The translations under genes and the position numbers were made by a program. The notes under the pieces are model-generated. The model saw only the letters and a list, made by a program, of their open reading frames with translations. It ran no database searches and was not told the DNA's origin. From positions 186,001 to 250,000 of the forward strand of contig NZ_JAGSYF010000002.1 of assembly GCF_025685645.1 (NCBI RefSeq): DNA of 64,000 nucleotides, read 5' to 3'. The stretch is from Edaphobacter bradus. GTDB lineage: Bacteria > Acidobacteriota > Terriglobia > Terriglobales > Acidobacteriaceae. The number at the start of each line of letters is the position of its first letter. Position 1 is the stretch's first letter. Of the stretch, positions 1 to 64,000 are shown piece by piece.

Positions 1-1014
1 ATCGACCTCCAGAAACGAGCACTTGCCGTTGATCAGCAACGGCCGCAGGTGTCCCGCGCTGGCGACAGTAATCTCACGCGCCCGTGCATCGAGCACCGCG
101 TAGATCATCGTCACAAATTTCCCCATCGGAAAGTCCTCCGACAGCGTCTGGTTCAAACGCACCAGCGTTTGGCTGGGGGAGGAATCCAGCTTCGCCAGCG
201 AGCGCAGAATCGCTCGTGTGGCCGACATCAGCAACGCCGCCGGCATCCCCTTGCCCGACACGTCGGCGAGCACAATTCCGTAGCGGTCCTCGCCAAGATC
301 GATGAAATCAAACCAATCGCCGGCCAACGTCCCAGCCGGATGCCACGCCGTCTCAAACGCGAATCCGGAGACCAGTGGAACCGCCTTCAGAAATAACGAC
401 TGCTGCACCGCCCGCGCATCGTCTGCCTCGCGTTGCATCCTTTCCCGCTCCATACGCTCAACCTGGAACAGGCGTGCATTCTCAATCGCCACCGCAATAT
501 GCCCTGCCAGCGCCTGCAACACCTGCAACTGGTCGCCGGAAAAAGCGTCCAGCTCCTTATGTTCGACGCTCAGAACACCGACGATCTCGCCCCGCGCCTG
601 CAGCGGAAGGTCGACCGCGGAGCGCGTCTCCTCCTCGCACTGTACGTAATACGGGTCCAGTCTCACATCCCTCGCGTAACGCATCTTTCCCGTTTTCGCG
701 ACATGCCCCACCATCCCTTCCCGGCCGATCTTCAGCCGCGCGCCCTTCATGTTGACCGTGCAACCCCTGACGCCTTCGAGAACCATCTCGTCGGTCTCCC
801 AATCGCGCAGCCACACGGAGACTTCGACGCAGCCGATCGAAGCAGCAATATCATTCACGACCCGCTCCAGCAGAGCATCCATGTCCAGAGTAGACGTAAT
901 GAGTTCAGCAGCCCGCTGCAGCTTCATCAGGGTTTGAACATAATCGCAGGATGAGTGAATCCGTGAAGGAATACCACCACTGGTATCAATCGGGCGAAGT
1001 GCGGGGGTAGCCAT
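1..1014 (-). CDS. GAF domain / SpoIIE-type PP2C serine phosphatase (3' end outside window)
   Basis: Reading the minus strand from an ATG at 1014 gives an open frame of 338 codons that runs off the window edge, so the C-terminus is missing. The first part (about residues 20-165) reads as a GAF sensor domain. A short coiled linker rich in Glu, Arg and Met follows, then the beginning of a PP2C/SpoIIE phosphatase domain with the motifs AGDWFD, DVSGKGMPAALLMS and ASAGHLRPLL. The two Asp residues of GDWFD and DVSGKG are the family's metal ligands. Such proteins (RsbU-like) dephosphorylate anti-anti-sigma factors in partner-switching stress or signalling pathways. No partner kinase or STAS protein is visible here. 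The family call is firm; the target is unknown. Confidence 0.85.
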   Translation of the reverse strand, partial: MATPALRPIDTSGGIPSRIHSSCDYVQTLMKLQRAAELITSTLDMDALLERVVNDIAASIGCVEVSVWLRDWETDEMVLEGVRGCTVNMKGARLKIGREGMVGHVAKTGKMRYARDVRLDPYYVQCEEETRSAVDLPLQARGEIVGVLSVEHKELDAFSGDQLQVLQALAGHIAVAIENARLFQVERMERERMQREADDARAVQQSLFLKAVPLVSGFAFETAWHPAGTLAGDWFDFIDLGEDRYGIVLADVSGKGMPAALLMSATRAILRSLAKLDSSPSQTLVRLNQTLSEDFPMGKFVTMIYAVLDARAREITVASAGHLRPLLINGKCSFLEVD

Positions 1015-1182
1015 AGACCCCTCCTTGACCGGGGAAACCGGGAACACACACCTCCACCGGTCTGACTTACGAATTAGACGCCGCTGCCACCAACGAGTCG
1101 CAAACTTTAGTCACTGCCGGATGTTCAGGTCTCGCCTCTGAGACCCGAGTTTCGCAGGGTGCTCGGGTACCCATCCCTTTAG

Positions 1183-1290
1183 TTGTCATTCCGACCGAAG
1201 CGAAGCGGAGTGGAGGAATCTGCTGTTGCTGTTGCATTTGCTGTTGCCGTTGCATTTGCCGTTGCTGTTGCTGTTGCTGTTCTAGGTTGT
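1183..1290. repeat. REP-like element followed by GCTGTT/GCATTT hexamer microsatellite
   Basis: The stretch begins with a short element reading GTCATTCCGACCGAAGCGAA and running on to GGAGGAATCTGC. Close relatives appear at 1984-2020 and, inverted, near 23150-23205 and 24984-25026. From about 1219 to 1281 it continues as a tandem run of GCTGTT and GCATTT hexamers. The run is noncoding and lies between the phosphatase gene and a small secreted-protein gene. The hexamer run is the sort of sequence that slips during replication. Confidence 0.7.
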
Positions 1291-1317
1291 CATCCCCGAA
1301 GGGGATCTGCTGTTGCC

Positions 1318-1884
1318 TTAATGCGTAGTCACCTCCGCTCGCTTCTTCCTGCAGAAATCTCTTGTGAGCTTATTGCTCAATCCCTGACTGAAATCGAACC
1401 GCTTGGCCGCCGCGTTCCACCGATACGCCTCACCCTTACATTTGCCGAACTTCGTTCCATCGCTATTCCTGCTCCAATGCCCCGAGAAGATCGCGTGCTC
1501 CGACCGAACCATCTCCACGGCCTTGCCGTGCATCACTGATGCCCCTTCCAGGAACACCATGGACGAAACCATTCCATCTTTTCCTCGAAAGAGCGCAACA
1601 ACGGGTCGACCGTCTTCCATCCGCATGACGGTCATCGCATCGGTATAGGCGCCGCCTGAGCCAAGGTCCACAAGAGCCTCTAACGTTCCCCTGCCAGTGA
1701 CCTCCGCGGTGCGGGAAATCGACACGGCGTAGTGCTCCCCTGCGTCCCGAAACTCCTTTTGGGTCGCCTCTTGGACCTCAGGAAGCATAGCCTTCCAATC
1801 AACCACCGTAGGCGAACTCTCCAGAGCAAACGCACCCGTACATCCGATCATCGAAGCACAAGCCAGAACGACCTCTCTCCGCAT
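1318..1884 (-). CDS. small secreted protein, tandem paralogue 1
   Basis: This is a 188-residue protein with a short N-terminal signal sequence (Arg-Arg followed by a hydrophobic stretch, and a Cys around residue 15 that could be lipidated, although the lipobox is poor). The mature part has no family I recognise. It is clearly homologous to the next gene upstream: both share SSPTVVDWKAMLPEV-like starts, the block EALVDLGSG-AYTD, a central RPVVA-FRGK segment, a SGHW motif, CKGEAYRWNAAAKRFDF and a Leu-Thr-Arg-(Asp/Glu)-Phe-Cys near the end. Conserved Cys pairs suggest one disulfide in an exported protein. The arrangement indicates a recent tandem duplication. Function unknown. Confidence 0.7.
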   Translation of the reverse strand: MRREVVLACASMIGCTGAFALESSPTVVDWKAMLPEVQEATQKEFRDAGEHYAVSISRTAEVTGRGTLEALVDLGSGGAYTDAMTVMRMEDGRPVVALFRGKDGMVSSMVFLEGASVMHGKAVEMVRSEHAIFSGHWSRNSDGTKFGKCKGEAYRWNAAAKRFDFSQGLSNKLTRDFCRKKRAEVTTH

Positions 1885-1937
1885 AAATCCTCACAATGAC
1901 CGCTGCGTTTTCCTTGAATCAATGAGCTTTAGGGTGT

Positions 1938-1969
1938 CCCACCCTTCGCGGCCTTACGCGAAGGGTGGG
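1938..1969. repeat. strong intergenic hairpin (13-bp perfect stem)
   Basis: CCCACCCTTCGCG at 1938-1950 is exactly complementary to 1957-1969, with a six-base loop. It sits between the two tandem secreted-protein genes and has no T-run. A hairpin of similar plan and partly similar sequence (GTGCCCCACCCATCGC arm) occurs at 23240-23280, so this looks like a dispersed palindromic repeat and not a simple terminator. Confidence 0.6.
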
Positions 1970-1986
1970 GATGCACAGCCCAGTTG

Positions 1987-2592
1987 TCATTCCGACCGGA
2001 CACCAGGCGAAGTCGAGGGGGAAAGGGGGGAGTGCTTCGTCAGGTCCGCCTCCACCTTTTGGCAGAACTCCCGCGTCAGCGTCTTGCTCAACTTCCTATC
2101 GAAGCTGAAGCCCTTCGCCACACCGTCCCACTGATACGCCTCGCCCCTGCATCGCTTCACCTTCGTCCCATTCACGATCCAGTGGCCTGAATAGACCACA
2201 TGCTCCTTTGGTCTAAGCTCCACCGCCTCGCCGTTGCCCTCCGACAGCCCATTGAGGAAGACCATCGACCCGACCTTGTCGTTCTTCCCGCGAAAGCGCG
2301 CAACGACAGGTCTGTCGCCCTCCATCCGCAACAACGTCAACTCGTCGGTATAGGCGCCGGAGCCAAGGTCAACTAACGCCTCCGACAGCCCCATGCCCGT
2401 CACATCGGCCGTCTGAGAAACCGACGCCGGATAGTGCGCTTGAGCAGCCTCCTTCGGAAACGCCTGTCTAACCGACGATCGCACAGCGGGAAGCATCGCC
2501 TTCCAATCGACCGTTGCCGGGGCATTCTCAAGACCAAAAGCGCCCGCGCATCCGAGTAAAGGGACACATACCAGAAAGATCTTTCTCCTCAT
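1987..2592 (-). CDS. small secreted protein, tandem paralogue 2, with repeat-derived C-terminus
   Basis: The protein has 201 residues and is a paralogue of the preceding minus-strand gene product. It has a signal sequence (MRRKIFLVCVPLLGCAGAFG) and the same motif order: VDWKAMLP, EALVDLGSGAYTDE, RPVVARFRGK, SGHW, CRGEAYQWDG and LTREFCQKV. Compared with its paralogue it carries about 13 extra residues rich in Ser and Pro (SPLSPSTSPGVRSE). The DNA encoding these lies inside a REP-like element whose consensus supplies the stop codon. So the repeat appears to have inserted near the original end and been read through. Function unknown; export is likely. Confidence 0.7.
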   Translation of the reverse strand: MRRKIFLVCVPLLGCAGAFGLENAPATVDWKAMLPAVRSSVRQAFPKEAAQAHYPASVSQTADVTGMGLSEALVDLGSGAYTDELTLLRMEGDRPVVARFRGKNDKVGSMVFLNGLSEGNGEAVELRPKEHVVYSGHWIVNGTKVKRCRGEAYQWDGVAKGFSFDRKLSKTLTREFCQKVEADLTKHSPLSPSTSPGVRSE

Positions 2593-2710
2593 CGCATCTC
2601 CTGTCGCATCAATGTCCGTCCAAGCGAACCTGCCCGCTTGGCGATTAGCCTACTAAGGTCACCGCCCTTGTCAATTCCCCGGATGGCTCGAAGCTCAAAA
2701 CAGCGGCGAA

Positions 2711-2980
2711 CCCTCCATAAAAATCCTGTCAAGCCCCCAAACCACTTAACCCAATCAAAACAAGCCACTTCCGCGTGGCAGAGTAGTTCCTGTCAATCCA
2801 TTAAAATAGAACTAAGTACAAAGCCTCACCCCGGCAGGGGAGTTCAACGAACAACTAACAACCAACAACTAACAACTAACAACCGTATTTTCAATATTTT
2901 GCCCATAACCCCTTTAGATGGAATATCTTACATTCCAAGTCTGAAGCTAAAGTCAATAAAATGAATATTTTACGCAAATC
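2711..2980. repeat. dispersed intergenic repeat, copy 1 (blocks A and B)
   Basis: Two blocks of this gene-free interval recur in inverted orientation about 20 kb away. Block A (about 2711-2812) matches the reverse complement of about 23012-23110 at roughly nine bases in ten by eye. Block B (about 2892-2980) matches the reverse complement of 22851-22940 somewhat less well. Between the blocks this copy holds a tandem run of AACTAAC/AACAACC units (2851-2883), whereas the other copy holds a strong hairpin. No ORF with coding character is present. Confidence 0.75.
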
Positions 2981-3000
2981 CACGGGGAGGGGGGGACCCC

Positions 3001-4701
3001 TTACCGGCGCGGCCTCTTTCGCGAAGGCGCCACCGGACGAGCCGTATTATCACGCCAGACCTGCGCCTCGCCCCACTGCCGGGTCGCAGTTAGATCCACC
3101 CGGAACGGCCCAGCGGCCCGGTCCGTCGGCAGCGCCTCGGGCAAACCGTCGCCAATCTGCGGAACGGCCTTCGCCAGCGCCAGTAGCCGCGCCGTACTAG
3201 CCATCCCCGTCAGGTGGAGCATGTACCCTGACTCGTCAACCCGCCCGTCCATCAGGGCAGGCTCCTTGCCGCCGAGCGCAAGCTTCACTGGCTCCAGCAG
3301 AAACTCGCTCGCCGGAGGCGTAGGCGAGGCATGGCGGCGGCGGCCCCTCGGATCCATGGTTGGCCGCTCCGGTGACCGTAGTGCGACATCGCCGGTCACC
3401 AGCGACGGGCCGTCCGTCGCGGTCTTCAGGCTCGCATTGGCCAGCACCAGCTCACCGGCCCATCGCCCCGCCTGCGCCTGGCCATCCTTCAGCCCGTCAA
3501 AGCTGAGGCTGCCCGTAAGCGTGCCACTCGCCGCCACGCCCGCCGGAACCCGCGTGCTGACCACGTGCCATCCAGCCACCAGCGCGCTCGCCGGAACATC
3601 CGAGACGCCGGCCTCAAGCGTCGACGCGCGCCACTGCCGCACATCCGGCACCGAACCCGAGACCGCCAGCGTCGCCTTGCCCTGAGCCTCTCCCGGAGGC
3701 CAGCTGCACCGCACCTGCGTCAGGCTGTGGAAGAGCTGCGTCGCCTGACCGCGGCACTCGAGATCGACCGCCAGCGCCTGCTCCGGAACAAACTCCGCGA
3801 GCCGCGCATCGTTCAACCGTAGCTGAGCCACCACCACACTCGAGTCCATCGTGCCCTTGATGGTCGTCTCCAGCGCCAGGTCGCCGCGCCATCCGGCGTC
3901 GCTGGCAAAGAGAATCTTGCTCGCCTCGCCCAGCGGAGCGCCGCGCCACGAGCCTGTAAGTTCGATCGGGACCTCGCCCAGAGACCGCGCGCGCCCCAGC
4001 ATTGCCTCCAGCCGCAGCGTGCCCGTGTCCGAGACGCTCGTGTCGGTCCGCATCGGCTTGCCCTGCAGGCGCAGCCGCCACTGCTCAGGATTCGGCAGCC
4101 ACAACGCGAACTCGGCATCGGTCAGCGAGTAGGGCGTCTTCTCTGCGCCTTCCTTCACGTTGAGCCGAGCGCCCGTGGCCTCGATATATGGAAACCGCGG
4201 AGCCGGCCCGGCCTTCTCCTGCGCCGTCGGAGCCGCAGCGATCCGCGACGCCTGCAGCAGAATGCTCTCGATGTTCCACTTGCCATCCGGCATGTGGACG
4301 AGGTTCACGCTCGGCTCGGTAAAGCTGATCGTCGAAAACTCCACGCGCCGCCGCCATAGCGAGCTGATTCGCAGCGTCGCCCGCACCTCGTTGGCCCGGA
4401 TGATTGGCTCGCTCCCGAACGCCGGGTCTTCGCTCACAACGAAGTTCTCAAGCGTAAACCCCGGAAGCGGCAGCAGACTCAGCGAGACGCGGTCCAGATG
4501 CACGGGACGCCCCAGGCTTCCGCTGATGCTTGTCGCAATCCGCCGCTGGAAGCGGTTCACATTAATGAAAGGAGGCAGCAGCACAAGCAGCAGAAGCGCG
4601 AGCACGCCCAGCGCGATCCAGCGCAGATGCCGCAAGAGCGCACGCGGCCCTCCAGTGCCCTCGCCAGACTTGAGCTCCTCGGTTGGATCGATCTTCTGCA
4701 T
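3001..4701 (-). CDS. AsmA family protein
   Basis: This is a 566-residue protein with a cytoplasmic N-terminus, one membrane helix (residues about 27-45, rich in Leu and Val), then the characteristic AsmA start: INVNRFQRRIATSISGSLGR followed by VHLDRVSLSLLPLPGFTLENFVVSEDPAFG. The remainder is long, beta-rich and periplasmic, as in AsmA/TamB-type bridge-like proteins linked to outer-membrane lipid homeostasis. The ATG at 4701 is preferred over an upstream GTG (4731) because GGGAG lies seven bases before it. The gene follows two signal peptidase genes on the same strand, with only about 50 bases between, so it may be cotranscribed. The C-terminus is basic (SRKRPRR). The exact cargo is unknown. 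Confidence 0.8.
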   Translation of the reverse strand: MQKIDPTEELKSGEGTGGPRALLRHLRWIALGVLALLLLVLLPPFINVNRFQRRIATSISGSLGRPVHLDRVSLSLLPLPGFTLENFVVSEDPAFGSEPIIRANEVRATLRISSLWRRRVEFSTISFTEPSVNLVHMPDGKWNIESILLQASRIAAAPTAQEKAGPAPRFPYIEATGARLNVKEGAEKTPYSLTDAEFALWLPNPEQWRLRLQGKPMRTDTSVSDTGTLRLEAMLGRARSLGEVPIELTGSWRGAPLGEASKILFASDAGWRGDLALETTIKGTMDSSVVVAQLRLNDARLAEFVPEQALAVDLECRGQATQLFHSLTQVRCSWPPGEAQGKATLAVSGSVPDVRQWRASTLEAGVSDVPASALVAGWHVVSTRVPAGVAASGTLTGSLSFDGLKDGQAQAGRWAGELVLANASLKTATDGPSLVTGDVALRSPERPTMDPRGRRRHASPTPPASEFLLEPVKLALGGKEPALMDGRVDESGYMLHLTGMASTARLLALAKAVPQIGDGLPEALPTDRAAGPFRVDLTATRQWGEAQVWRDNTARPVAPSRKRPRR

Positions 4702-4749
4702 GCACTCGCTCCCGGCCGCACACCAGCGCACGGACCGGACTTCGCCTCG

Positions 4750-5538
4750 TTATCGAATGATGTGGAGTGTACGGTTCCAGCGCGTCTGATCGAAGATGTG
4801 GACCAGAATGTGGGTCATGAAGCTGAGCCGATCGCCCATCGACTGCTTGTTGATCTGGTCGGCTGGCGTCTCGAACGACCAGTACACAAACATCGGCCGG
4901 CCCACAATGTTCTCGCGCGGAACGAAGCCCCAGTAACGGCTGTCGAGGCTCTCCGTGCGGTTGTCGCCCATCGCGAAGACCTTACCCGGAGGGACGACAA
5001 GGTCGCCGTCCTTGATGTTGTTCGGAAGCTCATACTGCCAGGTCGCCGTCACCCCATACATCGTGTCCGGCGGAACGCTCGGGAAGTCGTCGCGGTAAGG
5101 GTTGTACTCATGCTGCGGGTCGCCGTCAGCCACCGGCTTGCCTGCCTGCGGCTCATTCTGCGCCACGCCGTTCAGGTACACGATGCCGTTGCGCAGATGG
5201 AGATGGTCGCCTGGCAGCCCGATCGTCCGCTTCACCAGAAACAGGTCCGGCTCACCCGGCTTGAGAAACACGATAATGTCGCCGCGCCGCACATCGCGGT
5301 AATGAACGAAAGGCGCCCATTTGGCCGGAGGAGCCAGTGAGGTGCGATCCACCAGAACGTGGTCGCCGATCAGCAGCGTCTTCACCATCGACGCCGAAGG
5401 AATCTCGAAGTTCTGGAAGATGAAGGTCATCACGAACAGGCCGATGGCCAGCACACTGCAGATCGACGCCAGCGACTCAAGCGGAGTCTCCGTCTGCTGT
5501 GTCTCTGCCGTCTCTACGTCCTTCTGCGCCGATTCCAT
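4750..5538 (-). CDS. lepB: signal peptidase I
   Basis: The product is a 262-residue S26 peptidase that removes signal peptides at the outer face of the inner membrane. It has a single membrane anchor (about 25-42) followed by the catalytic Ser50 in IPSASM, the general-base Lys103 in FLVKRTIGLPGD, and the GDNR box with DSRYWGFVP near the C-terminus. These are boxes B, D and E of the family. The start is uncertain: the ATG at 5538 is used, but TTG codons at 5550 and 5574 are open, and GGGAG/AAGGG lies between them. It lies directly downstream of a second signal peptidase gene and RNase III, a linkage related to lepB-rnc in other bacteria. Confidence 0.92.
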   Translation of the reverse strand: MESAQKDVETAETQQTETPLESLASICSVLAIGLFVMTFIFQNFEIPSASMVKTLLIGDHVLVDRTSLAPPAKWAPFVHYRDVRRGDIIVFLKPGEPDLFLVKRTIGLPGDHLHLRNGIVYLNGVAQNEPQAGKPVADGDPQHEYNPYRDDFPSVPPDTMYGVTATWQYELPNNIKDGDLVVPPGKVFAMGDNRTESLDSRYWGFVPRENIVGRPMFVYWSFETPADQINKQSMGDRLSFMTHILVHIFDQTRWNRTLHIIR

Positions 5539-5620
5539 CGTGTTGGTCAAAATTCCCTTCTCCCGAACTTCCAACCTTCAGTGTATCAATCGCGCCCGCC
5601 GTGCGAGGAATCCGCGGCCG

Positions 5621-6442
5621 CTACCGCACCACGCGCATCATGCGGTCCCACCGGGCGAAGTCCGCCAGCGCGTCGAGAACGCTCGCACGCTGCTCATATG
5701 GCGCCACCTCGCCATCGGCTCCCGCGCGCAGCGAGAAGTAGATCACCAGCGGACTGCCCACAATCGCCTCCCGCGGAACGAAGCCCCAGTACCGGCTGTC
5801 CTCGCTCTCGTTGCGATTGTCTCCCAGCACAAAGTAGCTGTCGCTCGGCACGATCAGCTCGCCGTTGTCGATCAGCGTCCGCATCCTGATCCACCACCGC
5901 GAGTCGATGTTCGGGTCTGCATTCTGCAGCCGGGGAAAGTTATCTCGGAAGTTATCCGGCCCACTCGGGCGATACATCGCATAAGGCTCCGTCACCGCAC
6001 GCCCATTGATGAATACCCGGCCGCCGCGCAGACGGATATGATCGCCCGGCAGCCCCACCACCCGCTTCACCAGGTGAATCGCGGGGTTCACCGGGTAATG
6101 GAATACGACGATCTCGCCGCGCCGGACCGTCGCCGTGGGGAGCAGTCCGTCGAGCTCGCCTGCGTCGCCCCCCTGCTTGTTCACCAGCAGAAAGTCGCCG
6201 ATCATCAGCGTTGGCTCCATTGAGCCTGAGGGGATACGGAACGGCTGCACGCAGAAGGTAATGATGAAGATCGCGATGATGATCAAGTAGATCAGCGACT
6301 GCGCCGCCACCAGCAGCGAGGCGTGGTGGTGCTGCGCAGCCTCATGACGCGCCGGTGCAGGACTCCCCGCCGCAAACTTCCGCGGCCCGGCGCCAACGGC
6401 CCGCTCGCCGCCCTGGCTCGGTGCCGCCGTCTGCGGAATCAC
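5621..6442 (-). CDS. lepB: signal peptidase I, second paralogue
   Basis: The product is 273 residues long and has the same S26 motifs as its neighbour: membrane helix about 43-64, Ser74 in IPSGSMEPTLM, Lys126 in HLVKRVVGLPGDHI, then GDNRNESEDSRYWGFVP. The N-terminal 40 residues are low-complexity and contain a HHH run. The start is a GTG whose GTGA overlaps the stop of the RNase III gene, which indicates translational coupling. The two adjacent paralogues diverge outside the catalytic boxes, so they may differ in substrate preference. Which one is essential cannot be told from sequence. Confidence 0.92.
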   Translation of the reverse strand: MIPQTAAPSQGGERAVGAGPRKFAAGSPAPARHEAAQHHHASLLVAAQSLIYLIIIAIFIITFCVQPFRIPSGSMEPTLMIGDFLLVNKQGGDAGELDGLLPTATVRRGEIVVFHYPVNPAIHLVKRVVGLPGDHIRLRGGRVFINGRAVTEPYAMYRPSGPDNFRDNFPRLQNADPNIDSRWWIRMRTLIDNGELIVPSDSYFVLGDNRNESEDSRYWGFVPREAIVGSPLVIYFSLRAGADGEVAPYEQRASVLDALADFARWDRMMRVVR

Positions 6443-7260
6443 TTCCTCGCCTCTGCCGCAACTGCCATCTCGTTGCGCATTCGTTGCTCCGTCAGCAGCC
6501 GCTCGAAGGCCACGCGCGCGGCCTCCTGCTGCGCCTGCTTCTTGGTCGTTCCCTCTGACTCTGCCAACGCCCGCAGGCCGCCGGTTCCATCGGCGACCCG
6601 AACCTCAACGCGAAACTTCTTCTGGTGATCGGGTCCGGTCTGCGCGGTGAGAACGTACTGCGGTTGCCCGCCTCCAATCGACTGCAGATGCTCCTGCAGC
6701 GCCGACTTGTGGTCTCCGATCGCTCCGCTAAACGTGTCACCGGCGCGTAACGCCAGCCTCAGCTCCGGCAGCGCCGGTTCGATAATCTGCTCCTCTATGA
6801 AGGTTCGCGCGGCACTGAGCCCGCCGTCAAGGTACAGCGCCGCAATGACTGCCTCCAGCGCATTGGCCAACAGCGCAGGCTTCTGCCGTCCGCCGCTCTG
6901 GTCCTCCCCGCGGCCCAACCGCAGCAAAGCTCCCAGCTCCAGCCGCGCCGCCACCGCGCCCAGATGCCGCCGGCTCACCAGCGAAGCCCGCAGCCGGGTC
7001 AGCTCGCCCTCGCGCGACTCCGGAAACCTCCGGAACAGCGACTCCGCCACCACGAGCCCGAGCACCGCATCGCCCACAAACTCAAGCTGCTCATTGTCCG
7101 CCGCCGGATTCTGCAGCTCCTCGGCATTCGTCTCATAGGCCAGCGAGCGGTGGGTTAGCGCCCACGTCAGCAGTTCAGGCCGCTGAAACCTGTGGCCGAA
7201 GAGGCTTTCGATCGCCTTCTGCGGCTGCGATCCTTCGGACTTTCTGCGGCGCGTTGTCAT
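6439..7260 (-). CDS. rnc: ribonuclease III
   Basis: RNase III cleaves double-stranded RNA in rRNA and mRNA maturation. The 273-residue protein has the N-terminal endonuclease domain with the signature NEQLEFVGDAVL (residues 56-67, with Glu60 and Asp64 as metal ligands) and the second acidic site in NALEAVIAALYLD. A C-terminal double-stranded RNA-binding domain follows (DHKSALQEHLQ to KKQAQQEAARVAFERLL). The start ATG at 7260 is clear. It is the first gene of a minus-strand run rnc-lepB-lepB-asmA, in which the first junction overlaps by four bases. Confidence 0.95.
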   Translation of the reverse strand: MTTRRRKSEGSQPQKAIESLFGHRFQRPELLTWALTHRSLAYETNAEELQNPAADNEQLEFVGDAVLGLVVAESLFRRFPESREGELTRLRASLVSRRHLGAVAARLELGALLRLGRGEDQSGGRQKPALLANALEAVIAALYLDGGLSAARTFIEEQIIEPALPELRLALRAGDTFSGAIGDHKSALQEHLQSIGGGQPQYVLTAQTGPDHQKKFRVEVRVADGTGGLRALAESEGTTKKQAQQEAARVAFERLLTEQRMRNEMAVAAEARK

Positions 7261-7284
7261 GTGGCCCCCTGCGCTCTAAATTTC

Positions 7285-7298
7285 CAGCCGTCCGGCTG
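7285..7298 (-). terminator. possible terminator hairpin after the TPR gene
   Basis: CAGCC and GGCTG form a five-base stem with a four-base loop in the 55-base gap between the TPR gene stop and rnc. On the minus strand it is followed by GAAATTTA. The stem is short and the T-tract weak. Confidence 0.3.
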
Positions 7299-7315
7299 AT
7301 CGCTCTGCCATCGCC

Positions 7316-9151
7316 TCAGTGCTGCGAAGGCGGACGGTACGCATCCTTCTCCGCCTTCCCGCTCGGGTCCAGCGGAGCATTGTCATCCTGCTCCTGGTGC
7401 TGTACATTCGGGGCCGCAAACGGCTGCTTCAGCCCCTGCTCAGCGGCGGCCTTGGTATCCGGACGGCTATCACGCACCGTCAGGGCCGCACGGTACTCTT
7501 CGACCGCCTTCTCCCTCTCCGACTGAACGTCATACAACCGGCCAAGATAAATATGCGACCAGGCCAGTGTCCGCGGGTCCTTCGACAGCTTCAGCGTAGC
7601 TTCGAAGTTAACCTGCGCCTCCTCCGGCTGCCGCTGCATCAGGTTTGCCCGCGCAATCACGTAGTGGGCCTCGGCATGGTCCGCCGCAGGATCGCTGAGC
7701 GCCGTCCTTGCGAGCGACGTCGCGCCATCCAGATCACCCTTCATCAGCTTCATCTCGGCAAGGTCCAGCCCCGAGAGCTGTCGCGGCCCACGGCGCACAA
7801 GATCGTGCGTCCCCTGCGGCAGAAATGCGACCTGCTCGGCGTCATGTCGCTGGCGGTCCACGTCCATTCCGTAGACCATCTCGCCGATGTCGTCCTTCAG
7901 GCTGACGCCGTCCCGCTCCATCTGGCCGAGCTTGGCGTAGAAGTAGTCCACCAGCACCCAGCCCTGGCGCTTCGACAGGTCGACGCTCTTCCTGCGCACC
8001 GCCTCTGCCTGCCGGTTGTACTCGGTCATCTCGGCGTCGTAGCGCTCCAGGTCCGCTCGCTGCTTCACTTGAGTCGGCCGCTTCGGTCTGGCGATGCCGA
8101 CGTCCATCGTCTGCGCCTCGACCGCCTTGATCAGGCACTCCGTCAGGAACGCCGCGATGTCCGACTTGTAGGTGAAGTCCAGCGGAGCATCCTGCACTGC
8201 CTTCAGCAGCGGCAGCAGCCGGTCCATCGCCGAGGCCCGCGCATAGATAAGCGGCTCGACTTCGTAGTGCAGATACGTATGGCGGATGTCGTCCATGTGC
8301 ACCGCCGTCGCAGGGTTTGCGTCCTCCGGGACGGCTGCCGGCGACCCCACCACGATGTAATCGTTTCCGTAGATGCGCGCGTTCGTCGCCGAGGGAGCCA
8401 GCATTGGCTCCATCAGCACGAGAAAGCGGCGGCCATCATAGCTGCTGACCGGAAGCCGCAGATAGACGTTTGTGGCGAGGATCATCTTCGTCAGCGAATC
8501 ATGCACCTTGCCGACGGCGGCCTCGTACTCCGGCCGATGTTCCACCCACAGGGCATGCAGGTGGACATCCTCGCCGAACGTTCGCAGCAGCGGAAGAATG
8601 TTGACCACCTGCGTCGAGTCCGGCGGGAGTTCCGTCTCCTCGACCGTCGGGGTCAACTGCGGCGGCGGATTCAGGTACAGCGCCAGCGAGATGTACTGCC
8701 CCAGGTTCAGCCCGCTATCGGTCATATTATGCAGGCGAATGTAGTTGCACAGCGCATCCCGGTGGTCGCGAGCGTCCGCCGAAGCTGTCAACGCCGTGTT
8801 GACCTCTTCGCGGATCTCGAGCCGCACGGGAATGGAGTGCTCAAGGTCGGCGTCGTAACCGCAGGCGTTGAGCGCCACCGCCAGATCGAACAGCGGCTCG
8901 TTGGTCTCCAGCGTCACCGCCGAGCCGCCGGCCTCCGGCTGCGCAATCCGCGGAGCTATCTTCGGGCGCTCCGTCGTCTCCTCGGAGGGCTGAGAGCTGC
9001 TGCTGCTTGATGACTGAGGCTGGGATCCGGACTGCGCCAGCGAACTCAGGCCGGCGCTCGCAAACAGAGCGGCAGACAGAAAGACCGTACAGGTCTGTGG
9101 GACTAGACGCGAGGGGATGAGACGCGAGGCTCGGTTGGAGAAAGAAAACAC
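7316..9151 (-). CDS. secreted TPR-containing protein
   Basis: This 611-residue protein starts with a basic region and a hydrophobic signal segment (about residues 15-38), followed by a Ser/Gln-rich linker. The middle (about 80-430) is a conserved-looking region I cannot assign, with IRLHNMTDSGLNLGQYISLALYL. The C-terminal part (about 455-575) reads as three or more tetratricopeptide repeats (DLAEMKLMKGDLDGATSLARTAL, AEAHYVIARANLMQRQPEEAQVNFEATL, AWSHIYLGRLYDVQSEREKAVEEYRAAL). TPRs mediate protein-protein contacts. It lies between rnc and the sigma/anti-sigma pair on the same strand. An exported scaffold is likely; the role is unknown. Confidence 0.75.
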   Translation of the reverse strand: MFSFSNRASRLIPSRLVPQTCTVFLSAALFASAGLSSLAQSGSQPQSSSSSSSQPSEETTERPKIAPRIAQPEAGGSAVTLETNEPLFDLAVALNACGYDADLEHSIPVRLEIREEVNTALTASADARDHRDALCNYIRLHNMTDSGLNLGQYISLALYLNPPPQLTPTVEETELPPDSTQVVNILPLLRTFGEDVHLHALWVEHRPEYEAAVGKVHDSLTKMILATNVYLRLPVSSYDGRRFLVLMEPMLAPSATNARIYGNDYIVVGSPAAVPEDANPATAVHMDDIRHTYLHYEVEPLIYARASAMDRLLPLLKAVQDAPLDFTYKSDIAAFLTECLIKAVEAQTMDVGIARPKRPTQVKQRADLERYDAEMTEYNRQAEAVRRKSVDLSKRQGWVLVDYFYAKLGQMERDGVSLKDDIGEMVYGMDVDRQRHDAEQVAFLPQGTHDLVRRGPRQLSGLDLAEMKLMKGDLDGATSLARTALSDPAADHAEAHYVIARANLMQRQPEEAQVNFEATLKLSKDPRTLAWSHIYLGRLYDVQSEREKAVEEYRAALTVRDSRPDTKAAAEQGLKQPFAAPNVQHQEQDDNAPLDPSGKAEKDAYRPPSQH

Positions 9152-9213
9152 GATATGGATTCGACGCTCCCTTGGAGTTTAGGGGAGCAGTGGAAGACCA
9201 TGCAACCCGCCCG

Positions 9214-9897
9214 CTATCCGCGAACCGAGATTCCCGAGTATGTCACCACTACCATGCTGCGCACCGGAGCGCCAAAGACCCGTGCGGGCTCAAAGACGCT
9301 CAAGAGCAGCTGGCCGGCCACCTGGGAGCGAACCGCCTCATTCGCCTGCCCCGAGACGATGTGGTAGTCGTACACGCGGCCCTGTGCGTTCACGTACGCC
9401 TCGACGACAATCGCCGAATCGCTGTTTCCCTCGATGGCTCTGGGCGTGTCCGCCGAATACAGATAATGCGGCGAGGTCATCGCGCCCAGCGGCTCGTCGT
9501 TGGCCATCACCGTCTGTGGCGCGGCCACCATCCCCAGCAGCATCATAATGCTGCCCACCAGCGCAACCGACCCCGCAAAGCCAGCCGATACCTGCACCAG
9601 CAACGGGCGGATCGCGTTCTCCCACTTCACGCTGACCGAGTCCATCCAGCGAGCCTTGGCCGCAGCCTGCTCATGCGAGATCGCCAGCCGGAGCTTCATT
9701 CCCAGATCGGCAGGCGCCTTCGCCGGACCAAGCGACGCCAGCGTCAGCTGCATCGACCGCAGGCCGTCAAACTCCTCCTGGCACGCTGGGCACTCCTCAA
9801 GATGCCGGGCAATCTTCTGCATCTCCTGGCCGCTCACAGCGCAGTCGAGGTAGGACGAAAACGAAGTTCGGATTTGCGCGCAGTGTGGGGAAGTCAT
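9214..9897 (-). CDS. zinc-finger anti-sigma factor
   Basis: The product is 227 residues long. Its N-terminus holds a ZAS-type motif, with Cys18, then HLEECPACQEE (His32, Cys36, Cys39), the usual H-x3-C-x2-C zinc site that lets these proteins clamp an ECF sigma factor. A single membrane helix lies at about 100-125 (FAGSVALVGSIMMLLGMVA), leaving a periplasmic C-terminal domain that could sense envelope stress. The ATG overlaps the sigma gene stop as ATGA, the classic coupling for sigma/anti-sigma pairs. The periplasmic part (about 95 residues) resembles a TonB-C-like or energy-transducer fold in places (VVEAYVNAQGRVYDYHIVSG), which is inference only. Confidence 0.88.
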   Translation of the reverse strand: MTSPHCAQIRTSFSSYLDCAVSGQEMQKIARHLEECPACQEEFDGLRSMQLTLASLGPAKAPADLGMKLRLAISHEQAAAKARWMDSVSVKWENAIRPLLVQVSAGFAGSVALVGSIMMLLGMVAAPQTVMANDEPLGAMTSPHYLYSADTPRAIEGNSDSAIVVEAYVNAQGRVYDYHIVSGQANEAVRSQVAGQLLLSVFEPARVFGAPVRSMVVVTYSGISVRG

Positions 9898-10577
9898 TGC
9901 GTCGCCGTCTCCCTGGATGTATTGGCGTGCATCAGGGGAGTCGAGCCTCTTTCCTGATCCACGAGCAGTGCCCGCAGCGCCGAACGCCCTCGCGTCAGCC
10001 GCGACTTCACCGTTCCGAGATTCACATCCAGAATCTCGGCAATCTCTTCATACGCAAAGCCTTCAATCTCGCGCAATACCACTACCGTCCGGAAGGCCTC
10101 TGGAAGCTGCCGCAGCGCCGCCTCCACTCTCTCCCTCATCTCGGCGTGCACCGCATAGTCGAACGGGCTTTCGCCTTGATCGGCCAGCGTCGCGTTCAGC
10201 GACAGGCTCCTGCCGTCCTCTTCCACACATGGCGAGTCAATCGTCAGCTCCTGCTTTTTGTGCCGCGACCACCACCGCCGCTGGTTTGAGGCCTCGTGCA
10301 GCGCAATCCGGTATAGCCACGTCCGCAGGCTCGACTCGCCATGAAAGCTTCGTATGCTGCGGAAGACCTTGATGAACACTTCCTGCGTAATGTCAGCGGC
10401 GTCGGAGGGATCGGTCAGGCTGCGCGCGATCAGCGAGTACAGCGGCTGATGGTATTGGGCGATCAGAATCGCGAACGCCTCCTCGGAGCCGGCCTTAAGG
10501 TCGGCAACGAGTGCTGCGTCTTCGGTCCTGATGCCAATCGCGCTGGCCAGATTTCCCACGAGTGTGCCCGCCTGCAT
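9894..10577 (-). CDS. ECF RNA polymerase sigma factor
   Basis: The 227-residue protein has region 2 (AFAILIAQYHQPLYSLIARSL, DAADITQEVFIKVFRSIRSF, then SLRTWLYRIALHEA for promoter melting and -10 recognition). After a linker of about 40 residues comes region 4 (LPEAFRTVVVLREIEGFAYEEIAEILDVNLGTVKSRLTRGRSAL), the helix-turn-helix for the -35 element. Region 3 is missing, as expected of group IV factors. AAAGGA precedes the ATG by about eight bases. It is translationally coupled to its anti-sigma factor downstream, so release of this factor probably follows an envelope signal. Regulon unknown. Confidence 0.93.
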   Translation of the reverse strand: MQAGTLVGNLASAIGIRTEDAALVADLKAGSEEAFAILIAQYHQPLYSLIARSLTDPSDAADITQEVFIKVFRSIRSFHGESSLRTWLYRIALHEASNQRRWWSRHKKQELTIDSPCVEEDGRSLSLNATLADQGESPFDYAVHAEMRERVEAALRQLPEAFRTVVVLREIEGFAYEEIAEILDVNLGTVKSRLTRGRSALRALLVDQERGSTPLMHANTSRETATQ

Positions 10578-10594
10578 TTCGGGTGTCCTTTAAA

Positions 10595-10619
10595 GTACGA
10601 CGTCTTCAAACCAGTTGCA
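10595..10619 (-). promoter_or_regulatory. possible ECF-type autoregulated promoter of the sigma gene
   Basis: On the minus strand TGCAAC is followed 14 bases later by CGTAC, about 20 bases before the ribosome-binding site of the sigma gene. This resembles the AAC/CGT-type bipartite sites of ECF sigma factors, although the spacer is one or two bases short. Confidence 0.3.
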
Positions 10620-10780
10620 AATCGTAGCCCTCAGAGCGAACGGGAAACAACGCCGGCGGCGGCCGAGTGCTCGCTCACTCTATATTCCTTAGACACCGGA
10701 AGATAGCCATTTGTTTCCTCATCCGTTTGACGAATGCCGCGCCTTCCTCCAGAATAGATAGAGTCCTTCCGCGTAAGAGT

Positions 10781-10856
10781 GGGCCTGTGGCGCAGCTGGG
10801 AGCGCGCTTCCATGGCATGGAAGAGGTCATCGGTTCGATCCCGATCAGGTCCACCA
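10781..10856 (+). tRNA. tRNA-Ala (GGC)
   Basis: All arms of a 76-nt cloverleaf including the encoded CCA can be drawn. The acceptor GGGCCTG pairs with CAGGTCC (one G-T). The anticodon stem CTTCC/GGAAG encloses the loop ATGGCAT, giving anticodon GGC. The T-arm contains GGTTCGATCCC. It lies alone between the divergent sigma and TetR genes. Confidence 0.95.
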
Positions 10857-10871
10857 AATTCCCTTCAAAAG

Positions 10872-11504
10872 TCAGACGTCTGGCTGGCGTTCGGCATCAA
10901 CTGTCTCCTTGACCATATCGAGCACGGTCGCGGCGGCCGCTTCTTCGCTTCCACTGGCCTCTGCAAGGGCGTCGAAGAACTCGAATGAGGTGAGGGCATA
11001 GAGGATCGCGGCTTTTCGCTCCTTGTCATCCGAGTCCCCGCCACGAAGCACCTCGACAACCCGACGCGACGCCATCCTTCGGCGCTGGTTGCGCGCCTCG
11101 ACTGCGTCTCCGAACTCAGGATCGACTGCAGCTATCCCGTGGATTCGCCGAATCAGCAGACGATCCTTTCGCCAGAAGCCCGTAAAGACCCTCACAAACC
11201 CCGTAAGCATCGCCGCAGGATCGGAGTGTTGCATTACCAGCCGCATCTGCTCCATACCGCCGCTCCTGGCCATCTGGTCGAACAGAGCCTCGACGACTCC
11301 CGATTTGGTTCTAAAGAGGTTATGGACCGTTTGCCGGGTAACCTCGCTCTCCCGCGCCAACGCCTCCAGCCTTAGATTAGGCAGGCCGCCGGACCTTAGT
11401 TGTGCCCGCGCCGCTGCCAGAATCCTCGCCCTCCGGTTATCAGACCCTTCAAGCCGCTTGCCTAGCGAGTAAGGCCGCTTGCACGGAACAGCTTCATTCT
11501 CCAT
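10872..11504 (-). CDS. TetR/AcrR family transcriptional regulator
   Basis: The product is 210 residues long. The N-terminal DNA-binding domain (about 22-70) shows the family pattern RARILAAARAQLRSGGLPNLRLEALARESEVTRQTVHNLFRTKSGVVEALF, with the recognition helix in VTRQTVHNLF. The C-terminal ligand domain is helical and unassigned. The gene is divergent from two membrane-protein genes. The intergenic gap contains a perfect 15-base palindrome that is the likely operator for both directions. The ligand is unknown. The stop lies only 15 bases from the tRNA-Ala gene on the other strand. Confidence 0.88.
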   Translation of the reverse strand: MENEAVPCKRPYSLGKRLEGSDNRRARILAAARAQLRSGGLPNLRLEALARESEVTRQTVHNLFRTKSGVVEALFDQMARSGGMEQMRLVMQHSDPAAMLTGFVRVFTGFWRKDRLLIRRIHGIAAVDPEFGDAVEARNQRRRMASRRVVEVLRGGDSDDKERKAAILYALTSFEFFDALAEASGSEEAAAATVLDMVKETVDAERQPDV

Positions 11505-11535
11505 GGCAGCACGATCTTAACTCGTCACATTTAAC

Positions 11536-11550
11536 TTTACAACATGTAAA
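11536..11550. promoter_or_regulatory. candidate TetR operator TTTACAACATGTAAA
   Basis: TTTACA and TGTAAA form a perfect six-base inverted repeat around a three-base centre. It lies 32 bases from the TetR start codon, in the gap shared with the divergent membrane-protein genes. Size, symmetry and position fit a TetR dimer site. In the plus direction the left arm could itself act as a -35 element. Confidence 0.55.
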
Positions 11551-11686
11551 TTTAAATTCTAGACTAAGCACGAAATTTGGTTGAAGGTGTCCCACGACTT
11601 CGATCCCCAGCCCGGCGGCAACCCCTCACGCCTCTGCCTCACCTCTATGGCTGCGACTGTGTTTCTGGGCCTCCATCTTCATTGCT

Positions 11687-12283
11687 GTGGCCGTTGTCAT
11701 TCGACGGCTTGCTGCCCTGGCACACCCATCAACCTCCGGGCCACCCGAGCTTGTCGGCATGGACGCCATATTTGCTTCTCGCGCTGCGCTCACGCTCGCT
11801 CACATCCTTCCGGCGATGGCCTTCGTCTTGGTAGCGCCCTTCCTCTTCCTGCGACGTTTCGCCGGAGCGGCCTGGCCCCGGCACCTGATCTACCCCCTTG
11901 GGATCATCGTGGGGCTCACTGCCTACGCGATGAGTACCTACTCTATCGGCGGCTGGACGGAGCGCTCGGCGGTGCTCCTCTTCAATAGTCTTTTTCTCTT
12001 CTCGCTCGTGCGAGCATTTTGGTGCGGTCGCGCCAACGAGATCGTCCTTGAGAGGCGCTGGCTTACTCGATCGGTTGGAATCCTGCTGGGCATCGCGACC
12101 ACGCGCCCGGTGATGGGAGCCTTCTTCGCAACCAGCCGCCTTACCCATCTGGTTCCGAGCCAGTTCTTCGGCGTGGCCTTCTGGATAGGCTTCTCTCTCA
12201 ATACAGTGGCTGTTGAACTCTGGCTACGCTCCACGAAACCTCAATCGCAAGCTGAACGCAACCTCCTGATCCCAGAGAGCTGA
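11687..12283 (+). CDS. DUF2306-like membrane protein, start unclear
   Basis: The listed GTG start gives 198 residues with several membrane helices (about 35-55, 65-82, 95-112, 125-145, 155-175). The same reading frame is open upstream to 11585 and encodes a sensible first helix (LWLRLCFWASIFIAVAVVI), but it contains no ATG, GTG or TTG. A GTG TCC at 11587 would enter this frame if one C of CCC (11591-11593) were removed. So either a one-base indel or sequencing error has separated the start from the gene, or a noncanonical start is used. The gene is downstream of the TetR operator and is followed after 37 bases by a second membrane-protein gene. Family call is moderate. Confidence 0.6.
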   Translation: MAVVIRRLAALAHPSTSGPPELVGMDAIFASRAALTLAHILPAMAFVLVAPFLFLRRFAGAAWPRHLIYPLGIIVGLTAYAMSTYSIGGWTERSAVLLFNSLFLFSLVRAFWCGRANEIVLERRWLTRSVGILLGIATTRPVMGAFFATSRLTHLVPSQFFGVAFWIGFSLNTVAVELWLRSTKPQSQAERNLLIPES

Positions 12284-12320
12284 CGTCTGTCGGCCCACCG
12301 AGCCGTAACGGAGCGAATCT

Positions 12321-13043
12321 ATGAACTCACAACCCGACACGCCCAAACCGCAGCGCCATCTTGGTCCTCCACTTTGGTTGCTGGCCATTCTCTACACTCT
12401 CCTCTTCAACGCCGGGCTCTATCCGGTCACCGCTTTCGCGGGTAAGCCTTATTGGCCCGGCCCGTGGGAGCCTCAGTCGGTGATCATCACATACTTTCAG
12501 GCTCGTCCGGGCCACGTTCTGGCCTGCATGTTCCTACAGTTTGGAGCGACAATCTGCCTCGGCCTGTTTACGGTCGTTGCGGTCAGTCGCCTGCGCTTTC
12601 TTGGCGTGCAATCGGCCGGTTCTTGGATTGCGCTATTTGGTGGCCTTCTCACGGTATTCGACGGTGTCGCCGCAAGCTTGATTGGCTGGACGATGATCCA
12701 TCCTGCCGTACTTCAGAGTTCCTAGGTACTTATTGCGCTCTACTACCTCGCGTACGCTTTCGGAGGCCCTGGCTTCTCGATCCCGATGGGCCTGCTCATC
12801 GCAGGGATCACCATTCCATCTGCCATTCAGAGGCTCTTGCCGCGATGGATTGTCGTTCTCGGCCTCGTACTTGCGGTCGCTGGCGAGTTGAGCTGGCTGC
12901 ACCTCGTTGTCCCCTCAGCCCTCTTCCTCATCCCATTGACGCGCTTCCCTGGCTTTATCTGGATTATCGCCGTCGGCTTCTCGCTGCCCAAGACAACTCC
13001 GCTGCGTATTGCTCTCTCATCCGCTCAACCGGCCTCTGCGTGA
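12321..13043 (+). pseudogene. membrane protein gene interrupted by an in-frame amber codon
   Basis: The first segment (12321-12725) codes for 134 residues with membrane helices and ends at TAG (12723-12725). The same frame then continues without any other stop to 13043, reading VLIALYYLAYAFGGPGFSIPMGLLIAG and further hydrophobic helices that end in ALSSAQPASA. The protein character (multi-helix membrane protein of about 240 residues) is continuous across the TAG. This indicates a point mutation such as CAG or TCG to TAG, not a true end. It is the second gene of the TetR-controlled pair. A truncated product or readthrough is possible. I cannot name the family with certainty. Confidence 0.7.
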
Positions 13044-13133
13044 GGCGCGATTCGAGTGCGATCACGGCCTCGTTAGTGCATTGTGGAAAAACAGGACCGC
13101 CGGAGACTCTGTCCATCATGCAAACTCGAAGAC

Positions 13134-14105
13134 ATGGTGCGAGTAGGCGTTGATGAGATGTTGGCAGAAGAACTTACAAAGGACTTTCCCAGGGGAATAG
13201 AGCTCGTAAGGATTCCGCGGCACGGCGACAAGGTGATCGACGTTGATTTCTGGATTCTGACCTTTGCCCACAGGAGTGCCAAACAGACCTTTGCCCGGCT
13301 GCGCGGAGTAAAGGTCGTGCAGTCTCTGATGGCCGGTGTGGACTGGATCCTGCCCTGGCTTCCGAAGAACGTAGTGCTGTGCAACGGGCGCGGAATCCAT
13401 GACATTTCGACCTCGGAGTGGGTGGTGGCGGCCATCCTGTCCTCGCTCAAGAGGTTTCCGCACTTCCGTGATACCCAGATGAAGCACGAATGGGCGGGCC
13501 AGGCCGCGGTCCGTGATGACTTCCTGAGCGAGAGCGGGGCGCAGATGGGGCAGTACCGGGTGTTGGGCGAAGACCTTGCCGACAAGACCGTGCTGATTGT
13601 CGGGTATGGATCGATCGGCGCGGCCATCGAGGCACGGCTGGCTCCGTTCGGCGTGAGGATCGTGAGGGTGGCGCGCGGCGCGAGGAACTCGCCTGAGGTG
13701 CATGCGATTGCAGAGCTGGATGGCCTGCTGGGCGAGGCCGATATCGTGGTGACGATCGTTCCGCTGACGGCGGAGACGCGCGGGATGATTGGAGCCAGCC
13801 AGATCGCACGCATGAAGCACCGCGCACTGCTGGTGAATGCGGCACGCGGGCCTGTGGTCCAGACGGACGCGCTGGTGGAGGCGCTTTATGGGCATCGCAT
13901 CCGCGCGGCCATGGACGTGACCGATCCGGAGCCGTTGCCGCCGGGGCATCCCTTGTGGTCTGCGCCGAACTGTTTCATTACGCCGCACGTCGGAGGATCA
14001 ACACCCGAGTTTATTCGTCGGGGATACCGGTTCGCGGCGGCGCAGGTAGGGCGATTTATCGCCGGGGAACCGCTGCAGAATGTAGTGAACGACGCTGGCT
14101 ACTGA
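13134..14105 (+). CDS. D-2-hydroxyacid dehydrogenase family protein
   Basis: This is a 323-residue NAD-dependent enzyme of the formate/glycerate dehydrogenase family. It has the nucleotide-binding motif VLIVGYGSIGAAIEARLAPFG, the conserved Arg in NAARGPVV, an Asp/Glu relay in DVTDPEPLPPGHPLW, and His in ITPHVGG near the C-terminus. These match the catalytic Arg-Glu-His set. Such enzymes reduce 2-keto acids to D-2-hydroxy acids or the reverse; the substrate is not evident. The ATG at 13134 gives the usual length, and a GTG at 13083 would add 17 residues. The gene stands alone, behind the broken membrane-protein gene. Confidence 0.82.
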   Translation: MVRVGVDEMLAEELTKDFPRGIELVRIPRHGDKVIDVDFWILTFAHRSAKQTFARLRGVKVVQSLMAGVDWILPWLPKNVVLCNGRGIHDISTSEWVVAAILSSLKRFPHFRDTQMKHEWAGQAAVRDDFLSESGAQMGQYRVLGEDLADKTVLIVGYGSIGAAIEARLAPFGVRIVRVARGARNSPEVHAIAELDGLLGEADIVVTIVPLTAETRGMIGASQIARMKHRALLVNAARGPVVQTDALVEALYGHRIRAAMDVTDPEPLPPGHPLWSAPNCFITPHVGGSTPEFIRRGYRFAAAQVGRFIAGEPLQNVVNDAGY

Positions 14106-14145
14106 GCCTGCGCCCCGGCCACTCACGGGGCGCAGGCAGGGGATT

Positions 14146-14523
14146 TCAGGCGTGGATGACGGAAGCGCGCGCTAGAGGACGGGTGTAGTAGCCGATGTCG
14201 TCGTCCTCATCTTCGTCGTCGTCATCATCTTCCTCTTCGTCATCCTCGTCTTCGTCGTCGTCGTCGAAGTCCTCGTCTTCGTCGTCGTAGGAGTACTCGT
14301 CGTCGTCCTCATCCTCGTCATCCTCTTCGTCGTCATCGTCGACGTCAACGTCCTCCTCGTCATCGTAGCCGTCATCCTCTTCTTCGTCGTCGTAACCGTA
14401 GGAGGGCTTTTTGGGCGAGAGCTCAAGCCGCACAGCACCGTCGGCGAAGATGGGGTGAGCAGCAGAGGAGAGCAGCACGGCAAAGGAAGCAGTGGGGTTC
14501 AGGGTCAGGGTCTCGGTCGTCAT
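14146..14523 (-). CDS. hyperacidic Asp/Glu-repeat protein
   Basis: The 125-residue protein has an ordinary N-terminal 40 residues (TETLTLNPTASFAVLLSSAAHPIFADGAVRLELSPKKPS). Then comes an almost uninterrupted run of Asp and Glu (about residues 45-110) punctuated by Tyr and Gly, and a short basic-hydrophobic tail (IGYYTRPLARASVIHA). AGGAG sits nine bases before the ATG, which supports translation, and both ends are non-repetitive, so this is a real gene. The coding DNA is a GAC/GAT/GAA/GAG repeat prone to slippage. Possible roles include cation or calcium binding, chaperoning of basic proteins, or DNA mimicry; none can be assigned. Confidence 0.7.
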   Translation of the reverse strand: MTTETLTLNPTASFAVLLSSAAHPIFADGAVRLELSPKKPSYGYDDEEEDDGYDDEEDVDVDDDDEEDDEDEDDDEYSYDDEDEDFDDDDEDEDDEEEDDDDDEDEDDDIGYYTRPLARASVIHA

Positions 14524-14763
14524 GAGGATGATCTCCTGTGAGATTTGCGTACTGGGGTAGGATGCAGCAGACGCAAAAAGGTGAGTTTAAAAAACGAGAT
14601 TTCGTTCGACGAATCCGTTTGTTGTCGGTGACTTTGAGAATACCTGAAGCTGCTCCCCGGATATAGCCCTGGAAGTCTGCCACAGCTACCGTCCCTTGGC
14701 CAGAATCTTTGCATCGCGGCCCACCGTGGTGGCAGCGGTGCCGCTCCGATACGAGGGAGACGG

Positions 14764-14787
14764 GTATAAAAGGGGATCGGTCCCCTT
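14764..14787 (-). terminator. intrinsic terminator of the diguanylate cyclase gene
   Basis: AAGGGGA and TCCCCTT form a seven-base perfect stem with a TCGG-type tetraloop. On the minus strand it is followed by TTTTATA. It lies directly downstream of the stop of the GGDEF gene. Confidence 0.7.
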
Positions 14788-14793
14788 GCCGGG

Positions 14794-16077
14794 TCAGAGC
14801 TGAAGCTCAGGCTCGAACTGGAGCGGAACCTGGCGCTTCTGGGAGTACATCCGCTGGTCGGCGAGGCGGCGGAGCAGGACCTCGTCGGTGGTGTCGTCCG
14901 GGTAGATGGCGACGCCGACGCTGCCGCTCACAGCGAGTTCGTATCCGGCAGCGTAGAAGGACCTGCGAAGGGCACCTTCGATGCGGCGTGCGCTGGCCTC
15001 GACGATCTGCTCGGCGGGGACAGCGGCAGGGAGGTTGCCGGCGACGATGATGAACTCGTCGCCACCGAGACGGGCGAGCGTGTCGGGCTCGCGGATGGCG
15101 TGGCGCAGGCTGTGAGCGACCTGCTGCAACAGACGGTCGCCAACGTCGTGGCCGAGCGAGTCGTTGATCTGTTTGAAGCCGTTCAGGTCGAGCATGATGA
15201 GCGCGGTGCGGGTTCCGCTTCGTGCTGAGTCGTCGAGAGATTGAGCGAGGCGGTCTTCAAACAGGCGTCGGTTGGGAAGGCCGGTGAGCTGGTCGTGGAA
15301 GGCGTACCACTCGTTGCTGGAGACCTGAAGCTCGAGCAGCACGAGAAGCATTCCGATGGTGACGAGAAACTTCTGCATGTTCCAGATCTGGGCGGCGAAA
15401 TCGGTGTACTGAGGACGGGCGGCGACCCAGGAGTGGAAGAGGAAGACGAGCGCCCAGAGGGTGAAGCCGGCAACGATGCAGATCTTGCCGAGGCTTCTTC
15501 GCGGCAGGCTGAGCTGAAAGACCACACCGGTCGCGAGATAGACGACGAAGAGTGGAAAGTAGGCCGTTTCGCGATAGTTGCGCGAGGCGACCGAAAACCA
15601 TAACGGGGTCCAGATCAGAAGCTGCGTGACGATGAGCCACCAGGCAGCCCGGAGCCTGACGGTGCGCGCGATCAGGAACGGGGAGAGCACGCCAACAAGC
15701 TGGCCGCAGATGATGACGATGCGGTAGACCGGCTGTGTTCGCAGATCGAGCCCATAGATCGTGAGGAGAAGCGCCAGAGGGGGTGTGTTCGCGAGCAGAT
15801 AGATCAGCGTCGAACGCCGAGAATAGAGGGGCCTGGCCGCTGCCCAGAGAAAGATGATGCCTGCGGCGAGGTAGGAATCCAGCGCGACGATATGCGAGGG
15901 CATGTGCCTCGGTCCACGATCCGCATAGAGGGTGTGAGCGATGGCTTCGAGAAAGATGAAGAGCAGGCCGATGATCCACAGACCGACGCGCTCCTGCGGG
16001 TGGCGACGGCGCAGAAAGTGCAGGACCGCAAGAAGCGCGGCCAGGGCGGCCAGATCGGGCAGCAGATTGACGTTCAT
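14794..16077 (-). CDS. membrane-bound diguanylate cyclase (GGDEF)
   Basis: The product is 427 residues long. The N-terminal half holds about seven to eight membrane helices (for example LAALAALLAVLHFL, WLIVTQLLIWTPLWF, ICIVAGFTLWALVFLF). A short linker leads to a GGDEF domain with intact GGDEF at 338-342. An I-site RxxD (REPD) lies exactly five residues before it, so product inhibition by cyclic-di-GMP is expected. The start ATG at 16077 has GGGAG five bases upstream and is preferred to an earlier in-frame codon at 16164. No EAL domain is present. The sensory input through the membrane part is unknown. Confidence 0.9.
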   Translation of the reverse strand: MNVNLLPDLAALAALLAVLHFLRRRHPQERVGLWIIGLLFIFLEAIAHTLYADRGPRHMPSHIVALDSYLAAGIIFLWAAARPLYSRRSTLIYLLANTPPLALLLTIYGLDLRTQPVYRIVIICGQLVGVLSPFLIARTVRLRAAWWLIVTQLLIWTPLWFSVASRNYRETAYFPLFVVYLATGVVFQLSLPRRSLGKICIVAGFTLWALVFLFHSWVAARPQYTDFAAQIWNMQKFLVTIGMLLVLLELQVSSNEWYAFHDQLTGLPNRRLFEDRLAQSLDDSARSGTRTALIMLDLNGFKQINDSLGHDVGDRLLQQVAHSLRHAIREPDTLARLGGDEFIIVAGNLPAAVPAEQIVEASARRIEGALRRSFYAAGYELAVSGSVGVAIYPDDTTDEVLLRRLADQRMYSQKRQVPLQFEPELQL

Positions 16078-16217
16078 CCACGCTCCCGGGAGGCCGATTG
16101 AACTGGATTCGTCGAGACGATGATCAGGTTCCGGTCTAAATGTATTTGGAGTGTTAATTATCACGCGGGAACGTGAATTGGCTGCAAATGATTCAGAAGT
16201 AAGGTACTAGAGGGTAA

Positions 16218-16427
16218 CCGCGGGCGGAAGACCTCGACAAGCGCATCACACCATTGCTGCGTCATACAACGGAGGAGCAGATACGCGCAACGCATAACTC
16301 TCCTGACGGGAAATTGTCCGGCCGAGAGGTCTTGTTGGCCATGTACATTCACGTGGCGCACCACCGTGGCCAGGCGGAGATCTACCTACGGGACAAGGGC
16401 ATCAAGCCGCCTTCCTACAGAATCTGA
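16218..16427 (+). pseudogene. 5'-truncated DinB-superfamily remnant
   Basis: Directly after a TAA at 16215 the plus strand reads PRAEDLDKRITPLLRHTTEE, then continues to GREVLLAMYIHVAHHRGQAE and ends IYLRDKGIKPPSYRI. The last part is the typical C-terminus of DinB/DUF1572 four-helix proteins, in which HHRGQ provides metal ligands, followed by the GI-x-PP tail. There is no suitable start codon, and the first half of a normal gene of about 160 codons is missing. It is thus a decayed gene end left between the diguanylate cyclase and symporter genes. An intact distant relative is encoded at 32459. Confidence 0.6.
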
Positions 16428-16442
16428 AAACGGCACTCTGCG

Positions 16443-17963
16443 CTAGGCTTCCCCGAATGGCTCAAGCTGCCGGGGCGAGGGCGGCGTGGTGAAGAGACTG
16501 ACGAGGAAGAGACACAGCAGCGATGCGATCAGCGCAGGAAAGATCGCGTCGCGCTGGCCGATGGACGGCGGAAGGTGCGGCGCGACGGTGTCCCATGCAA
16601 CCGTGACGGCAGTGCCAACGGCGACGCTCGCGACAGCGGCGGCCGCAGTAGCTCGCCGCCAGAAGAACGCAGCAAGGATGACCGGAGTGAGCGCGGCGGC
16701 GTAGATCGTGTAGGCGTAGAGCGCCTTCTTGAGTACAGACTCGGTCCCCAGCGACTGAAAGAGCGCCCAGATGCCGAGGAGAACCACCGTCAACCGGCTG
16801 ACGATGAGAATCTTTTTGTTCGAAGCCTCAGGCGACACATAGCGGACGTAAATATCGTTGACGAGATTGGTCGCAGGAGAGAAGAGGTAGTTGTTTGCGG
16901 TGGAGATGATCTTGGCGAAGATCGCTCCCATGAGAAGCGCGCCGAGGAGACGAAGAAGATAGACGGAGGTAGTGGAGACCGCGGCGGCTGGGGTAACGCT
17001 GGCAACCTGGCCATTGGCTCCCAGGACGATGGTCGTCGCGGCAGGCTCAAAGCCGTGCAGACCGCAGTAGGCGAGGATCTCGCGCGGAGCTTTGCTGACC
17101 TCGCCGTTGGGAAAGAGCGTGGAACCAGTGACCGCGATGGCGACGATCACAGTCTCGAGGATGACGGTGCCGAAGATCCAGCCGACGACTGCGCGTCTGG
17201 CGTCCTTCTCGGACTTGGCCGAGAAGAACTTCTGGTACATGGACTGGTTGCCGAGCAGCAGAAGGCAGGTAGGCAGGAAGAGTTCGAGGCACTTGATGAA
17301 GGAGAGATCGCCAAGAAGCTGAAAGTGTGTGGCAGGCAGCGCGGCGTGAACGGCGGACCAGCCTCCGGCGTGGTGAACGAGGATCGGCAGCGCAAGGCAC
17401 ATGGTGGTGGTTGCGAGCAACCCGATGAACAGGTCCATGTAGGCCACAGATGACATACCGGCGATGGCGGTGAAGACGATCACGAAGGCCGCGAGGATGT
17501 AGCGCCCAAGGAGGGGCGAGATAACTTCGGGAAAGATGAGGTGAAGGATGTCGCCGCCGCCGATGAACTGATAGCTCGTGATCGCCGTGTAGGTGAGCAG
17601 AATCGCAATCACGCCGAGCACGCGCGCGGTCTGGTTATAACGCGCTTCGAGTAGGTCGGGGATGGTGAACTGCGCGAACTTGCGGGCCCGCGGCGCGATG
17701 AAGTAGATGAGCAGCAGCCCGGCCCAGCCTCCGCCCGCCTGCCACAACGCCACGAAGCCGTGCTTGTAGGCGTTCTCCGCGCCGCCGAGCAGAGAGCCGG
17801 AGCCGATCCAGCTTGAGAGCAGCGTGAAGATGAGCACGAAGGCGGGAAGTGTGCGCCCGGCGACCAGATAGTCGGCCTTGGTCTTGACCTTGCCGAGGCG
17901 GGCAAGCGAGACGCTGAGCAGAGTGAGAACGATGACGGCGATGACGGCTGCGTAGAGGTTCAT
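16443..17963 (-). CDS. sodium:solute symporter (SSS family)
   Basis: The 506-residue integral membrane protein has about 13 predicted helices and family motifs: ADYLVAGRTLPAFVLIFTLLSSWIGSGSLLGGAENAYKHGF near the start, the SSS Na-site region in AGMSSVAYMDLFIGL, and KIISTANNYLFSPATNLVNDIYVRY later. SSS transporters import sugars, amino or organic acids with Na+. The substrate cannot be told from sequence; the best resemblance is to the general SSS subgroup and not to PutP or SglT. The ATG at 17963 is the only good start. It is a single-gene unit. Confidence 0.88.
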   Translation of the reverse strand: MNLYAAVIAVIVLTLLSVSLARLGKVKTKADYLVAGRTLPAFVLIFTLLSSWIGSGSLLGGAENAYKHGFVALWQAGGGWAGLLLIYFIAPRARKFAQFTIPDLLEARYNQTARVLGVIAILLTYTAITSYQFIGGGDILHLIFPEVISPLLGRYILAAFVIVFTAIAGMSSVAYMDLFIGLLATTTMCLALPILVHHAGGWSAVHAALPATHFQLLGDLSFIKCLELFLPTCLLLLGNQSMYQKFFSAKSEKDARRAVVGWIFGTVILETVIVAIAVTGSTLFPNGEVSKAPREILAYCGLHGFEPAATTIVLGANGQVASVTPAAAVSTTSVYLLRLLGALLMGAIFAKIISTANNYLFSPATNLVNDIYVRYVSPEASNKKILIVSRLTVVLLGIWALFQSLGTESVLKKALYAYTIYAAALTPVILAAFFWRRATAAAAVASVAVGTAVTVAWDTVAPHLPPSIGQRDAIFPALIASLLCLFLVSLFTTPPSPRQLEPFGEA

Positions 17964-18214
17964 GGAATCTAAAGGATTGTAGCTTGCGAAGCACTGCCTG
18001 TACCTTGTTCCTCAGTGATCGAGAGGTTCGAGGAGCAATGGCGACAGGAGATCAGGCGGGCGTTGTTTGTGATGCACCTGCCCGAATCAGGGTCGATACT
18101 CTTTCCTGAGCCGCCGCAAAGCTCCTTTCAACTATCTCGTTCAGACTTGCCGTAGCTCCTGCTGAGGCGCGAAACTACAAGCTGGCCGGAAGCATCTATG
18201 AGACTGGTGCCCTG

Positions 18215-19132
18215 ATGGCTAAGGTATTGCGACGCAGACCGTTCGTTGTGACAAAGATGGGACAGCTCTGGCGACTGGTGCGCGAGAGCCACGAGAATCC
18301 GATTACCGGCGTCTCCCGGCCTCCCCGACGGGTCAACGCCGATGAGCTCGGCGTAACGTTCATCGGGCACTCGTCGTTTCTGCTGCAGTTGGACGGCAGA
18401 AACCTGCTCGTCGATCCCGTCCTCTCGAAGCGATTGATTCTGCTGCGCCGGCAGCGCAGGCCGGGCGTGATTGCCGAGCAGATGCCCGCGATCGATGTCG
18501 TCCTCGTGACGCACGCACACATGGATCACCTGGACTTCGCCTCGCTGCGCAAGGTGGTGCGGGTGACGCGGCGGCTGCGAGGCCATGCGCCTGAGATCGT
18601 CGTGCCCAGAGGTGTGGAAGACCTCGTCGCGGGACTGGGCTTCGCCAGAGTGCGCGAGATGGAGTGGTGGCAGCAGACCGAAGTGAAGGGACTCGCGGTG
18701 ACGATGACTCCCTGCCGGCATTGGGGCGCGCGCCTCTTCAGCGACACGCACCGCGGCTACGGTGGCTATGTCGTTGAAGCCGCTGGACACTCCGTGTATC
18801 ACTCCGGCGATACAGCATACTTTGACGGCTTCACCGAGATCGGCCAAAGGCTGCGTCCGCAGGTCGCGTTGCTGCCCATCGGGGCATACTTTCCGGATAG
18901 TTACCGTGCAGTCCACACAAGTCCTGAAGAGGCTGTGCGGGCTTTTGTCGAAGTTGGCGCACAGTGGATGGTTCCGATGCACTTTGGAACCTTCCGCCTT
19001 GGCCGCGAACCGATGGACGAGCCTGTACAGCGGCTGACGGCCGAGGCGGCGCGGCTGAATGTCGGTAACCGGGTAAAAGTTCTCGAAGAGGGCGAGACGC
19101 TGCGCCTTTCTCCCGAGACCGGCATCTCATGA
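18215..19132 (+). CDS. MBL-fold metal-dependent hydrolase (UlaG/NAPE-PLD-like)
   Basis: The 305-residue protein has GHSSFLLQLDGRNLLVDPV followed by the metal-binding motif THAHMDHLD (His100, His102, Asp104, His105). Further ligands are in TPCRHWGAR and SGDTAYFDGF, and a late His in VPMHFGTF. These define a binuclear metallo-beta-lactamase-fold hydrolase of the UlaG / N-acylphosphatidylethanolamine phospholipase D type. The substrate is unknown. The next gene starts four bases after the stop, so the two are likely cotranscribed. Confidence 0.85.
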   Translation: MAKVLRRRPFVVTKMGQLWRLVRESHENPITGVSRPPRRVNADELGVTFIGHSSFLLQLDGRNLLVDPVLSKRLILLRRQRRPGVIAEQMPAIDVVLVTHAHMDHLDFASLRKVVRVTRRLRGHAPEIVVPRGVEDLVAGLGFARVREMEWWQQTEVKGLAVTMTPCRHWGARLFSDTHRGYGGYVVEAAGHSVYHSGDTAYFDGFTEIGQRLRPQVALLPIGAYFPDSYRAVHTSPEEAVRAFVEVGAQWMVPMHFGTFRLGREPMDEPVQRLTAEAARLNVGNRVKVLEEGETLRLSPETGIS

Positions 19133-19135
19133 GGC

Positions 19136-20008
19136 ATGACAACCACTGCGGCTGTAAATGCGAAGGCAAGCGGAACATTTGTGATTGGCAGCGATCTGAC
19201 CGTCAACCGTCTGGGCTACGGTGCGATGCGGATCACCGGCGATGGAATCTGGGGCGAGCCCAAAGACCCCGAAACCGCGAAGAAGGTCCTGCGGCGCGCA
19301 GTTGAGCTGGGCGTGAACTTCATCGACACGGCAGACTCCTACGGTCCCGATGTGAGCGAGCGGCTGATTGGCGAGGCGCTGGCTCCGTACGCGAAGGGCG
19401 TCGTCATCGCGACCAAGGGCGGGCTGACGCGACAGGGGCCAAACAAGTGGCTTCCGGTGGGCAGGCCGGAGTATCTGCAGCAGCAAGTCGAGATGAGCCT
19501 GCGCCGGTTGAAGCTGGAGCGGATCGACCTGTGGCAACTCCATCGCATCGACCCAAAGGTTCCCGTCGAGGAGTCACTGGGCATTATCAAAAAGCTCCAG
19601 GAGGAGGGCAAGATACGGCACGTTGGGCTGAGCGAGGTGAAGCCGCACGAGATCGACCAGGCCCGGAAGATCGTCGATGTCGTGAGCGTGCAGAACCTCT
19701 ACAACCTCGGCGACAGGCAGCATGAGGACGTCGTCGAGTACTGCGCGAAGCACAAGATCGCATTCATCCCATGGTTCCCGGTTGCGGCAGGCAAGCTGGC
19801 AAAGGCCGGCGGCAAGCTGGATTCCGCGGCGAAGCGGCACGGCGCGACGGTCTCGCAGCTCTCGCTGGCGTGGCTGCTGCACCGGTCGCCTGTGATGCTG
19901 CCGATTCCCGGAACATCCTCCGTAAAGCATCTGGAAGAGAACATCGCCGCTGCTGGGGTGAAGCTGAGCACCGCCGAGTGGAAGGAGATCGAGGACTCCG
20001 CGAAGTAA
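19136..20008 (+). CDS. aldo/keto reductase
   Basis: The 290-residue (alpha/beta)8-barrel oxidoreductase shows the catalytic tetrad in order: Asp in FIDTADSYG, Tyr in the same segment, Lys in IATKGGL and His in WQLHRIDP. It has an NADPH-binding end with [17 protein letters not shown]. Such proteins reduce aldehydes and ketones; the closest look is to the AKR group containing YajO/PdxI-type reductases. It follows the MBL hydrolase by three bases and ends before a bidirectional terminator. The physiological substrate is not inferable. Confidence 0.9.
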
Positions 20009-20030
20009 GGCTAAACCCGCGAGGGAACAG

Positions 20031-20074
20031 AAAAACGCGCGCTCCCGTAACCGGGTTCGGCGCGCTTTTCTTTT
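20031..20074. terminator. bidirectional terminator
   Basis: A GCGCGC stem (AAAAACGCGCGC ... GCGCGCTTTTC) closes a GC-rich loop, with T-runs on both strands. It lies between the convergent aldo/keto reductase and NADH dehydrogenase genes and overlaps the stop of the latter. Confidence 0.8.
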
Positions 20075-21455
20075 ATGCCTTGGGAACAGCGATATCCGCT
20101 GGCTTCTGCGCCGAGGAACCCTGGTCCGAACCAGGCTTCTCCTCCCATCCCGGAAGCTCCTGCGAGCCGGTAATGAGGCGCGCTCCGTCGCTCAAGGTAA
20201 GGTAGGTCCACGCCCATTGGCTAAAGACCGTGAGACGGTTGCGGAAGCCGATTAGGAAGAAGACGTGGACGAACAGCCAGGTGATCCACGCCGGGAACCC
20301 GCTCCAGTCAGCATGGAAGGGCCACTTGATCCTGGCGACCGCGGCCTTGCGCCCGATGGTGGCCATATCACCCTTGTCGAAGTAATGGAAGGGCTGATTG
20401 AGGCCGACGCTGTCACCTCTCGCATCGCGCGTGACGAGACGGCCGATGCGTTTGGCCGCATAGGTTCCCATCTGCATCGCGGGTTGGGCGACCCCGGGAA
20501 CCTGCTTGCCGTTCTCCTCGACGTGGGCCAGGTCGCCGCAGATGAAGATCTCTGGGTGGCCGGGAGGGTTGAGGAACTGATCGACGATGACGCAGCCGCG
20601 CCTATCCGTAGGGACGCCGAGCAGCTTTCCGAGCGGTGAGGCTTCCACCCCCGCCGCCCACAGCGTGACCGCCGCATCGATGCGCTCGTTGCCGACCATG
20701 ACGTAACCGGGCTGGACATCCGTGACTTGTGCTCCGGTACGAACCTCGACACCCAGTGCGTTGAGCTGCTCGACGGCCTTCTTCTGCAGGTCGGGTGGAT
20801 AGGCCCCAAGAAGGTAGGGCGAGCCTTCGAGAATCTCCACCTTCGCGGTCGAAGGATCGATGTGGCGAAAGTCCTTCGTCATATAAAGCTTGGCGATGTC
20901 CATGATCGCTCCGGCGAGTTCGACTCCGGTAGGCCCGCCGCCGACGACGATGAAGTTCAGAGGAGGGTGCGTGCCGCTCTCCTGCATCTGGCGCTCGGCA
21001 AGCTCGAAGGCGAGCAGCACGCGGCGACGGATCTCGATTGCGTCTTCGATGGACTTGAGGCCGGGGGCGAGCTTCGCCCACTCGTCGCGGCCGAAGTAGG
21101 AGTGTGTAGCGCCGGTGGCGACAATGAGATAGTCGTAGTCCAACCGCGTGCCGGTCTTGAGTTCGACTCGCCGCTGCGCAAGGTCGAACCCTACCGCCTC
21201 GTCCATCAGTACCTCGATGTTCGGGTGATCGTGGAGGACGGAGCGGATCGGCTGCGCAATCTCTGCCGGTGAGAGCACGGCGAGCGCGACCTGGTAGAGC
21301 AGCGGCTGGAAGGTGTGATGGTTCTTGCGATCGATGAGTGTGATGTCGACGGGAAGTCTGGCGGCCTCTTCCGCCGCGAAGAGCCCAGCAAACCCGCCGC
21401 CGAGGATTAGGACACGCTTGCGCGCGTTGACGCCTGTCACCGCTGCAACTCCCAT
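20073..21455 (-). CDS. ndh: type II NADH dehydrogenase (NDH-2)
   Basis: The 460-residue single-subunit FAD enzyme has two dinucleotide-binding folds: KRVLILGGGFAGLFAAEEAARL for FAD, and LNFIVVGGGPTGVELAGAI for NADH. Family motifs HHTFQPLLYQVALAVLSPAEIAQPIRS and FICGDLAHVEENGKQVPGVAQPAMQMG are present, with a C-terminal amphipathic/hydrophobic membrane-association segment (WITWLFVHVFFLIGF). NDH-2 passes electrons from NADH to quinone without proton pumping. The ATG at 21455 has GAGGGAG upstream and is preferred to the in-frame ATG at 21518. It is a single gene, divergent from a TPR-protein gene. Confidence 0.88.
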   Translation of the reverse strand: MGVAAVTGVNARKRVLILGGGFAGLFAAEEAARLPVDITLIDRKNHHTFQPLLYQVALAVLSPAEIAQPIRSVLHDHPNIEVLMDEAVGFDLAQRRVELKTGTRLDYDYLIVATGATHSYFGRDEWAKLAPGLKSIEDAIEIRRRVLLAFELAERQMQESGTHPPLNFIVVGGGPTGVELAGAIMDIAKLYMTKDFRHIDPSTAKVEILEGSPYLLGAYPPDLQKKAVEQLNALGVEVRTGAQVTDVQPGYVMVGNERIDAAVTLWAAGVEASPLGKLLGVPTDRRGCVIVDQFLNPPGHPEIFICGDLAHVEENGKQVPGVAQPAMQMGTYAAKRIGRLVTRDARGDSVGLNQPFHYFDKGDMATIGRKAAVARIKWPFHADWSGFPAWITWLFVHVFFLIGFRNRLTVFSQWAWTYLTLSDGARLITGSQELPGWEEKPGSDQGSSAQKPADIAVPKA

Positions 21456-21824
21456 CGTGGTTGCTCCCTCGCCTGCACTTCTTTTGGATGCTTGAGGCAG
21501 CCATAACGGTCTCATCACGGCTGCTTTTGCAGCGTAAGCGAGACGAACGCCTGGATCCCCGTAGTGGCAGCGATATTGGTGATCTCAGCCGAGTTAGAGG
21601 CTGCAAGCGGGATCAATTTTGGTTGAGGTCATCTTGCACTCCGTTACTCCTGTTTTTTCGGCAGAAGCCACTCGAAGCAGATGCCCTATTCTACGACAGC
21701 TGGTCGGCTGTGCGATGCCGGACACTCAGCGCTGCAGATCGCCTTGATTCACTTCTCTATCTTCCGCAGATATGCTACTTTTCGGTTACTTACAGACGTA
21801 TAACTGACGCCAGGACTAATACCG
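21456..21824. other. gene-free interval between divergent genes
   Basis: This interval holds the upstream regions of ndh (minus) and the TPR protein gene (plus). I see no convincing ORF, repeat or RNA structure. An AT-richer stretch around 21760-21815 is the likely promoter region of the plus-strand gene. Confidence 0.4.
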
Positions 21825-22598
21825 ATGGGATTCCTGAGCCACTTCTTCTACCCGTGGGGCTTGCTGCTCCAGGGATTGGCGATCGTCCACTTCATCCGGC
21901 GGCGGCCGGACACGTATTGGATCTACATCATCCTGTTTCTGGGTCCCATCGGCGCCACGATATATCTTGTCGCCGAGGCTCTTCCCGATATTGGACTCGT
22001 GGGACAGTCCTTCAAAGGGTTTTCACGCCGGAAGCGCATTGGCGAGTTGGAAGTCGCGGTTCGTGACAATCCATCGTCGGGCAATTACGAAGAACTTGGC
22101 GATCTTTACATGGACGACGGCAAGTTCCAGTTGGCGCGAGCCGCGTTCGACAAAGCCATTGCCGCTCGCGCCAATACTCCCGATCCCTTCTACAGGCGCG
22201 GCGTTTGCGCTCTCCGGTTAGGCGATGCCGCGGCGGCGTTGCCTGACCTGGAGAGAGTGACCGGCAACGATCCTGACTACGATTTTCATCGCGCGGCCGG
22301 ATTGCTCGCCCACGCCTACGCGCAGACCGGACAAAAAGAAAAAGCCGAGGCGCTCTTCCGGCAGGTGACGATGACATCGACGTCGTCGGAGACCTACCTG
22401 AACTTCGCAGACCTGCTGGCGTCCGAGGGTCGCAACGCTGAAGCCCGCGAATGGGCGCAGAAAGTGCTCGATAAGAAGCCGACGATGCCCGGCTACCTTC
22501 GCCGCCGGGAGCGGCCGTGGTTCCGTAGCGCAAGTGCTATGCTCAGGCGGCTCGCTATGACGAAGCCGCCAAAAGCTTCCTCGCTGCCGTCTACCTAG
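21825..22598 (+). CDS. membrane-anchored TPR protein
   Basis: The 257-residue protein begins with two hydrophobic helices (FFYPWGLLLQGLAIVHFI and WIYIILFLGPIGATIYLVAEAL). It then has four or so tetratricopeptide repeats (YEELGDLYMDDGKFQLARAAFDKAI; DPFYRRGVCALRLGDAAAALPDLERV; HRAAGLLAHAYAQTGQKEKAEALFRQV; ETYLNFADLLASEGRNAEAREWAQKVL). A basic tail ends the protein (YLRRRERPWFRSASAMLRRL). This layout resembles acidobacterial scaffold proteins annotated as hypothetical. No enzymatic motif is present. It is convergent with a 66-residue protein gene whose end lies only five bases away. Confidence 0.75.
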   Translation: MGFLSHFFYPWGLLLQGLAIVHFIRRRPDTYWIYIILFLGPIGATIYLVAEALPDIGLVGQSFKGFSRRKRIGELEVAVRDNPSSGNYEELGDLYMDDGKFQLARAAFDKAIAARANTPDPFYRRGVCALRLGDAAAALPDLERVTGNDPDYDFHRAAGLLAHAYAQTGQKEKAEALFRQVTMTSTSSETYLNFADLLASEGRNAEAREWAQKVLDKKPTMPGYLRRRERPWFRSASAMLRRLAMTKPPKASSLPST

Positions 22599-22603
22599 CC
22601 GCT

Positions 22604-22804
22604 CTAGATCTCCGGATAGAAGTCGAAGAAGGCGTCGAGGCTCATGCGGAGCTGCGCTTCGATCTGCTCGCGGCTGCCCTCGAGGATGTGCATGGTGACG
22701 TGGGCCTGATTGCCGTTTTTGAGCGCGATCGCCGCGTCACTTACTTCTGCTACCTCGTCGGCAGGAAGCAGCCTCATTCCATAAACCAGCGTTAGATTTG
22801 CCAT
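22604..22804 (-). CDS. small conserved-looking hypothetical protein
   Basis: The 66-residue protein starts MANLTLVYGMRLLPADEVAE and ends with acidic, aromatic FFDFYPEI. There is no signal peptide or membrane segment. The even distribution of charged and hydrophobic residues and the compact position beside the TPR gene support it as a true gene. I recognise no family. Upstream on the minus strand lies the repeat-rich interval 22805-23474. Confidence 0.5.
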   Translation of the reverse strand: MANLTLVYGMRLLPADEVAEVSDAAIALKNGNQAHVTMHILEGSREQIEAQLRMSLDAFFDFYPEI

Positions 22805-22850
22805 GGTTCGATTGTAAAGACCGCTTCGTTCGGCCTTGAAGTACCCCCCC

Positions 22851-23110
22851 GATATTGCGTAAAATATTCATTGTATTGGATTTAGCTTTGGACTTGTCGC
22901 GCAAGATATTCCATCTAAAGGGTTTATGGGTCAAAATATTCAAAAGAAATGAGTTATGGGGTTGAAAGAAGAAGCCCCGGTTGTTGGCCGGGGCTTCTTC
23001 TTTTCTGTCTGGTTCTATTTTAGTGGATTGGTGGAAACTACTCTGCCACGCGGAAGTGGCTTGTTTTGATTGGGTTAAGTAGTTTGGGGGCTTGACAGGA
23101 TTTTCTGTGG
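22851..23110. repeat. dispersed intergenic repeat, copy 2 (blocks B' and A', inverted)
   Basis: This is the inverted partner of the 2711-2980 repeat. 22851-22940 corresponds to block B and 23012-23110 to block A, in the same relative order after inversion. The segment between is unrelated and consists of a perfect hairpin. The best-conserved part contains CACGCGGAAGTGG, itself a small palindrome, followed by TTGTTTTGATTGGGTTAAGT. Confidence 0.75.
22968..23004. terminator. 13-bp perfect hairpin with T-run
   Basis: GAAGAAGCCCCGG (22968-22980) pairs fully with 22988-23000 around a seven-base loop, followed by TTTT and a pyrimidine-rich tail. It has the shape of an intrinsic terminator usable in the plus direction. 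No gene ends right before it, so it may be part of the repeat element. Confidence 0.6.
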
Positions 23111-23474
23111 AAGTCGTAGAGCTGGTGGAAGGCTTTGGTAGAGAAGCGGGTTTCTTCGCTCCGCAGTGCGATGAAGCTGCACTGCTCCGGTCGAAATGAC
23201 ATGTCTTTGGCTAGTTGGGGAAGTTGGCTAGTGGAAATCGTGCCCCACCCATCGCGATGAGGCTGCGATGGATGGGGCACCCAAGTGTCCTTGCAAAATC
23301 CAGGTCTCAGAATCGAGACCTGGCCCCCCTGCTTCGGAAGGGGAGGGTAACAGTCTATGTGTCCTGCAAAAACGAAGAGTCTCAAAATCCAGACTTGGAG
23401 TATCGAATCTTGTGGGCGGGGGGCTCGTCTGAATCGTTTTGTGCGCTGGGGCATTTACACTTAGGAGACTTCCT
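23111..23474. repeat. repeat patchwork upstream of trxB
   Basis: No gene is evident. The interval holds an inverted REP-like segment (about 23150-23203) and a long hairpin (23240-23255 with 23265-23280, one mismatch) related to 1938-1969. It also has two related direct units starting GTGTCC(T)TGCAAAA at 23284 and 23359, the first containing an AGGTCTC/GAGACCT inverted repeat. The trxB ribosome-binding site lies at the very end. Confidence 0.55.
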
Positions 23475-24428
23475 ATGAGTGAAAACACGACTCGCGATAC
23501 TGTAATCCTTGGTTCCGGCTGCGCCGGACTGACTGCCGCCATCTACACCGCCCGGGCGAACCTGAAGCCGCTGGTGCTGGAGGGCCATGAGCCGGGCGGG
23601 CAGCTCTCCATTACGACCATGGTGGAGAACTTTCCCGGCTTCCCGGAGGGAGTTCAGGGACCGGAGCTGATTGAGAACATGAAGAAGCAGGCGGTGCGGT
23701 TTGGCGCCGAGTTGAAGATGGCTCACCTGAACTCCATCGACCTGTCAAAGCATCCGTATGAGTTGAACATCGGCAAGGAGACGATTCATACGCGGACGCT
23801 GATCATCGCCTCGGGCGCGAGTGCGCGGTGGCTGAACCTGCCGAGCGAGCAGGCTCTGATCGGACATGGCGTGAGTTCGTGCGCTACTTGCGATGGGTTC
23901 TTTTTTTCGGGCAAGGAGATCGCCGTCATCGGCGGCGGCGACAGCGCGATGGAAGAGGCGCTGTTCCTGACTCGGTTTGCGACGAAGGTGACGCTGATCA
24001 ACCGCAGTGAGAAGTTCCGCGCGTCGAAGATCATGCTCGATCGCGCGATGGCGCATCCGCAGATCCAGTTCATGACCAGCACGGTGGTGGAAGAGGTGCT
24101 GGGAGTGGAAGAGAAGGACGTGAAGGGCCTGCGGCTGAAGAACAAGGTGACGGGAGATGTGTCCGTACTGCCTGTCTCTGCCATGTTCCTCGGCATCGGC
24201 CACGAGCCGAACGCGAAGGCCTTCACTGGACTGCTCGACCTCGATGATGACGGCTACATTCTGACCAAGAACAGCGTCCTTACGACGCTGAACGGGCAGA
24301 TCATCCCCGGCGTGTTTGCGTGTGGGGACATTCAGGACCGGAGATACCGGCAGGCGATTACGGCTGCGGGTTCGGGGTGCATGGCCGCGCTTGAGGTGGA
24401 GAAGTATCTGGAAGGGCATGGGCGGTAA
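23475..24428 (+). CDS. trxB: thioredoxin-disulfide reductase
   Basis: The 317-residue flavoenzyme reduces thioredoxin with NADPH. Seen here are the FAD motif TVILGSGCAGLTAAIYTARANLKPLVLEG, the redox-active CATC (Cys136-Cys139, in SSCATCDGFF), the NADPH fold IAVIGGGDSAMEEALFLTRF, and the closing GVFACGDIQDRRYRQAITAAGSGCMAALE. TAGGAG is spaced about eight bases before the ATG at 23475, which fixes the start. The acetyltransferase gene begins only two bases after its stop, so both form an operon. Length and motifs are standard. Confidence 0.96.
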   Translation: MSENTTRDTVILGSGCAGLTAAIYTARANLKPLVLEGHEPGGQLSITTMVENFPGFPEGVQGPELIENMKKQAVRFGAELKMAHLNSIDLSKHPYELNIGKETIHTRTLIIASGASARWLNLPSEQALIGHGVSSCATCDGFFFSGKEIAVIGGGDSAMEEALFLTRFATKVTLINRSEKFRASKIMLDRAMAHPQIQFMTSTVVEEVLGVEEKDVKGLRLKNKVTGDVSVLPVSAMFLGIGHEPNAKAFTGLLDLDDDGYILTKNSVLTTLNGQIIPGVFACGDIQDRRYRQAITAAGSGCMAALEVEKYLEGHGR

Positions 24429-24430
24429 CG

Positions 24431-24982
24431 ATGGCGACGCCGGAGCTTGAGACCGCCCGTCTCGTGCTTCGGCCGCTGCGGCTGTCGGATGCAGATCAGG
24501 TGCAGCCACTGTTTGCGCACTGGGAGGTCGTGAAGTATCTCAATGTCCGTGTGCCGTGGCCATTTCCTGAAGGTGGAGTCTTCGCGTACTACGGTGAGCT
24601 TGCGTTGCCGGCGGTGGAACGTGGTGAGGAGTGGCACTGGACGATTCGGCTGAAGGACGAGCCGGAGAGAATCATCGGCGCAATCTCGCTGCATTTGAAT
24701 CGCGAGATCAATCGCGGATTCTGGATTGCTCCGGAGTGGCGCGGGCAGGGACTGATGACTGAGGCAGTGGCCGAGGTTACGCGATTCTGGTTCGAGGATC
24801 TGCGGCAGCCGGTGCTTCGGACGAAGAAGGCAGTGGCGAATGCGGCTTCGCGGGCGATCTCGGCGCGCGAGGGGATGCGGTGTGTTCAAGAGACTGAGGA
24901 CGATTATGTGAGTGGGCGGTTGCCGACTGAGCTTTGGGAGATGGATGCGGCGATGTGGCGTGAGCGGCGACGTCACGCATGA
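24431..24982 (+). CDS. GNAT family N-acetyltransferase (RimJ/RimL-like)
   Basis: The product is 183 residues long. It starts with the RimJ/RimL-type strand ELETARLVLRPLRLSDADQVQPLF and has the central WTIRLKDEPERIIGAISLHL, followed by the acetyl-CoA pyrophosphate loop GFWIAPEWRGQGLMTEAVAEVTRFWF (motif A, R-G-x-G-x-A-like with RGQGLM). The Asn-x-Ala-Ser-x-x-x helix is in VANAASRAISAREGM. The target (ribosomal protein, antibiotic or small molecule) cannot be deduced. It is cotranscribed with trxB. Confidence 0.85.
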   Translation: MATPELETARLVLRPLRLSDADQVQPLFAHWEVVKYLNVRVPWPFPEGGVFAYYGELALPAVERGEEWHWTIRLKDEPERIIGAISLHLNREINRGFWIAPEWRGQGLMTEAVAEVTRFWFEDLRQPVLRTKKAVANAASRAISAREGMRCVQETEDDYVSGRLPTELWEMDAAMWRERRRHA

Positions 24983-24983
24983 T

Positions 24984-25026
24984 AAAGCAAAGCAGATTCC
25001 TCCGCTGCGCTGCGGAATGACAACCA
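24984..25026. repeat. REP-like element (minus orientation)
   Basis: The reverse complement reads GTTGTCATTCCGCAGCGCAG and continues to CGGAGGAATCTGC, a close relative of the elements at 1183 and 1984. It lies between the convergent GNAT and DUF486 genes and contains a small inverted repeat (CCGCTGCGCTGCGG). Confidence 0.65.
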
Positions 25027-25043
25027 AAAGAGTGAGAATCGCA

Positions 25044-25373
25044 CTAGAACTTGTGGAACATGAAGAAGGCTCCGGCGACGAGGCAGCAGAAGGCTACGGC
25101 GTGGTTCCAGCGGAGATGGTCGCCGAAGTAGAAGACGGAGAAGACTCCGAAGACCGAAAGCGTGATGACCTCCTGGATGACCTTGAGCTGGTCGGGAGCG
25201 AAGGTGCGGGCGCCGATGCGGTTGGCGGGGACCTGGAGGCAGTACTCGAAGAACGCGATGGACCAGCTGACGAGGATGACCTTCCAGAGGGAGACCTCGC
25301 GATATTTGAGATGACCGTACCAGGCGAAGGTCATGAAGATGTTTGAGGCGGTGAGCAGAAGGATGGTCCGCAT
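25044..25373 (-). CDS. DMT family / DUF486 membrane protein
   Basis: The 109-residue protein has four hydrophobic helices. It starts MRTILLLTASNIFMTFAWYGHLKY, with WSIAFFEYCLQVPANRIG and a central QLKVIQEVITLSVFGVFSVFYF, the signature of DUF486 small multidrug-resistance-like (half-size DMT) proteins. It probably works as a dimer in the inner membrane; the substrate is unknown. The gene is monocistronic and divergent from yggS. Confidence 0.85.
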   Translation of the reverse strand: MRTILLLTASNIFMTFAWYGHLKYREVSLWKVILVSWSIAFFEYCLQVPANRIGARTFAPDQLKVIQEVITLSVFGVFSVFYFGDHLRWNHAVAFCCLVAGAFFMFHKF

Positions 25374-25433
25374 GCAGCGAGGCGTCTCCGATGTTCGTTC
25401 GTCATTGTTGGATGCAAGTAAGATTCATGTTAG

Positions 25434-26132
25434 ATGACGATTGCGGAGAACATTGCACGCTTGAGAGACGAGATAGCCGCAGCGTGCCGGCGAGCAGGAC
25501 GCGATGAACGTGAGGTCGCGTTGATGGCAGTGAGTAAGGTGCATCCGGTGGAGGCGATTCTGGAGGCGTATGCGGCCGGGCAGAGACTGTTCGGCGAGAA
25601 TCGCGTGCAGGAGTATGAGCAGAAGTCGGGGCGGCTGGCGGGGCTCCCGGGGGCGGCCTTTCATCTGATCGGGCCGCTGCAGTCGAACAAGACGAACAAG
25701 GCGGCGGAGCTGTTTGATGCGATCGATGCGGTGGATGCGCTGAAGATCGCGCAGCGGCTGGAGACGGCGGCGAAGGCTCTGGGCAAGCGGCTTCCGGTGC
25801 TGATTGAGGTGAAGCTGAGCCATGAGGAGTCGAAGCATGGGGTTGCTCCGAGTGAGTTGATGGGGCTGCTGGATGCGATGCGGGATTTCGAGGCGGTGGA
25901 GGTTGTGGGGTTGATGACGGTGCCTCCGTGGTCGGAGGACGCGGAGACGGCGCGGCCTTACTTCAGGGAGCTGCGACGGCTGCGGGATGAGGCGGCGAAG
26001 GTGCATCCTAAGGTGGTGCAGCTTTCGATGGGGATGTCGAATGATTTTGCGGTGGGGATTGAAGAGGGCAGCACTTGTGTGCGGGTGGGAACGGCGATCT
26101 TTGGGAAGAGGGTGTATCCGGCTGCCGTATGA
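25434..26132 (+). CDS. yggS: YggS family pyridoxal phosphate homeostasis protein
   Basis: The product is a 232-residue, single-domain alanine-racemase-fold protein that binds PLP and buffers vitamin B6 and amino-acid pools. Motifs are VALMAVSKVHPVEAILEAYAAGQRLFGENRVQEYEQK (Lys in AVSK carries PLP), FHLIGPLQSNKTNKA, EVKLSHEESKHG, VGLMTVPPW and LSMGMSNDFAVGIEEGSTCVRVGTAIFGKR. The stop overlaps the next start by four bases (ATGA). The pairing of yggS with a DUF167 gene is a common arrangement. Confidence 0.93.
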   Translation: MTIAENIARLRDEIAAACRRAGRDEREVALMAVSKVHPVEAILEAYAAGQRLFGENRVQEYEQKSGRLAGLPGAAFHLIGPLQSNKTNKAAELFDAIDAVDALKIAQRLETAAKALGKRLPVLIEVKLSHEESKHGVAPSELMGLLDAMRDFEAVEVVGLMTVPPWSEDAETARPYFRELRRLRDEAAKVHPKVVQLSMGMSNDFAVGIEEGSTCVRVGTAIFGKRVYPAAV

Positions 26133-26440
26133 GTGATGCGGGCGAGTTCGTGAGGGACGTTGCGGATGGGTGCACGGTGAGCGTGCGGGTGCATCCTGGG
26201 GCTCGTAGAGATGGAGTGATGGGTTTGCACGGCGGGGCGGTGAAGATTGCGCTCAATGCGCCCCCGGTGGATGGGCGGGCGAATGATGCGCTGATTGCGT
26301 TTGTCGCGGAGAAGCTGGGATCGCCGCGGGCGCGGGTTTCGCTGGTGGCGGGAGCGGCGAGCAGGAGCAAGGTGCTGAGGATTACGGGCAAGAGCGCGGC
26401 GGAGGTTCGGGCGGCGCTCCTACCTGAGGTGGATTGCTAA
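26129..26440 (+). CDS. DUF167 (YggU) family protein
   Basis: The 103-residue protein has the family core CTVSVRVHPGARRDGVMGLHGGAVKIALNAPPVDGRANDALIAFVAEKLGSPRARVSLVAGAASRSKVLRI. This fold (YggU) is a small alpha/beta protein of unknown biochemical role, often encoded next to YggS. The ATG at 26129 sits in the ATGA overlap with yggS, so earlier in-frame codons are not needed. Confidence 0.9.
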   Translation: MSDAGEFVRDVADGCTVSVRVHPGARRDGVMGLHGGAVKIALNAPPVDGRANDALIAFVAEKLGSPRARVSLVAGAASRSKVLRITGKSAAEVRAALLPEVDC

Positions 26441-26463
26441 ATCCGCTCAGTCGATCCGGCGGT

Positions 26464-26485
26464 GGCGGCTTCCGCCAATTTCTTA
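26464..26485 (+). terminator. terminator-like hairpin after the yggS operon
   Basis: TGGCGG, loop CTT, CCGCCA, then ATTTCTT. It begins 24 bases downstream of the DUF167 stop codon. The stem is short but the position is right. Confidence 0.5.
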
Positions 26486-26622
26486 GACCGGTAAAAATCA
26501 TCACAAAGCCTGAGAGTGTGGCGAGTGGGGCCACGGGTGGAAATTAGTGTGACCATGCATCTTCTGAATGATTTGTGACGGAGATAACGACTGGGAGGGG
26601 AGGATTCGGTACACTTCCCGCA

Positions 26623-28470
26623 ATGCGAATTTACCGATTTGCTCTCGCCTTTGCCCTTCTTCCTGCACTGACCTTTGCCCAGACAGCCAAGCCTACCGCC
26701 GCCGATGCACAGGCGTTTATGGACAAGGCTGAGACGGAGTTGCTCAACCTCGCGAACGAGGCCAGCCGGGCTTCGTGGGTGCAGGAGACTTACATTACGG
26801 ACGACACGGAGGCGATTTCGGCCAAGGCGAGTGAGCGCCTTCTGAACAAGACGAACGAACTCGTGATCGGCGCGCGGAGATTTGATGGGTTGACGCTGCC
26901 GCCTGATCTGGCGCGGAAGTTCAAGCTGCTGAAGCTGAACGCCAACCCGACGGACCCGAAGCTGGTGGCTGAGCTGACGCAGGTTTCGTCAGCGCTGGAT
27001 GGGATGTATGGCAAGGGGAAGTATTGCCGTCAGGGGGCGGCGGGGGCAGGTTCGGCAGAAGGGGAGAAGTGCCTGGGGATCGAAGAGCTGGATGTGCTGA
27101 TGGCGAAGTCGCGCGATCCGAAGGAACTCGAGGACCTGTGGCGGGGATGGCATACGATCTCACCACCGATGCGCGCGAAGTATTCGCGGCTGGTGGAGCT
27201 TTCGAATGAGGGGGCGCGGGAGTTCGGTTATAAGGACACGGGGGACCTCTGGCGGTCACGGTATGACATGACTCCGGCGGAGTTCTCCGCAGAGATGGAG
27301 CGGACGTGGACGCAGCTGGAGCCCCTGTACAAGGAGCTGCATGCGTATGTGCGGTTTGCGCTGATCAAGAAGTATGGCGCGGCGGCGGAGCGGCCGGATG
27401 GAATGATTCCGGCGCACCTGCTGGGAAATATGTGGGCGCAGGAGTGGGGGAACATCTACGACCTCGTTGCGCCGCCCGCGACGGGCTACAAGATGTATGA
27501 CCTCGAGGGTGCGCTGAAGCAGCAGATCGGGCCTGTGTCGGAGCTTGATGCGGCGAAGAAGATGGCGAAGTATGGCGAGGGCTTCTTTACCTCGCTGGGC
27601 TTTGAACCGCTGCCTGCGACATTCTGGGAGCGGTCGCAGTTCATCAAGCCGCGCGACCGCGATGTGGTTTGCCATGCGAGTGCGTGGGACGTGGACAACG
27701 ACCAGGACCTGCGGGTGAAGATGTGCATCAAGGTGGATGCGGACAACTTCACGACGGTGCACCATGAGGAGGGGCACAACTTCTATCAGAGGGCTTACCG
27801 GAATCGGCCGTTCCTGTTTCGCGATGGAGCGAACGATGGGTTCCACGAGGCGATTGGCGATGCGATCGCGCTGTCGATTACTCCGGACTATCTGAAGCAG
27901 TTGAAGCTGATCGACGAGATACCACCTGCGGAGGCGGATATTCCGCTGCAGTTGCGGACGGCGCTGGACAAGATTGCGTTTCTGCCATTTGGATTGCTGA
28001 TTGATAAGTGGCGGTGGCAGGTGTTCAGTGGGCAGACGAAGCCAGAGGACTACAACAAGGCGTGGTGGGAGCTGAGGGAGAAGTATCAGGGAGTGGCTCC
28101 TCCGGTGGCGCGGACGGAGGCCGACTTTGACCCGGGCGCGAAGTATCACATCCCGGGGAATGTTCCGTATGCGCGGTATTTTCTGGCGCGGGTGTATCAG
28201 TTTCAGTTCTACAAGGCGATGTGCGATGCGTCGGGATACAAGGGACCGCTGAACCGCTGCAGCTTCTATGGCAGCAAGGAGGCGGGCGCGAAGCTGAATG
28301 CGATGCTGGAGGCTGGACAGTCGAAGCCGTGGCAGGAGACCCTGAAGGCGATGACGGGAGAGGATCATCTGGATGCCGGGCCGATGCTGGAGTACTTCGC
28401 TCCGCTGTATCAGTGGCTGAAGCAGCAGAATGCGGCGAATGGAGTGAAGGTGGGGTGGGAGGCGAAGTAG
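26623..28470 (+). CDS. M2 family peptidyl-dipeptidase (ACE-like)
   Basis: The 615-residue secreted zinc peptidase removes C-terminal dipeptides. It has a signal peptide (MRIYRFALAFALLPALTFA, cleavage near residue 20), and the zinc site HEEGH at 381-385, with the third ligand Glu409 in GFHEAIGDAIALS. Flanking family blocks are SAWDVDNDQDLRVKMCIKVD, YRNRPFLFRDGAND and the chloride/substrate region KIAFLPFGLLIDKWRWQVFSG. The ATG at 26623 was chosen because it begins the signal peptide; an upstream in-frame ATG is 16 codons earlier. The motif is HEEGH where animal ACE has HEMGH. It is a single gene. Confidence 0.93.
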   Translation: MRIYRFALAFALLPALTFAQTAKPTAADAQAFMDKAETELLNLANEASRASWVQETYITDDTEAISAKASERLLNKTNELVIGARRFDGLTLPPDLARKFKLLKLNANPTDPKLVAELTQVSSALDGMYGKGKYCRQGAAGAGSAEGEKCLGIEELDVLMAKSRDPKELEDLWRGWHTISPPMRAKYSRLVELSNEGAREFGYKDTGDLWRSRYDMTPAEFSAEMERTWTQLEPLYKELHAYVRFALIKKYGAAAERPDGMIPAHLLGNMWAQEWGNIYDLVAPPATGYKMYDLEGALKQQIGPVSELDAAKKMAKYGEGFFTSLGFEPLPATFWERSQFIKPRDRDVVCHASAWDVDNDQDLRVKMCIKVDADNFTTVHHEEGHNFYQRAYRNRPFLFRDGANDGFHEAIGDAIALSITPDYLKQLKLIDEIPPAEADIPLQLRTALDKIAFLPFGLLIDKWRWQVFSGQTKPEDYNKAWWELREKYQGVAPPVARTEADFDPGAKYHIPGNVPYARYFLARVYQFQFYKAMCDASGYKGPLNRCSFYGSKEAGAKLNAMLEAGQSKPWQETLKAMTGEDHLDAGPMLEYFAPLYQWLKQQNAANGVKVGWEAK

Positions 28471-28564
28471 CCTGGTGGGCTCTCTTCTGATGCAAAGATC
28501 TCAATGATCTTATAAAGTGGCTCGTGCTTGCTAGCTGAGGGAACAGTCGACGCTAAAGCACGAG

Positions 28565-30081
<1,517 letters not shown>

Positions 30082-30085
<4 letters not shown>

Positions 30086-31662
30086 CGCAACGCGAGAAGA
30101 TGCTGCGGAGGCTGGGCGAGCAGGCTGGGCCGTGGGATGTTGTGATCATCGGAGGCGGCGCGACAGGGTTGGGAGCTGCGGTGGAGGCCGCCGCGCGCGG
30201 GTTTCGCACGGTGCTGATCGAGCGCGCTGACTTGGCCAAGGGGACCTCGAGCCGCAGCACGAAGCTGGTGCACGGAGGCGTGCGGTACCTGGAGCAGATG
30301 AACGTGACGCTGGTGCTCGATGCGCTGAGGGAGCGCGGGCACATGCTGCGGAATGCGCCGCATCTGGTGCATGACCTCTCGTTTGTGGTTCCGGTGTTCG
30401 GGTACTTCGGGCTTCCCTACTACGGGTTTGGATTGAAGGTGTATGAGCTGCTCTCAGGCAAGCTGTCGTTTGGGGCCTCGCGGCTGCTGTCGCGTGAGCA
30501 GACGCTGGAGATGCTGCCGGGAGTTGCGGGCGAAGGGCTGAAGGGCGGCGTTCTGTATCACGACGGGCAGTTCGATGATGCGCGGTATGCGATCTCGCTG
30601 TTGCGGACGTTTGAGGAACTGGGCGGGACGGCGATCAACTACGTCGAGGCGACTGGCTTGCTCGAGCACGGCGGGAAGATCGCAGGCGTGAAGGCTCGTG
30701 ACTGCGAGAGCGATGTGCGGTTTGAGATTGCGGCGAAGGCGGTGGTGAATGCGACGGGCGTCTTCACCGAGGAAGTTCTGGCGATGGACGCGGCGACGCC
30801 GGTTTGGGGGCAGGGCGAGCTGCTTTCGGTGAGCCAGGGCTCGCACTTCGTTCTGCCGCAGTCATGGCTTCCGGGCGGCAAGGCGATGATGATTCCGAGG
30901 ACCACGGACGGCCGCGTGTTGTTCGCGATTCCGTGGCACGGCGCGACGGTGGTGGGGACGACGGATGAGGCCGTCGATCATGCTTCAGCGGAGCCGCTTG
31001 CGATGGCTTCGGAGCGGAGATTCCTGCTCGAGCATATTGCCCAGTACTTCGGGCGGCGGCCGGCGAGCGACGAGATTCTGAGCGTGTGGTCGGGGCTGCG
31101 GCCGCTGGTGAAGCAGAGCGGAGGCGCGACTTCGAAGCTGTCGCGCGACCATACGGTGCTGGTGTCGAAGACAGGGCTCGTAACGATTACGGGCGGCAAG
31201 TGGACGACATACCGGCGCATGGGCGAGGACGCAATTAATCGCGCAGCCGAGGTTGCGGGACTGCCGAAGCTGGCTTCGCGGACGCTGGAGCTGAAGCTGC
31301 ATGGCTGGTCGGATCAGACTGCCGGCGTTGCCGAGCATGAACTCGTGTATGGCAGCGATCTGCCGAAGATCCAGAAACTGTCGCAGGACGATCCTTCGCT
31401 CGATGCGCTGCTGCATCCGCGGCTTCCCTACCGGATGCGCGAGGTGGTCTGGGCAGCGCGGCAGGAGATGGCGCGCACCGTCGAAGATGTTCTGGCGCGG
31501 CGGACACGGGCGCTGTTTCTGGATGCCCAGGCCGCGATTGAGGCTGCGCCTGCAGTGGCAGATGTACTGGCGATAGAGCTGGGACGCGATGAGGCGTGGA
31601 AGGCCCGCGATCTTGAGGCGTTCAACGCGGTCGCGCAAGGGTATCTCTACAAGGACGAGTGA
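30082..31662 (+). CDS. glpD: glycerol-3-phosphate dehydrogenase (FAD, aerobic)
   Basis: This 526-residue membrane-associated flavoprotein oxidises glycerol 3-phosphate to dihydroxyacetone phosphate. Seen are the FAD-binding [29 protein letters not shown] and the family block [20 protein letters not shown]. Also seen are [60 protein letters not shown] and the GlpD C-terminal cap domain. The GTG at 30082 overlaps the glpK stop and an ATG lies six codons later; either could be used. glpF follows after six bases. Confidence 0.95.
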
Positions 31663-31668
31663 AAGTCT

Positions 31669-32406
31669 ATGGTCAATTTGTCTGCTGTGGTCGGTGAGTT
31701 CGTTGGGACGTTTGTGCTGATTGTGCTGGGCAACGGCGTCGTCGCAGGCGCGCTGCTGAACCGATCGAAGGCGCAGAACGCGGGCTGGATCTCGATCACG
31801 GCAGGATGGGCCGTCGCGGTGTTTGCGGGCGTGGCGGTGAGCGCGGCGCTGGGGGATAAAGACGGGCATCTGAACCCGGCGTTCACGGTGGCTTCGGTGA
31901 TGATGACGGGCAATGCGATGCGGCTGTTCACCTACATCCCGGCGCAGATTCTGGGCGCGCTGTGCGGAGCAGCGGTGGTGTGGCTGCACTACAAGCCGCA
32001 CTGGGAAATGACGGAGGACAAGGGCGCGAAGTTTGCGTGCTTTGCTACGTCTCCGGCGGTAAATTCGCCGGTCTGGAACTTCGTTAGCGAGGTGCTGGGG
32101 ACGTTTGTGCTGGTGCTGGTGGCGACGGCGCTGTTCTCGAAGCGTATTGCTCCGGCAGGTGTGGCTCCGGGGCTGGGGCCGGTGCTGGTGGGGTCGCTGG
32201 TGTGGGGGATCGGGCTGTCGCTTGGCGGAACGACGGGGTATGCGATTAATCCTGCGCGCGATCTGGGACCGCGGATTGCCCACTCGGTGCTCCCGATTGC
32301 AGGCAAAGGTAGCTCGGGTTGGGGCTATGCGTGGGTTCCGGTGCTGGGACCAGTGGCGGGAGCGGCGCTGGCGGTGGCGGTGATTCGCGGGCTAAGCATG
32401 ATCTGA
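31669..32406 (+). CDS. glpF: glycerol facilitator (MIP/aquaporin family)
   Basis: The 245-residue membrane channel has six helices and two half-helices bearing the NPA motifs, HLNPAFTV (first) and AINPARDLGPR (second). The Asp following NPAR (NPARD) is the hallmark of glyceroporins as against water-specific aquaporins. It is the last gene of glpK-glpD-glpF, whereas glpF is first in many other bacteria. The ATG at 31669 lies six bases after the glpD stop. Confidence 0.93.
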   Translation: MVNLSAVVGEFVGTFVLIVLGNGVVAGALLNRSKAQNAGWISITAGWAVAVFAGVAVSAALGDKDGHLNPAFTVASVMMTGNAMRLFTYIPAQILGALCGAAVVWLHYKPHWEMTEDKGAKFACFATSPAVNSPVWNFVSEVLGTFVLVLVATALFSKRIAPAGVAPGLGPVLVGSLVWGIGLSLGGTTGYAINPARDLGPRIAHSVLPIAGKGSSGWGYAWVPVLGPVAGAALAVAVIRGLSMI

Positions 32407-32458
32407 GCTGGCGGCGTTGTTGCTCAGTCACCCATCGCAATGAGGACGACTAAAAATT

Positions 32459-32998
32459 GTGCAACCTCCTGATGGCCGTGGGACTCCATATGATGTGATT
32501 AATCAGTCGACCTTTAGCTCCCTCGCTGCCTTCCCTCAACAACTCGAGCATTTTTATGAAGCGATCCCGGTTGAGTACAGGAATTGGACTCCACCGTCCT
32601 GGGACGGTATCCCCAGCGAGACGTTTACCGCCATCGAGCAGATCTGCCACGTCCGGGACATTGAACTTGACGGCTATCACGTGCGCTTCAAACGCACGCT
32701 TCGAGAGGATACTCCGACTCTTGAAAGTCTGGACGGTTATGTGCTGTCGAAGGAGCGGCGTTACGCGGAGGCGAACGCTTCGGAGGTCTTCGCCGCCATT
32801 CGCGGCGGTCGTGCCGAGACTTTGCGCCTGCTCTCAAACCTGACGCCTGAGCAATGTGGTCGGACTGCGGTATTTGAAGGCTATGGCCCGCTCACGGTTC
32901 GCAGCTTAGCGAATTATCTGTGCAGTCACGATCAACAGCATCTTGCCGGACTGCAGTGGTTGCTCGGAAAGATCGACGCCGCTCGTATCGAGGCGTAG
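32459..32998 (+). CDS. DinB-superfamily protein
   Basis: The 179-residue four-helix bundle protein has a first metal-ligand His in AIEQICHVRDIELDGYHVRFKR and the second pair in YLCSHDQQHLAGLQWLLGK. These match the His-based metal site of DinB/YfiT-like proteins, often thiol-dependent transferases or hydrolases. The GTG at 32459 is the most likely start. It lies 52 bases downstream of glpF and might be read through from that operon, but no functional link is evident. A broken relative is at 16218. Confidence 0.75.
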   Translation: MQPPDGRGTPYDVINQSTFSSLAAFPQQLEHFYEAIPVEYRNWTPPSWDGIPSETFTAIEQICHVRDIELDGYHVRFKRTLREDTPTLESLDGYVLSKERRYAEANASEVFAAIRGGRAETLRLLSNLTPEQCGRTAVFEGYGPLTVRSLANYLCSHDQQHLAGLQWLLGKIDAARIEA

Positions 32999-33021
32999 GT
33001 AGTCCCTCGCTGTTCGCTCAG

Positions 33022-34143
33022 TTACTCCTGGACTACGGCTTTTACGAGGTTGCGGGGGTTGTCTACGTCGATGTGGCGCTCGGTGGCCATGAAGTAGGCG
33101 AGGAGCTGCAGAGGCACGACCTCGTAGAGTGGCGCGAGATACTCGGGAGCGTGCGGAACCGTGATGGTGTGGGAGCTGAGCTCGGTGACCTGCTTGTCGC
33201 CCTCGGTGACGATGGAGATGATCTCGGGCTTCTGCTTCTGCAGATCACGCAGGAGGTTGACCGTCTTCTCGTAGCGGAGGACGGAGTCGGGAGCGTGGGG
33301 ATCGCGCGTGGCGAGGACAATGAGGGCGGTGCGGGGATTTACCAGCGCGTTGGGGCCGTGCTTGAGCTCGCCAGAGGGGTAGCCCTCGGCCTGAATGTAA
33401 GCCGACTCCTTGAGCTTGAGGGCGCCTTCGCGGGCGATGGGATAGTGGATGCCGCGGCCGAGGAAGATGAAGGACTCGGCGGCCTGAAGGGAGCGCGCGA
33501 GTGTGGCGACCTGAGATTCCCACTGGGGGAGGGCGGCTTCCATGGCTCCGGGCACGGCGTGGAGCTTGTGGAGGAGCGATTCGACGACGGCGCGGGTCAT
33601 GCGGCCGCGGACGCGAGCGGCGTAGAGCGCGAGCAGAGAGAGGACGGCAAGCTGGCTGGTGAAGCTCTTGGTGGCCGGGATGGCGCGCTCGATGCCGGCC
33701 AGGGTGGGCAGCGAGCATCCGGCCAGCCTGGCCATGGTGGACTCGGGCTTGTTGGTGATGGCGATGGTGGAGGAACCGCGCGCGGTGGCCTCGCGGAGAG
33801 CTTCGGAGGTGTCGGCGGTCTCGCCGGACTGCGAGATGACGAGAAAACAGGGGTTCTTGAGGGTCTGGGTGGAGCGGTAGATGTACTCGCTGGCGTATTC
33901 GACGTCGACGGCGATGCCGGCAAGGTCTTCAAAGAGGATCTCGGCGAAGAGACCGGCGTGGCGGCTGGATCCGGAGGCGGAGATGAGAAGGCTTTCGCGG
34001 CCTACGAGCGCCTGCTGGGCGGCGAGAAAGGCCTCCTCGCGGAGACTCGAGCCGTCGATGTACGCGGCGAGGGTCTGGGAGATGGCGTGGGGCTGCTCGA
34101 AGATTTCGCGGAGCATGGCGTGCTGGAAGTTGCGGGTCGTCAT
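33022..34143 (-). CDS. SIS-domain sugar isomerase, GlmS isomerase half without glutaminase domain
   Basis: The 373-residue protein consists of two SIS domains like the C-terminal isomerase half of glucosamine-6-phosphate synthase. It has LLISASGSSRHAGLFAEIL, FLVISQSGETADTSEALREA, FLGRGIHYPIAREGALKLKESAYIQAEGYPSGELKHGPNALV and a GlmS-like end DVDNPRNLVKAVVQE. The N-terminal Cys-dependent glutaminase domain is absent. So it should act on an amino-sugar phosphate as a deaminase or isomerase (AgaS/FrlB/NagB-II type) or use free ammonia. It lies next to a PIG-L deacetylase-like gene on the same strand, which would fit N-acetyl amino-sugar metabolism, although that neighbour is predicted to be secreted. 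Confidence 0.85.
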   Translation of the reverse strand: MTTRNFQHAMLREIFEQPHAISQTLAAYIDGSSLREEAFLAAQQALVGRESLLISASGSSRHAGLFAEILFEDLAGIAVDVEYASEYIYRSTQTLKNPCFLVISQSGETADTSEALREATARGSSTIAITNKPESTMARLAGCSLPTLAGIERAIPATKSFTSQLAVLSLLALYAARVRGRMTRAVVESLLHKLHAVPGAMEAALPQWESQVATLARSLQAAESFIFLGRGIHYPIAREGALKLKESAYIQAEGYPSGELKHGPNALVNPRTALIVLATRDPHAPDSVLRYEKTVNLLRDLQKQKPEIISIVTEGDKQVTELSSHTITVPHAPEYLAPLYEVVPLQLLAYFMATERHIDVDNPRNLVKAVVQE

Positions 34144-34299
34144 AACCTGTCTATACCTCTATACCAGCTTAGCTGGAGATGGCGCGAATTTTGGTTTCCC
34201 GCCATACGGCATGTCTGAAAAAGCGTACCTCAGCGGCTGAGCCGCTCTCCAGATGTACAGCTTACGGCACGGCCAAAAAGCAACACAAAAGCGAGAGCT

Positions 34300-37137
34300 T
34301 CAATTGCCGGTTGCTGTGGCGAGCGCGTGATTCCTGCTCATGCTGATGAGGTTGGCCATGATGCGGTAGGAGCCGGGGACTCCTTCGGGCATCTGGCGGA
34401 AGAAGGCGTAGGCCATGTAGACGTAGTATCCCTTGCCGTAGTGCGCGTAGAGGAGGCCGCCTTTCTGCGGGTCCTGACCGGCGTCGTGCATCTCGGTGGG
34501 AGCGACGTAGTGCGAGTCCCATTGGCGGATGAAGCCGTGGCCGCGCTCTTCGACCCAGTTGTCGAAGTCGGCGGTAGTGATCTTGTTGGGCCAGTTGAGG
34601 ACGGGGTCGTTGGGAGCGAGGATCTGGACCTTGCTGTCCTCTTCGATGACTTTCTCGGGGTCGCCGGAGAGGGTGAGCGGGTAGGGGCCGAAGTTGTGGT
34701 CGTACTCGGGGGTCTGGTACTGGACGATGACGGTGCCACCGTTTTTGACGTAGTCGAGGATGCAGGTGTTGAAGGTCTTGAGCTCGGGACGCGTGGCGTA
34801 GGTGCGGATGCCAAGGATGATGACGTCGTACTGCGAGAGATTGGCGGCGGCGATATCCTGCGCGGCCAAGTATGTGGGGTGGACTCCGAGGCCTTCGAGC
34901 GAGGAACCTACGTCGTCGCCGGTCCCCATGACGTAGCCGACCTTGAGGCCAGGAGCGATCTTCACATCAACGCCTGTCGTTCTATAGGTCGCGGGGCGAT
35001 AGTACGGGTAAGGGCGCACTCCGGGGTAGCCGACGGTCTCGAAGCCTTCGGTGTACTTTTCGCCGTTGTAGTCGGCGACGGCGGTGATGGTGTAGAGCTT
35101 CGGCTGGACGGAGCTGGGCTGGACGCGGAAGGAGAGGTTCTGGTCCTCGCCCTCGCGCTGGGTGGAGAAGTCGGCCGAGGCGGGCGTGGAGGTCCAGCCG
35201 GCGGGGAGATCGAGGTGGACGGTGCCTTTGGCCGGATCTTTGACGCTGCTGTGCAGCTTGACGCTGAGGTCGAAGGCTCCGTCGTCGATCGGGACGATGC
35301 CAGCTCGCGGCGTGACGAGGAGTGAGATGGCAGGCGCGATGAGCAGTGGCTGAAGCACAGGGCCGATTCCGTTGACGCGATTGACGGTCTGTACGACTCC
35401 GGCGAGTTGGATGCTGACGCCGTGATAGGTGACGGTGGCCTGGGCGAGCAGCGGATAGGGGCGCGTGGGAAGGCCGAGGTAGCGCGGATCGTCGATGTCG
35501 TACCAGGTCTGCGCGAGGCTGGGACGGCTGAAGTAGGGCTTGGTGAGCTCGGGGTGCGGGGGCACGGTGACGCCGAAGGATTGGTCGCGTGAGGCTCCGG
35601 CAGCGAGCTCGCCGGTGATGGAGGCATTGGGGGTGATCGTGAAGCCGGGGCCGGCCTGCGAGAGGACCTCAACACTCGAGAGCGAGACGGGTTCGCTGCC
35701 CTGATTGGCGATGTGCACGGCAACGCCGATGGACTGGCCGGGAACAACGGTCTGCGAGGTTACCTGCTGCAGGGACATGTCGCCGAAGGGGCCGGGACGT
35801 GTCGGGCTGGAGTCTTCACTGGTGTTAGCGAGCAGCGCAAGGCCGAGCGACTGCTGGAGCGCGAGGTTGAACTGGCGCTGCTTGACTGTGAGCTCGTGCG
35901 CCATGTTGTAGCGGGCCTCGGCGGGAAGACCGCTTTTGGCGACGTCGTCGAGGAGAGTGTTCGTCTGGGCGAGACCACTGGCCAGAGTGGGCGCGATGGT
36001 GGAGGGATTCGCCGCGTCGAAGTTCCTAATGGCGGACTCGACGGTCGCGTTGAGGGCGTTCAGCTTTTCGCGCCACGGCCCCTGTTCGGTGACGGGAGCA
36101 TAGGAGGCGATGCCGGCGAGTGAGATGTCGATGCCGTCGAAGAAGGAGGACTCATGCTCCGCTGCGGCGACGCGTGAGGCGTAGAGGTGGTAGGGGCTGG
36201 AGGTGGCGCGAGGGAGCGGAATGGCGATACCGCCATTCTGCGTCTTCTGCTCGTTGAGCCCCTCGCGCGCGATCTGCATGTAGCTGGCGCCCAGGAGTGG
36301 GTTGTAGGTTCCGCTGGGAACCTCGACCGTAGCGGAGGGAAGGCCCTCGATCCATGTGTTATTGACGTAGTTGCGGAAGCGAACGGGAGCGTAGTGGCCG
36401 GTTGCGTAGTCGTAGATGCCCTTGTCGGTGACCCGGGCGAAGGGGAGGCGGCAGTAGACCTTGAGCGGTGACCAGGGAAGGAGGCCTGCCTTGATCTGGT
36501 CGGGAAAGACGGTGGGGTCGCCCGCGAGCTTGTAGACCTGCTGCGCGGTGTAGCCGGCGACCTGATGGTGACCGTGGCCGTCGGAGACGTTGCCGACGAA
36601 GACGGAGGTGACGACGAGCGGACGCGTGAGGCGGATGAAGCGGACGGCGTCGTAGAGGACGCGCTGCTCGCCCCAGGTCCTGAGGGCTTCGTCGATGGTC
36701 TTGGAGAAGCCGAAGTCGGCGACGCGGGAGTAGTACTGGTGGATGCCGTAGTAGTTGCCGGCGGCGAGGTGCTCCTGGGTGCGGAGAGTTCCGAGCTCGT
36801 CCCAGTAGTCGGAGGTCATGACGTTCTGGCCGCCCTCGCCGCGGTTGAGTGTGAGGAGCGAGGTGTCGACGCCCTGTCCGCGTGACTCGTAGGTGAGCAT
36901 GCCGCCGTCTTCGTCGTCGGGGTGCGCGGTGACCATGGCGAGTGAGGCACGAGTGTGGAGTTTCTGGAGAGACTGCGCGAGAGCTGTCGAGCCGCTGTCA
37001 ATGGGAAGCGGACGCGCGAAGGCCGACTGATAAGCCGGTGTCCCCGGCTGTTGGGCCGCGAGGCTGGGGCCGTCGAAGACGAGGGAGAGGAGCGTCAGGC
37101 CGATGGCAGCGTGTCCACGGAAGAGGTCAGGTCTCAT
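34300..37137 (-). CDS. large secreted PIG-L family deacetylase-like protein
   Basis: The product is 945 residues long with a signal peptide (about 1-28). An N-terminal PIG-L/LmbE domain has the zinc motif AHPDDEDGG at 71-79, and later GHGHHQVAG, which supplies the third ligand. A long middle region follows with beta-rich domains (about 420-680), including an NEW3-like segment (GFTITPNASITGELAAGASRDQSFGVTVPPHPELTKPYF). The C-terminus looks like a ThuA/glutamine-amidotransferase-like fold (KVGYVMGTGDDVGSSLEGLG, YDVIILGIRTYATRPELK). The frame is open further upstream, but the ATG at 37137 is followed directly by the signal peptide and preceded by CAGGAG. Probably removes N-acetyl groups from an extracellular glycan or glycolipid; the substrate is unknown. 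Confidence 0.82.
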   Translation of the reverse strand: MRPDLFRGHAAIGLTLLSLVFDGPSLAAQQPGTPAYQSAFARPLPIDSGSTALAQSLQKLHTRASLAMVTAHPDDEDGGMLTYESRGQGVDTSLLTLNRGEGGQNVMTSDYWDELGTLRTQEHLAAGNYYGIHQYYSRVADFGFSKTIDEALRTWGEQRVLYDAVRFIRLTRPLVVTSVFVGNVSDGHGHHQVAGYTAQQVYKLAGDPTVFPDQIKAGLLPWSPLKVYCRLPFARVTDKGIYDYATGHYAPVRFRNYVNNTWIEGLPSATVEVPSGTYNPLLGASYMQIAREGLNEQKTQNGGIAIPLPRATSSPYHLYASRVAAAEHESSFFDGIDISLAGIASYAPVTEQGPWREKLNALNATVESAIRNFDAANPSTIAPTLASGLAQTNTLLDDVAKSGLPAEARYNMAHELTVKQRQFNLALQQSLGLALLANTSEDSSPTRPGPFGDMSLQQVTSQTVVPGQSIGVAVHIANQGSEPVSLSSVEVLSQAGPGFTITPNASITGELAAGASRDQSFGVTVPPHPELTKPYFSRPSLAQTWYDIDDPRYLGLPTRPYPLLAQATVTYHGVSIQLAGVVQTVNRVNGIGPVLQPLLIAPAISLLVTPRAGIVPIDDGAFDLSVKLHSSVKDPAKGTVHLDLPAGWTSTPASADFSTQREGEDQNLSFRVQPSSVQPKLYTITAVADYNGEKYTEGFETVGYPGVRPYPYYRPATYRTTGVDVKIAPGLKVGYVMGTGDDVGSSLEGLGVHPTYLAAQDIAAANLSQYDVIILGIRTYATRPELKTFNTCILDYVKNGGTVIVQYQTPEYDHNFGPYPLTLSGDPEKVIEEDSKVQILAPNDPVLNWPNKITTADFDNWVEERGHGFIRQWDSHYVAPTEMHDAGQDPQKGGLLYAHYGKGYYVYMAYAFFRQMPEGVPGSYRIMANLISMSRNHALATATGN

Positions 37138-37368
37138 TCGAAACAAAACTCCTGAGCTTGCCGGGCCGCCTGGCGGCAAGTGAAGTGAATCTCTCAAACG
37201 ACGGTATGAATCTATTTTACTCAGCCTCCATTGGATGCAGGGCGCAAGCCGGTCGGTGCGTGGGCGGAAGGGACGGTATGATGCAGAGGGCGATGACCGA
37301 TCTTGTCGAACGCGAGTTGAGAGCGGGCGTTGCATGGAGCGGCGCGGTTGCGCTGTTGCGGCGGGCCG

Positions 37369-38802
37369 ATGGACGTTAGCCGCCTTCCCTTGACGAAGAA
37401 GACTAAGCCGGCGGAGTTGGAGCGCGGGCTTTCGACAGCGTCGGCGCTGGGGCTGAACGTCATCGACATGGTGGGAGTAGGGCCGTTTGTGACGCTCTCG
37501 CTGCTCGTGGCGGCGATGGGCGGACCGCAGGCGATTCTGGGCTGGGCGCTGGGCGCGCTGCTCTCGCTGTGCGACGGGTTGATCTGGAGCGAGCTGGGGA
37601 CGGCGTATCCGGAGGCGGGAGGATCGTACGCGTACCTGAGGCACCTTTATGGCGAGCGCGGGGCGGGGCGTGCTTTCTCGTTTCTGTATGCGTGGCAGGT
37701 GCTTTTTAGCGCGCCGCTCTCGATTGCTTCGGGATGCATCGGGTTCTCGCAGTATGTTTCGTTCTTCGCTCCGGGTGCCAGTCGCGCCTTCGCCTCTACT
37801 TCCCTGCTGGGCGTGCCGATTGTGCTGAGCGGGCAGACGATGATTGCGATGGCGGCGTGCGCGATCGCGCTGGTGGTGCTGTATCGCAGCATCGTGGAGA
37901 TCGACAGGATTGTTCGCTGGCTTGGCGTCGTCGTCATCCTTACGCTGCTGTTGATTATTTTCGCGGGCTTCACGCACTTTCATCCTCGGCTGGCGTTCGA
38001 CTTCCCTGCCGGCGCGTTTCACCTGAATCGCGCTTTCTTTACGGGGCTTGGCGCGGGGCTGCTGATCTCGGCGTATGACTACTGGGGCTACTACAACGTG
38101 TGCTTTCTGGGCTCGGAGGTTCGCGATCCGCAGAGGACGATTCCGCGCGCTGTGCTGGGATCGATTGCGATTGTGGGGACGCTGTATCTGCTGATGAATG
38201 TGAGCGTGCTGGGCGTGCTGCCCTGGCGCGAGATGGTGCAGGAGACGGGAAGCCATGCGCAGATCTTTACGATGGCCGTCTTCATGGAGCGGCTATACGG
38301 GCATGGGGCGGCAGGGGTGATGGTGGTGCTGATCTCGCTGGCGGCGCTGTGCTCGGTGTTTGCGCTGCTGCTCGGCTACTCGAGGATTCCCTTTGCGGCG
38401 GCGCGCGACGGTAACTTTCCGGCGTGGTTTGGCGCGGTGCATCCAAAGCACCGGATTCCGCAGCACTCGCTGATGACGCTGGGCGCGATGACGCTGCTGT
38501 GCTGCATCTTCCGTCTGCAGGAGGTGATCACGACACTGGTGGTCATCCGCATCCTGTTTCAGTTTCTGCTGCAGGGAGTGGCGGTGATGCTGCCGAAGCA
38601 CAGGCGGCAGCGACGCGCGGGTGGATTCAGAATGCCGCTCTATCCTTTGCCTGCGGTGCTGGCCTTGAGCGGCTTTCTCTTCATCCTGGTCTCGCGGCCA
38701 AACTTTCTGCGCGAGATGCGCACGGCCGGAGTGATCCTGCTGGCGGGAGCTGCGATCTTTGCGGTCCGGCGATGGCGAACGCCGGACCGCGCAAGCGATT
38801 AG
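37369..38802 (+). CDS. APC-family amino-acid permease
   Basis: The 477-residue membrane protein has 12 predicted helices. The first block STASALGLNVIDMVGVGPFVTLSLL with an unwound helix 1 motif (MVGVGPF), then SELGTAYPEAGGSYAYLRHLYGE and YNVCFLGSEVRDPQRTIPRAV are typical of the amino acid-polyamine-organocation superfamily. Substrate unknown. The start ATG at 37369 gives the expected short cytoplasmic N-terminus. Near its 3' end the coding sequence forms a perfect ten-base inverted repeat (38761-38770 with 38781-38790), and its stop overlaps that of the convergent glucan phosphorylase gene. Confidence 0.85.
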   Translation: MDVSRLPLTKKTKPAELERGLSTASALGLNVIDMVGVGPFVTLSLLVAAMGGPQAILGWALGALLSLCDGLIWSELGTAYPEAGGSYAYLRHLYGERGAGRAFSFLYAWQVLFSAPLSIASGCIGFSQYVSFFAPGASRAFASTSLLGVPIVLSGQTMIAMAACAIALVVLYRSIVEIDRIVRWLGVVVILTLLLIIFAGFTHFHPRLAFDFPAGAFHLNRAFFTGLGAGLLISAYDYWGYYNVCFLGSEVRDPQRTIPRAVLGSIAIVGTLYLLMNVSVLGVLPWREMVQETGSHAQIFTMAVFMERLYGHGAAGVMVVLISLAALCSVFALLLGYSRIPFAAARDGNFPAWFGAVHPKHRIPQHSLMTLGAMTLLCCIFRLQEVITTLVVIRILFQFLLQGVAVMLPKHRRQRRAGGFRMPLYPLPAVLALSGFLFILVSRPNFLREMRTAGVILLAGAAIFAVRRWRTPDRASD

Positions 38803-40592
38803 GCGAGGGAGCGGACAGCCGTCGTCGCCTCAACTGTCGCGGCCAGCGGTTGCGCCTGCGGCTCGGCTGATGGAACGACGGGCTGCGGGAAGTAGGCGTC
38901 GCTGTAGTACTGGCGCAGCATGCGATGCGTGTTGAAGAAGGCCCCATTGATTCCGATGCAGTGCTGCTGCAGCTTTGCCCAAGCCTGCGGATTCGAGAAG
39001 AGCGGAGCGACGCGCTGCTCGAGCTTGTCATAGAGACTGTCGGCCTCGGCTTCCTCGTTCTCGCCGTCTTCGATGGCCCAGCCGGTGGTGTTCTCGGCGC
39101 AGCCTTCGATCCACCAGCCATCGAGGATCGAGAGCGAGGGCACGCCGTTGACGGCGGCCTTCATGCCTGAGGTTCCGGAGGCCTCGTAGGGGCGGCGGGG
39201 CGTGTTGACCCAGACGTCCACGCCCTGAGTGAGCAGCGCGCCGAGCTCCCAGTCGTAGTTTTCGATGTAGTAGATCTTGAGCGACAAGGAGTTGAGCTTG
39301 ATCGCGGCAGAGTAGACCTCGCGGATGAGGCTCTTGCCGGCGTTGTCGGCGGGGTGGGCCTTGCCGGCGAAGAGGATCTGCAGCCCACCGATCTTTTCGG
39401 CGAGAGCGACGAGACGGGATGGATCGTTGAGCAGAAGGCTCGCGCGCTTGTAGGTGGCGACGCGGCGGGCGAATCCGAGGGTGAGAACGCCGGGGTTGAA
39501 GTAGTGTCCTGTGCGCTTGGCCAGGGTGGCGAAGAGGCGGTGCTTGTTCTTCATGTGGCAGGCAGCGATGCGCGCGGGATCGATGCCGTACACGGAACGG
39601 AAGTAATTATTGTCGGTGCGCCACTCGGGAATCTCGTCGTCAAAGAGCTCCTGGAAGGGCGCGGAGAGCCAAGTGGCGGCGTGCACGCCGTTGGTGATGG
39701 AGTGCACCTTGTATTCGGGGAACATCTGCTGGGAGACCTTGCCGTGCTGCATGGCCACGCCGTTGACGTAGCGGGAGAAGTGCAGGGCGAGGTAGGTCAT
39801 GTTCAAGAGGCCGTTGTGGAGGCAGCCGGCGGCCTCAATGGCGGCGGCGCGGTCCTGGCCGAGGACCTGGTACATCTGGTCGATGCCGAACTGATCGTGA
39901 CCGGCGGGGACGGGGGTGTGGGTCGTGAAGACGCACTGCTTGCGGACGGCGTCTCGATCGCTGTCGGTGGCCTGAGCCAGGGGCTCGCCGGCGAGGTGCT
40001 CTTCGAGGAGCGCGATGGAAAGCAGCGCGGCGTGGCCCTCGTTCATGTGGTAGACCTCGGGCTTGCAGCCGAGGGCATGGAGGAGCGCGATGCCGCCGAG
40101 GCCGAGGACGGCCTCCTGGCAGAGGCGGTAGTAGGAGTCGCCGCCGTAGAGGTGGTCGGTGAGCTTGCGGTCCCAAGGGTCGTTGCCTTCGACGTCGGTG
40201 TCGAGAAGGTAGACGGGGATCACGTGGCCGGTGACGCCTTTGACGTCGAAGCGCCAGGCGCGGACGAGGAGCTGGCGGCCCTGCAGGGTGAGGGCGATGA
40301 TCTGATTGGCGCTGGGGAGGGTGGACTCGGGCGACCAAGGGACATCGGCTTCGGTCTGCTGGCCGAGATCAGAGAGAATCTGGCGGAAGTAGCCGCGGCG
40401 GTGTGCGAGGGAGACGGCCACCATGGGCGCGCCGGTATCGGCTGCCGAGCGCAGAGTGTCCCCTGCGAGCATGCCGAGGCCGCCGGAATAGGTGGGCAAC
40501 GTCGGGGAGAGAGCGATCTCCATGGAAAAGTAGGCAATCGTACGGCTACAGATATTGATCGTGTCAGAGGAGGGAGCGGTGGAGGGACTCAT
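38799..40592 (-). CDS. glgP: alpha-glucan phosphorylase
   Basis: The 597-residue GT35-family enzyme releases glucose 1-phosphate from glycogen or maltodextrin. Visible features include IAYFSMEIALSPTLPTYSGGLGMLAGDTLRSAAD, VFTTHTPVPAGHDQF, ITNGVHAATWLS, RRVATYKRASLLL and the PLP-binding region RRPYEASGTSGMKAAVNGVPSLSILDGWW, in which Lys forms the PLP aldimine. It belongs to the shorter phosphorylase subgroup without the long N-terminal extension. The ATG at 40592 has AAGGAA nine bases upstream and is better than the earlier in-frame start. A pair of alternative hairpins precedes it (40656-40699). Confidence 0.92.
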   Translation of the reverse strand: MSPSTAPSSDTINICSRTIAYFSMEIALSPTLPTYSGGLGMLAGDTLRSAADTGAPMVAVSLAHRRGYFRQILSDLGQQTEADVPWSPESTLPSANQIIALTLQGRQLLVRAWRFDVKGVTGHVIPVYLLDTDVEGNDPWDRKLTDHLYGGDSYYRLCQEAVLGLGGIALLHALGCKPEVYHMNEGHAALLSIALLEEHLAGEPLAQATDSDRDAVRKQCVFTTHTPVPAGHDQFGIDQMYQVLGQDRAAAIEAAGCLHNGLLNMTYLALHFSRYVNGVAMQHGKVSQQMFPEYKVHSITNGVHAATWLSAPFQELFDDEIPEWRTDNNYFRSVYGIDPARIAACHMKNKHRLFATLAKRTGHYFNPGVLTLGFARRVATYKRASLLLNDPSRLVALAEKIGGLQILFAGKAHPADNAGKSLIREVYSAAIKLNSLSLKIYYIENYDWELGALLTQGVDVWVNTPRRPYEASGTSGMKAAVNGVPSLSILDGWWIEGCAENTTGWAIEDGENEEAEADSLYDKLEQRVAPLFSNPQAWAKLQQHCIGINGAFFNTHRMLRQYYSDAYFPQPVVPSAEPQAQPLAATVEATTAVRSLA

Positions 40593-40655
40593 GCAGTGGT
40601 GTTCCTTTTTGGCCGACCCCCCGGGGGAAGGTACTGGCCTCCCGGGCGTGCTGTG

Positions 40656-40699
40656 CGGTTGCACCGGCTTTCAGCATCATCTCCGGTGCAACCGGAGTT
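40656..40699. promoter_or_regulatory. alternative hairpins upstream of glgP
   Basis: CGGTTGCACCGG (40656-40667) is fully complementary to 40683-40694. In competition, CTCCGGT GCA ACCGGAG (40681-40697) folds on itself and, in the plus direction, is followed by TTTT. The two structures exclude each other, as in attenuators. They lie 64-105 bases upstream of the glgP start. Whether they are in the transcript is unknown. Confidence 0.4.
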
Positions 40700-40847
40700 T
40701 TGGGGCCCGTTTGCGTGAGTTTACCAAAGTGGTTGCTCAGAGACGCCCCAGAAATGGGGCATCTGCGGTGGTTCGTTAGGGGTATTGACTAGTGCTTCTG
40801 TGGGAGAGTGTTGGAGAGGCAGGAGATAAGTAATTCGGGTCGGTTTT

Positions 40848-42227
40848 TCAGCGACGTAAGACGCTAGTCGCGGCCAGGTCGAGGCGCTGCCAGATCGGGT
40901 CGACCCAGTCGAGGTGCTCGGGCTTCATGAGGACGGAGCGCAGGCACGTGACGTAGCCGGGCTTCGCTAAGGGCCATGCCTCCTGGGGAAAGAGGCGCGT
41001 GGGGAGATTGGCGAGGGCGAGATGAAGGTCCAGGCGGGCGGCCTCGTCGAAGATGTACTGCGCGAGCGTCGAGGAGTGCTCCGGAGTCTCGGCGCGCACA
41101 GCCCAGAAGAGGATGTCGAGCTGGGGTGCGGCGATGGGAGTGACGAAGCGCTCGTCGGCTACGAGCCGGAGGCTTAGTTCGAGGGCTGCGTTTCGGCCAG
41201 CTTCCAGCCCTCGCGCGAACTCGCCTCCTGGCGTGTAGGGGAGCAGGCGTTGCGTGGCCCACAGGGCGACGGCGGAGGCTCCGGCGCGCGAGCACTCGAG
41301 CGAGATCTCGCCGAGATGGAGCTCTTTCGACGAGAAGTAGGTGTAGGGAGAGTCGTGTTTGTAGAAGCGACCCACGGAGGGGTCGCGGAAGAGGATGGCT
41401 CCGCAGCCGTAGGGCTGTAGACCGTGCTTGTGAGGGTCGATGACGATGGAGTCGACATGCGCGATGGCGTCGTAAGCAGCCCGGGCGTCTGGCGGGAGGT
41501 TGGAGGCGAGGGTGAAGTATCCACCGTAGGCCGCGTCGACGTGGATGCGGAAGCTGTAGCGCTGGCGAAGCGCGAGGATGCGGTCGAGCGGATCGACGGC
41601 TCCGATGGCGGTTGTGCCGAGCGTGACGACGACGGTGCCGATGTCGCCTGAAGCAAGGGCCTGCTCGAGCGCGGCCAGGTCCATGCGGCCGGTCGCGTCG
41701 GACGCGATGCTGGTGAATGGCAGGCCGAGGACGCTGGAGATGCGGCTGTGGGTGTAGTGGGCCTGGTCGGAGGCGGCGATGGTCTTGCCGGGGGTGAGCT
41801 GGCCCGCAACCCAGAGCGCTTCGAGGTTGGCGAAGGTGCCTCCGCTCGTGAGATGGCCGAGATGCCCCCCATTGTTATCGCCCCAGCCGAACATCTTCGC
41901 AAGTGCAGCGACAGCTTCAACTTCCATCGCGGAGCTGGCGCGGCCGCCGTCGAGCGCGTGGTTGTTGGGGTTGATCGACATCGCCAGCGCATAGGCTGCG
42001 CGGGCTATGGGATGAGGCGGCTTGAGCATCTGGCCCGCGTAGAGCGGGTGGCCGTAGGGGTAGTTGTCTTGCAGGCGCGTGGCGGCTTCGTTGAGGATGG
42101 CGGCGGCCTGCTGATCGAGCGTAGGTGCGGGGACTCGAGGCAGGTCGGCGAAGCCTTCGTCGAGGCGTTGTTGCGCGACGTTCAGGAGGGAGAAGAAGTT
42201 AGAAGGCGGCGCGTAGTCTTTCGGCAT
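40848..42227 (-). CDS. pyridoxal-dependent group II decarboxylase
   Basis: The 459-residue PLP enzyme is of the glutamate/aromatic-amino-acid decarboxylase family. Motifs are GGHLGHLTSGGTFANLEALWVA, IHVDAAYGGYF (Asp and Ala contact the pyridine ring), and SIVIDPHKHGLQPYGCGAILFRD with the PLP-binding Lys in DPHKHG. Length is standard. The amino-acid substrate cannot be fixed; the His-Lys-His-Gly-Leu-Gln form is common in bacterial homologues annotated only as aminotransferase class V/decarboxylase. It is followed by a small membrane protein gene on the same strand upstream (seven-base gap). Confidence 0.88.
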   Translation of the reverse strand: MPKDYAPPSNFFSLLNVAQQRLDEGFADLPRVPAPTLDQQAAAILNEAATRLQDNYPYGHPLYAGQMLKPPHPIARAAYALAMSINPNNHALDGGRASSAMEVEAVAALAKMFGWGDNNGGHLGHLTSGGTFANLEALWVAGQLTPGKTIAASDQAHYTHSRISSVLGLPFTSIASDATGRMDLAALEQALASGDIGTVVVTLGTTAIGAVDPLDRILALRQRYSFRIHVDAAYGGYFTLASNLPPDARAAYDAIAHVDSIVIDPHKHGLQPYGCGAILFRDPSVGRFYKHDSPYTYFSSKELHLGEISLECSRAGASAVALWATQRLLPYTPGGEFARGLEAGRNAALELSLRLVADERFVTPIAAPQLDILFWAVRAETPEHSSTLAQYIFDEAARLDLHLALANLPTRLFPQEAWPLAKPGYVTCLRSVLMKPEHLDWVDPIWQRLDLAATSVLRR

Positions 42228-42233
42228 GGCTTA

Positions 42234-42533
42234 CTAAAAGATATCGCGGGTAATGAAGCCGAGCCTAAGGGCGTAACCGGCAGCGACGGCGGCGAGGAAG
42301 GCGATGACCGTCCAAGTTGTGTTGCAGAGGCGCTTGCGAAGGGCTTGCAGAACGACGATCACCAGGAAGACGCCGAGGGTGAGCAGAAGGCCGTCAGGAA
42401 CGAAGAAACGCGTGGCGTTGCCAGAGGTGACGGTGACACCCCATCGCAGATGGAAGGGACGCAGGAAGCTGCCGACAGCGAAGACGATGAGGAAGAGAAG
42501 GAACTGCAAGATGGTAAAGAGGATTTTTTTCAT
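42234..42533 (-). CDS. small membrane protein
   Basis: The product is 99 residues long with three hydrophobic helices (ILFTILQFLLFLIVFAVGSF; LLLTLGVFLVIVVLQAL; WTVIAFLAAVAAGYALRLGF). The ATG at 42533 starts directly with MKKILFTILQ. The frame is open further upstream to 42728, but that part has no protein character. It lies six bases before the start of the PLP decarboxylase gene, so they may be cotranscribed. No known family. Confidence 0.6.
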   Translation of the reverse strand: MKKILFTILQFLLFLIVFAVGSFLRPFHLRWGVTVTSGNATRFFVPDGLLLTLGVFLVIVVLQALRKRLCNTTWTVIAFLAAVAAGYALRLGFITRDIF

Positions 42534-42712
42534 CGATGTTTGAGAGCCGGTAAAGCGTCGCCTGCTTAACAGGATGCTACATGCAGCACAGCCAGTCGTG
42601 ACAGCGTTTTCCCTCGCGACGATGGAGACGTTCAGGCCTTTTGGGTTGGAAGCAAGCGACTGGACTGAGGCTCTAACATCGGTCTCCTGAAGCGTCGGTC
42701 CGAGAGTTGAGA

Positions 42713-42749
42713 GCTCGGTGGCGATCAAGGTTGTCCGTCGCCACCGAGC
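42713..42749 (-). terminator. 12-bp perfect hairpin, likely terminator
   Basis: GCTCGGTGGCGA (42713-42724) is fully complementary to 42738-42749 with a 13-base loop. It lies 16 bases downstream of the stop of the 101-residue protein gene on the minus strand. The T-tract is poor, so the function as terminator is tentative. Confidence 0.5.
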
Positions 42750-42765
42750 GGTTAGAGAAGTTCAG

Positions 42766-43071
42766 TTATGCCATGTGCTGGCCGAGGAAATCCTTGGCCT
42801 TGGCAATCTCAGCGTCCCAGTTCTTAAGTTGCTCTGCATTCAGGAAATTCACCACACGCTGGCGAATCTGTTCACGATGGGATGAGAGTTCTTTGGCGAT
42901 ATCTGCCTTCGTGACATTCGGATGGTCGTTCATGTAATCACCCAGCTTGCCTCGAGCATCCTGAAAGCAATTTTGCAGTTTTTCTTTCTGATCGGGGCTG
43001 AGATGCAGATCCGCTGCGAATCTCTTCACTTCAGCAGCGATTTGATCACGTTGTTGTGGGGTCAGATTCAT
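42766..43071 (-). CDS. small helical protein, LTXXQ/Spy-like pattern
   Basis: The 101-residue, highly charged and helical protein begins MNLTPQQRDQIAAEVKRFAADLHLSPDQKEKLQ and ends NAEQLKNWDAEIAKAKDFLGQHMA. The L-T/S-P-x-Q repeats with regular spacing recall Spy/CpxP-type LTXXQ proteins, but there is no signal peptide, so it would act in the cytoplasm. AGGAG lies nine bases before the ATG. Function unknown. Confidence 0.65.
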   Translation of the reverse strand: MNLTPQQRDQIAAEVKRFAADLHLSPDQKEKLQNCFQDARGKLGDYMNDHPNVTKADIAKELSSHREQIRQRVVNFLNAEQLKNWDAEIAKAKDFLGQHMA

Positions 43072-43484
43072 AACAATACTCCTATTTCCTGGCCCATCTG
43101 ACGATTCTCGAGCGGACTCGAACGTTGTGCCAAGATTTCAAGTCCTTCGAACCGACCTCGATGAACCAGGGGGCGTTCTTCATCCGAGCCACGACATCCT
43201 GGTTGCTTACGCCCATGGCAGACCGAAGCCGGGATGAACAGGTTATGAAACGGTTCACGTGCTTCGAAGGGAGGGCCGTTGCCATCGAACCGTTTCGTGA
43301 CTACTGATGGCGGAGTGAAATATAGACGGCATCTCCTATCGTTGGCAACGGAACCAGATCCAATGATCTGCGCTGCCAGCTATCACGTTTGAATTCTGGC
43401 CATTCCAGAACGTTGACCACAAAAAGATTCGGTCCATTCAGCATCCCACCTTCGATCCTGGGATACGCAAGGAGCGCGTCCGAG
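43072..43484 (-). other. interval with probable gene remnants
   Basis: On the minus strand 43484-43301 is open in one frame and reads like authentic protein (SDALLAYPRIEGGMLNGPNLFVVNVLEWPEF, then LPTIGDAVYISLRHQ). It has no start of its own and enters the 3' end of the DUF1684 gene in another frame. A second small frame (43285-43082) starts with ATG and ends VRVRSRIVRWARK. Both look like ends of decayed genes; I cannot name a family. A ten-base inverted repeat GAAACGGTTC/GAACCGTTTC lies at 43247-43296. Confidence 0.35.
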
Positions 43485-44384
43485 TCATTCGTGATAGCGT
43501 TTTTCTCCTGCCGGCATGGCGATGTCGAGGCGATTCTGCTGGGGCGGCAGCGGGCAGGTGGCGTAGGCGGTGTACGCACAGGGGGGGTTCTGGGTGCGAT
43601 TGAAGTCGAGGACGACGGTGCCGGGCTTGTCGAGGCCGTTGCTCGGGTATTGCGTGTAGAGAAAGCGGCCTGCTCCGTAGGTCGTGGTCCGGCTGGTGGT
43701 ATCGCGGAAGATGAAGAAGAGCCGTTTGTCGGCGGGGTCTTCGATGACGGGCTCGAGGCGGAGGGTCTGGCCGTTGAGCGTGAACTCGGCGACGCCGGGC
43801 GAGGCCTCGTGGTCGATCTGCCCGAGGACGTTGGGGACAGTGAGGGAATGGGGTGGGTTGGAGGGTGTCCACTTTGCGGTGAGGACGAAGCGCTGGTCTG
43901 GAGCGTACCAGTTGAGGCCGTGGAAGGCAGTGCGTGTGGGGGCTTGTGCGTCTTTGACGCGGAGGTAGAGGCGGTCACCGCGCTTGATGACGATGACGAG
44001 AAGGCCGCCGTCGCGGAGTTGCGAGGGGTGGTCGTCGTCGTAGGAGAGCGTGGCAGCGGCGGCGGGTTTGCCGTCGAGGGTGGTGCTGGCGGGGAAGCTT
44101 CCTGGGGGCGGAGCGAGGGTGACGGTGTTGCCTGTAAGGTGGAATGTGGCCAAGTGCGCTGGGGCGTGGTCGAGGTGGAGCGTGTTGCCGGGAGCGGAGC
44201 CGACGGAGGTGTCGCCGGGCTTGAGCCACTGCAGCGCGACGAGCGAGAACCAGCCCTCGGGCGCGGAGAGATTCTTTGCGCGCTGTGTGCGGAACTGGGT
44301 TATCTGCTGAAGATAGTCCGGAGCGGCTGCGGTCTGGGCGGAGAGAACAGGAACGATGGTGAGGAGCAGGAGGAGTCTTTTCAT
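43485..44384 (-). CDS. DUF1684 domain-containing secreted protein
   Basis: The 299-residue protein has a signal peptide (MKRLLLLLTIVPVLSAQ). The DUF1684 pattern follows: an N-terminal helix FRTQRAKNLSAPEGWFSLVALQWLKPGDTSVGS, then VIVIKRGDRLYLRVKDAQ, RLFFIFRDTTSRTTTYGAGRFLY and DFNRTQNPPCAYTAYATCPLPPQQNRLDIAMPAGEKRY. The block of PxCAYTxxxTCPLPPxxNRL is the family signature. Biochemical function is not established. The ATG at 44384 begins the signal peptide; a longer open frame upstream is disregarded. It follows an adenosine deaminase-like gene after 49 bases on the same strand. Confidence 0.85.
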   Translation of the reverse strand: MKRLLLLLTIVPVLSAQTAAAPDYLQQITQFRTQRAKNLSAPEGWFSLVALQWLKPGDTSVGSAPGNTLHLDHAPAHLATFHLTGNTVTLAPPPGSFPASTTLDGKPAAAATLSYDDDHPSQLRDGGLLVIVIKRGDRLYLRVKDAQAPTRTAFHGLNWYAPDQRFVLTAKWTPSNPPHSLTVPNVLGQIDHEASPGVAEFTLNGQTLRLEPVIEDPADKRLFFIFRDTTSRTTTYGAGRFLYTQYPSNGLDKPGTVVLDFNRTQNPPCAYTAYATCPLPPQQNRLDIAMPAGEKRYHE

Positions 44385-44433
44385 GGCGGCTGGTCTCACA
44401 GTTTGATCTATTGATGGGGGGTTCCAGGGCGCG

Positions 44434-46068
44434 TTACTGGAGACCGGACTCGAAGAGCTGGTAGCGGTGTTCGAGCTGCCACTGCTCGGCGGCCTTCTCA
44501 CTGGATTTGAGGAAGTCGCGACAGCGCGCTGAGGGGTTATCGGCGCCAAGGGGCTGTGCGGAGCAGGCAGCGTTGACGCGGTTGAACTCATCGGGCTGCG
44601 CCCACAGGCTGGGGCCGGGCAGGAAGCTGTGCTCGAGCGAGGTGCGCGCCATCTTCTTGAGGTCGAGGTAGCCGAGGTTGAAGTCCAGTGCGGCGCGGGT
44701 GTACTCGTGCGTGAGGTCAATACGTGAGACACCTTCGTCATCGGTAGAGAGAGCGACGGGCACACCGGCCTCTCGATAGGAAGGCAGCGGATGCCACTCC
44801 TTCGTGACGCCGAGGATGACGTCGTTGGAGGTGAGGTTGATCTCGGTCATAATGTGGCGCGAGGCCATCTCTTTGAGCAGAGCATGAGGATTGGTCTCGT
44901 ACATCACATCGACGCCGTGGCCGATGCGCTCTGCGTGGCCGATCTCTATGGCCTCGCGGATGTGGAAGCGCAGGCCGTCGGGCGGCACCATTCCGGGAGC
45001 GAGTTCGCCGGCATGGAGCGAGATGTGCACCTTCGGGTAGACGCTGTGCAGGTAGTCGAGCATGCGCATCTGGCGGTGGTACTCGGACATGGCCATGTAG
45101 GCGTCTTCGGGCTGAACGAAGTTGATGCCGACGACGTGCGGATGGCCGGCCTCGGCCTCGGCCTCGGCGATCTCGAAGCCAAGCAGTGTCTGGGCGAAGA
45201 CCTGCTCGGGTGAGCGGGCGCGGAGGACCTGATAGAGGAAGTGGATGGTGACAGAGCAGGCGGGAGCAGCGTTGGACTGGGTGCAGTGCTCGATCTGATC
45301 GCGCGAGGCGAGTTCGTCCTCCAGTTCCTTGCGGTCGGTAGCTACTTCGTTGCGAAGACCACCGGCGAGCAGTGCGTCGCGAAGTTTGCTGAAGTCCTCA
45401 CGAGCGGTTCCTGAGGCAGTATCTCGGGGGTCTCCGGGCCAGGCGATGGTTTCGGCGAGATGAGCGACGTCGGAGAAGACGGGCGTCTCCATGATCTCGA
45501 GGTACTGCTCGTTCTGGGCCGCGGCGCGGGTGGCTACTTCGTCGAGCCACTCCCCTGTGTGTGACTTGCCAACGGCCCCGAAGCGGCCGAAGGTGACGAA
45601 GAACTGATCGTGTCCGCTGACTCCAGCGCTGGGGACGAAGCTGCGCATGGAGAAGGAGTCGACCATGGCGTCGTAGAGTGTCTGTTCCTTGAAGGCGTCC
45701 ATGGCGCGCTGGTTGCCCTCGCCGCAGACGGGCTGGGGTGGAAGGCTGCGCGTTGTGGCTGCGGGCTTGAAGAGGCTGCGGGTGTTCGGATTGAAGCAGA
45801 GAATGTCGGCGGCCGCATCCTTAATAAAGGTCTCGGCATAGATGGCTCCGGCAAGATGCATGTGGAGGTCGGCGCCCTTGGGCATGTTGACCAGAAAAGC
45901 ATTGAGCGCGAGCGGGTTCTGACGGGCCGCGTTGAAGGCGCGAATGGCGCGCTGCTCTCCCGGAGTTGCAGTGGAGACGTGTGGCGTGGCGACTTTGGGG
46001 ACAGGCTGCGCAAAGCCAGTGGGGCCGAAGAAGAGCACGGCCGAGAGAGCCAACAGAGTTCGGAGCAT
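44434..46068 (-). CDS. secreted adenosine deaminase-like protein (ADGF/ADA2 type)
   Basis: The 544-residue protein has a signal peptide (about 1-20). The amidohydrolase motifs are in order: PKGADLHMHLAGAIYAE (zinc His pair), HISLHAGELAP (His and Glu of the HxGE site), AERIGHGVDVMYE (catalytic His) and VALSTDDEGVSRIDLTHEY (final Asp ligand). The length and export fit extracellular adenosine deaminases (ADA2-like), which have an insert of about 100 residues relative to cytosolic ADA. Purine nucleosides released outside the cell would be the substrate. AAGGA is five bases before the ATG at 46068. Confidence 0.85.
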   Translation of the reverse strand: MLRTLLALSAVLFFGPTGFAQPVPKVATPHVSTATPGEQRAIRAFNAARQNPLALNAFLVNMPKGADLHMHLAGAIYAETFIKDAAADILCFNPNTRSLFKPAATTRSLPPQPVCGEGNQRAMDAFKEQTLYDAMVDSFSMRSFVPSAGVSGHDQFFVTFGRFGAVGKSHTGEWLDEVATRAAAQNEQYLEIMETPVFSDVAHLAETIAWPGDPRDTASGTAREDFSKLRDALLAGGLRNEVATDRKELEDELASRDQIEHCTQSNAAPACSVTIHFLYQVLRARSPEQVFAQTLLGFEIAEAEAEAGHPHVVGINFVQPEDAYMAMSEYHRQMRMLDYLHSVYPKVHISLHAGELAPGMVPPDGLRFHIREAIEIGHAERIGHGVDVMYETNPHALLKEMASRHIMTEINLTSNDVILGVTKEWHPLPSYREAGVPVALSTDDEGVSRIDLTHEYTRAALDFNLGYLDLKKMARTSLEHSFLPGPSLWAQPDEFNRVNAACSAQPLGADNPSARCRDFLKSSEKAAEQWQLEHRYQLFESGLQ

Positions 46069-46273
46069 CGGGGTCCTTATCGTTGTGGTAACAGAAGGAT
46101 AGCGCGAGACAGGCTGAGAGTTGGAGAGAAGGGCCAAGGGTTGCTATACTTGGGATGCGTTTGAGTTGCTGGTTCCCGCCGGTAGCATGCTCCCCCTGAA
46201 AAGGCTGATGCGACAGACGTAAGCCCCGGGTGTTCTTGGCGATCCCCGCTTGAGGCGTTTGCACGATAGCCAA

Positions 46274-46348
46274 GGCCAGATAGCTCAGTGGTAGAGCGCG
46301 GCCCTGAAAAGGCCGGCGTCGGCGGTTCGATCCCGTCTCTGGCCACCA
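46274..46348 (+). tRNA. tRNA-Phe (GAA)
   Basis: A 75-nt cloverleaf with encoded CCA can be drawn. The acceptor GGCCAGA pairs with TCTGGCC. The D-arm is GCTC/GAGC, and the anticodon stem CGGCC/GGCCG encloses CTGAAAA, giving anticodon GAA. The T-arm has GGTTCGATCCC. It marks the border between GC-rich housekeeping sequence and the accessory catabolic region downstream. Confidence 0.95.
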
Positions 46349-46581
46349 CTTCCAAATCAATAACTTACGAGCCACTTTTCAGGAAGTGCAAGAGATTCGT
46401 CTCGCCAGCGGAAAGCTGACGCGGTCTCCCGAGGCCCTCCGGAAGCGCATGCCATGTTCCCTAGCCGGGGAACTCATCACTCTCCAGGTGGAAGCATTCC
46501 CCATCACCTTTCGAAGCCTGTTCTGAGGCCCGTTTCCGGAATGCATTCAATCACTTCCCCGGAAGACCAGGCCCCCTTATT

Positions 46582-47562
46582 TCACCCGAGTGGTTGGCAT
46601 GGCTGAGCTGCACTTAGTGCAGAATTGACCCGCATGATATTTTCCTTCCCCGTTGTGCTAAGCCAATCGTTAAGGCCCTTTGCGCCATGACGCGCAAAGA
46701 CGCCGATTCCATCCTGCCAAATAGCACGGCCGCAAAGTACGCCATTGAACCTGCTTCCGCTCTCGGCTGCAAATTCCAGGGTTTCGATGAATTGGTCGTT
46801 GGTTACACCCGCAGAGAGGTACACGAACGGCTTATCTGTCGCTGAGGCAGTCGCGAGAAAATGCTGCTGCGCGTCGGAACGTGTGTAGACATGGTCACCG
46901 CAAAAATAACGAGTGCCTGCAACGAACGACATCTGTACAGGAACCTCGATCTTCAGGAGATCGACGGCGTACTGGTTTTTGCTGAACTCTTCAATGGAGC
47001 GTGCGACTATTGCCGGCCTGGCCTTTGCATAGTCCTTGCTCTTTTCATTGCCGCCCATTTCGTAGCCTAGGAGTTCCAAGACAAAAGGAATGTCATTGGC
47101 CAAGCATTCGTCTCCAATACGCTCAACCCACGCTTGCTTCAGGTCGTTGATGGCCGAATCCTCGAAGGGCGTGTAGTGGAGGAGCACCTTAATGCAGTCG
47201 GCACCCGCTTTCTTCATTCGACGCACAGACCAGACATCATACAGGAAAGGCAATCGTGGGGGAGCAGCATCGTAGCTCGATCTTTCGTACGCCAGCAGCA
47301 GTCCTGCTCCGTTGCGTCCCTTTGCTGCAGGGAGACCGTACTCGGGATCGAGCAGGATAGCGGAGGCATATTGCGTCAATGCTCCGGTCACTGCCCTCTT
47401 AAATTCCTCTACCGTCGCGGCGGGAACATCGTCGACTTGCATCTCTCGAGCTATTGCCTTTCGGAGGATGCCTCTTTGGTCCAGCGCAAGTGCCGCGACG
47501 ACACCACGTTCGTTCGATATCGACCTGAGGCCCGCCAGTTTGCCTGGTGTGAGGTGATTGGC
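46582..47562 (-). CDS. LacD/YihT-class aldolase, candidate sulfofructose-1-phosphate aldolase
   Basis: This 326-residue class I aldolase is of the DeoC/LacD family. It has the N-terminal VVAALALDQRGILR and DCIKVLLHY. The expected Schiff-base Lys205 is in VDLLKIEVPV, aligning by eye with DLYKVEMP of E. coli YihT. The phosphate-site block FNGVLCGRAIWQ is also present. LacD cleaves tagatose 1,6-bisphosphate and YihT cleaves 6-deoxy-6-sulfofructose 1-phosphate into dihydroxyacetone phosphate and 3-sulfolactaldehyde. The neighbouring sulfolactate genes favour the YihT-like reaction, but this is inferred from context. It is the last gene of the nine-gene unit, 47 bases after the SerA-like gene. The start is ambiguous (ATG 47562 or GTG 47580). 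Confidence 0.82.
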   Translation of the reverse strand, partial: ANHLTPGKLAGLRSISNERGVVAALALDQRGILRKAIAREMQVDDVPAATVEEFKRAVTGALTQYASAILLDPEYGLPAAKGRNGAGLLLAYERSSYDAAPPRLPFLYDVWSVRRMKKAGADCIKVLLHYTPFEDSAINDLKQAWVERIGDECLANDIPFVLELLGYEMGGNEKSKDYAKARPAIVARSIEEFSKNQYAVDLLKIEVPVQMSFVAGTRYFCGDHVYTRSDAQQHFLATASATDKPFVYLSAGVTNDQFIETLEFAAESGSRFNGVLCGRAIWQDGIGVFARHGAKGLNDWLSTTGKENIMRVNSALSAAQPCQPLG

Positions 47563-47609
47563 CATTTGAACTGATTGCACTCCTTCGTTCTTGACTGTTA
47601 GCAGTAGAT

Positions 47610-48620
47610 TTAGGCAAGCACTGTCGGCGGACTATCACTTTCGCGCGGGGCAGGCACAGCAGAGTTTAGCGGTTTGTTGACGGCGTTTTGGACAGCTCTG
47701 CCTTCAAGCACTCTGGCCACATCGTCGCAGACTGCGCGGGTCACGCGGTCTTGTGCTTCGCGCGTGAGAGCCGCGATGTGGGGAGTCAGAATCAGGTTGG
47801 GGAGCCCTTCCAGAGGCCCCGCAATAGGTGGCTCCGAGGCTCGGACATCCAGAGCAGCTCCCGCGATCACACTTGACTTCAGCGCATGGAGCAGATCTTC
47901 CTCCCGTACGATTTCTCCTCGCGAGGTATTCACCAGGAAGGACGTTGGCTTCATCTTGCGGAAGCGGCTGAGATCTAGCAAGCCTACGGTTTCCTTCGTA
48001 GCTGGTAGATGACAGGACACCACATCTGCGAGTGACAGCAACTCGTCCAAACTCACGAGGTCGGCTTGCAACTCGCCCAGCAAAACGTTGTCGCGACTGA
48101 TAAACGGATCGTAAGCCACGATCTTCATTCCGAGGGCTCGCGCACGTTGTGCCGTGAGATAACCGATCTTTCCTGCGCCAATGATACCCAGCGTCTTGCC
48201 ATAAAGCTCTGTACCGAGGAACTTCTGACGATTCCAATTTCCTGCGCGTGTGTCTTGATTTGCGTCCGGGACCTTGCGGGCAAGAGAGACCATAAGACAG
48301 ATCGCGAGTTCGGCGACGCTGATTGCGTTCTGATCGGGCGTTGATGTAACCAGGACTCCGCGGCGGGTTGCGTGCTCGACGTCTACGTTGTCCAAGCCCA
48401 CACCTGCGCGACCCACGACGATCAGATTTTGAGCAGCATCCAGCAGCACAGAATCTACAGTCGTCTGGTTACGCACGATCAGCCCTCGAAAGTCATTAAT
48501 CTGACGAGCGAGTTCCTTGGAATCTTTCCAAAGATTAGGTAGACGAACAACATCGAACTTTTGACTGAGCGCATCTACCGCGGTGCCGCGGATGTCTTCG
48601 GTGATCAAGATGTCACGCAT
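47610..48620 (-). CDS. SerA-family 2-hydroxyacid dehydrogenase, candidate (S)-sulfolactate dehydrogenase (SlcC-like)
   Basis: The 336-residue NAD-dependent dehydrogenase shows the Rossmann motif LGIIGAGKIGYLTAQRARALGMKIVAYDPF, substrate Gly loop VVGRAGVGLDNVDVEHATRRGV and catalytic residues Arg in LVNTSRGEIV, Glu in DVRASEPP and His in LTPHIAAL. It lacks the C-terminal ACT domain of classical SerA. In sulfolactate degraders SlcC, a member of this family, oxidises (S)-sulfolactate to 3-sulfopyruvate. The gene starts within the last eight bases of the ComC-like gene (ATGCGTGA), so the two are translationally coupled. That pairing with an Ldh2-family gene and SuyAB-like genes is the basis for the proposed role; a phosphoglycerate-like substrate cannot be excluded. 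Confidence 0.8.
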   Translation of the reverse strand: MRDILITEDIRGTAVDALSQKFDVVRLPNLWKDSKELARQINDFRGLIVRNQTTVDSVLLDAAQNLIVVGRAGVGLDNVDVEHATRRGVLVTSTPDQNAISVAELAICLMVSLARKVPDANQDTRAGNWNRQKFLGTELYGKTLGIIGAGKIGYLTAQRARALGMKIVAYDPFISRDNVLLGELQADLVSLDELLSLADVVSCHLPATKETVGLLDLSRFRKMKPTSFLVNTSRGEIVREEDLLHALKSSVIAGAALDVRASEPPIAGPLEGLPNLILTPHIAALTREAQDRVTRAVCDDVARVLEGRAVQNAVNKPLNSAVPAPRESDSPPTVLA

Positions 48621-49677
48621 TGCACTTAGCTACCTCGCTACATAGGAATGGAACATCCAGTTCATTGCACCAATGCCGTAGTTCAATAAGCGTCGGGCCT
48701 GATATAGCGATGCCGAGCGATCTGTTGAGTTGCGCTGTGCGTGACGAGCGTTCGCCCGGGACGAGGATCTCTTCGACACCGGGACGTCTTTTGCTGGCTT
48801 TTATGCGGTCGATCGTCTGGTCGATGCGCTGAATAAATTCAGCCATGTCCATAAAGGCCTCGATATTGAACAGGCAGAAGAAGTGGCCTACATCCTGTTT
48901 GCGATCGAGGTCCTTATACATGGAGCCGACATCGGGCCCGATGGAAGATCCCGAAAGAACTCCGCCGAACAACTCCACCATTAAAGCAAGGGCATATCCT
49001 TTATGTCCCGCCATCGCGAGGACGGTTCCCAAGAGAGCTTGATTCGGATCGGTGGTAGCTTCTCCATTGGGATCGAGTGCCCAGCCAAGAGGAATCGGAT
49101 TCCCCTGCTTCTGCGCAGCGATGATGTTGCCTCGAGCGACGATAGAAGTGGCCAGGTCGATTTTGATGTTGAACCCCTTCCCTGTTGGGAAGGAAACAGC
49201 GATCGGGTTTGTGCCAAAGAACGGTTCGTAGCCACCTTCAGGTGACATGGCACGTTCGCAGTTGGTCATTGCGAGAAGTACCAGACTCTGCTGCGCTGCA
49301 AGATTGCAGTAATAAGAGAGAGCCCCGAAGTGCTGGGAGTTACGGATTGTCGCAGCAGCGACTCCCTTCTGTTTTGCGACGGGGACGAGCAGCTCTAGTG
49401 CCTTGACTGCCTGGACCTGTCCCAAGCCATTGCTGGCATCGAGCGACAGAATACTTCCAAATTTGCGCTCCGTAATAAGTGAGGCCTTCGGATCAATCAG
49501 GCCTGCACGGATTCGCTGGAGATAGATGTTCAGACGAGAGGTGCCGTGTGTTCCAACGCCATGAAGGTCCGCATCAATAAGTGCTTCCGAAAAGATCGCC
49601 GCGTCGGCATCGGGGACACCGACGCGTGTCGATAGTTCAGTTACCAGAGTTTGAATTTGTTCTGGCGAAAATCTCAT
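48613..49677 (-). CDS. Ldh2-family oxidoreductase, candidate (R)-sulfolactate dehydrogenase (ComC-like)
   Basis: The product is a 354-residue NAD(P)-dependent malate/L-lactate/sulfolactate dehydrogenase family protein with its distinctive non-Rossmann fold. Motifs are ADLHGVGTHGTSRLNIYLQRIRAG, DASNGLGQVQAVKALELLVPVAKQKGVAAATIRNSQHFGALSYYCNLAAQQ (His of RNSQHFG is catalytic), GYEPFFGTNPIAVSFPTG and GTVLAMAGHKGYALALMVELFGGVLSG. ComC of this family reduces 3-sulfopyruvate to (R)-sulfolactate. Together with the coupled SlcC-like enzyme it would invert the stereochemistry of sulfolactate. ATG at 49677, 46 bases after the SuyB-like stop. The alternative substrate would be another 2-hydroxy acid such as malate or ureidoglycolate. 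Confidence 0.82.
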   Translation of the reverse strand: MRFSPEQIQTLVTELSTRVGVPDADAAIFSEALIDADLHGVGTHGTSRLNIYLQRIRAGLIDPKASLITERKFGSILSLDASNGLGQVQAVKALELLVPVAKQKGVAAATIRNSQHFGALSYYCNLAAQQSLVLLAMTNCERAMSPEGGYEPFFGTNPIAVSFPTGKGFNIKIDLATSIVARGNIIAAQKQGNPIPLGWALDPNGEATTDPNQALLGTVLAMAGHKGYALALMVELFGGVLSGSSIGPDVGSMYKDLDRKQDVGHFFCLFNIEAFMDMAEFIQRIDQTIDRIKASKRRPGVEEILVPGERSSRTAQLNRSLGIAISGPTLIELRHWCNELDVPFLCSEVAKCNA

Positions 49678-49723
49678 CGTGAGATATCAAAGAAACAATG
49701 TTGCGGTTGCAGTTCCGGCGACA

Positions 49724-50887
49724 TTAGGCGCTCCTGTAGAGCTTGGTCATAACGAACTCACGGTGCCCAAGCGCTTCCGCGGCAGTGAGGCGACCATTTG
49801 CGGTGCGAACGATCATGTCCAAAAGGGCATCGCCAGCTTCATCGATGGTCATCTCGCCTTGAAGAACCGCTGAAACGTCGAGGTCGATGTGCTCTTTCAT
49901 CGTCGCGACTGTCTTGGGATTTCCTGAGAGCTTGATCACAGGCTCAATTGGATTTCCAATGACGTTGCCCTGCCCTGTTGGGAACAGGTGGACCACTGCA
50001 CCGGAGGCTGCCCAGAGCGTGACTGCCTCGGCTGCGGCGCTCGATGTATCCATAAACCAAAAGCCGGATTGGGATGGTGCCTGCGCCGGCTTGAGACAGC
50101 CAACAAATTTCGTCCGCTTGCCGAGCTTCTCTACATTGCCTAGAGCCTTCTCTTCGATCGTGGTAAGCCCGCCAGCGATGTTGCCCTTGGTTGGCTGAGA
50201 CTCCGAGAGGTCGTTCGTTTTCTGATCGAAGACAAGCTTGGTGTAGTCATTGAAGGCTTCGAAGAACTCCTTGCGGACCTCATCGTTGGCGGCCTTTGCA
50301 GCGACAATATGCTCCGCGCCTGTGAGTTCGCTGGTTTCGCCGAACGAAGCGGTTCCACCATCAGCGCAATGCTTATCGATGACGTTACCGACGGTCGGGC
50401 AACTGGAGAGCCCTGTGGTCGTGTCCGACTCGCCGCACTTTACGCTGATGTACAACTCGCTGAGATCACTCTCCTCTCGCTGAAGCTCCGAAGCCCATTG
50501 GAGGTATTCCTTTGCCTGATAGGAAGCGGCTGCGATGGTGGCGATGTCGCCCTTCCCTTCGATTGAAAAGCCCGTGACCGGCTTGCCGGTTTCGGCGATT
50601 CCGTTGACGATGCGCTGGGTCCATCCAGCCTCAATGCCGATCACGACAACAGCCGCCACGTTCGGATTGCTGCCTGTGCCGATCATCGTGCGGAAGAACA
50701 GCTCGAGATCCTCGCCAAATTGGAGGCGCCCATAAGCGTGAGGCAATGCGAGCGTTCCGGGGATATTGTTGGCGACAGCCTGGCATGCTGCGTTTGAAAT
50801 GTCGTCCACGGGAAGGATGATTACGTGGTTACGAACTCCCACGCTTCCGTTCTCTCGCCGGTATCCTAGAATTCTGCGTTTAGCCAT
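49724..50887 (-). CDS. suyB: UxaA-family lyase large subunit, candidate (R)-sulfolactate sulfo-lyase beta (SuyB-like)
   Basis: The 387-residue protein is of the altronate/galactarate dehydratase C-terminal family. It starts [20 protein letters not shown], then [83 protein letters not shown] and [47 protein letters not shown]. Conserved Cys residues are probable metal-cluster or metal ligands. In UxaA and GarD this domain is fused to a small N-terminal SAF domain; here that domain is a separate gene two bases upstream, the arrangement known for SuyA-SuyB, which splits (R)-sulfolactate into pyruvate and sulfite. ATG at 50887 with AGGTGG upstream. The family is certain, the sulfonate substrate inferred. 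Confidence 0.82.
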
Positions 50888-50889
50888 AT

Positions 50890-51171
50890 TTATGCCCACC
50901 TTTTCGTCTTGAGGTTGTGCGTGTGAACGTGATGGCCAGCCTTTACCGGTTGAACAATCCTTCCAATTTCACTGCCATACTTTGTTACCGAATCACCGAC
51001 TGTGAAATCCTTCAGGGCAATCTTGTGACCGAGCGGAATCATCTCCACTGCCTGAGCGCTCAAAGGTTTGTTGTCGGCAAGAATGCGACCCTCGCAATCT
51101 GTACCGAGGGGAATGTCCACGACTGCGACGCCGACGTTATCGACCGCGTTGTGCACAAGGAAATGAATCAT
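50890..51171 (-). CDS. suyA: SAF-domain small subunit, candidate (R)-sulfolactate sulfo-lyase alpha (SuyA-like)
   Basis: The 93-residue protein consists of a single SAF domain ([28 protein letters not shown], then [49 protein letters not shown]). It is the counterpart of the UxaA N-terminal domain. The ending GHHVHTHNL is the typical SAF tail and its His residues are probably metal or substrate ligands. Its size equals that of known SuyA. The ATG at 51171 is preceded by GAGAGGA; the longer open frame to 51273 overlaps the aldehyde dehydrogenase end and is not needed. The stop TAA is two bases before the large-subunit start. Confidence 0.82.
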
Positions 51172-51205
51172 GCCTGCTGTCCTCTCTTCTTTCGTATCGC
51201 ACGAA

Positions 51206-52657
51206 CTAAATACCGCCGATGGAGACATGTTTTGTCTCCAGAAAAGCTTCGAGACCTTCGATTCCCAGTTCACGGCCCCAACCGCTTTGCTTCACTCCAC
51301 CAAAGGGGCTTTGGCTCGTTGATGGAGCTCCATCGTTTATGCCGAGCGTGCCTGCCTCGATTGATTCAGCCAAGCGGAAGATCCGGCCTATGTCGCGGGT
51401 CATCGCGTAGGCACTCAAACCGTAAGGAGTTGCGTTTGCGCGTCGTACTGCTTCCTCCTCGGTTTCGAAGCTGGTGATCGGTGCGATTGGCGCGAAGGTC
51501 TCCTCATTCATGCAGAGCGCCTCATCTCCAACGCCTTCGATGACCGTGGGCTCGAGGAAGTATCCCGAGTGCCCTGCGAGTCGCTTGCCTCCTACGAGCA
51601 CCCTACCTCCATGCATCTCCGCGTCACGAAGCTGCGCGAGGGCACCATCGAGCGCATGCTGGCTGATCATCGGCCCGACATCCATTCCTGGCTCAAGGCC
51701 AGGGCCTACTTTGAGAGCCTTCGCCGCTGCAACAAATCTCTGGACAAAATCGTTGTAGATGGTCTTTTGTACGTAGATGCGGTTGGCCGCAATGCACGAT
51801 TGGCCAGTATTGCGGAACTTGGCAATGATCGCCTCTTGAACGGCGCGATCCAAGTCGCAATCATCAAAGACGAGCAAGGGCGCATGTCCGCCCAACTCAA
51901 GGCAGAGTGGCTTAATGGATTTCGCGGCGCCGCGGATGAGTTCCTGTCCGGTACGTGTTGATCCCGTGAAGCTGATTTTGCGGCAGGTATCGTTTGTGAG
52001 GAATTCTTCGGCGATCATCGCGGCGTTTCCGATTGCCAACTGAAAGACGCCGGAGGGCATGCCGGCCGATTCCATGCATTCAGCAAGTGCGATGGCTGAA
52101 AGCGGAGTTTGCGATGCCGGTTTAAGGATGACCGGGCAACCTGCGGCAAGCGCCGGTGCCACCTTGCGCACGGATAAGACAAGCGGAAAATTCCATGGAG
52201 CGATCGCACCAACAACGCCGATGGGCGTCTTCACGACGAGATGACGCTTGCCTTTGGCCTGGGGAGGGATCATGCGGCCGTAGACACGGCGGCCTTCTTC
52301 AGCAAACCAACGCAGATGGTCTTCCGCCATGGCAACTTCGCCCTCGCTTTGCGCAAGGGGCTTGCCATTCTCCTGCGTGATGATGCGCGCAATTTCGTTC
52401 TTCCTGCGGTTGAGTTCGTCTGCAACTCGATTTAACAGAGCTCCACGCTCTTTCGCAGTGAGACCGCGCCATACCGGAAGAACTGCGGCAGCGGTCTTTA
52501 GTGCGCCGTGAACATGCCCCCGGCCGATTGTGTGTACCCTCGCGAAGGCCTGACCGTTTGCCGGATCAAACACATCGATTGCCTCCTCGGTCGCAACCCA
52601 GGAACCGCCGAGAAAAACCTTCCGAGACACCATTGTGTCGGTTTGAAGTTCAATCAT
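51206..52657 (-). CDS. aldehyde dehydrogenase, candidate sulfolactaldehyde dehydrogenase
   Basis: The 483-residue NAD(P)-dependent aldehyde dehydrogenase is closest in look to the succinate-semialdehyde dehydrogenase (GabD) group. Active-site residues are Glu254 (LELGGHAP) and Cys288 (NTGQSC), with the cofactor motif ISFTGSTRTGQEL and the stabilising Asn in IAPWNFPL. GabD-like enzymes oxidise 3-sulfolactaldehyde to sulfolactate in known sulfoglycolytic pathways, which is the step needed between the aldolase and SlcC-like genes here. GGAAG lies seven bases before the ATG at 52657. The gene follows the GntR regulator by 18 bases and precedes the SuyA-like gene by 34. Confidence 0.87.
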   Translation of the reverse strand: MIELQTDTMVSRKVFLGGSWVATEEAIDVFDPANGQAFARVHTIGRGHVHGALKTAAAVLPVWRGLTAKERGALLNRVADELNRRKNEIARIITQENGKPLAQSEGEVAMAEDHLRWFAEEGRRVYGRMIPPQAKGKRHLVVKTPIGVVGAIAPWNFPLVLSVRKVAPALAAGCPVILKPASQTPLSAIALAECMESAGMPSGVFQLAIGNAAMIAEEFLTNDTCRKISFTGSTRTGQELIRGAAKSIKPLCLELGGHAPLLVFDDCDLDRAVQEAIIAKFRNTGQSCIAANRIYVQKTIYNDFVQRFVAAAKALKVGPGLEPGMDVGPMISQHALDGALAQLRDAEMHGGRVLVGGKRLAGHSGYFLEPTVIEGVGDEALCMNEETFAPIAPITSFETEEEAVRRANATPYGLSAYAMTRDIGRIFRLAESIEAGTLGINDGAPSTSQSPFGGVKQSGWGRELGIEGLEAFLETKHVSIGGI

Positions 52658-52675
52658 CACGCGTCTTCCTTACGG

Positions 52676-53329
52676 TTAGCCAGCCCAACTGAATACGAAC
52701 TTGCCTTCTCTCGCCTGCTGTTCGATCATGAGCCGGGCACCGACCACGTGCTGTCTGGCCTGCCGCTCGGCCTCATCTGCGAAATTGTGCTCGATCGCTT
52801 CGACGATTCGGAGGTGCTCCTCATAGATCACTTTCGGTTCGCGAAAGGCACGCACCATCATGCCGAGAACGCGATAGGTCTCGGACAGACGCAGCAAAAT
52901 GCTGTTGCGCGAGAGTTCAATGATCTTCATATGAAAAGCCCGGTCGAGCGATGCGGTCTCCGTATTCTTGTTTTCTTGTGCCAGACGAAAGATGGTTTCC
53001 GTCATCTCACGAAGCGTCGCGATATCGGCTCGTCCAGCATTGCCGCAGGCCAACCTTGCGGCCTGACCTTCAAGAACTTCACGGATCTGATATGCCTCGC
53101 AGATTCGGGAGGCGTCGAGCTTATCGACAAACACCCCCAAGTGGTCGACTGATTCGACCAAACCGAGCCAATGAAGTTCGAGAAGGGACTCTCGCACTGT
53201 CCCTTGAGCGACACCGAGCTCTCGAGCCAAACTCTGCTGGCTCAGGCGTTCACCTGCTTTGGACTCCCCGGATAGGATCCGGCGCTGAATCTCATCTCGC
53301 ACGTGATGCCGAGCGACCTTTGCCTTCAT
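52676..53329 (-). CDS. GntR/FadR-type transcriptional regulator
   Basis: The 217-residue protein has an N-terminal winged helix (VRDEIQRRILSGESKAGERLSQQSLARELGVAQGTVRESLLELHWLGLVES) and a C-terminal all-helical FCD effector domain (ICEAYQIREVLEGQAARLA, DRAFHMKIIELSRNSILLRL, EEHLRIVEAIEHNFADEAERQARQHV). The His and Asp residues in DRAFH, HLRIVEAI and RQHV are the usual metal/ligand sites of this domain. AGGAGG is five bases before the ATG. The effector is most likely a pathway intermediate (sulfolactate, sulfosugar or phosphate ester). A 15-base motif repeated upstream of this gene and upstream of the whole operon is the candidate operator. Confidence 0.9.
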   Translation of the reverse strand: MKAKVARHHVRDEIQRRILSGESKAGERLSQQSLARELGVAQGTVRESLLELHWLGLVESVDHLGVFVDKLDASRICEAYQIREVLEGQAARLACGNAGRADIATLREMTETIFRLAQENKNTETASLDRAFHMKIIELSRNSILLRLSETYRVLGMMVRAFREPKVIYEEHLRIVEAIEHNFADEAERQARQHVVGARLMIEQQAREGKFVFSWAG

Positions 53330-53367
53330 CTTGTCCTCCTAAACTCGACTGGAGCGAAATCTCTTTG

Positions 53368-53382
53368 GCAATTGATTGTAAA
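53368..53382. promoter_or_regulatory. candidate operator, copy 1 (GCAATTGATTGTAAA)
   Basis: This 15-base sequence differs by one base from 56206-56220 in the promoter of the first operon gene. It lies in the 100-base gap between the isomerase-like and GntR genes, 39 bases upstream of the regulator start. Fourteen identical bases at the only two large gaps of the operon suggest a regulatory site, most simply for GntR itself. Confidence 0.5.
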
Positions 53383-53429
53383 CTATTACGATTTGAAGCG
53401 AACTTTTGCTCGTTTTGTGTTCGAGTTTA

Positions 53430-54800
53430 TTAGTGCCAATTCAAACCTAAAAGTCGTGCAAGTCTACGAAATGTCTCCCCTGATCTACCCGGATAGAGAG
53501 AGACGTGATGGGGCATTCCGGCATGAATCAGGTCATCGAAGCGCGCTGGTACATCCTTGCCATCCACTTCCACCAGGATGCTGTTGCCAGTAACTTTTCG
53601 TTTGGGCTGGACGGCAACTCCCTCGAAGGCCGTCAGATGGTATGTACCGTCACATCGCCATAGCCGCGCTACGGTAACTGGCTGACCCGATCGAAGAGGA
53701 CCGTCTACCACAAATGGTCTGGCCCCGTTGAAGTGTGGCCCAAGAGTGGGGCCTTCTTCGCTCCCGATGTCATGGCAGAGATCAAGAGGCGCCATGCCCG
53801 GATGCCAGAAGAAGATGCTGGAGCGATCGTGTTCAAGCCAATCCGTCAGGAATCCGGGGCCTATTCCGAGGTAGCGGCTCATCAAGCTTTGAATGGCACC
53901 ATCGACGTCTCCCTCGATCGAGACCGAGGTGCCCTCAGCTGTCAAACGGGATACAGCCAGATAGGGCCAATGACCAAAGACAATGGGCAATTCCGGCCAG
54001 CATTGCAAGCTCAGAGCGTCTAGTTTGGCTTCGCTCATGATGTCACCGAGAGAAAGGTAGTAGCGAGAACTAATCTCGAGAGTCTCCTCAGAGACGGGAA
54101 AGTCGGAGCCGGGTGATGCTTGAAGGCCCAGTTCGCGAACCCTTTTCACATCTTGCTGCACTCGCTCCTTCGAAACGGCGTTCACGCGGTCTATATATTG
54201 TGCAAGGCTAAGGGACAACTGCTGAATGCCGATCCCTTTGCGCGACAGGAAGGGATCGGCCGCAAGGTCGACAAATCCAGGTGCGTGGTTGCCGATGACA
54301 CCGACCTTGGCGCGCTGCAAGCGAGAGACTGTCGTTGCAAGCGAGATCGCGCGCGCCAGATCAGCCTGTATCTTGACGTCTTCGCCATCGCCATAGACGA
54401 GCTCAAAAGGATGGCCTGCTTGCCGAAGAATCGACGCAAAAAGATGCGCTCCGACCAAAGAGCAGGAACTTACATTACCATCTCCAGGCCTCTCAGGAGT
54501 TGCCCAGAGGACAATGGGCCCAGACCACTGCTGCATGATCGAAAATGCGAACTGGCCGTCTGCGATCGAAGGCTGAATGATGATCAGGGCGTCGCACTTA
54601 GCTTGCTGAATGGAGGCTAATGCGGCTCGGATGGTTGGATCGTCGAAGACAAGCGCGTCAGCGCCGACCGGGCCCATGTCGAGGTGGTCGAGCACTCCAA
54701 GGGAACAGGTCCGGACGATCTTGCTCCAGTCCTGATCGAAGCCCGGCCGCTTTCGGCTGAACACCAGTACCCCAATCCTCTTCTTTGAATCGCTTTGCAT
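53430..54800 (-). CDS. L-fucose/arabinose isomerase-fold protein, candidate sulfosugar isomerase
   Basis: The 456-residue protein has the layout of the FucI/AraA superfamily. There are two alpha/beta domains (GVLVFSRKRPGFDQDWSKIV, KCDALIIIQPSIADGQFAFSIM, GPIVLWATPE) and the contact segment NVSSCSLVGAHLFASILRQAGHPFELVYGD. Late metal-site blocks are LDALSLQCWPELPIVFGHWPYLAVSRLTAEGTSVSIEGDVDGAIQSL and FFWHPGMAPLDLCHD. Glu, Asp and His residues in these blocks are probable Mn ligands. As the only isomerase beside a sugar kinase and aldolase, it would convert an aldose (sulfoquinovose) to the ketose. GGAG precedes the ATG at 54800 by six bases. It is distant from classical FucI; the substrate is inferred from context. 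Confidence 0.75.
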   Translation of the reverse strand: MQSDSKKRIGVLVFSRKRPGFDQDWSKIVRTCSLGVLDHLDMGPVGADALVFDDPTIRAALASIQQAKCDALIIIQPSIADGQFAFSIMQQWSGPIVLWATPERPGDGNVSSCSLVGAHLFASILRQAGHPFELVYGDGEDVKIQADLARAISLATTVSRLQRAKVGVIGNHAPGFVDLAADPFLSRKGIGIQQLSLSLAQYIDRVNAVSKERVQQDVKRVRELGLQASPGSDFPVSEETLEISSRYYLSLGDIMSEAKLDALSLQCWPELPIVFGHWPYLAVSRLTAEGTSVSIEGDVDGAIQSLMSRYLGIGPGFLTDWLEHDRSSIFFWHPGMAPLDLCHDIGSEEGPTLGPHFNGARPFVVDGPLRSGQPVTVARLWRCDGTYHLTAFEGVAVQPKRKVTGNSILVEVDGKDVPARFDDLIHAGMPHHVSLYPGRSGETFRRLARLLGLNWH

Positions 54801-54821
54801 CCGGAACTCCATTGATGATTA

Positions 54822-56012
54822 CTATGAATTGCGCTGTAACGACGAGTGATCAAAATACTCTGGCAGATCGCCGGCCAGAGCAGATACGTAGCTGATGAAG
54901 TCTTGATTTACCGAGAGCGGGCCATCAGAGAGTAGATCTTCAGGGATGGTGCGCTCTTCTCCCGCGATGTCACTGAGATCGACGAGATCGTATTTGTTCG
55001 CCTCAAAACCAGAGAGTGGGAGCAGCGCGACCATCTTGTCAGAATTACCGAGTGTGAGGGCATGAACGCCTGCTCGTCCTACCAGTTCTGCGTCAGCGAG
55101 GTCCTGCTCGGAGACATGAGACACGGATGCTCTCCCGAGGAGTCCGGGTTTTTCGCTGCGGCAACGGATGTGTAGACGGTCGGAAACCATTTTGGCGAGA
55201 AATTCTCCAACCCCGCCAGTAAGTGGACGCTTCAGCGCGTCGAACTGGGATGGATTGGTCGTCTGATAGACAAGATTTCTCTCCGTATCACGGAGTCCTT
55301 CGGCAACCACGACGACAGCCCAGTCTTGCCTGGTTAGAAGCCTTTCCAGATCGCTTAGAAACATGTCTGCTGCAAAGGGACGCTCAGGCAAGTACACGAG
55401 GTGCGGGGCGTCGCCCTCGCATCTCTTACCAACAACCGAGGCACCGGCAAGCCAGCCGACGCTCCGGCCCATCGTTTCGAGGATGGAGACAGGTTGGGGG
55501 AGCGAACGTATATCCAGACCAAGATCGCGCGTGGACTGCGCTATATAACGTGCGGCACTACCGAAGCCCGGACTACGGTCCGTTCTCGCGATGTCATTAT
55601 CTATCGTCTTCGGCACACCAATGATCTGGAGCTCATAGCCTGCGTTGCGACAGAAGGCGCCAACCGCCTCCGCACCACGCATCGTCCCGTTGCCTCCCAC
55701 GAACAGGATGCTGTGCACGGAAGATGCCCTGAGATGGCCGAGCATCTTCTCAAAATCTTCGTCGCACGGTTTGTAACGAGATGTGCGGAGCGCGGCTCCG
55801 CTGGTATTGCGCAGGAGGCCGAGGTCTCGCGATGAGAGCCCGCCTAGATCAACGTAATCCCCATTAACCAGGCCGAGAAGGCCGGACTGCGCTCCAGAGA
55901 TGCGCCCGAACGCCTTCAACTGCGACGCTTCCGAGATGATGGAAGAGAGGCTCGCATTCAATACGGCAGTTGGCCCACCTCCTTGAACGACCAACAAGTT
56001 ACCGACCGTCAT
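54822..56012 (-). CDS. PfkA-family sugar kinase, candidate 6-deoxy-6-sulfofructose kinase
   Basis: The 396-residue protein is of the phosphofructokinase superfamily. It has the start NLLVVQGGGPTAVLNASLSSII, GGNGTM at 106-111 and PKTIDNDI at 134-141 (catalytic Asp of TIDND), and ILETMGRSVGWLAGAS. The Gly after GGN (GGNGT) is the state seen in ATP users, while Lys in PKTIDND occurs in PPi users and some ATP users, so ATP is favoured but not proved. Fructose 6-phosphate is the usual substrate; here a 6-sulfo sugar would replace the phosphate. GGGAAG is eight bases before the ATG at 56012. First gene of the operon, 21 bases before the isomerase-like gene. Confidence 0.85.
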   Translation of the reverse strand: MTVGNLLVVQGGGPTAVLNASLSSIISEASQLKAFGRISGAQSGLLGLVNGDYVDLGGLSSRDLGLLRNTSGAALRTSRYKPCDEDFEKMLGHLRASSVHSILFVGGNGTMRGAEAVGAFCRNAGYELQIIGVPKTIDNDIARTDRSPGFGSAARYIAQSTRDLGLDIRSLPQPVSILETMGRSVGWLAGASVVGKRCEGDAPHLVYLPERPFAADMFLSDLERLLTRQDWAVVVVAEGLRDTERNLVYQTTNPSQFDALKRPLTGGVGEFLAKMVSDRLHIRCRSEKPGLLGRASVSHVSEQDLADAELVGRAGVHALTLGNSDKMVALLPLSGFEANKYDLVDLSDIAGEERTIPEDLLSDGPLSVNQDFISYVSALAGDLPEYFDHSSLQRNS

Positions 56013-56192
56013 CTCGTGCACTTCCCTTTTGCCCGCGTGGCGTTGAGGATCTGATTTCCATCCATGAATTCACGTATGTAGGCCACCGAATTACAGAAAT
56101 GACCGACTCGCTAAGCAGTTTCGCTGCATCGTTCACCGGAAGTCCTGCTTTGCGTCTAACTTTATTCTCTCGCACGAATGCTTATTGGTTAG

Positions 56193-56220
56193 ATTGTAAT
56201 CGATTGCAATTGATTGTCAA
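56193..56220 (-). promoter_or_regulatory. sigma-70-like promoter of the sulfosugar operon with operator copy 2
   Basis: On the minus strand TTGACA (56220-56215) is followed after 16 bases by TACAAT (56198-56193), about 180 bases before the first operon gene. The repeated 15-base motif (56206-56220) covers the -35 element and much of the spacer. The area also contains small palindromes AATCGATT and ATTGCAAT. A repressor bound here would block RNA polymerase directly. Confidence 0.55.
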
Positions 56221-56302
56221 TGGAATTATGGGAGTGAGGCGCGCATGTGACGCAAACAATGAGACACAACTTCCGCTGTCGCACCTGGAGAGGACGAGTC
56301 AA

Positions 56303-56330
56303 CCCTGGGGAGTTGTTTGACTTCCCAGGG
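56303..56330 (-). terminator. terminator-like hairpin after the TonB receptor gene
   Basis: CCCTGGGGAG (56303-56312) pairs with CTTCCCAGGG (56321-56330) with one wobble and an eight-base loop. It lies 24 bases downstream of the receptor stop on the minus strand. The T-tract is better in the plus direction (TCTCTTT). Confidence 0.5.
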
Positions 56331-56354
56331 TCTCTTTACAGAAAGCTTAGACCT

Positions 56355-59300
56355 TCAGAAGTAGAGCTTCAATGCCAATTGCCCCAGTCTTGGATTGCTA
56401 CGAAGTGAGGTGATTGAGCTAAACGCCGTGAGGTTCGTGAAGTTTAATTGACCAGGTTGCCCAAATTGCGCCCGGTTGAACAGATTGAAGGCTTCGGCGC
56501 GGAATTCTACGATTGTTTGATCCGACACCTTGAATTGTTTGAAGAAAGATGCGTCCACATTGCTGAGAGTTGGTCCACGTACCTGTTGTGGTTTTCCGCC
56601 GAGAACTGAATAATCCGTCTGACCGATCGCAGTTGCAGCAGGTGGCTGAGTAAATGCGCTTGGGTTCAGCCATTGAGTACGGTTGTGCGGTCCGGCGTAG
56701 GGATTCTGACCAGGTACCAAATTTGCATTGCAGCCAAAATCCGAGCTGGTCGCGAGTGGGCAGCCGACATTGAATGGCTGGCCGCTTTGATAGATGTAGA
56801 TAAAGTTGAGATGCCAACCGCTGACAAACGCATTCGCCACGTTGTTCGCATTGCTCAGGAACTTGCTCCCCTTCCCGATCGGCAATGCGTATTGTCCAGA
56901 CAAGTGGAAAGCATGGGTTGCATCAGAGGGGCAGAGAGAATAATCAGGCTTGATTCCGAAACCGGTCAGCCATTGGGCCCTGAATCCGCCTGACAGCGGT
57001 CCTTTACCAGCGTCATTGGACATACACTTGCCATACGTGTAGTTCGCCAGCACACCGAGCCCATCGTCGAACTGGTGTGTATACACAGTCTGTAACGACT
57101 GATAGCTGCTTTTGGCATTTGTAGCAAAATACTGTGAACCGCCAGCAAGGGTCGGGAGCGGTCTATAGTTCGTCTGGTTTACGCTGGTCGGCAAGATTTG
57201 CGAAGGAGCGTTATGCTGGCCGATCGTATCAAGGTGTCTGCCCAGTGACCCTACATATCCAGCCTGAATCGAATCATGCTTGGTGAACTGGTACTGAACA
57301 TTCAGGTTGAGACTCTGGATGTAGGGGGTTTGGTAGTTATACTGCTTGCCGCTGAGGCTCAGGTTTTTGCCATTGATCAAAGTTGAATCCTGCAGATTGA
57401 TCGTGCCAAATGTATTTTCAATGGTAGCAGTCTGATTGTTGGAAAGCGTGACCGGGACAAGCGACGTCGTGTTAGGCGAGTTGAGTGTGTACTGGAACGG
57501 GTAGTTCGTCCCCAGAGTTCCGCCGTATCCGACCGAGTCAAACGCACCATACGCGATACCGTATCCCGCACGTACGGCAAGGTTGGGGAACAGTCGATAT
57601 GCGATTCCAAGGCGCGGAGCAAAATTGGTCGTCTGCGCGTTGTACACCGTGTCCCCAGAGAGGCACTTGATCTGAATGTTGTAACTCGCTAGCAATGAGT
57701 TGAACCCTGCAGAGCGCGGTACATTGCATCCGTCCTTAGCAATATAGTAAGTGCCCGTGGACCCGTTGCCGCCGTCCATGATGAAGTTGGCTTGTCGTCC
57801 GTTGGACTCGTTGAAGGGAGAGAAGTAGTCCCAGCGGAGGCCTAGATTCAGTGTCAGAGTAGGGGTGGCCTTCCACGAATCCTGCGCAAAGATGCCAGTA
57901 TAGTACGAGGAATAATTTGTGCCTGCGTAATTCGAACCGTTGTAGCTGCTGAGACCTCCCAGATTGTCGTATGCCGTAATCCCTGGCAGCCCGCTCACCG
58001 TGGAAACGGTTGGGATGAGTTCCATATCCGCGATGCCAGTCAGCCCTGTGGTTAGATTCGGAATGTCTGTGTACTGCCCGCTGAAGGTAAAGTTCCCTCG
58101 GCTGTACGCTGGCTGGACGATGTGTCCGATGATGCGCTCAAGCTGAAACCCAACCTTTAGCTCATGGTTTCCGTGGATCTTGGTCACATTATCGGAGTAC
58201 TCATACGCACCAGTTGTTTGAATTGTCGGACTGAACCGGCGGCCTCCAAATGCACTGAATCCACCTACATTGAAGGTAGGCAGTCCACCGTTGTTGGGAA
58301 TCTGCGGTATTCCCTGGATGCCATACTGCTCAGGTAAGCCCATCGCGTCAGCAGTGGGCAGGATCCGCGTGTTGTAGTTGTGATCAATTCCAAAGCGCGC
58401 TTCGTTGATAAAGGTGGGGGAAAATGCATGTGTGTAGCTCAAGGCGAGTACATATACGGGCTGAGTCGTCGCAAATGCGATCTGCAGCGCTCCGCCCGCA
58501 GCACCAGCAAACGGCTGGGCCGACGTAACATTTTGCGTGCTTCGGCTAAAGACCCCAAAGACCGAGTCTCTCGCGCTGAAGGTGTGATCGATTCGTATAT
58601 CGTACTGATTGGTGATTGAGTGCTGCAAAGGAGCGACGAAATAGTTATTCGTAATGCCATTCGAAGTTGGAGCCGGAAGCAACTGAAGCAACTTGACCAC
58701 GTTGGGATCGATTCGGGAAGTAGGAATGATGTTGAGCTGCGATGTAGCGCCAACGAAGTTGGTGGTTCCTACCAAGCTTCCGGTGTAGAACGGATCACGG
58801 ACATACACTGTGCCGGTCGTGGTATTGACTAGACCCGTCACCGGATCAATCTTGCCCGATGCGATAGCTCGCGTTGTCGCGGGATCAAGGACTGTTCCAT
58901 GGGGGAATTTGCGTCCCAACCCGTCGGTCCCCGTTCCACTATTCGCGTTGATCAAATCCTGCAGATTTGTGAAGTTGCTGCTCCTCATCGAAGCGGTCGG
59001 AACACTGTCCGTAAAGCTGGTCGACTGCACAAACGGCGTGCGCTGGTAGTCAAAGAAAAAGAATGTCTTGTTTTTCCCGTTATAGAGATGCGGAATGTAG
59101 ACGGGGCCGCCGAGTGTTCCGCCAAACTGATTCTGGCGATATTCCTGACGCCTCAGATGATGCAAGTTGGAGAAGTAATCGTTGGCGTTGAGCGCCTCGT
59201 TCCTGAAGTACTCCCAGACGTCGCCCCGCAGTGAGTTTGTACCGGACTTGACCGCGGCATTCACTACCGCGCCCGCAGAATGGCCGAATTCTGCGCTGTT

Positions 59301-60023
59301 GTTGCCGTCCTGCAACTTGAATTCCACGATTGCATCTGGAACCGGTGCAACGGTGGTACCTCCAAACACTTCGCCATTGTCATTGATTCCGTTCAACCTG
59401 AAGTCTACCTGGCCATTCTCCGCACCATTCGCCAACACAGAGGTTACGTTATTGGGCGATGATCCCGGATTCACATAAGTACCAGCCGCGAGCATCGTCA
59501 ACGAAAGCCAGTTGCGCCCATTGAGCGGCAAATCATTGACAGCTGCGGAAGAAACGGTCTGACCGAGAGACGCATCCTGCGCCTGCAGCAGTGGTGCCGC
59601 CGAAGTGACCGTCACCTGCTGACTTACACTCCCTAGCGTGAGTTGGACATCAGCCGTGATGACGCTTTGGATATGCACTTGCAAGCCATTTGCGATATAT
59701 GTCCCGAATCCGCGCGCTTCAACGCGCAATGTATAGGTACCGGGCAGGACTGCTTCGAAAACGTAGGTTCCCGAAGAAGAGGCTCTCGCCTTCTCCGATA
59801 TGCCTGTCGCCTCATTTGTCAGCGTGAGTTGTGCCCCTGCTACTACAGCGCCGGACGGGTCTCTTACAGTACCTGCCACACCGCCCCTGTCAATTTGCGC
59901 GGCCAGTTGCAGTGAAAAGCCGAAGAAGATCACACACATCAAAAACAGCATGAAATATTTGCTTTTCTTGAACGGGGATCCCGGTTGAAACGATGTGTCG
60001 ACGACTACTTTCGTTTGATGCAT
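56355..60023 (-). CDS. TonB-dependent receptor, Oar-like with carboxypeptidase-regulatory domain
   Basis: The 1222-residue outer-membrane protein has a signal segment (about 24-42), then a carboxypeptidase regulatory-like beta-sandwich (GGVAGTVRDPSGAVVAGAQLTLTNEATGISEKARASSSGTYVFEAVLPGTYTLRVEARGFGTY). A plug domain follows (ASLGQTVSSAAVNDLPLNGRNWLSLTMLAAG), then a very long beta-barrel ending VEFRAEAFNLFNRAQFGQPG and LGQLALKLYF with the usual terminal aromatic residue. Such receptors are abundant in Acidobacteria and import or bind glycans and peptides. GGAGG lies eight bases before the ATG at 60023. It stands between the sulfosugar operon and glycoside hydrolase genes, which suggests uptake of a (sulfo)glycoside; that role is inferred. 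Confidence 0.92.
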   Translation of the reverse strand: MHQTKVVVDTSFQPGSPFKKSKYFMLFLMCVIFFGFSLQLAAQIDRGGVAGTVRDPSGAVVAGAQLTLTNEATGISEKARASSSGTYVFEAVLPGTYTLRVEARGFGTYIANGLQVHIQSVITADVQLTLGSVSQQVTVTSAAPLLQAQDASLGQTVSSAAVNDLPLNGRNWLSLTMLAAGTYVNPGSSPNNVTSVLANGAENGQVDFRLNGINDNGEVFGGTTVAPVPDAIVEFKLQDGNNSAEFGHSAGAVVNAAVKSGTNSLRGDVWEYFRNEALNANDYFSNLHHLRRQEYRQNQFGGTLGGPVYIPHLYNGKNKTFFFFDYQRTPFVQSTSFTDSVPTASMRSSNFTNLQDLINANSGTGTDGLGRKFPHGTVLDPATTRAIASGKIDPVTGLVNTTTGTVYVRDPFYTGSLVGTTNFVGATSQLNIIPTSRIDPNVVKLLQLLPAPTSNGITNNYFVAPLQHSITNQYDIRIDHTFSARDSVFGVFSRSTQNVTSAQPFAGAAGGALQIAFATTQPVYVLALSYTHAFSPTFINEARFGIDHNYNTRILPTADAMGLPEQYGIQGIPQIPNNGGLPTFNVGGFSAFGGRRFSPTIQTTGAYEYSDNVTKIHGNHELKVGFQLERIIGHIVQPAYSRGNFTFSGQYTDIPNLTTGLTGIADMELIPTVSTVSGLPGITAYDNLGGLSSYNGSNYAGTNYSSYYTGIFAQDSWKATPTLTLNLGLRWDYFSPFNESNGRQANFIMDGGNGSTGTYYIAKDGCNVPRSAGFNSLLASYNIQIKCLSGDTVYNAQTTNFAPRLGIAYRLFPNLAVRAGYGIAYGAFDSVGYGGTLGTNYPFQYTLNSPNTTSLVPVTLSNNQTATIENTFGTINLQDSTLINGKNLSLSGKQYNYQTPYIQSLNLNVQYQFTKHDSIQAGYVGSLGRHLDTIGQHNAPSQILPTSVNQTNYRPLPTLAGGSQYFATNAKSSYQSLQTVYTHQFDDGLGVLANYTYGKCMSNDAGKGPLSGGFRAQWLTGFGIKPDYSLCPSDATHAFHLSGQYALPIGKGSKFLSNANNVANAFVSGWHLNFIYIYQSGQPFNVGCPLATSSDFGCNANLVPGQNPYAGPHNRTQWLNPSAFTQPPAATAIGQTDYSVLGGKPQQVRGPTLSNVDASFFKQFKVSDQTIVEFRAEAFNLFNRAQFGQPGQLNFTNLTAFSSITSLRSNPRLGQLALKLYF

Positions 60024-60090
60024 GTGTGCTGCCTCCAAAGCGAGCTATGGATTTACGGTTGCTTCTTTCCTGGGGCGCTGCTCGGCGGAA

Positions 60091-60131
60091 ACTATATGCA
60101 TGCGATATCGGATTGTCAAGAGAACGGTCTC
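60091..60131 (-). promoter_or_regulatory. receptor promoter with abutting palindrome GAGAACGGTCTC
   Basis: On the minus strand TTGACA (60119-60114), a 17-base spacer and TATAGT (60096-60091) form a near-consensus promoter 68-96 bases before the receptor start. The palindrome (60120-60131) abuts the -35 with no gap. The same design occurs at 63334-63375. Confidence 0.7.
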
Positions 60132-60279
60132 TGAAATCTAATTGCCCGCGAAAATGGAGCGCCTTGGAGGCGACTCAATTCACATACAAGCTCTTGTTAT
60201 AGGGAGATTTTTTCTCGCGAGATAGCACGAAAAGTGATCTCGAAACCTCGATTTTTTAAGGCTAGGGATGTTGACGCGA

Positions 60280-60291
60280 GAGACCGGTCAT
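60280..60291. promoter_or_regulatory. distal palindrome copy GAGACCGGTCAT
   Basis: This is a second, less perfect copy of the GAGACCGGTCTC motif, 160 bases upstream of the promoter-proximal copy of the receptor gene. It lies in the gap after the glycoside hydrolase gene. The rest of the 60132-60456 gap contains no gene. Confidence 0.45.
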
Positions 60292-60456
60292 TCATAAAAC
60301 TCCGACTCAATCCGTCCGACTTTTTTGCGGTCAAGAAGCTATCCTGCTGCCGGGACGAGCCGTCGGCTTTCCTTGGCAATTCTGGCGTAAGCGGTGTCAT
60401 TTCGCAAAAGTTGATACCGGCCAGCCTCGGATCTGACAGTTCGTCGTCATGGGTGC

Positions 60457-63279
60457 TTATGGCTGACCAGTAAAGAAGGTCAGTCCGCTGGTGGCGCTTC
60501 CGAAGTCGGCCCAATTCGTCCAACTACCACTAATCGATGCTTGCCAGTTCGTATAGATATCGCTTGGGCTGTTCTTCCCGATTGCGAAGACTTGCAGCCG
60601 GCCATCATTGGTATTTCCCACCATCAGGTGTGGATCGAATCCCCCGGCAGGAACATTGCCAGTGATGGTGACCCAATTGCTGTTCCAAGTACCACTGCTG
60701 GTGATCCACATGTGATAGACGTTGGCGTCGCTTCCTACTCCAAACAGTTCGAATCGTCCGTTTGCGTTTTGGCCAGCAACAAAGCCAGGCTTGATAGCCG
60801 AGGATGGAATCGGCAGCTCGGTCCAACTGGTTTGCCATCCTCCACTGGGGCTCGATTGCCAGTTACTCCACACATTGCCGTTGGAGTCCAACGCAAACAG
60901 GTAGAGATCTCCCGCCACATTCCTGGCAAGTTGCAGCCATCCATTGAGTGTCTGGCCGGAATTCGCAGCGATTTCTCCCCAACTGGACCAACCGTTACTC
61001 AGAGTCTGCCAAATATGGTAGACATTTCCGCCGCTCACGCCGAACACTTCCAGCCGCCCATTGAGGTTCTCACCAACAACGTAACCGTTCCCAATGGTTT
61101 GGCCATTGAGTTTGGTCCAGCCAGACCAAGCCACCCCCGGTGCGTTTTCGGTGTTGTAGTACAGATTGCCGCTAGAATCCAATCCGAAGACCGTCAGACT
61201 CCCATCTGCGTTCCGTCCTGCTTTCAAATGACTGAGACCAGTCGGACTACCCATGTCAGTCCATGAGCTACTCCAAGCACCCCCTGGTGTCTGCTGCCGG
61301 CTGTAAAAGACATCTGTGCTGGTCGGGATGAAGACCTGAAGTGTATTGTCCAGATTTTTCGCCACTGCAATGTCGCCGGTGGGAGATGCAGTTTTCTGTG
61401 CCCCGGAAAGATACTCGGTTACGCTGCTCCAATTCGTCACCGCACTGTTCGGTTCTGTATTCAGGTCAGCGGCCTTCTGCCATTGGTGATAAACATTGCC
61501 GCTACTGTCGGTAGTAAACATCTCCAGAGCACCGTTCTGGTTGATCTGGACGGGGCCAACATAATTGCTTGGAGCATGGAAGTGAACAATCACCGCTTGA
61601 GCCGGCGGCACAGAAATTACCTCACTGCCTGAGGTCATGGCGGACTGCGCCGTCCAATATCCGGCCCACTGAGTGCCTGAATTAACGATGGAGCCGTTGC
61701 CAAGTGATGCCGTTAACTGAGTTGGATCGGACGGAGCACTTGAGTCCCCGTTCCAGAGCGCGATCGAAGAGACGCTGGCTGCGACAAATGGCGCATCGCT
61801 CGTCCCAATATTGATTGTCACATTCGCCGTGTCGCCGCTATTGGTTGCATTGGTTTTGTTGATTAACGTGACATAGAGGTCCTGCCCAGATCCAACTGCG
61901 TATGTATCCAAGCTTCCGCTGTCGGGCATGTTTGTTTCGAGTGCGGTCACGCCTACTGTGTAGCCGTGGCCTCCCAAATCGAAGGCTTTAATTCCATAGC
62001 CTTTCGGAACAATCGTGAAGTTATTGCAAACTCCGCCTGTGCATGCAAAGTTCTGATTTTGCCACCCGGCTCCCCCATATTGCGTAAGGTCCCCGGGAAT
62101 GATCGTATCGGAAGGAATCCAAGGATTGTTATGGAAGTTCGTTCCGGCAGCATTATTCTCAGCAAACCAATGCATAGCATCCAAAGCCCACAATGCTCCG
62201 GTGAACGCATTGCTCGCACCTTGTGTTCCGGTGACGAATTCATTCAGTTCTGTTAAGCGATATGGAACGCTCGTGTTCGTCACGATGGGAGACAGCATAT
62301 TGTTGTAAAGGTATCCGTAGGGATAGTAAGTGCAGGATCCGCTACCGCAGGGTTCAGTTCCCGTGTTTGTCGTGCCCGTTACCCATGCAGAGGACAGCAT
62401 ATCCGTTGTGGCCTGGTTGGCAGTATTGCAAGTCGTACTGCTATTGCAAGCTCCTCCTCCGGCATAGAAATGCTGGGACGTGTTACTAAAAAATGTCCAC
62501 GGCGAATTCTTAGCACAGTAGGCAAATCCATAGGCCCAAAATACCCTTCCTGGTGAGCCTCCGCATAACGTTCCGTTGTAAGACCTCACTCCGTTATAAG
62601 AACCCGAGTCGGGCCCGGAGAAGGATGCACCCGAACCGCCGTGGTTCGCAATGTAGCCTTGAAAAGGCTCCCAGTAAGTGTTGACATAATTCGAAAGAGT
62701 TGCGTTTGCGTCTTCTTCGTTGCCCAAGGCGAAGGAATGGACCCACGGTGAATAGGCCGCAGTTCCCCAGATATAACCCACCATCTGAGCATCGTAGGAT
62801 TCGTTATTCGTCCCCAGCACTCCCGGGCTGTTATCGATAGGCACCGAGTACATCACCTTCACACCTGCAACTGGCGCGAAACCAAACAGACTGTCGATGT
62901 CTTGGTCGGTGGGCTGGTAGAGGTTGACTGTACCCCCGCCGATACGCAAGTTCCTGATGCTCATTTGCTGAAAAAGATTGATCAGTTGTGTGTTGGCAGA
63001 AGAAAAAAAGTATCCGGATACTCCAAATTGCCCTGAGCCCATGCTTTGGGTCTCAAAGCTCATTCCGATGAAATCGTTCGGGATGACGTAGCCAGTAGTG
63101 ATGTTGTTATATGTCGCGTTTACCGTTTGGCTAATGTTGGTCTGAGCGGATCCTGCGCCGGACAGGAAGCAGATCACGGCCCATCCAACCAAGGCCCGCG
63201 TTCGAACGACCCGGGCCACCGTATGCACAGCAGAAACGTTAGGCGTTACTCTCTTGCTTCCCAACTGTCTTTTATACAT
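60457..63279 (-). CDS. secreted clan GH-A glycoside hydrolase (GH79-like) with C-terminal lectin-like propeller
   Basis: The 940-residue protein starts with MYKRQLGSKRV and a signal segment (about 26-45). The N-terminal half (about 50-540) resembles GH79/clan GH-A enzymes: NDFIGMSFETQSMGSG, IRNLRIGGGTVNLY, SFALGNEEDA (acid/base Glu of the NE pair) and PYRLTELNEFVTG (candidate nucleophile Glu). A small beta-sandwich follows. The C-terminal part (about 570-935) is a series of six to seven repeats of about 50 residues of the type GRLEVFGV-GNVYHIWQ-GWSSW, like tectonin/PLL fucose-lectin propellers. Beta-glucuronidase-type activity is the family expectation; the actual substrate is open. The start has GGGAGGGG upstream. 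Confidence 0.75.
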   Translation of the reverse strand: MYKRQLGSKRVTPNVSAVHTVARVVRTRALVGWAVICFLSGAGSAQTNISQTVNATYNNITTGYVIPNDFIGMSFETQSMGSGQFGVSGYFFSSANTQLINLFQQMSIRNLRIGGGTVNLYQPTDQDIDSLFGFAPVAGVKVMYSVPIDNSPGVLGTNNESYDAQMVGYIWGTAAYSPWVHSFALGNEEDANATLSNYVNTYWEPFQGYIANHGGSGASFSGPDSGSYNGVRSYNGTLCGGSPGRVFWAYGFAYCAKNSPWTFFSNTSQHFYAGGGACNSSTTCNTANQATTDMLSSAWVTGTTNTGTEPCGSGSCTYYPYGYLYNNMLSPIVTNTSVPYRLTELNEFVTGTQGASNAFTGALWALDAMHWFAENNAAGTNFHNNPWIPSDTIIPGDLTQYGGAGWQNQNFACTGGVCNNFTIVPKGYGIKAFDLGGHGYTVGVTALETNMPDSGSLDTYAVGSGQDLYVTLINKTNATNSGDTANVTINIGTSDAPFVAASVSSIALWNGDSSAPSDPTQLTASLGNGSIVNSGTQWAGYWTAQSAMTSGSEVISVPPAQAVIVHFHAPSNYVGPVQINQNGALEMFTTDSSGNVYHQWQKAADLNTEPNSAVTNWSSVTEYLSGAQKTASPTGDIAVAKNLDNTLQVFIPTSTDVFYSRQQTPGGAWSSSWTDMGSPTGLSHLKAGRNADGSLTVFGLDSSGNLYYNTENAPGVAWSGWTKLNGQTIGNGYVVGENLNGRLEVFGVSGGNVYHIWQTLSNGWSSWGEIAANSGQTLNGWLQLARNVAGDLYLFALDSNGNVWSNWQSSPSGGWQTSWTELPIPSSAIKPGFVAGQNANGRFELFGVGSDANVYHMWITSSGTWNSNWVTITGNVPAGGFDPHLMVGNTNDGRLQVFAIGKNSPSDIYTNWQASISGSWTNWADFGSATSGLTFFTGQP

Positions 63280-63333
63280 GGAGTTGCCCCTCCCATGACC
63301 AAGATTGTTTTGCAATGGGTGCGACGGGAAGCC

Positions 63334-63375
63334 ACTATAAGGTTGCGAGCGATTCTTTGTCAAGATACCGGTCTC
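63334..63375 (-). promoter_or_regulatory. hydrolase promoter with abutting palindrome GATACCGGTCTC
   Basis: On the minus strand TTGACA (63363-63358), an 18-base spacer and TATAGT (63339-63334) lie 55-84 bases before the hydrolase start. The palindrome (63364-63375) directly abuts the -35, exactly as at the receptor promoter. Confidence 0.7.
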
Positions 63376-63486
63376 ACATCTTAACTTAGAGATGGGAAAC
63401 CATATTATGCCCTTTTATTTCTCACTCCAATCGCGTTGTTAGAGACTAGCGCCATCCGTCTAGAACCCTATTCTGTTTTGGAGTGA

Positions 63487-63498
63487 GAGATCGGTCTC
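63487..63498. promoter_or_regulatory. distal palindrome copy GAGATCGGTCTC
   Basis: This is a fourth copy of the motif, with one mismatch to the GAGACCGGTCTC palindrome. It lies 123 bases upstream of the promoter-proximal copy of the hydrolase gene, in the gap 63280-63606 that otherwise contains no gene. Confidence 0.5.
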
Positions 63499-63606
63499 GC
63501 TGCAATTCATCGCGCCAGACTTGACGCCCTCAAACAACAGGACTCTTGAGACCTAGTTTCCACAGGACGGATGTTTTCTCAGTCATTTTGCGCTTTAGCG
63601 CGTTTC

Positions 63607-64000
63607 TCACAGCTCCATCACGACAGCGGCAGAACGGGCTGGAATCGTGACAGTTCCCGACGTCGGTTTGGCATCCGGCTCCTCCGGAGTGGCAATGACC
63701 AGCGTGCCCGGGTTCGGCAACTCCACACTGGCAGTATTCATCTTATCGAACTCCTGATTAATGACGACAACCGCACGCTTGCCAGACTCCGTCACGAAGA
63801 CGGAATAGCGGTGGGCGCCGTCAGAGACGACGTTGGCTCCCAAAGTGTCGCGGAATTCAGCATCCCATAACCACGCTTTATATTTGCATCGCAGGGCATC
63901 GATCTTCTGACCATATGCCAGCGTCAATGGAAAATCGCTCAGGTGACCTTTGAAGTTGAAAGGCTCATAACTGATGATGTATCGAAACAGCAAGATCTCA
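63607..64000 (-). CDS. C-terminal end of a glycoside hydrolase-like protein (5' end outside window)
   Basis: The frame is open to the window edge, and only the last 131 codons or so are visible. It reads ILLFRYIISYEPFNFKGHLSDFPLTLAYGQKIDALRCKYKAWLWDAEFRDTLGA, then a beta-sandwich (YSVFVTESGKRAVVVINQEFDKMNTASVELPNPGTLVIATPEEP, ending TVTIPARSAAVVMEL). The Asp-Ala-Glu-Phe-Arg segment after a barrel-like stretch and the terminal all-beta domain are typical of large secreted glycosidase-like proteins with an unassigned TIM barrel. The family cannot be fixed from this part. It is on the same strand as the GH79-like and receptor genes. Confidence 0.55.
   Translation of the reverse strand, partial: EILLFRYIISYEPFNFKGHLSDFPLTLAYGQKIDALRCKYKAWLWDAEFRDTLGANVVSDGAHRYSVFVTESGKRAVVVINQEFDKMNTASVELPNPGTLVIATPEEPDAKPTSGTVTIPARSAAVVMEL

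Follow-up and report, generated by a model that had tools for sequence, protein, structure and literature searches.

A predicted hybrid operon for sulfosugar cleavage and sulfolactate desulfonation in the acidobacterium Edaphobacter bradus

The genome of Edaphobacter bradus carries an operon that is likely to specify a hybrid of a sulfo-EMP pathway and a sulfolactate sulfo-lyase, through which one cell would convert a sulfosugar, probably sulfoquinovose (which forms the head group of sulfolipid in plants), to DHAP, pyruvate and sulfite. Sulfoquinovose is estimated at ~10 billion tonnes per year (PMC12890257), and sulfoglycolysis has been described as ending in excreted C2 or C3 sulfonates, whose breakdown is completed by other organisms (PMC13372026, PMC9594981). 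In the predicted pathway a FucI/AraA-fold isomerase would generate sulfofructose, a PfkA-type kinase would convert this to sulfofructose 1-phosphate, and a LacD aldolase would cleave the product to DHAP and (S)-sulfolactaldehyde. An aldehyde dehydrogenase (ALDH) would then form (S)-sulfolactate, SlcC and ComC would invert it to (R)-sulfolactate via sulfopyruvate, and SuyAB would split (R)-sulfolactate into sulfite and pyruvate. We infer each substrate and its stereochemistry; the enzyme families are read directly from the sequence.

Within the window, the 64,000-nucleotide stretch of E. bradus DNA that was analysed, we found all nine of the consecutive minus-strand genes proposed by an earlier, sequence-only reading at the expected positions, tightly packed (neighbours separated by -10 to +100 bases after the start of SuyA is trimmed) and in a conserved order. 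Because relatives keep this gene order, the nine-gene set is more than a chance assembly. Family assignment with Pfam and NCBIfam partly bore out the accompanying claim that the nine genes supply every step: eight had been named as enzymes, and the ninth, left unnamed, encodes a GntR/FCD-family regulator (52676..53329, minus strand; PF00392 and PF07729) that occupies the same location in many relatives.

The lyase is encoded by a separate gene for a small SAF-domain subunit (SuyA, 50890..51171, minus strand) and an adjoining gene for a large subunit of the GD_AH family (SuyB, 49724..50899, minus strand), which together are predicted to form an (R)-sulfolactate sulfo-lyase. SuyA very probably starts at the ATG at 51171, which gives the 93 aa seen in relatives, instead of at 51273, and therefore does not overlap the ALDH gene. 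It is 39-48% identical to the corresponding subunit that accompanies SuyB on four reference plasmids, while SuyB is 62-69% identical to proteins of 13 plasmid records, the next among the matches listed being 40.8% identical. Seven of these records were examined and five are annotated; all five fit sulfonate clusters, four of them by our own reading of the annotation. One, alone among the five in naming sulfonate enzymes, lists hpsN and hpsO; the others carry, respectively, a putative sulfate exporter; ALDH, hydroxyacid dehydrogenase and Ldh genes; TauE with a molybdopterin oxidoreductase; and hydroxyacid dehydrogenase, Ldh and exporter genes.

The earlier reading had called this enzyme SuyAB-like, and its placement is indeed with SuyB rather than with altronate/galactarate dehydratases. 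In a tree that excluded the truncated L018 protein, a clade of 30 Suy-type rows, the reference rows among them labelled by gene context and not by assay of those proteins, split from 8 others with support of 100/100, the tree program flagging long branches in the 8 non-Suy rows. Thirty positions are conserved in at least 29 of the 30 rows of the Suy clade and in none of the 8 sequences outside it, and no second SuyB match was found in the genome at E <= 0.001. The sole NCBIfam match of the lyase, to galactarate dehydratase (131.6 bits against a cutoff of 730.85), would suit a sugar-acid operon built around an altronate/galactarate-type dehydratase; the identity gap, the clade split and the clade-specific positions rule out that identity and make such an operon exceedingly improbable.

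Two candidate dehydrogenases adjoin the lyase: an Ldh2-family ComC (48613..49677, minus strand; Ldh_2), which would reduce sulfopyruvate to (R)-sulfolactate, and a SerA-like SlcC (47610..48620, minus strand; PF02826/PF00389), which would oxidize (S)-sulfolactate to sulfopyruvate. The best matches of ComC are L-sulfolactate dehydrogenases in both NCBIfam (271.8 bits, below the cutoff of 500) and the PDB (2x06). In trees built from every second relative, ComC was not resolved and branches were long, and SlcC grouped with the SerA-like gene of a Rhodococcus SuyAB cluster (92/92, below the program's star). ComC and SlcC are 34-45% identical to the reference-cluster copies, hardly more than E. coli AllD is to ComC (33.7%) or SerA to SlcC (36.7%). 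Sequence does not settle a sulfonate-specific clade for either enzyme, and their functions are candidate ones. Taken with SuyAB, the sulfolactate-breakdown half of the earlier reading nevertheless holds and appears well supported by the SuyB clade and the gene context.

The SSADH-group ALDH (51206..52660, minus strand; ALDH family) is a candidate sulfolactaldehyde dehydrogenase (SLADH). Its fourth-best PDB match is the Rhizobium leguminosarum SLADH 8c54 (450 bits); the motifs WNFPLVLSVR and FRNTGQSC hold residues proposed for sulfonate binding, and the Trp-Asn-Phe tripeptide and equivalents of Arg171 and Arg289 of SLADH (SlaB/GabD) are present. Each motif occurs in 25 of the 26 ALDHs longer than 440 aa from relatives' loci (those of 440 aa or fewer being left out), yet both are also shared with ordinary succinate-semialdehyde dehydrogenases and do not discriminate SLADH from SSADH.

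At the head of the sugar half stands the isomerase (53430..54812, minus strand), a candidate sulfoquinovose isomerase that lacks a Pfam match and finds SftI in NCBIfam. Its score of 164.7 bits does not reach the SftI cutoff of 700, and we regard it as a relative and not an equivalog, SftI being its only strong curated relative. The FucI fold assigned to it earlier is borne out by a confident AlphaFold model (pLDDT 87.9), which Foldseek matched to L-arabinose isomerase (TMq 0.84) and FucI (0.77-0.79). E296, D320, H333 and H432 (numbered on the 456-aa form) are invariant in 21 sequences and, by motif and by what we take to be the AraA/FucI numbering, resemble metal ligands.

The kinase gene (54822..56021, minus strand), the first of the operon, encodes a PfkA-family sugar kinase, as previously proposed, and a candidate sulfofructose 1-kinase with a SqiK-like role. 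It matches PF00365, the family of sulfo-EMP2 kinases, at family level only, and NCBIfam PRK14072 at 350 bits. A second, housekeeping-type PFK lies on contig 1 and carries GGDD with PKTIDND, whereas the operon kinase carries GGNG with PKTIDND (PFKs of 300 aa or fewer, 2 of 33, were left out of motif counts). Under the phosphoryl-donor rule for PFK positions 104 and 124, as we presume it to run, GGNG with PKT is a mixed signature; because of this we did not adopt the PPi dependence hinted at by the NCBIfam name, and ATP as donor is a guess.

The aldolase (46582..47580, minus strand; LacD/DeoC family) is a candidate sulfofructose-1-phosphate aldolase of class I. Its earlier placement in the YihT class did not survive comparison: PDB tagatose-1,6-bisphosphate aldolases score 285 bits and YihT only 38, ruling out that class in favour of LacD, and the NCBIfam tagatose-1,6-diphosphate aldolase subfamily scores 405 bits (cutoff 184). 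The motifs DQR, KIEVP, LSAGV and GRAxW do align with YihT. LacD-type aldolases are lax at C4. The operon has no class II aldolase SqiA (PF01116), class I LacD standing in its place.

To define conservation we took kinase-isomerase-ALDH-SuyA-SuyB-ComC-SlcC as the core and compared 37 named loci encoding an isomerase relative. The whole core was found in order at 19, and contig ends truncate 13 of the remaining 18; a LacD relative lies in the examined flanks of 12 of the 19 full-core loci and is absent from seven, some with short flanks. Among 348 sampled genomes of the family, 25 have the isomerase, and all but one of these (24, against 2.2 expected) encode SuyB as well, the two within 5 kb in 20 of the 24. 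If the sugar genes instead acted on an unsulfonated sugar and merely adjoined a sulfolactate operon, such linkage, the order common to 19 loci and the SftI relationship would be hard to explain, as would Ca. Chlorohelix (a chloroflexote), whose isomerase scores 343 bits against SftI and whose kinase-isomerase pair accompanies SSADH, sulfite reductase and siroheme genes. This alternative gains from the breadth of the families to which the kinase, aldolase and isomerase belong, and from the occurrence of the modules apart: L112 has the sulfolactate module, whereas the sugar module occurs in acidobacterial L008 and L026, which like acidobacterial L037 (isomerase without the kinase) have no lyase within ~10 kb downstream. 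We consider it very unlikely. The sugar half of the proposed pathway seems well supported by the SftI relationship, the recurring kinase-isomerase pair and the near-perfect co-occurrence with SuyB, a case made from homology and context in which the YihT assignment was wrong.

The closest described front end is the sulfo-EMP2 pathway of Bacillus urumqiensis and Megamonas rupellensis (SqvD, SqiK, SqiA), which, judged by published family descriptions rather than by sequences, likewise joins a FucI-type isomerase, a PF00365 kinase and an aldolase, followed in the aerobic case by sulfolactaldehyde dehydrogenase (PMC9594981). Unlike that pathway, with its class II SqiA, the E. bradus operon has a class I LacD and is itself predicted to break down the sulfolactate. 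In all three planctomycete loci the kinase-isomerase pair is directly beside a class II aldolase (one scanned by NCBIfam, the other two 76-78% identical to it), matching the published SqvD/SqiK/SqiA trio (PMC9594981).

These loci also bear on a sulfo-TAL route, in which a transaldolase encoded elsewhere would move the glycerone half of the isomerase's sulfofructose to glyceraldehyde 3-phosphate and the kinase and LacD would recycle fructose 6-phosphate. A transaldolase gene directly precedes the kinase at five of the 37 loci, two of which also have LacD; the one of these transaldolases that was scanned is talAB-type, and the single transaldolase of the window's genome is 64% identical to it. 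Moreover, the precedent for SuyAB in Thermotogae and Chloroflexi is sulfo-TAL (PMC9594981). Against this route, no transaldolase was found in the operon itself, the genome already has another PFK, and the planctomycete version pairs kinase with aldolase, with no transaldolase match in the flanks examined. We hold sulfo-TAL to be improbable here and favour cleavage by kinase and aldolase.

Somewhat more plausible, if still unlikely, and compatible with our preferred reading, is that the same chemistry serves another sulfosugar, sulfofucose or one yet undescribed. The FucI/AraA fold of the isomerase and the LacD rather than YihT class of the aldolase would fit this, and no YihQ-type sulfoquinovosidase was identified among the genome's six GH31 matches, only two of which were properly comparable. 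Five (all except L048) were aligned; at what we take to be the positions of E. coli YihQ Arg301, Trp304 and Tyr508, one has T/N/Y and one R/W/H, and three alignments fell short. The extended locus does, however, encode DUF6259, DUF5054 and GH2 proteins. A further point against our preferred reading is that none of the nine genes resembles SqvB or YihR. A soil Paracoccus uses sulfofucose with SuyAB, but the same account knows sulfofucose from just two reports (PMC12421959), and the closest curated isomerase is a sulfoquinovose isomerase.

The regulation and uptake that would serve the operon, and the fate of its sulfite, are likewise what we infer. A TonB-dependent outer-membrane transporter encoded upstream (56355..60038, minus strand; CarboxypepD_reg and OMP_b-brl_4) is possibly its importer. 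A sigma-70-like promoter, TTGACA-16-TACAAT, is predicted before the kinase gene (56193..56220, minus strand; 11/12 in a pattern scan); it is the best of 5 promoter-like sites in the region, where 5.0 are expected, and contains the 16/18 palindrome ATTGCAATCGATTACAAT (56193-56210, minus strand). LacI-like palindromes precede the kinase in seven relatives at the same threshold, but 14% of shuffles match equally, and for this reason we claim no enrichment. The operon lies on the 3' side of a tRNA-Phe gene (46274-46348), where G+C drops from 0.63 to 0.56; no other exact match to the 24-base 3' end of this gene was found in the genome, which gives no support to an att duplication or to integration there.

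The sequence-only reading held that a single operon performing both halves would be unusual, which agrees with one recent account (PMC12421959), but SuyAB precedents exist. Extended sulfo-TAL clusters of Thermotogae and Chloroflexi join sulfosugar cleavage and SuyAB, with full carbon use proposed; these belong to other phyla, use a transaldolase in place of kinase and aldolase, and were proposed from gene clusters (PMC9594981). The tandem sulfofucolytic-sulfolactate sulfolyase pathway of the soil bacterium Paracoccus wurundjeri also has SlcC, ComC and SuyAB downstream of sulfolactaldehyde, behind an Entner-Doudoroff-type front end for sulfofucose; its account identifies no SLADH, whereas an SSADH-group ALDH lies inside the operon here (PMC12421959). 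The E. coli sulfo-EMP pathway (YihS, YihV, YihT) would share the intermediates predicted here, and its aldolase the class I motifs, but YihS and the PfkB-type YihV come from other families. What seems new is the predicted hybrid of sulfo-EMP and sulfolactate lyase in Acidobacteria, for which the open-licence literature searched held no description of sulfoglycolysis. The suyAB/slcC/comC module is known from the peat acidobacterium SbA5, where the published account treats the sulfolactate part, as a sulfite source for respiration (PMC6018796); locus L031, from SbA5, has the whole core with an aldolase and a transaldolase.

We lean, if only slightly, towards the view that the kinase-isomerase pair is a new SqvD/SqiK-like subfamily serving as a fixed front end for varied C-C cutters (LacD, class II aldolase, transaldolase), and that soil Acidobacteria, with SuyAB welded on, form a guild, so far unrecognised, whose members each mineralise sulfosugars on their own. 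The predicted pathway is directly testable in a carrier, Edaphobacter acidisoli, whose isomerase is identical from residue 2 to that of genome G382, which has the whole core and a nearby LacD-type aldolase. Should the prediction hold, bacteria of soil and peat would free the sulfite of sulfosugars without a partner organism. That would bear on which organisms control the organic sulfur of soils, and in relatives that respire sulfite, like SbA5, plant sulfolipid could be linked to anaerobic respiration (PMC6018796).

The nine genes of the operon lie on the minus strand with intergenic gaps of -10 to +100 bases after trimming of the SuyA start, running from the kinase gene (first gene; 54822-56021) through the isomerase gene (53430-54812) to the aldolase gene (last gene; 46582-47580). 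A sigma-70-like promoter ahead of the kinase gene matches the consensus at 11 of 12 positions; because the region contains as many promoter-like sites as its shuffles (5 observed versus 5.0), the case for this promoter comes only from its quality and position. Within it lies a near-perfect palindrome (window 56193-56210) that shares the core AATCGATT with palindromes located 5' of the kinase gene at another locus, L016, and between the M24 peptidase and MFS genes of L055, a region of the same genome that extends past the window. We take palindromes with the AATCGATT core to be of the LacI-operator type, and a LacI-like regulator gene, assigned by eye, is found at L055 14520-15530.

The operon's distribution is patchy but coherent, as shown by the following counts across loci and across sampled genomes of the family and the phylum. 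Scanning named genomes for the isomerase yielded 37 loci, with 33 acidobacterial titles, three from Planctomycetes and one from a spirochaete. The complete seven-gene core (kinase, isomerase, ALDH, SuyA, SuyB, ComC and SlcC) occurs in the same order at 19 of these loci, with the kinase gene truncated at the beginning of the contig in L005 and L032. The kinase alone is missing from two further loci and ComC and SlcC alone from another two, in each case at a contig end, and three stop within or past the ALDH gene. The remainder contain only kinase and isomerase (nine loci) or only isomerase and an ALDH match (two); the lyase is absent over at least 7 kb past the isomerase in five of these eleven (L008, L026, L035, L037 and L040), and the other six end shortly past the isomerase. 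In a sample of 348 family genomes the isomerase is present in 25, SuyB (E <= 1e-60) in 31 and both in 24, compared with 2.2 expected (hypergeometric 9e-30, ignoring kinship). The two genes lie within 5 kb of each other in 20 of these 24 genomes, 17.7 kb apart in one and on separate contigs in three, and the sole genome that has the isomerase and lacks SuyB has a completeness of 67%. Six of the seven SuyB-only genomes were examined, the seventh (G642) offering a fragment only: two have short contigs (G657 and G699), one has SuyA, SuyB and ComC alone, 3.3 kb from a contig start (G694), one has the sulfolactate module and its regulator alone (G570), and in G399 and G536 the SuyB is more distant, at 69-70%. 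In a sample of 396 phylum genomes only five have the isomerase at E < 1e-200, with 32 more distant matches at 5e-19 or weaker. Among the same-genus genomes listed, 2 of 22 have the isomerase; that of the same-genus genome G382 is identical from residue 2 to a protein attributed to Edaphobacter acidisoli.

The sequence-only reading had proposed a SuyAB-like lyase, and this assignment holds: the protein is SuyB-type and does not cluster with altronate or galactarate dehydratases. In a tree of 38 rows, a 100/100 branch divides the Suy-type rows (the window protein, 22 relatives and seven plasmid references) from eight others that include E. coli UxaA and GarD, the program warning of long branches among these others. 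SuyB has a match in 315 plasmid records; among the best 40 of these, 13 share 62-69% identity and the next 40.8%. We examined seven of these 13 close records, five annotated and two not. All five annotated records fit sulfonate clusters, although sulfonate enzymes are named only in Cupriavidus pinatubonensis HN-2 (hpsN and hpsO); the others carry a putative sulfate exporter (Paracoccus versutus), ALDH, hydroxyacid dehydrogenase and Ldh genes (Rhodococcus), TauE and a molybdopterin oxidoreductase (Methylobacterium), or hydroxyacid dehydrogenase, Ldh and exporter genes (Paracoccus aestuarii). The unannotated records are from Caballeronia and from Sinorhizobium mexicanum, in which tblastn found SuyA-, SlcC- and ComC-like genes and which has been named as a carrier of SlcC, ComC, SuyA and SuyB homologues (PMC12421959). 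The window's genome contains no second SuyB match at E <= 0.001. We predict with very high confidence that the operon degrades sulfolactate to sulfite.

Both the best curated and the best solved relatives of the Ldh2-like (ComC) protein are L-sulfolactate dehydrogenases, at a score under the curated cutoff. It shares 34-41% identity with the copies in reference SuyAB clusters versus 34% with E. coli AllD, and the corresponding values for the SerA-like (SlcC) protein are 41-45% versus 37% with E. coli SerA, so that neither assignment is settled by sequence alone. In trees that included every second relative, the SerA-like protein joined the copy of the Rhodococcus SuyAB cluster (92/92), and the Ldh2 branching was not resolved. 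The ALDH is nearest to succinate-semialdehyde dehydrogenases and scores 450 bits against the sulfolactaldehyde dehydrogenase of R. leguminosarum (8c54). A Trp-Asn-Phe motif and two arginines have been proposed to bind the sulfonate (PMC10599462). The window's ALDH has the motif and both arginines, and each is present in 25 of the 26 locus ALDHs longer than 440 aa; these residues also occur in succinate-semialdehyde dehydrogenases of the ordinary kind and are no proof of the substrate.

The isomerase has no match in Pfam, and its only matches in NCBIfam are the sulfoquinovose isomerase SftI (164.7 bits, cutoff 700) and L-arabinose isomerase (19.7 bits). Its AlphaFold model (21 sequences; pLDDT 87.9) aligns with L-arabinose isomerases at a TMq of 0.84 (best row) and with L-fucose isomerases at 0.77-0.79. 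Four residues, invariant in all 21 sequences, presumably correspond, as judged by motif, to the metal ligands of L-arabinose and L-fucose isomerases. The operon's kinase belongs to PF00365 and is not the only PFK of the genome, which encodes another, separate one. Among the 33 relatives of the operon's kinase, the 31 longer than 300 aa all contain PKT(I/V)DND, and 28 have GGNG(T/S), the remaining three lacking a match to that pattern; the other PFK of the genome has GGDDT there. That PFK (L057, G000:C1:574388-575275) combines GGDDT with PKTIDND, which we take to indicate pyrophosphate dependence. The aldolase is LacD-class, its motifs DQR, K(I/V)E(V/M)P, LS(A/S)GV and GRAxW aligning with YihT. 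We consider it highly likely that a sulfosugar is the starting substrate of the pathway, and reasonably likely that sulfoquinovose is the main sugar.

The step that cuts the sugar differs among the loci. Of the 19 full-core loci, 12 have a LacD relative in the examined flanks, as do 13 of all 37 loci, and a transaldolase directly precedes the kinase in five of the 37, the single scanned copy being talAB-type. With a transaldolase cutting the sulfosugar, kinase and LacD aldolase would serve in recycling; we think it probable instead that these two enzymes act on the sulfosugar itself. A class II fructose-bisphosphate-type aldolase directly precedes the kinase in all three planctomycete loci (L034, L035 and L040), a call for which the L035 copy alone was scanned, its frame being shorter than the profile. 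The published sulfo-EMP2 trio comprises an isomerase, a PF00365 kinase and a class II aldolase (PMC9594981), and these three loci are candidates for sulfo-EMP2 outside Firmicutes. On a plasmid of Ca. Chlorohelix allophototropha (L069, 5254-21103), a kinase and an SftI-like isomerase lie near an ALDH of SSADH-like type (47% to that of the window), nitrite/sulfite reductase and siroheme genes, together with a SerA-like dehydrogenase and a threonine-synthase-like gene. No SuyAB match lies within the 25 kb examined there, and this gene set is possibly another route of sulfonate removal. The independent planctomycete, transaldolase and Ca. Chlorohelix contexts are the strongest support for the sulfosugar front end.

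Genes for import and sugar release may flank the operon. A TonB-dependent transporter gene is next upstream in the window, and past the window (L055) are genes for an MFS transporter, an M24 peptidase, two DUF6259 proteins (one scoring under the Pfam cutoff), one DUF5054 protein and one GH2 protein, all of which, with the TonB gene, may serve in uptake and release of the sugar. Among the 37 isomerase loci, 11 contain a relative of the MFS gene, and 6, 3, 2 and 3 contain relatives of the M24, DUF6259, DUF5054 and GH2 genes, respectively. The DUF6259, DUF5054 and GH2 proteins (L055 1607-14071, equal to G000:C2:249607-262071), whose relatives lie beside the isomerase in some other acidobacteria, are candidate sulfosugar-releasing enzymes. 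No YihQ-type glycosidase was identified among the genome's six GH31 proteins, the three key positions being reached in only two of them. Candidates for handling sulfite are two TauE-family, three Oxidored_molyb and two paired-NIR_SIR proteins, none encoded close to the operon.

The genome measures 4.75 Mb at 99.7% completeness, and the window is part of its contig 2. The operon has a G+C content of 0.555, compared with 0.631 to the left of it, and 233 bases separate the end of the last gene from the 3' end of a tRNA-Phe gene (window 46274-46348), on whose 3' side a block (window 46400-64000) has a G+C content of 0.52-0.56 versus 0.63. The drop in G+C and the adjacent tRNA-Phe gene suggest that the operon may have arrived laterally, in an island-like block; no other exact copy of the tRNA-Phe 3' end occurs in the genome. 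The block also encodes a secreted-looking 968-aa protein (window 60457-63363) without a Pfam match, with Trp-rich, lectin-like repeats, by eye, in its second half.

Related systems have been described elsewhere. Extended sulfoglycolysis with SuyAB and transaldolase has been proposed in Thermotogae and Chloroflexi (PMC9594981), a tandem sulfofucose route with SuyAB has been shown in Paracoccus, where the authors called the coexistence unusual (PMC12421959), and hybrid sulfo-EMP/EMP2 clusters yielding DHPS have been shown in Vibrio (PMC13372026). In the peat acidobacterium SbA5, suyAB, slcC and comC have been reported (Hausmann et al. 2018, PMC6018796); its locus (L031) also carries kinase, isomerase, ALDH, aldolase and transaldolase genes, a sugar half that goes without mention in the accessible part of that paper. 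As far as the accessible part of the review PMC12890257 extends, the Acidobacteria phylum is absent from its table. The operon is a new gene combination in this phylum, and represents a type of system that is itself already known.
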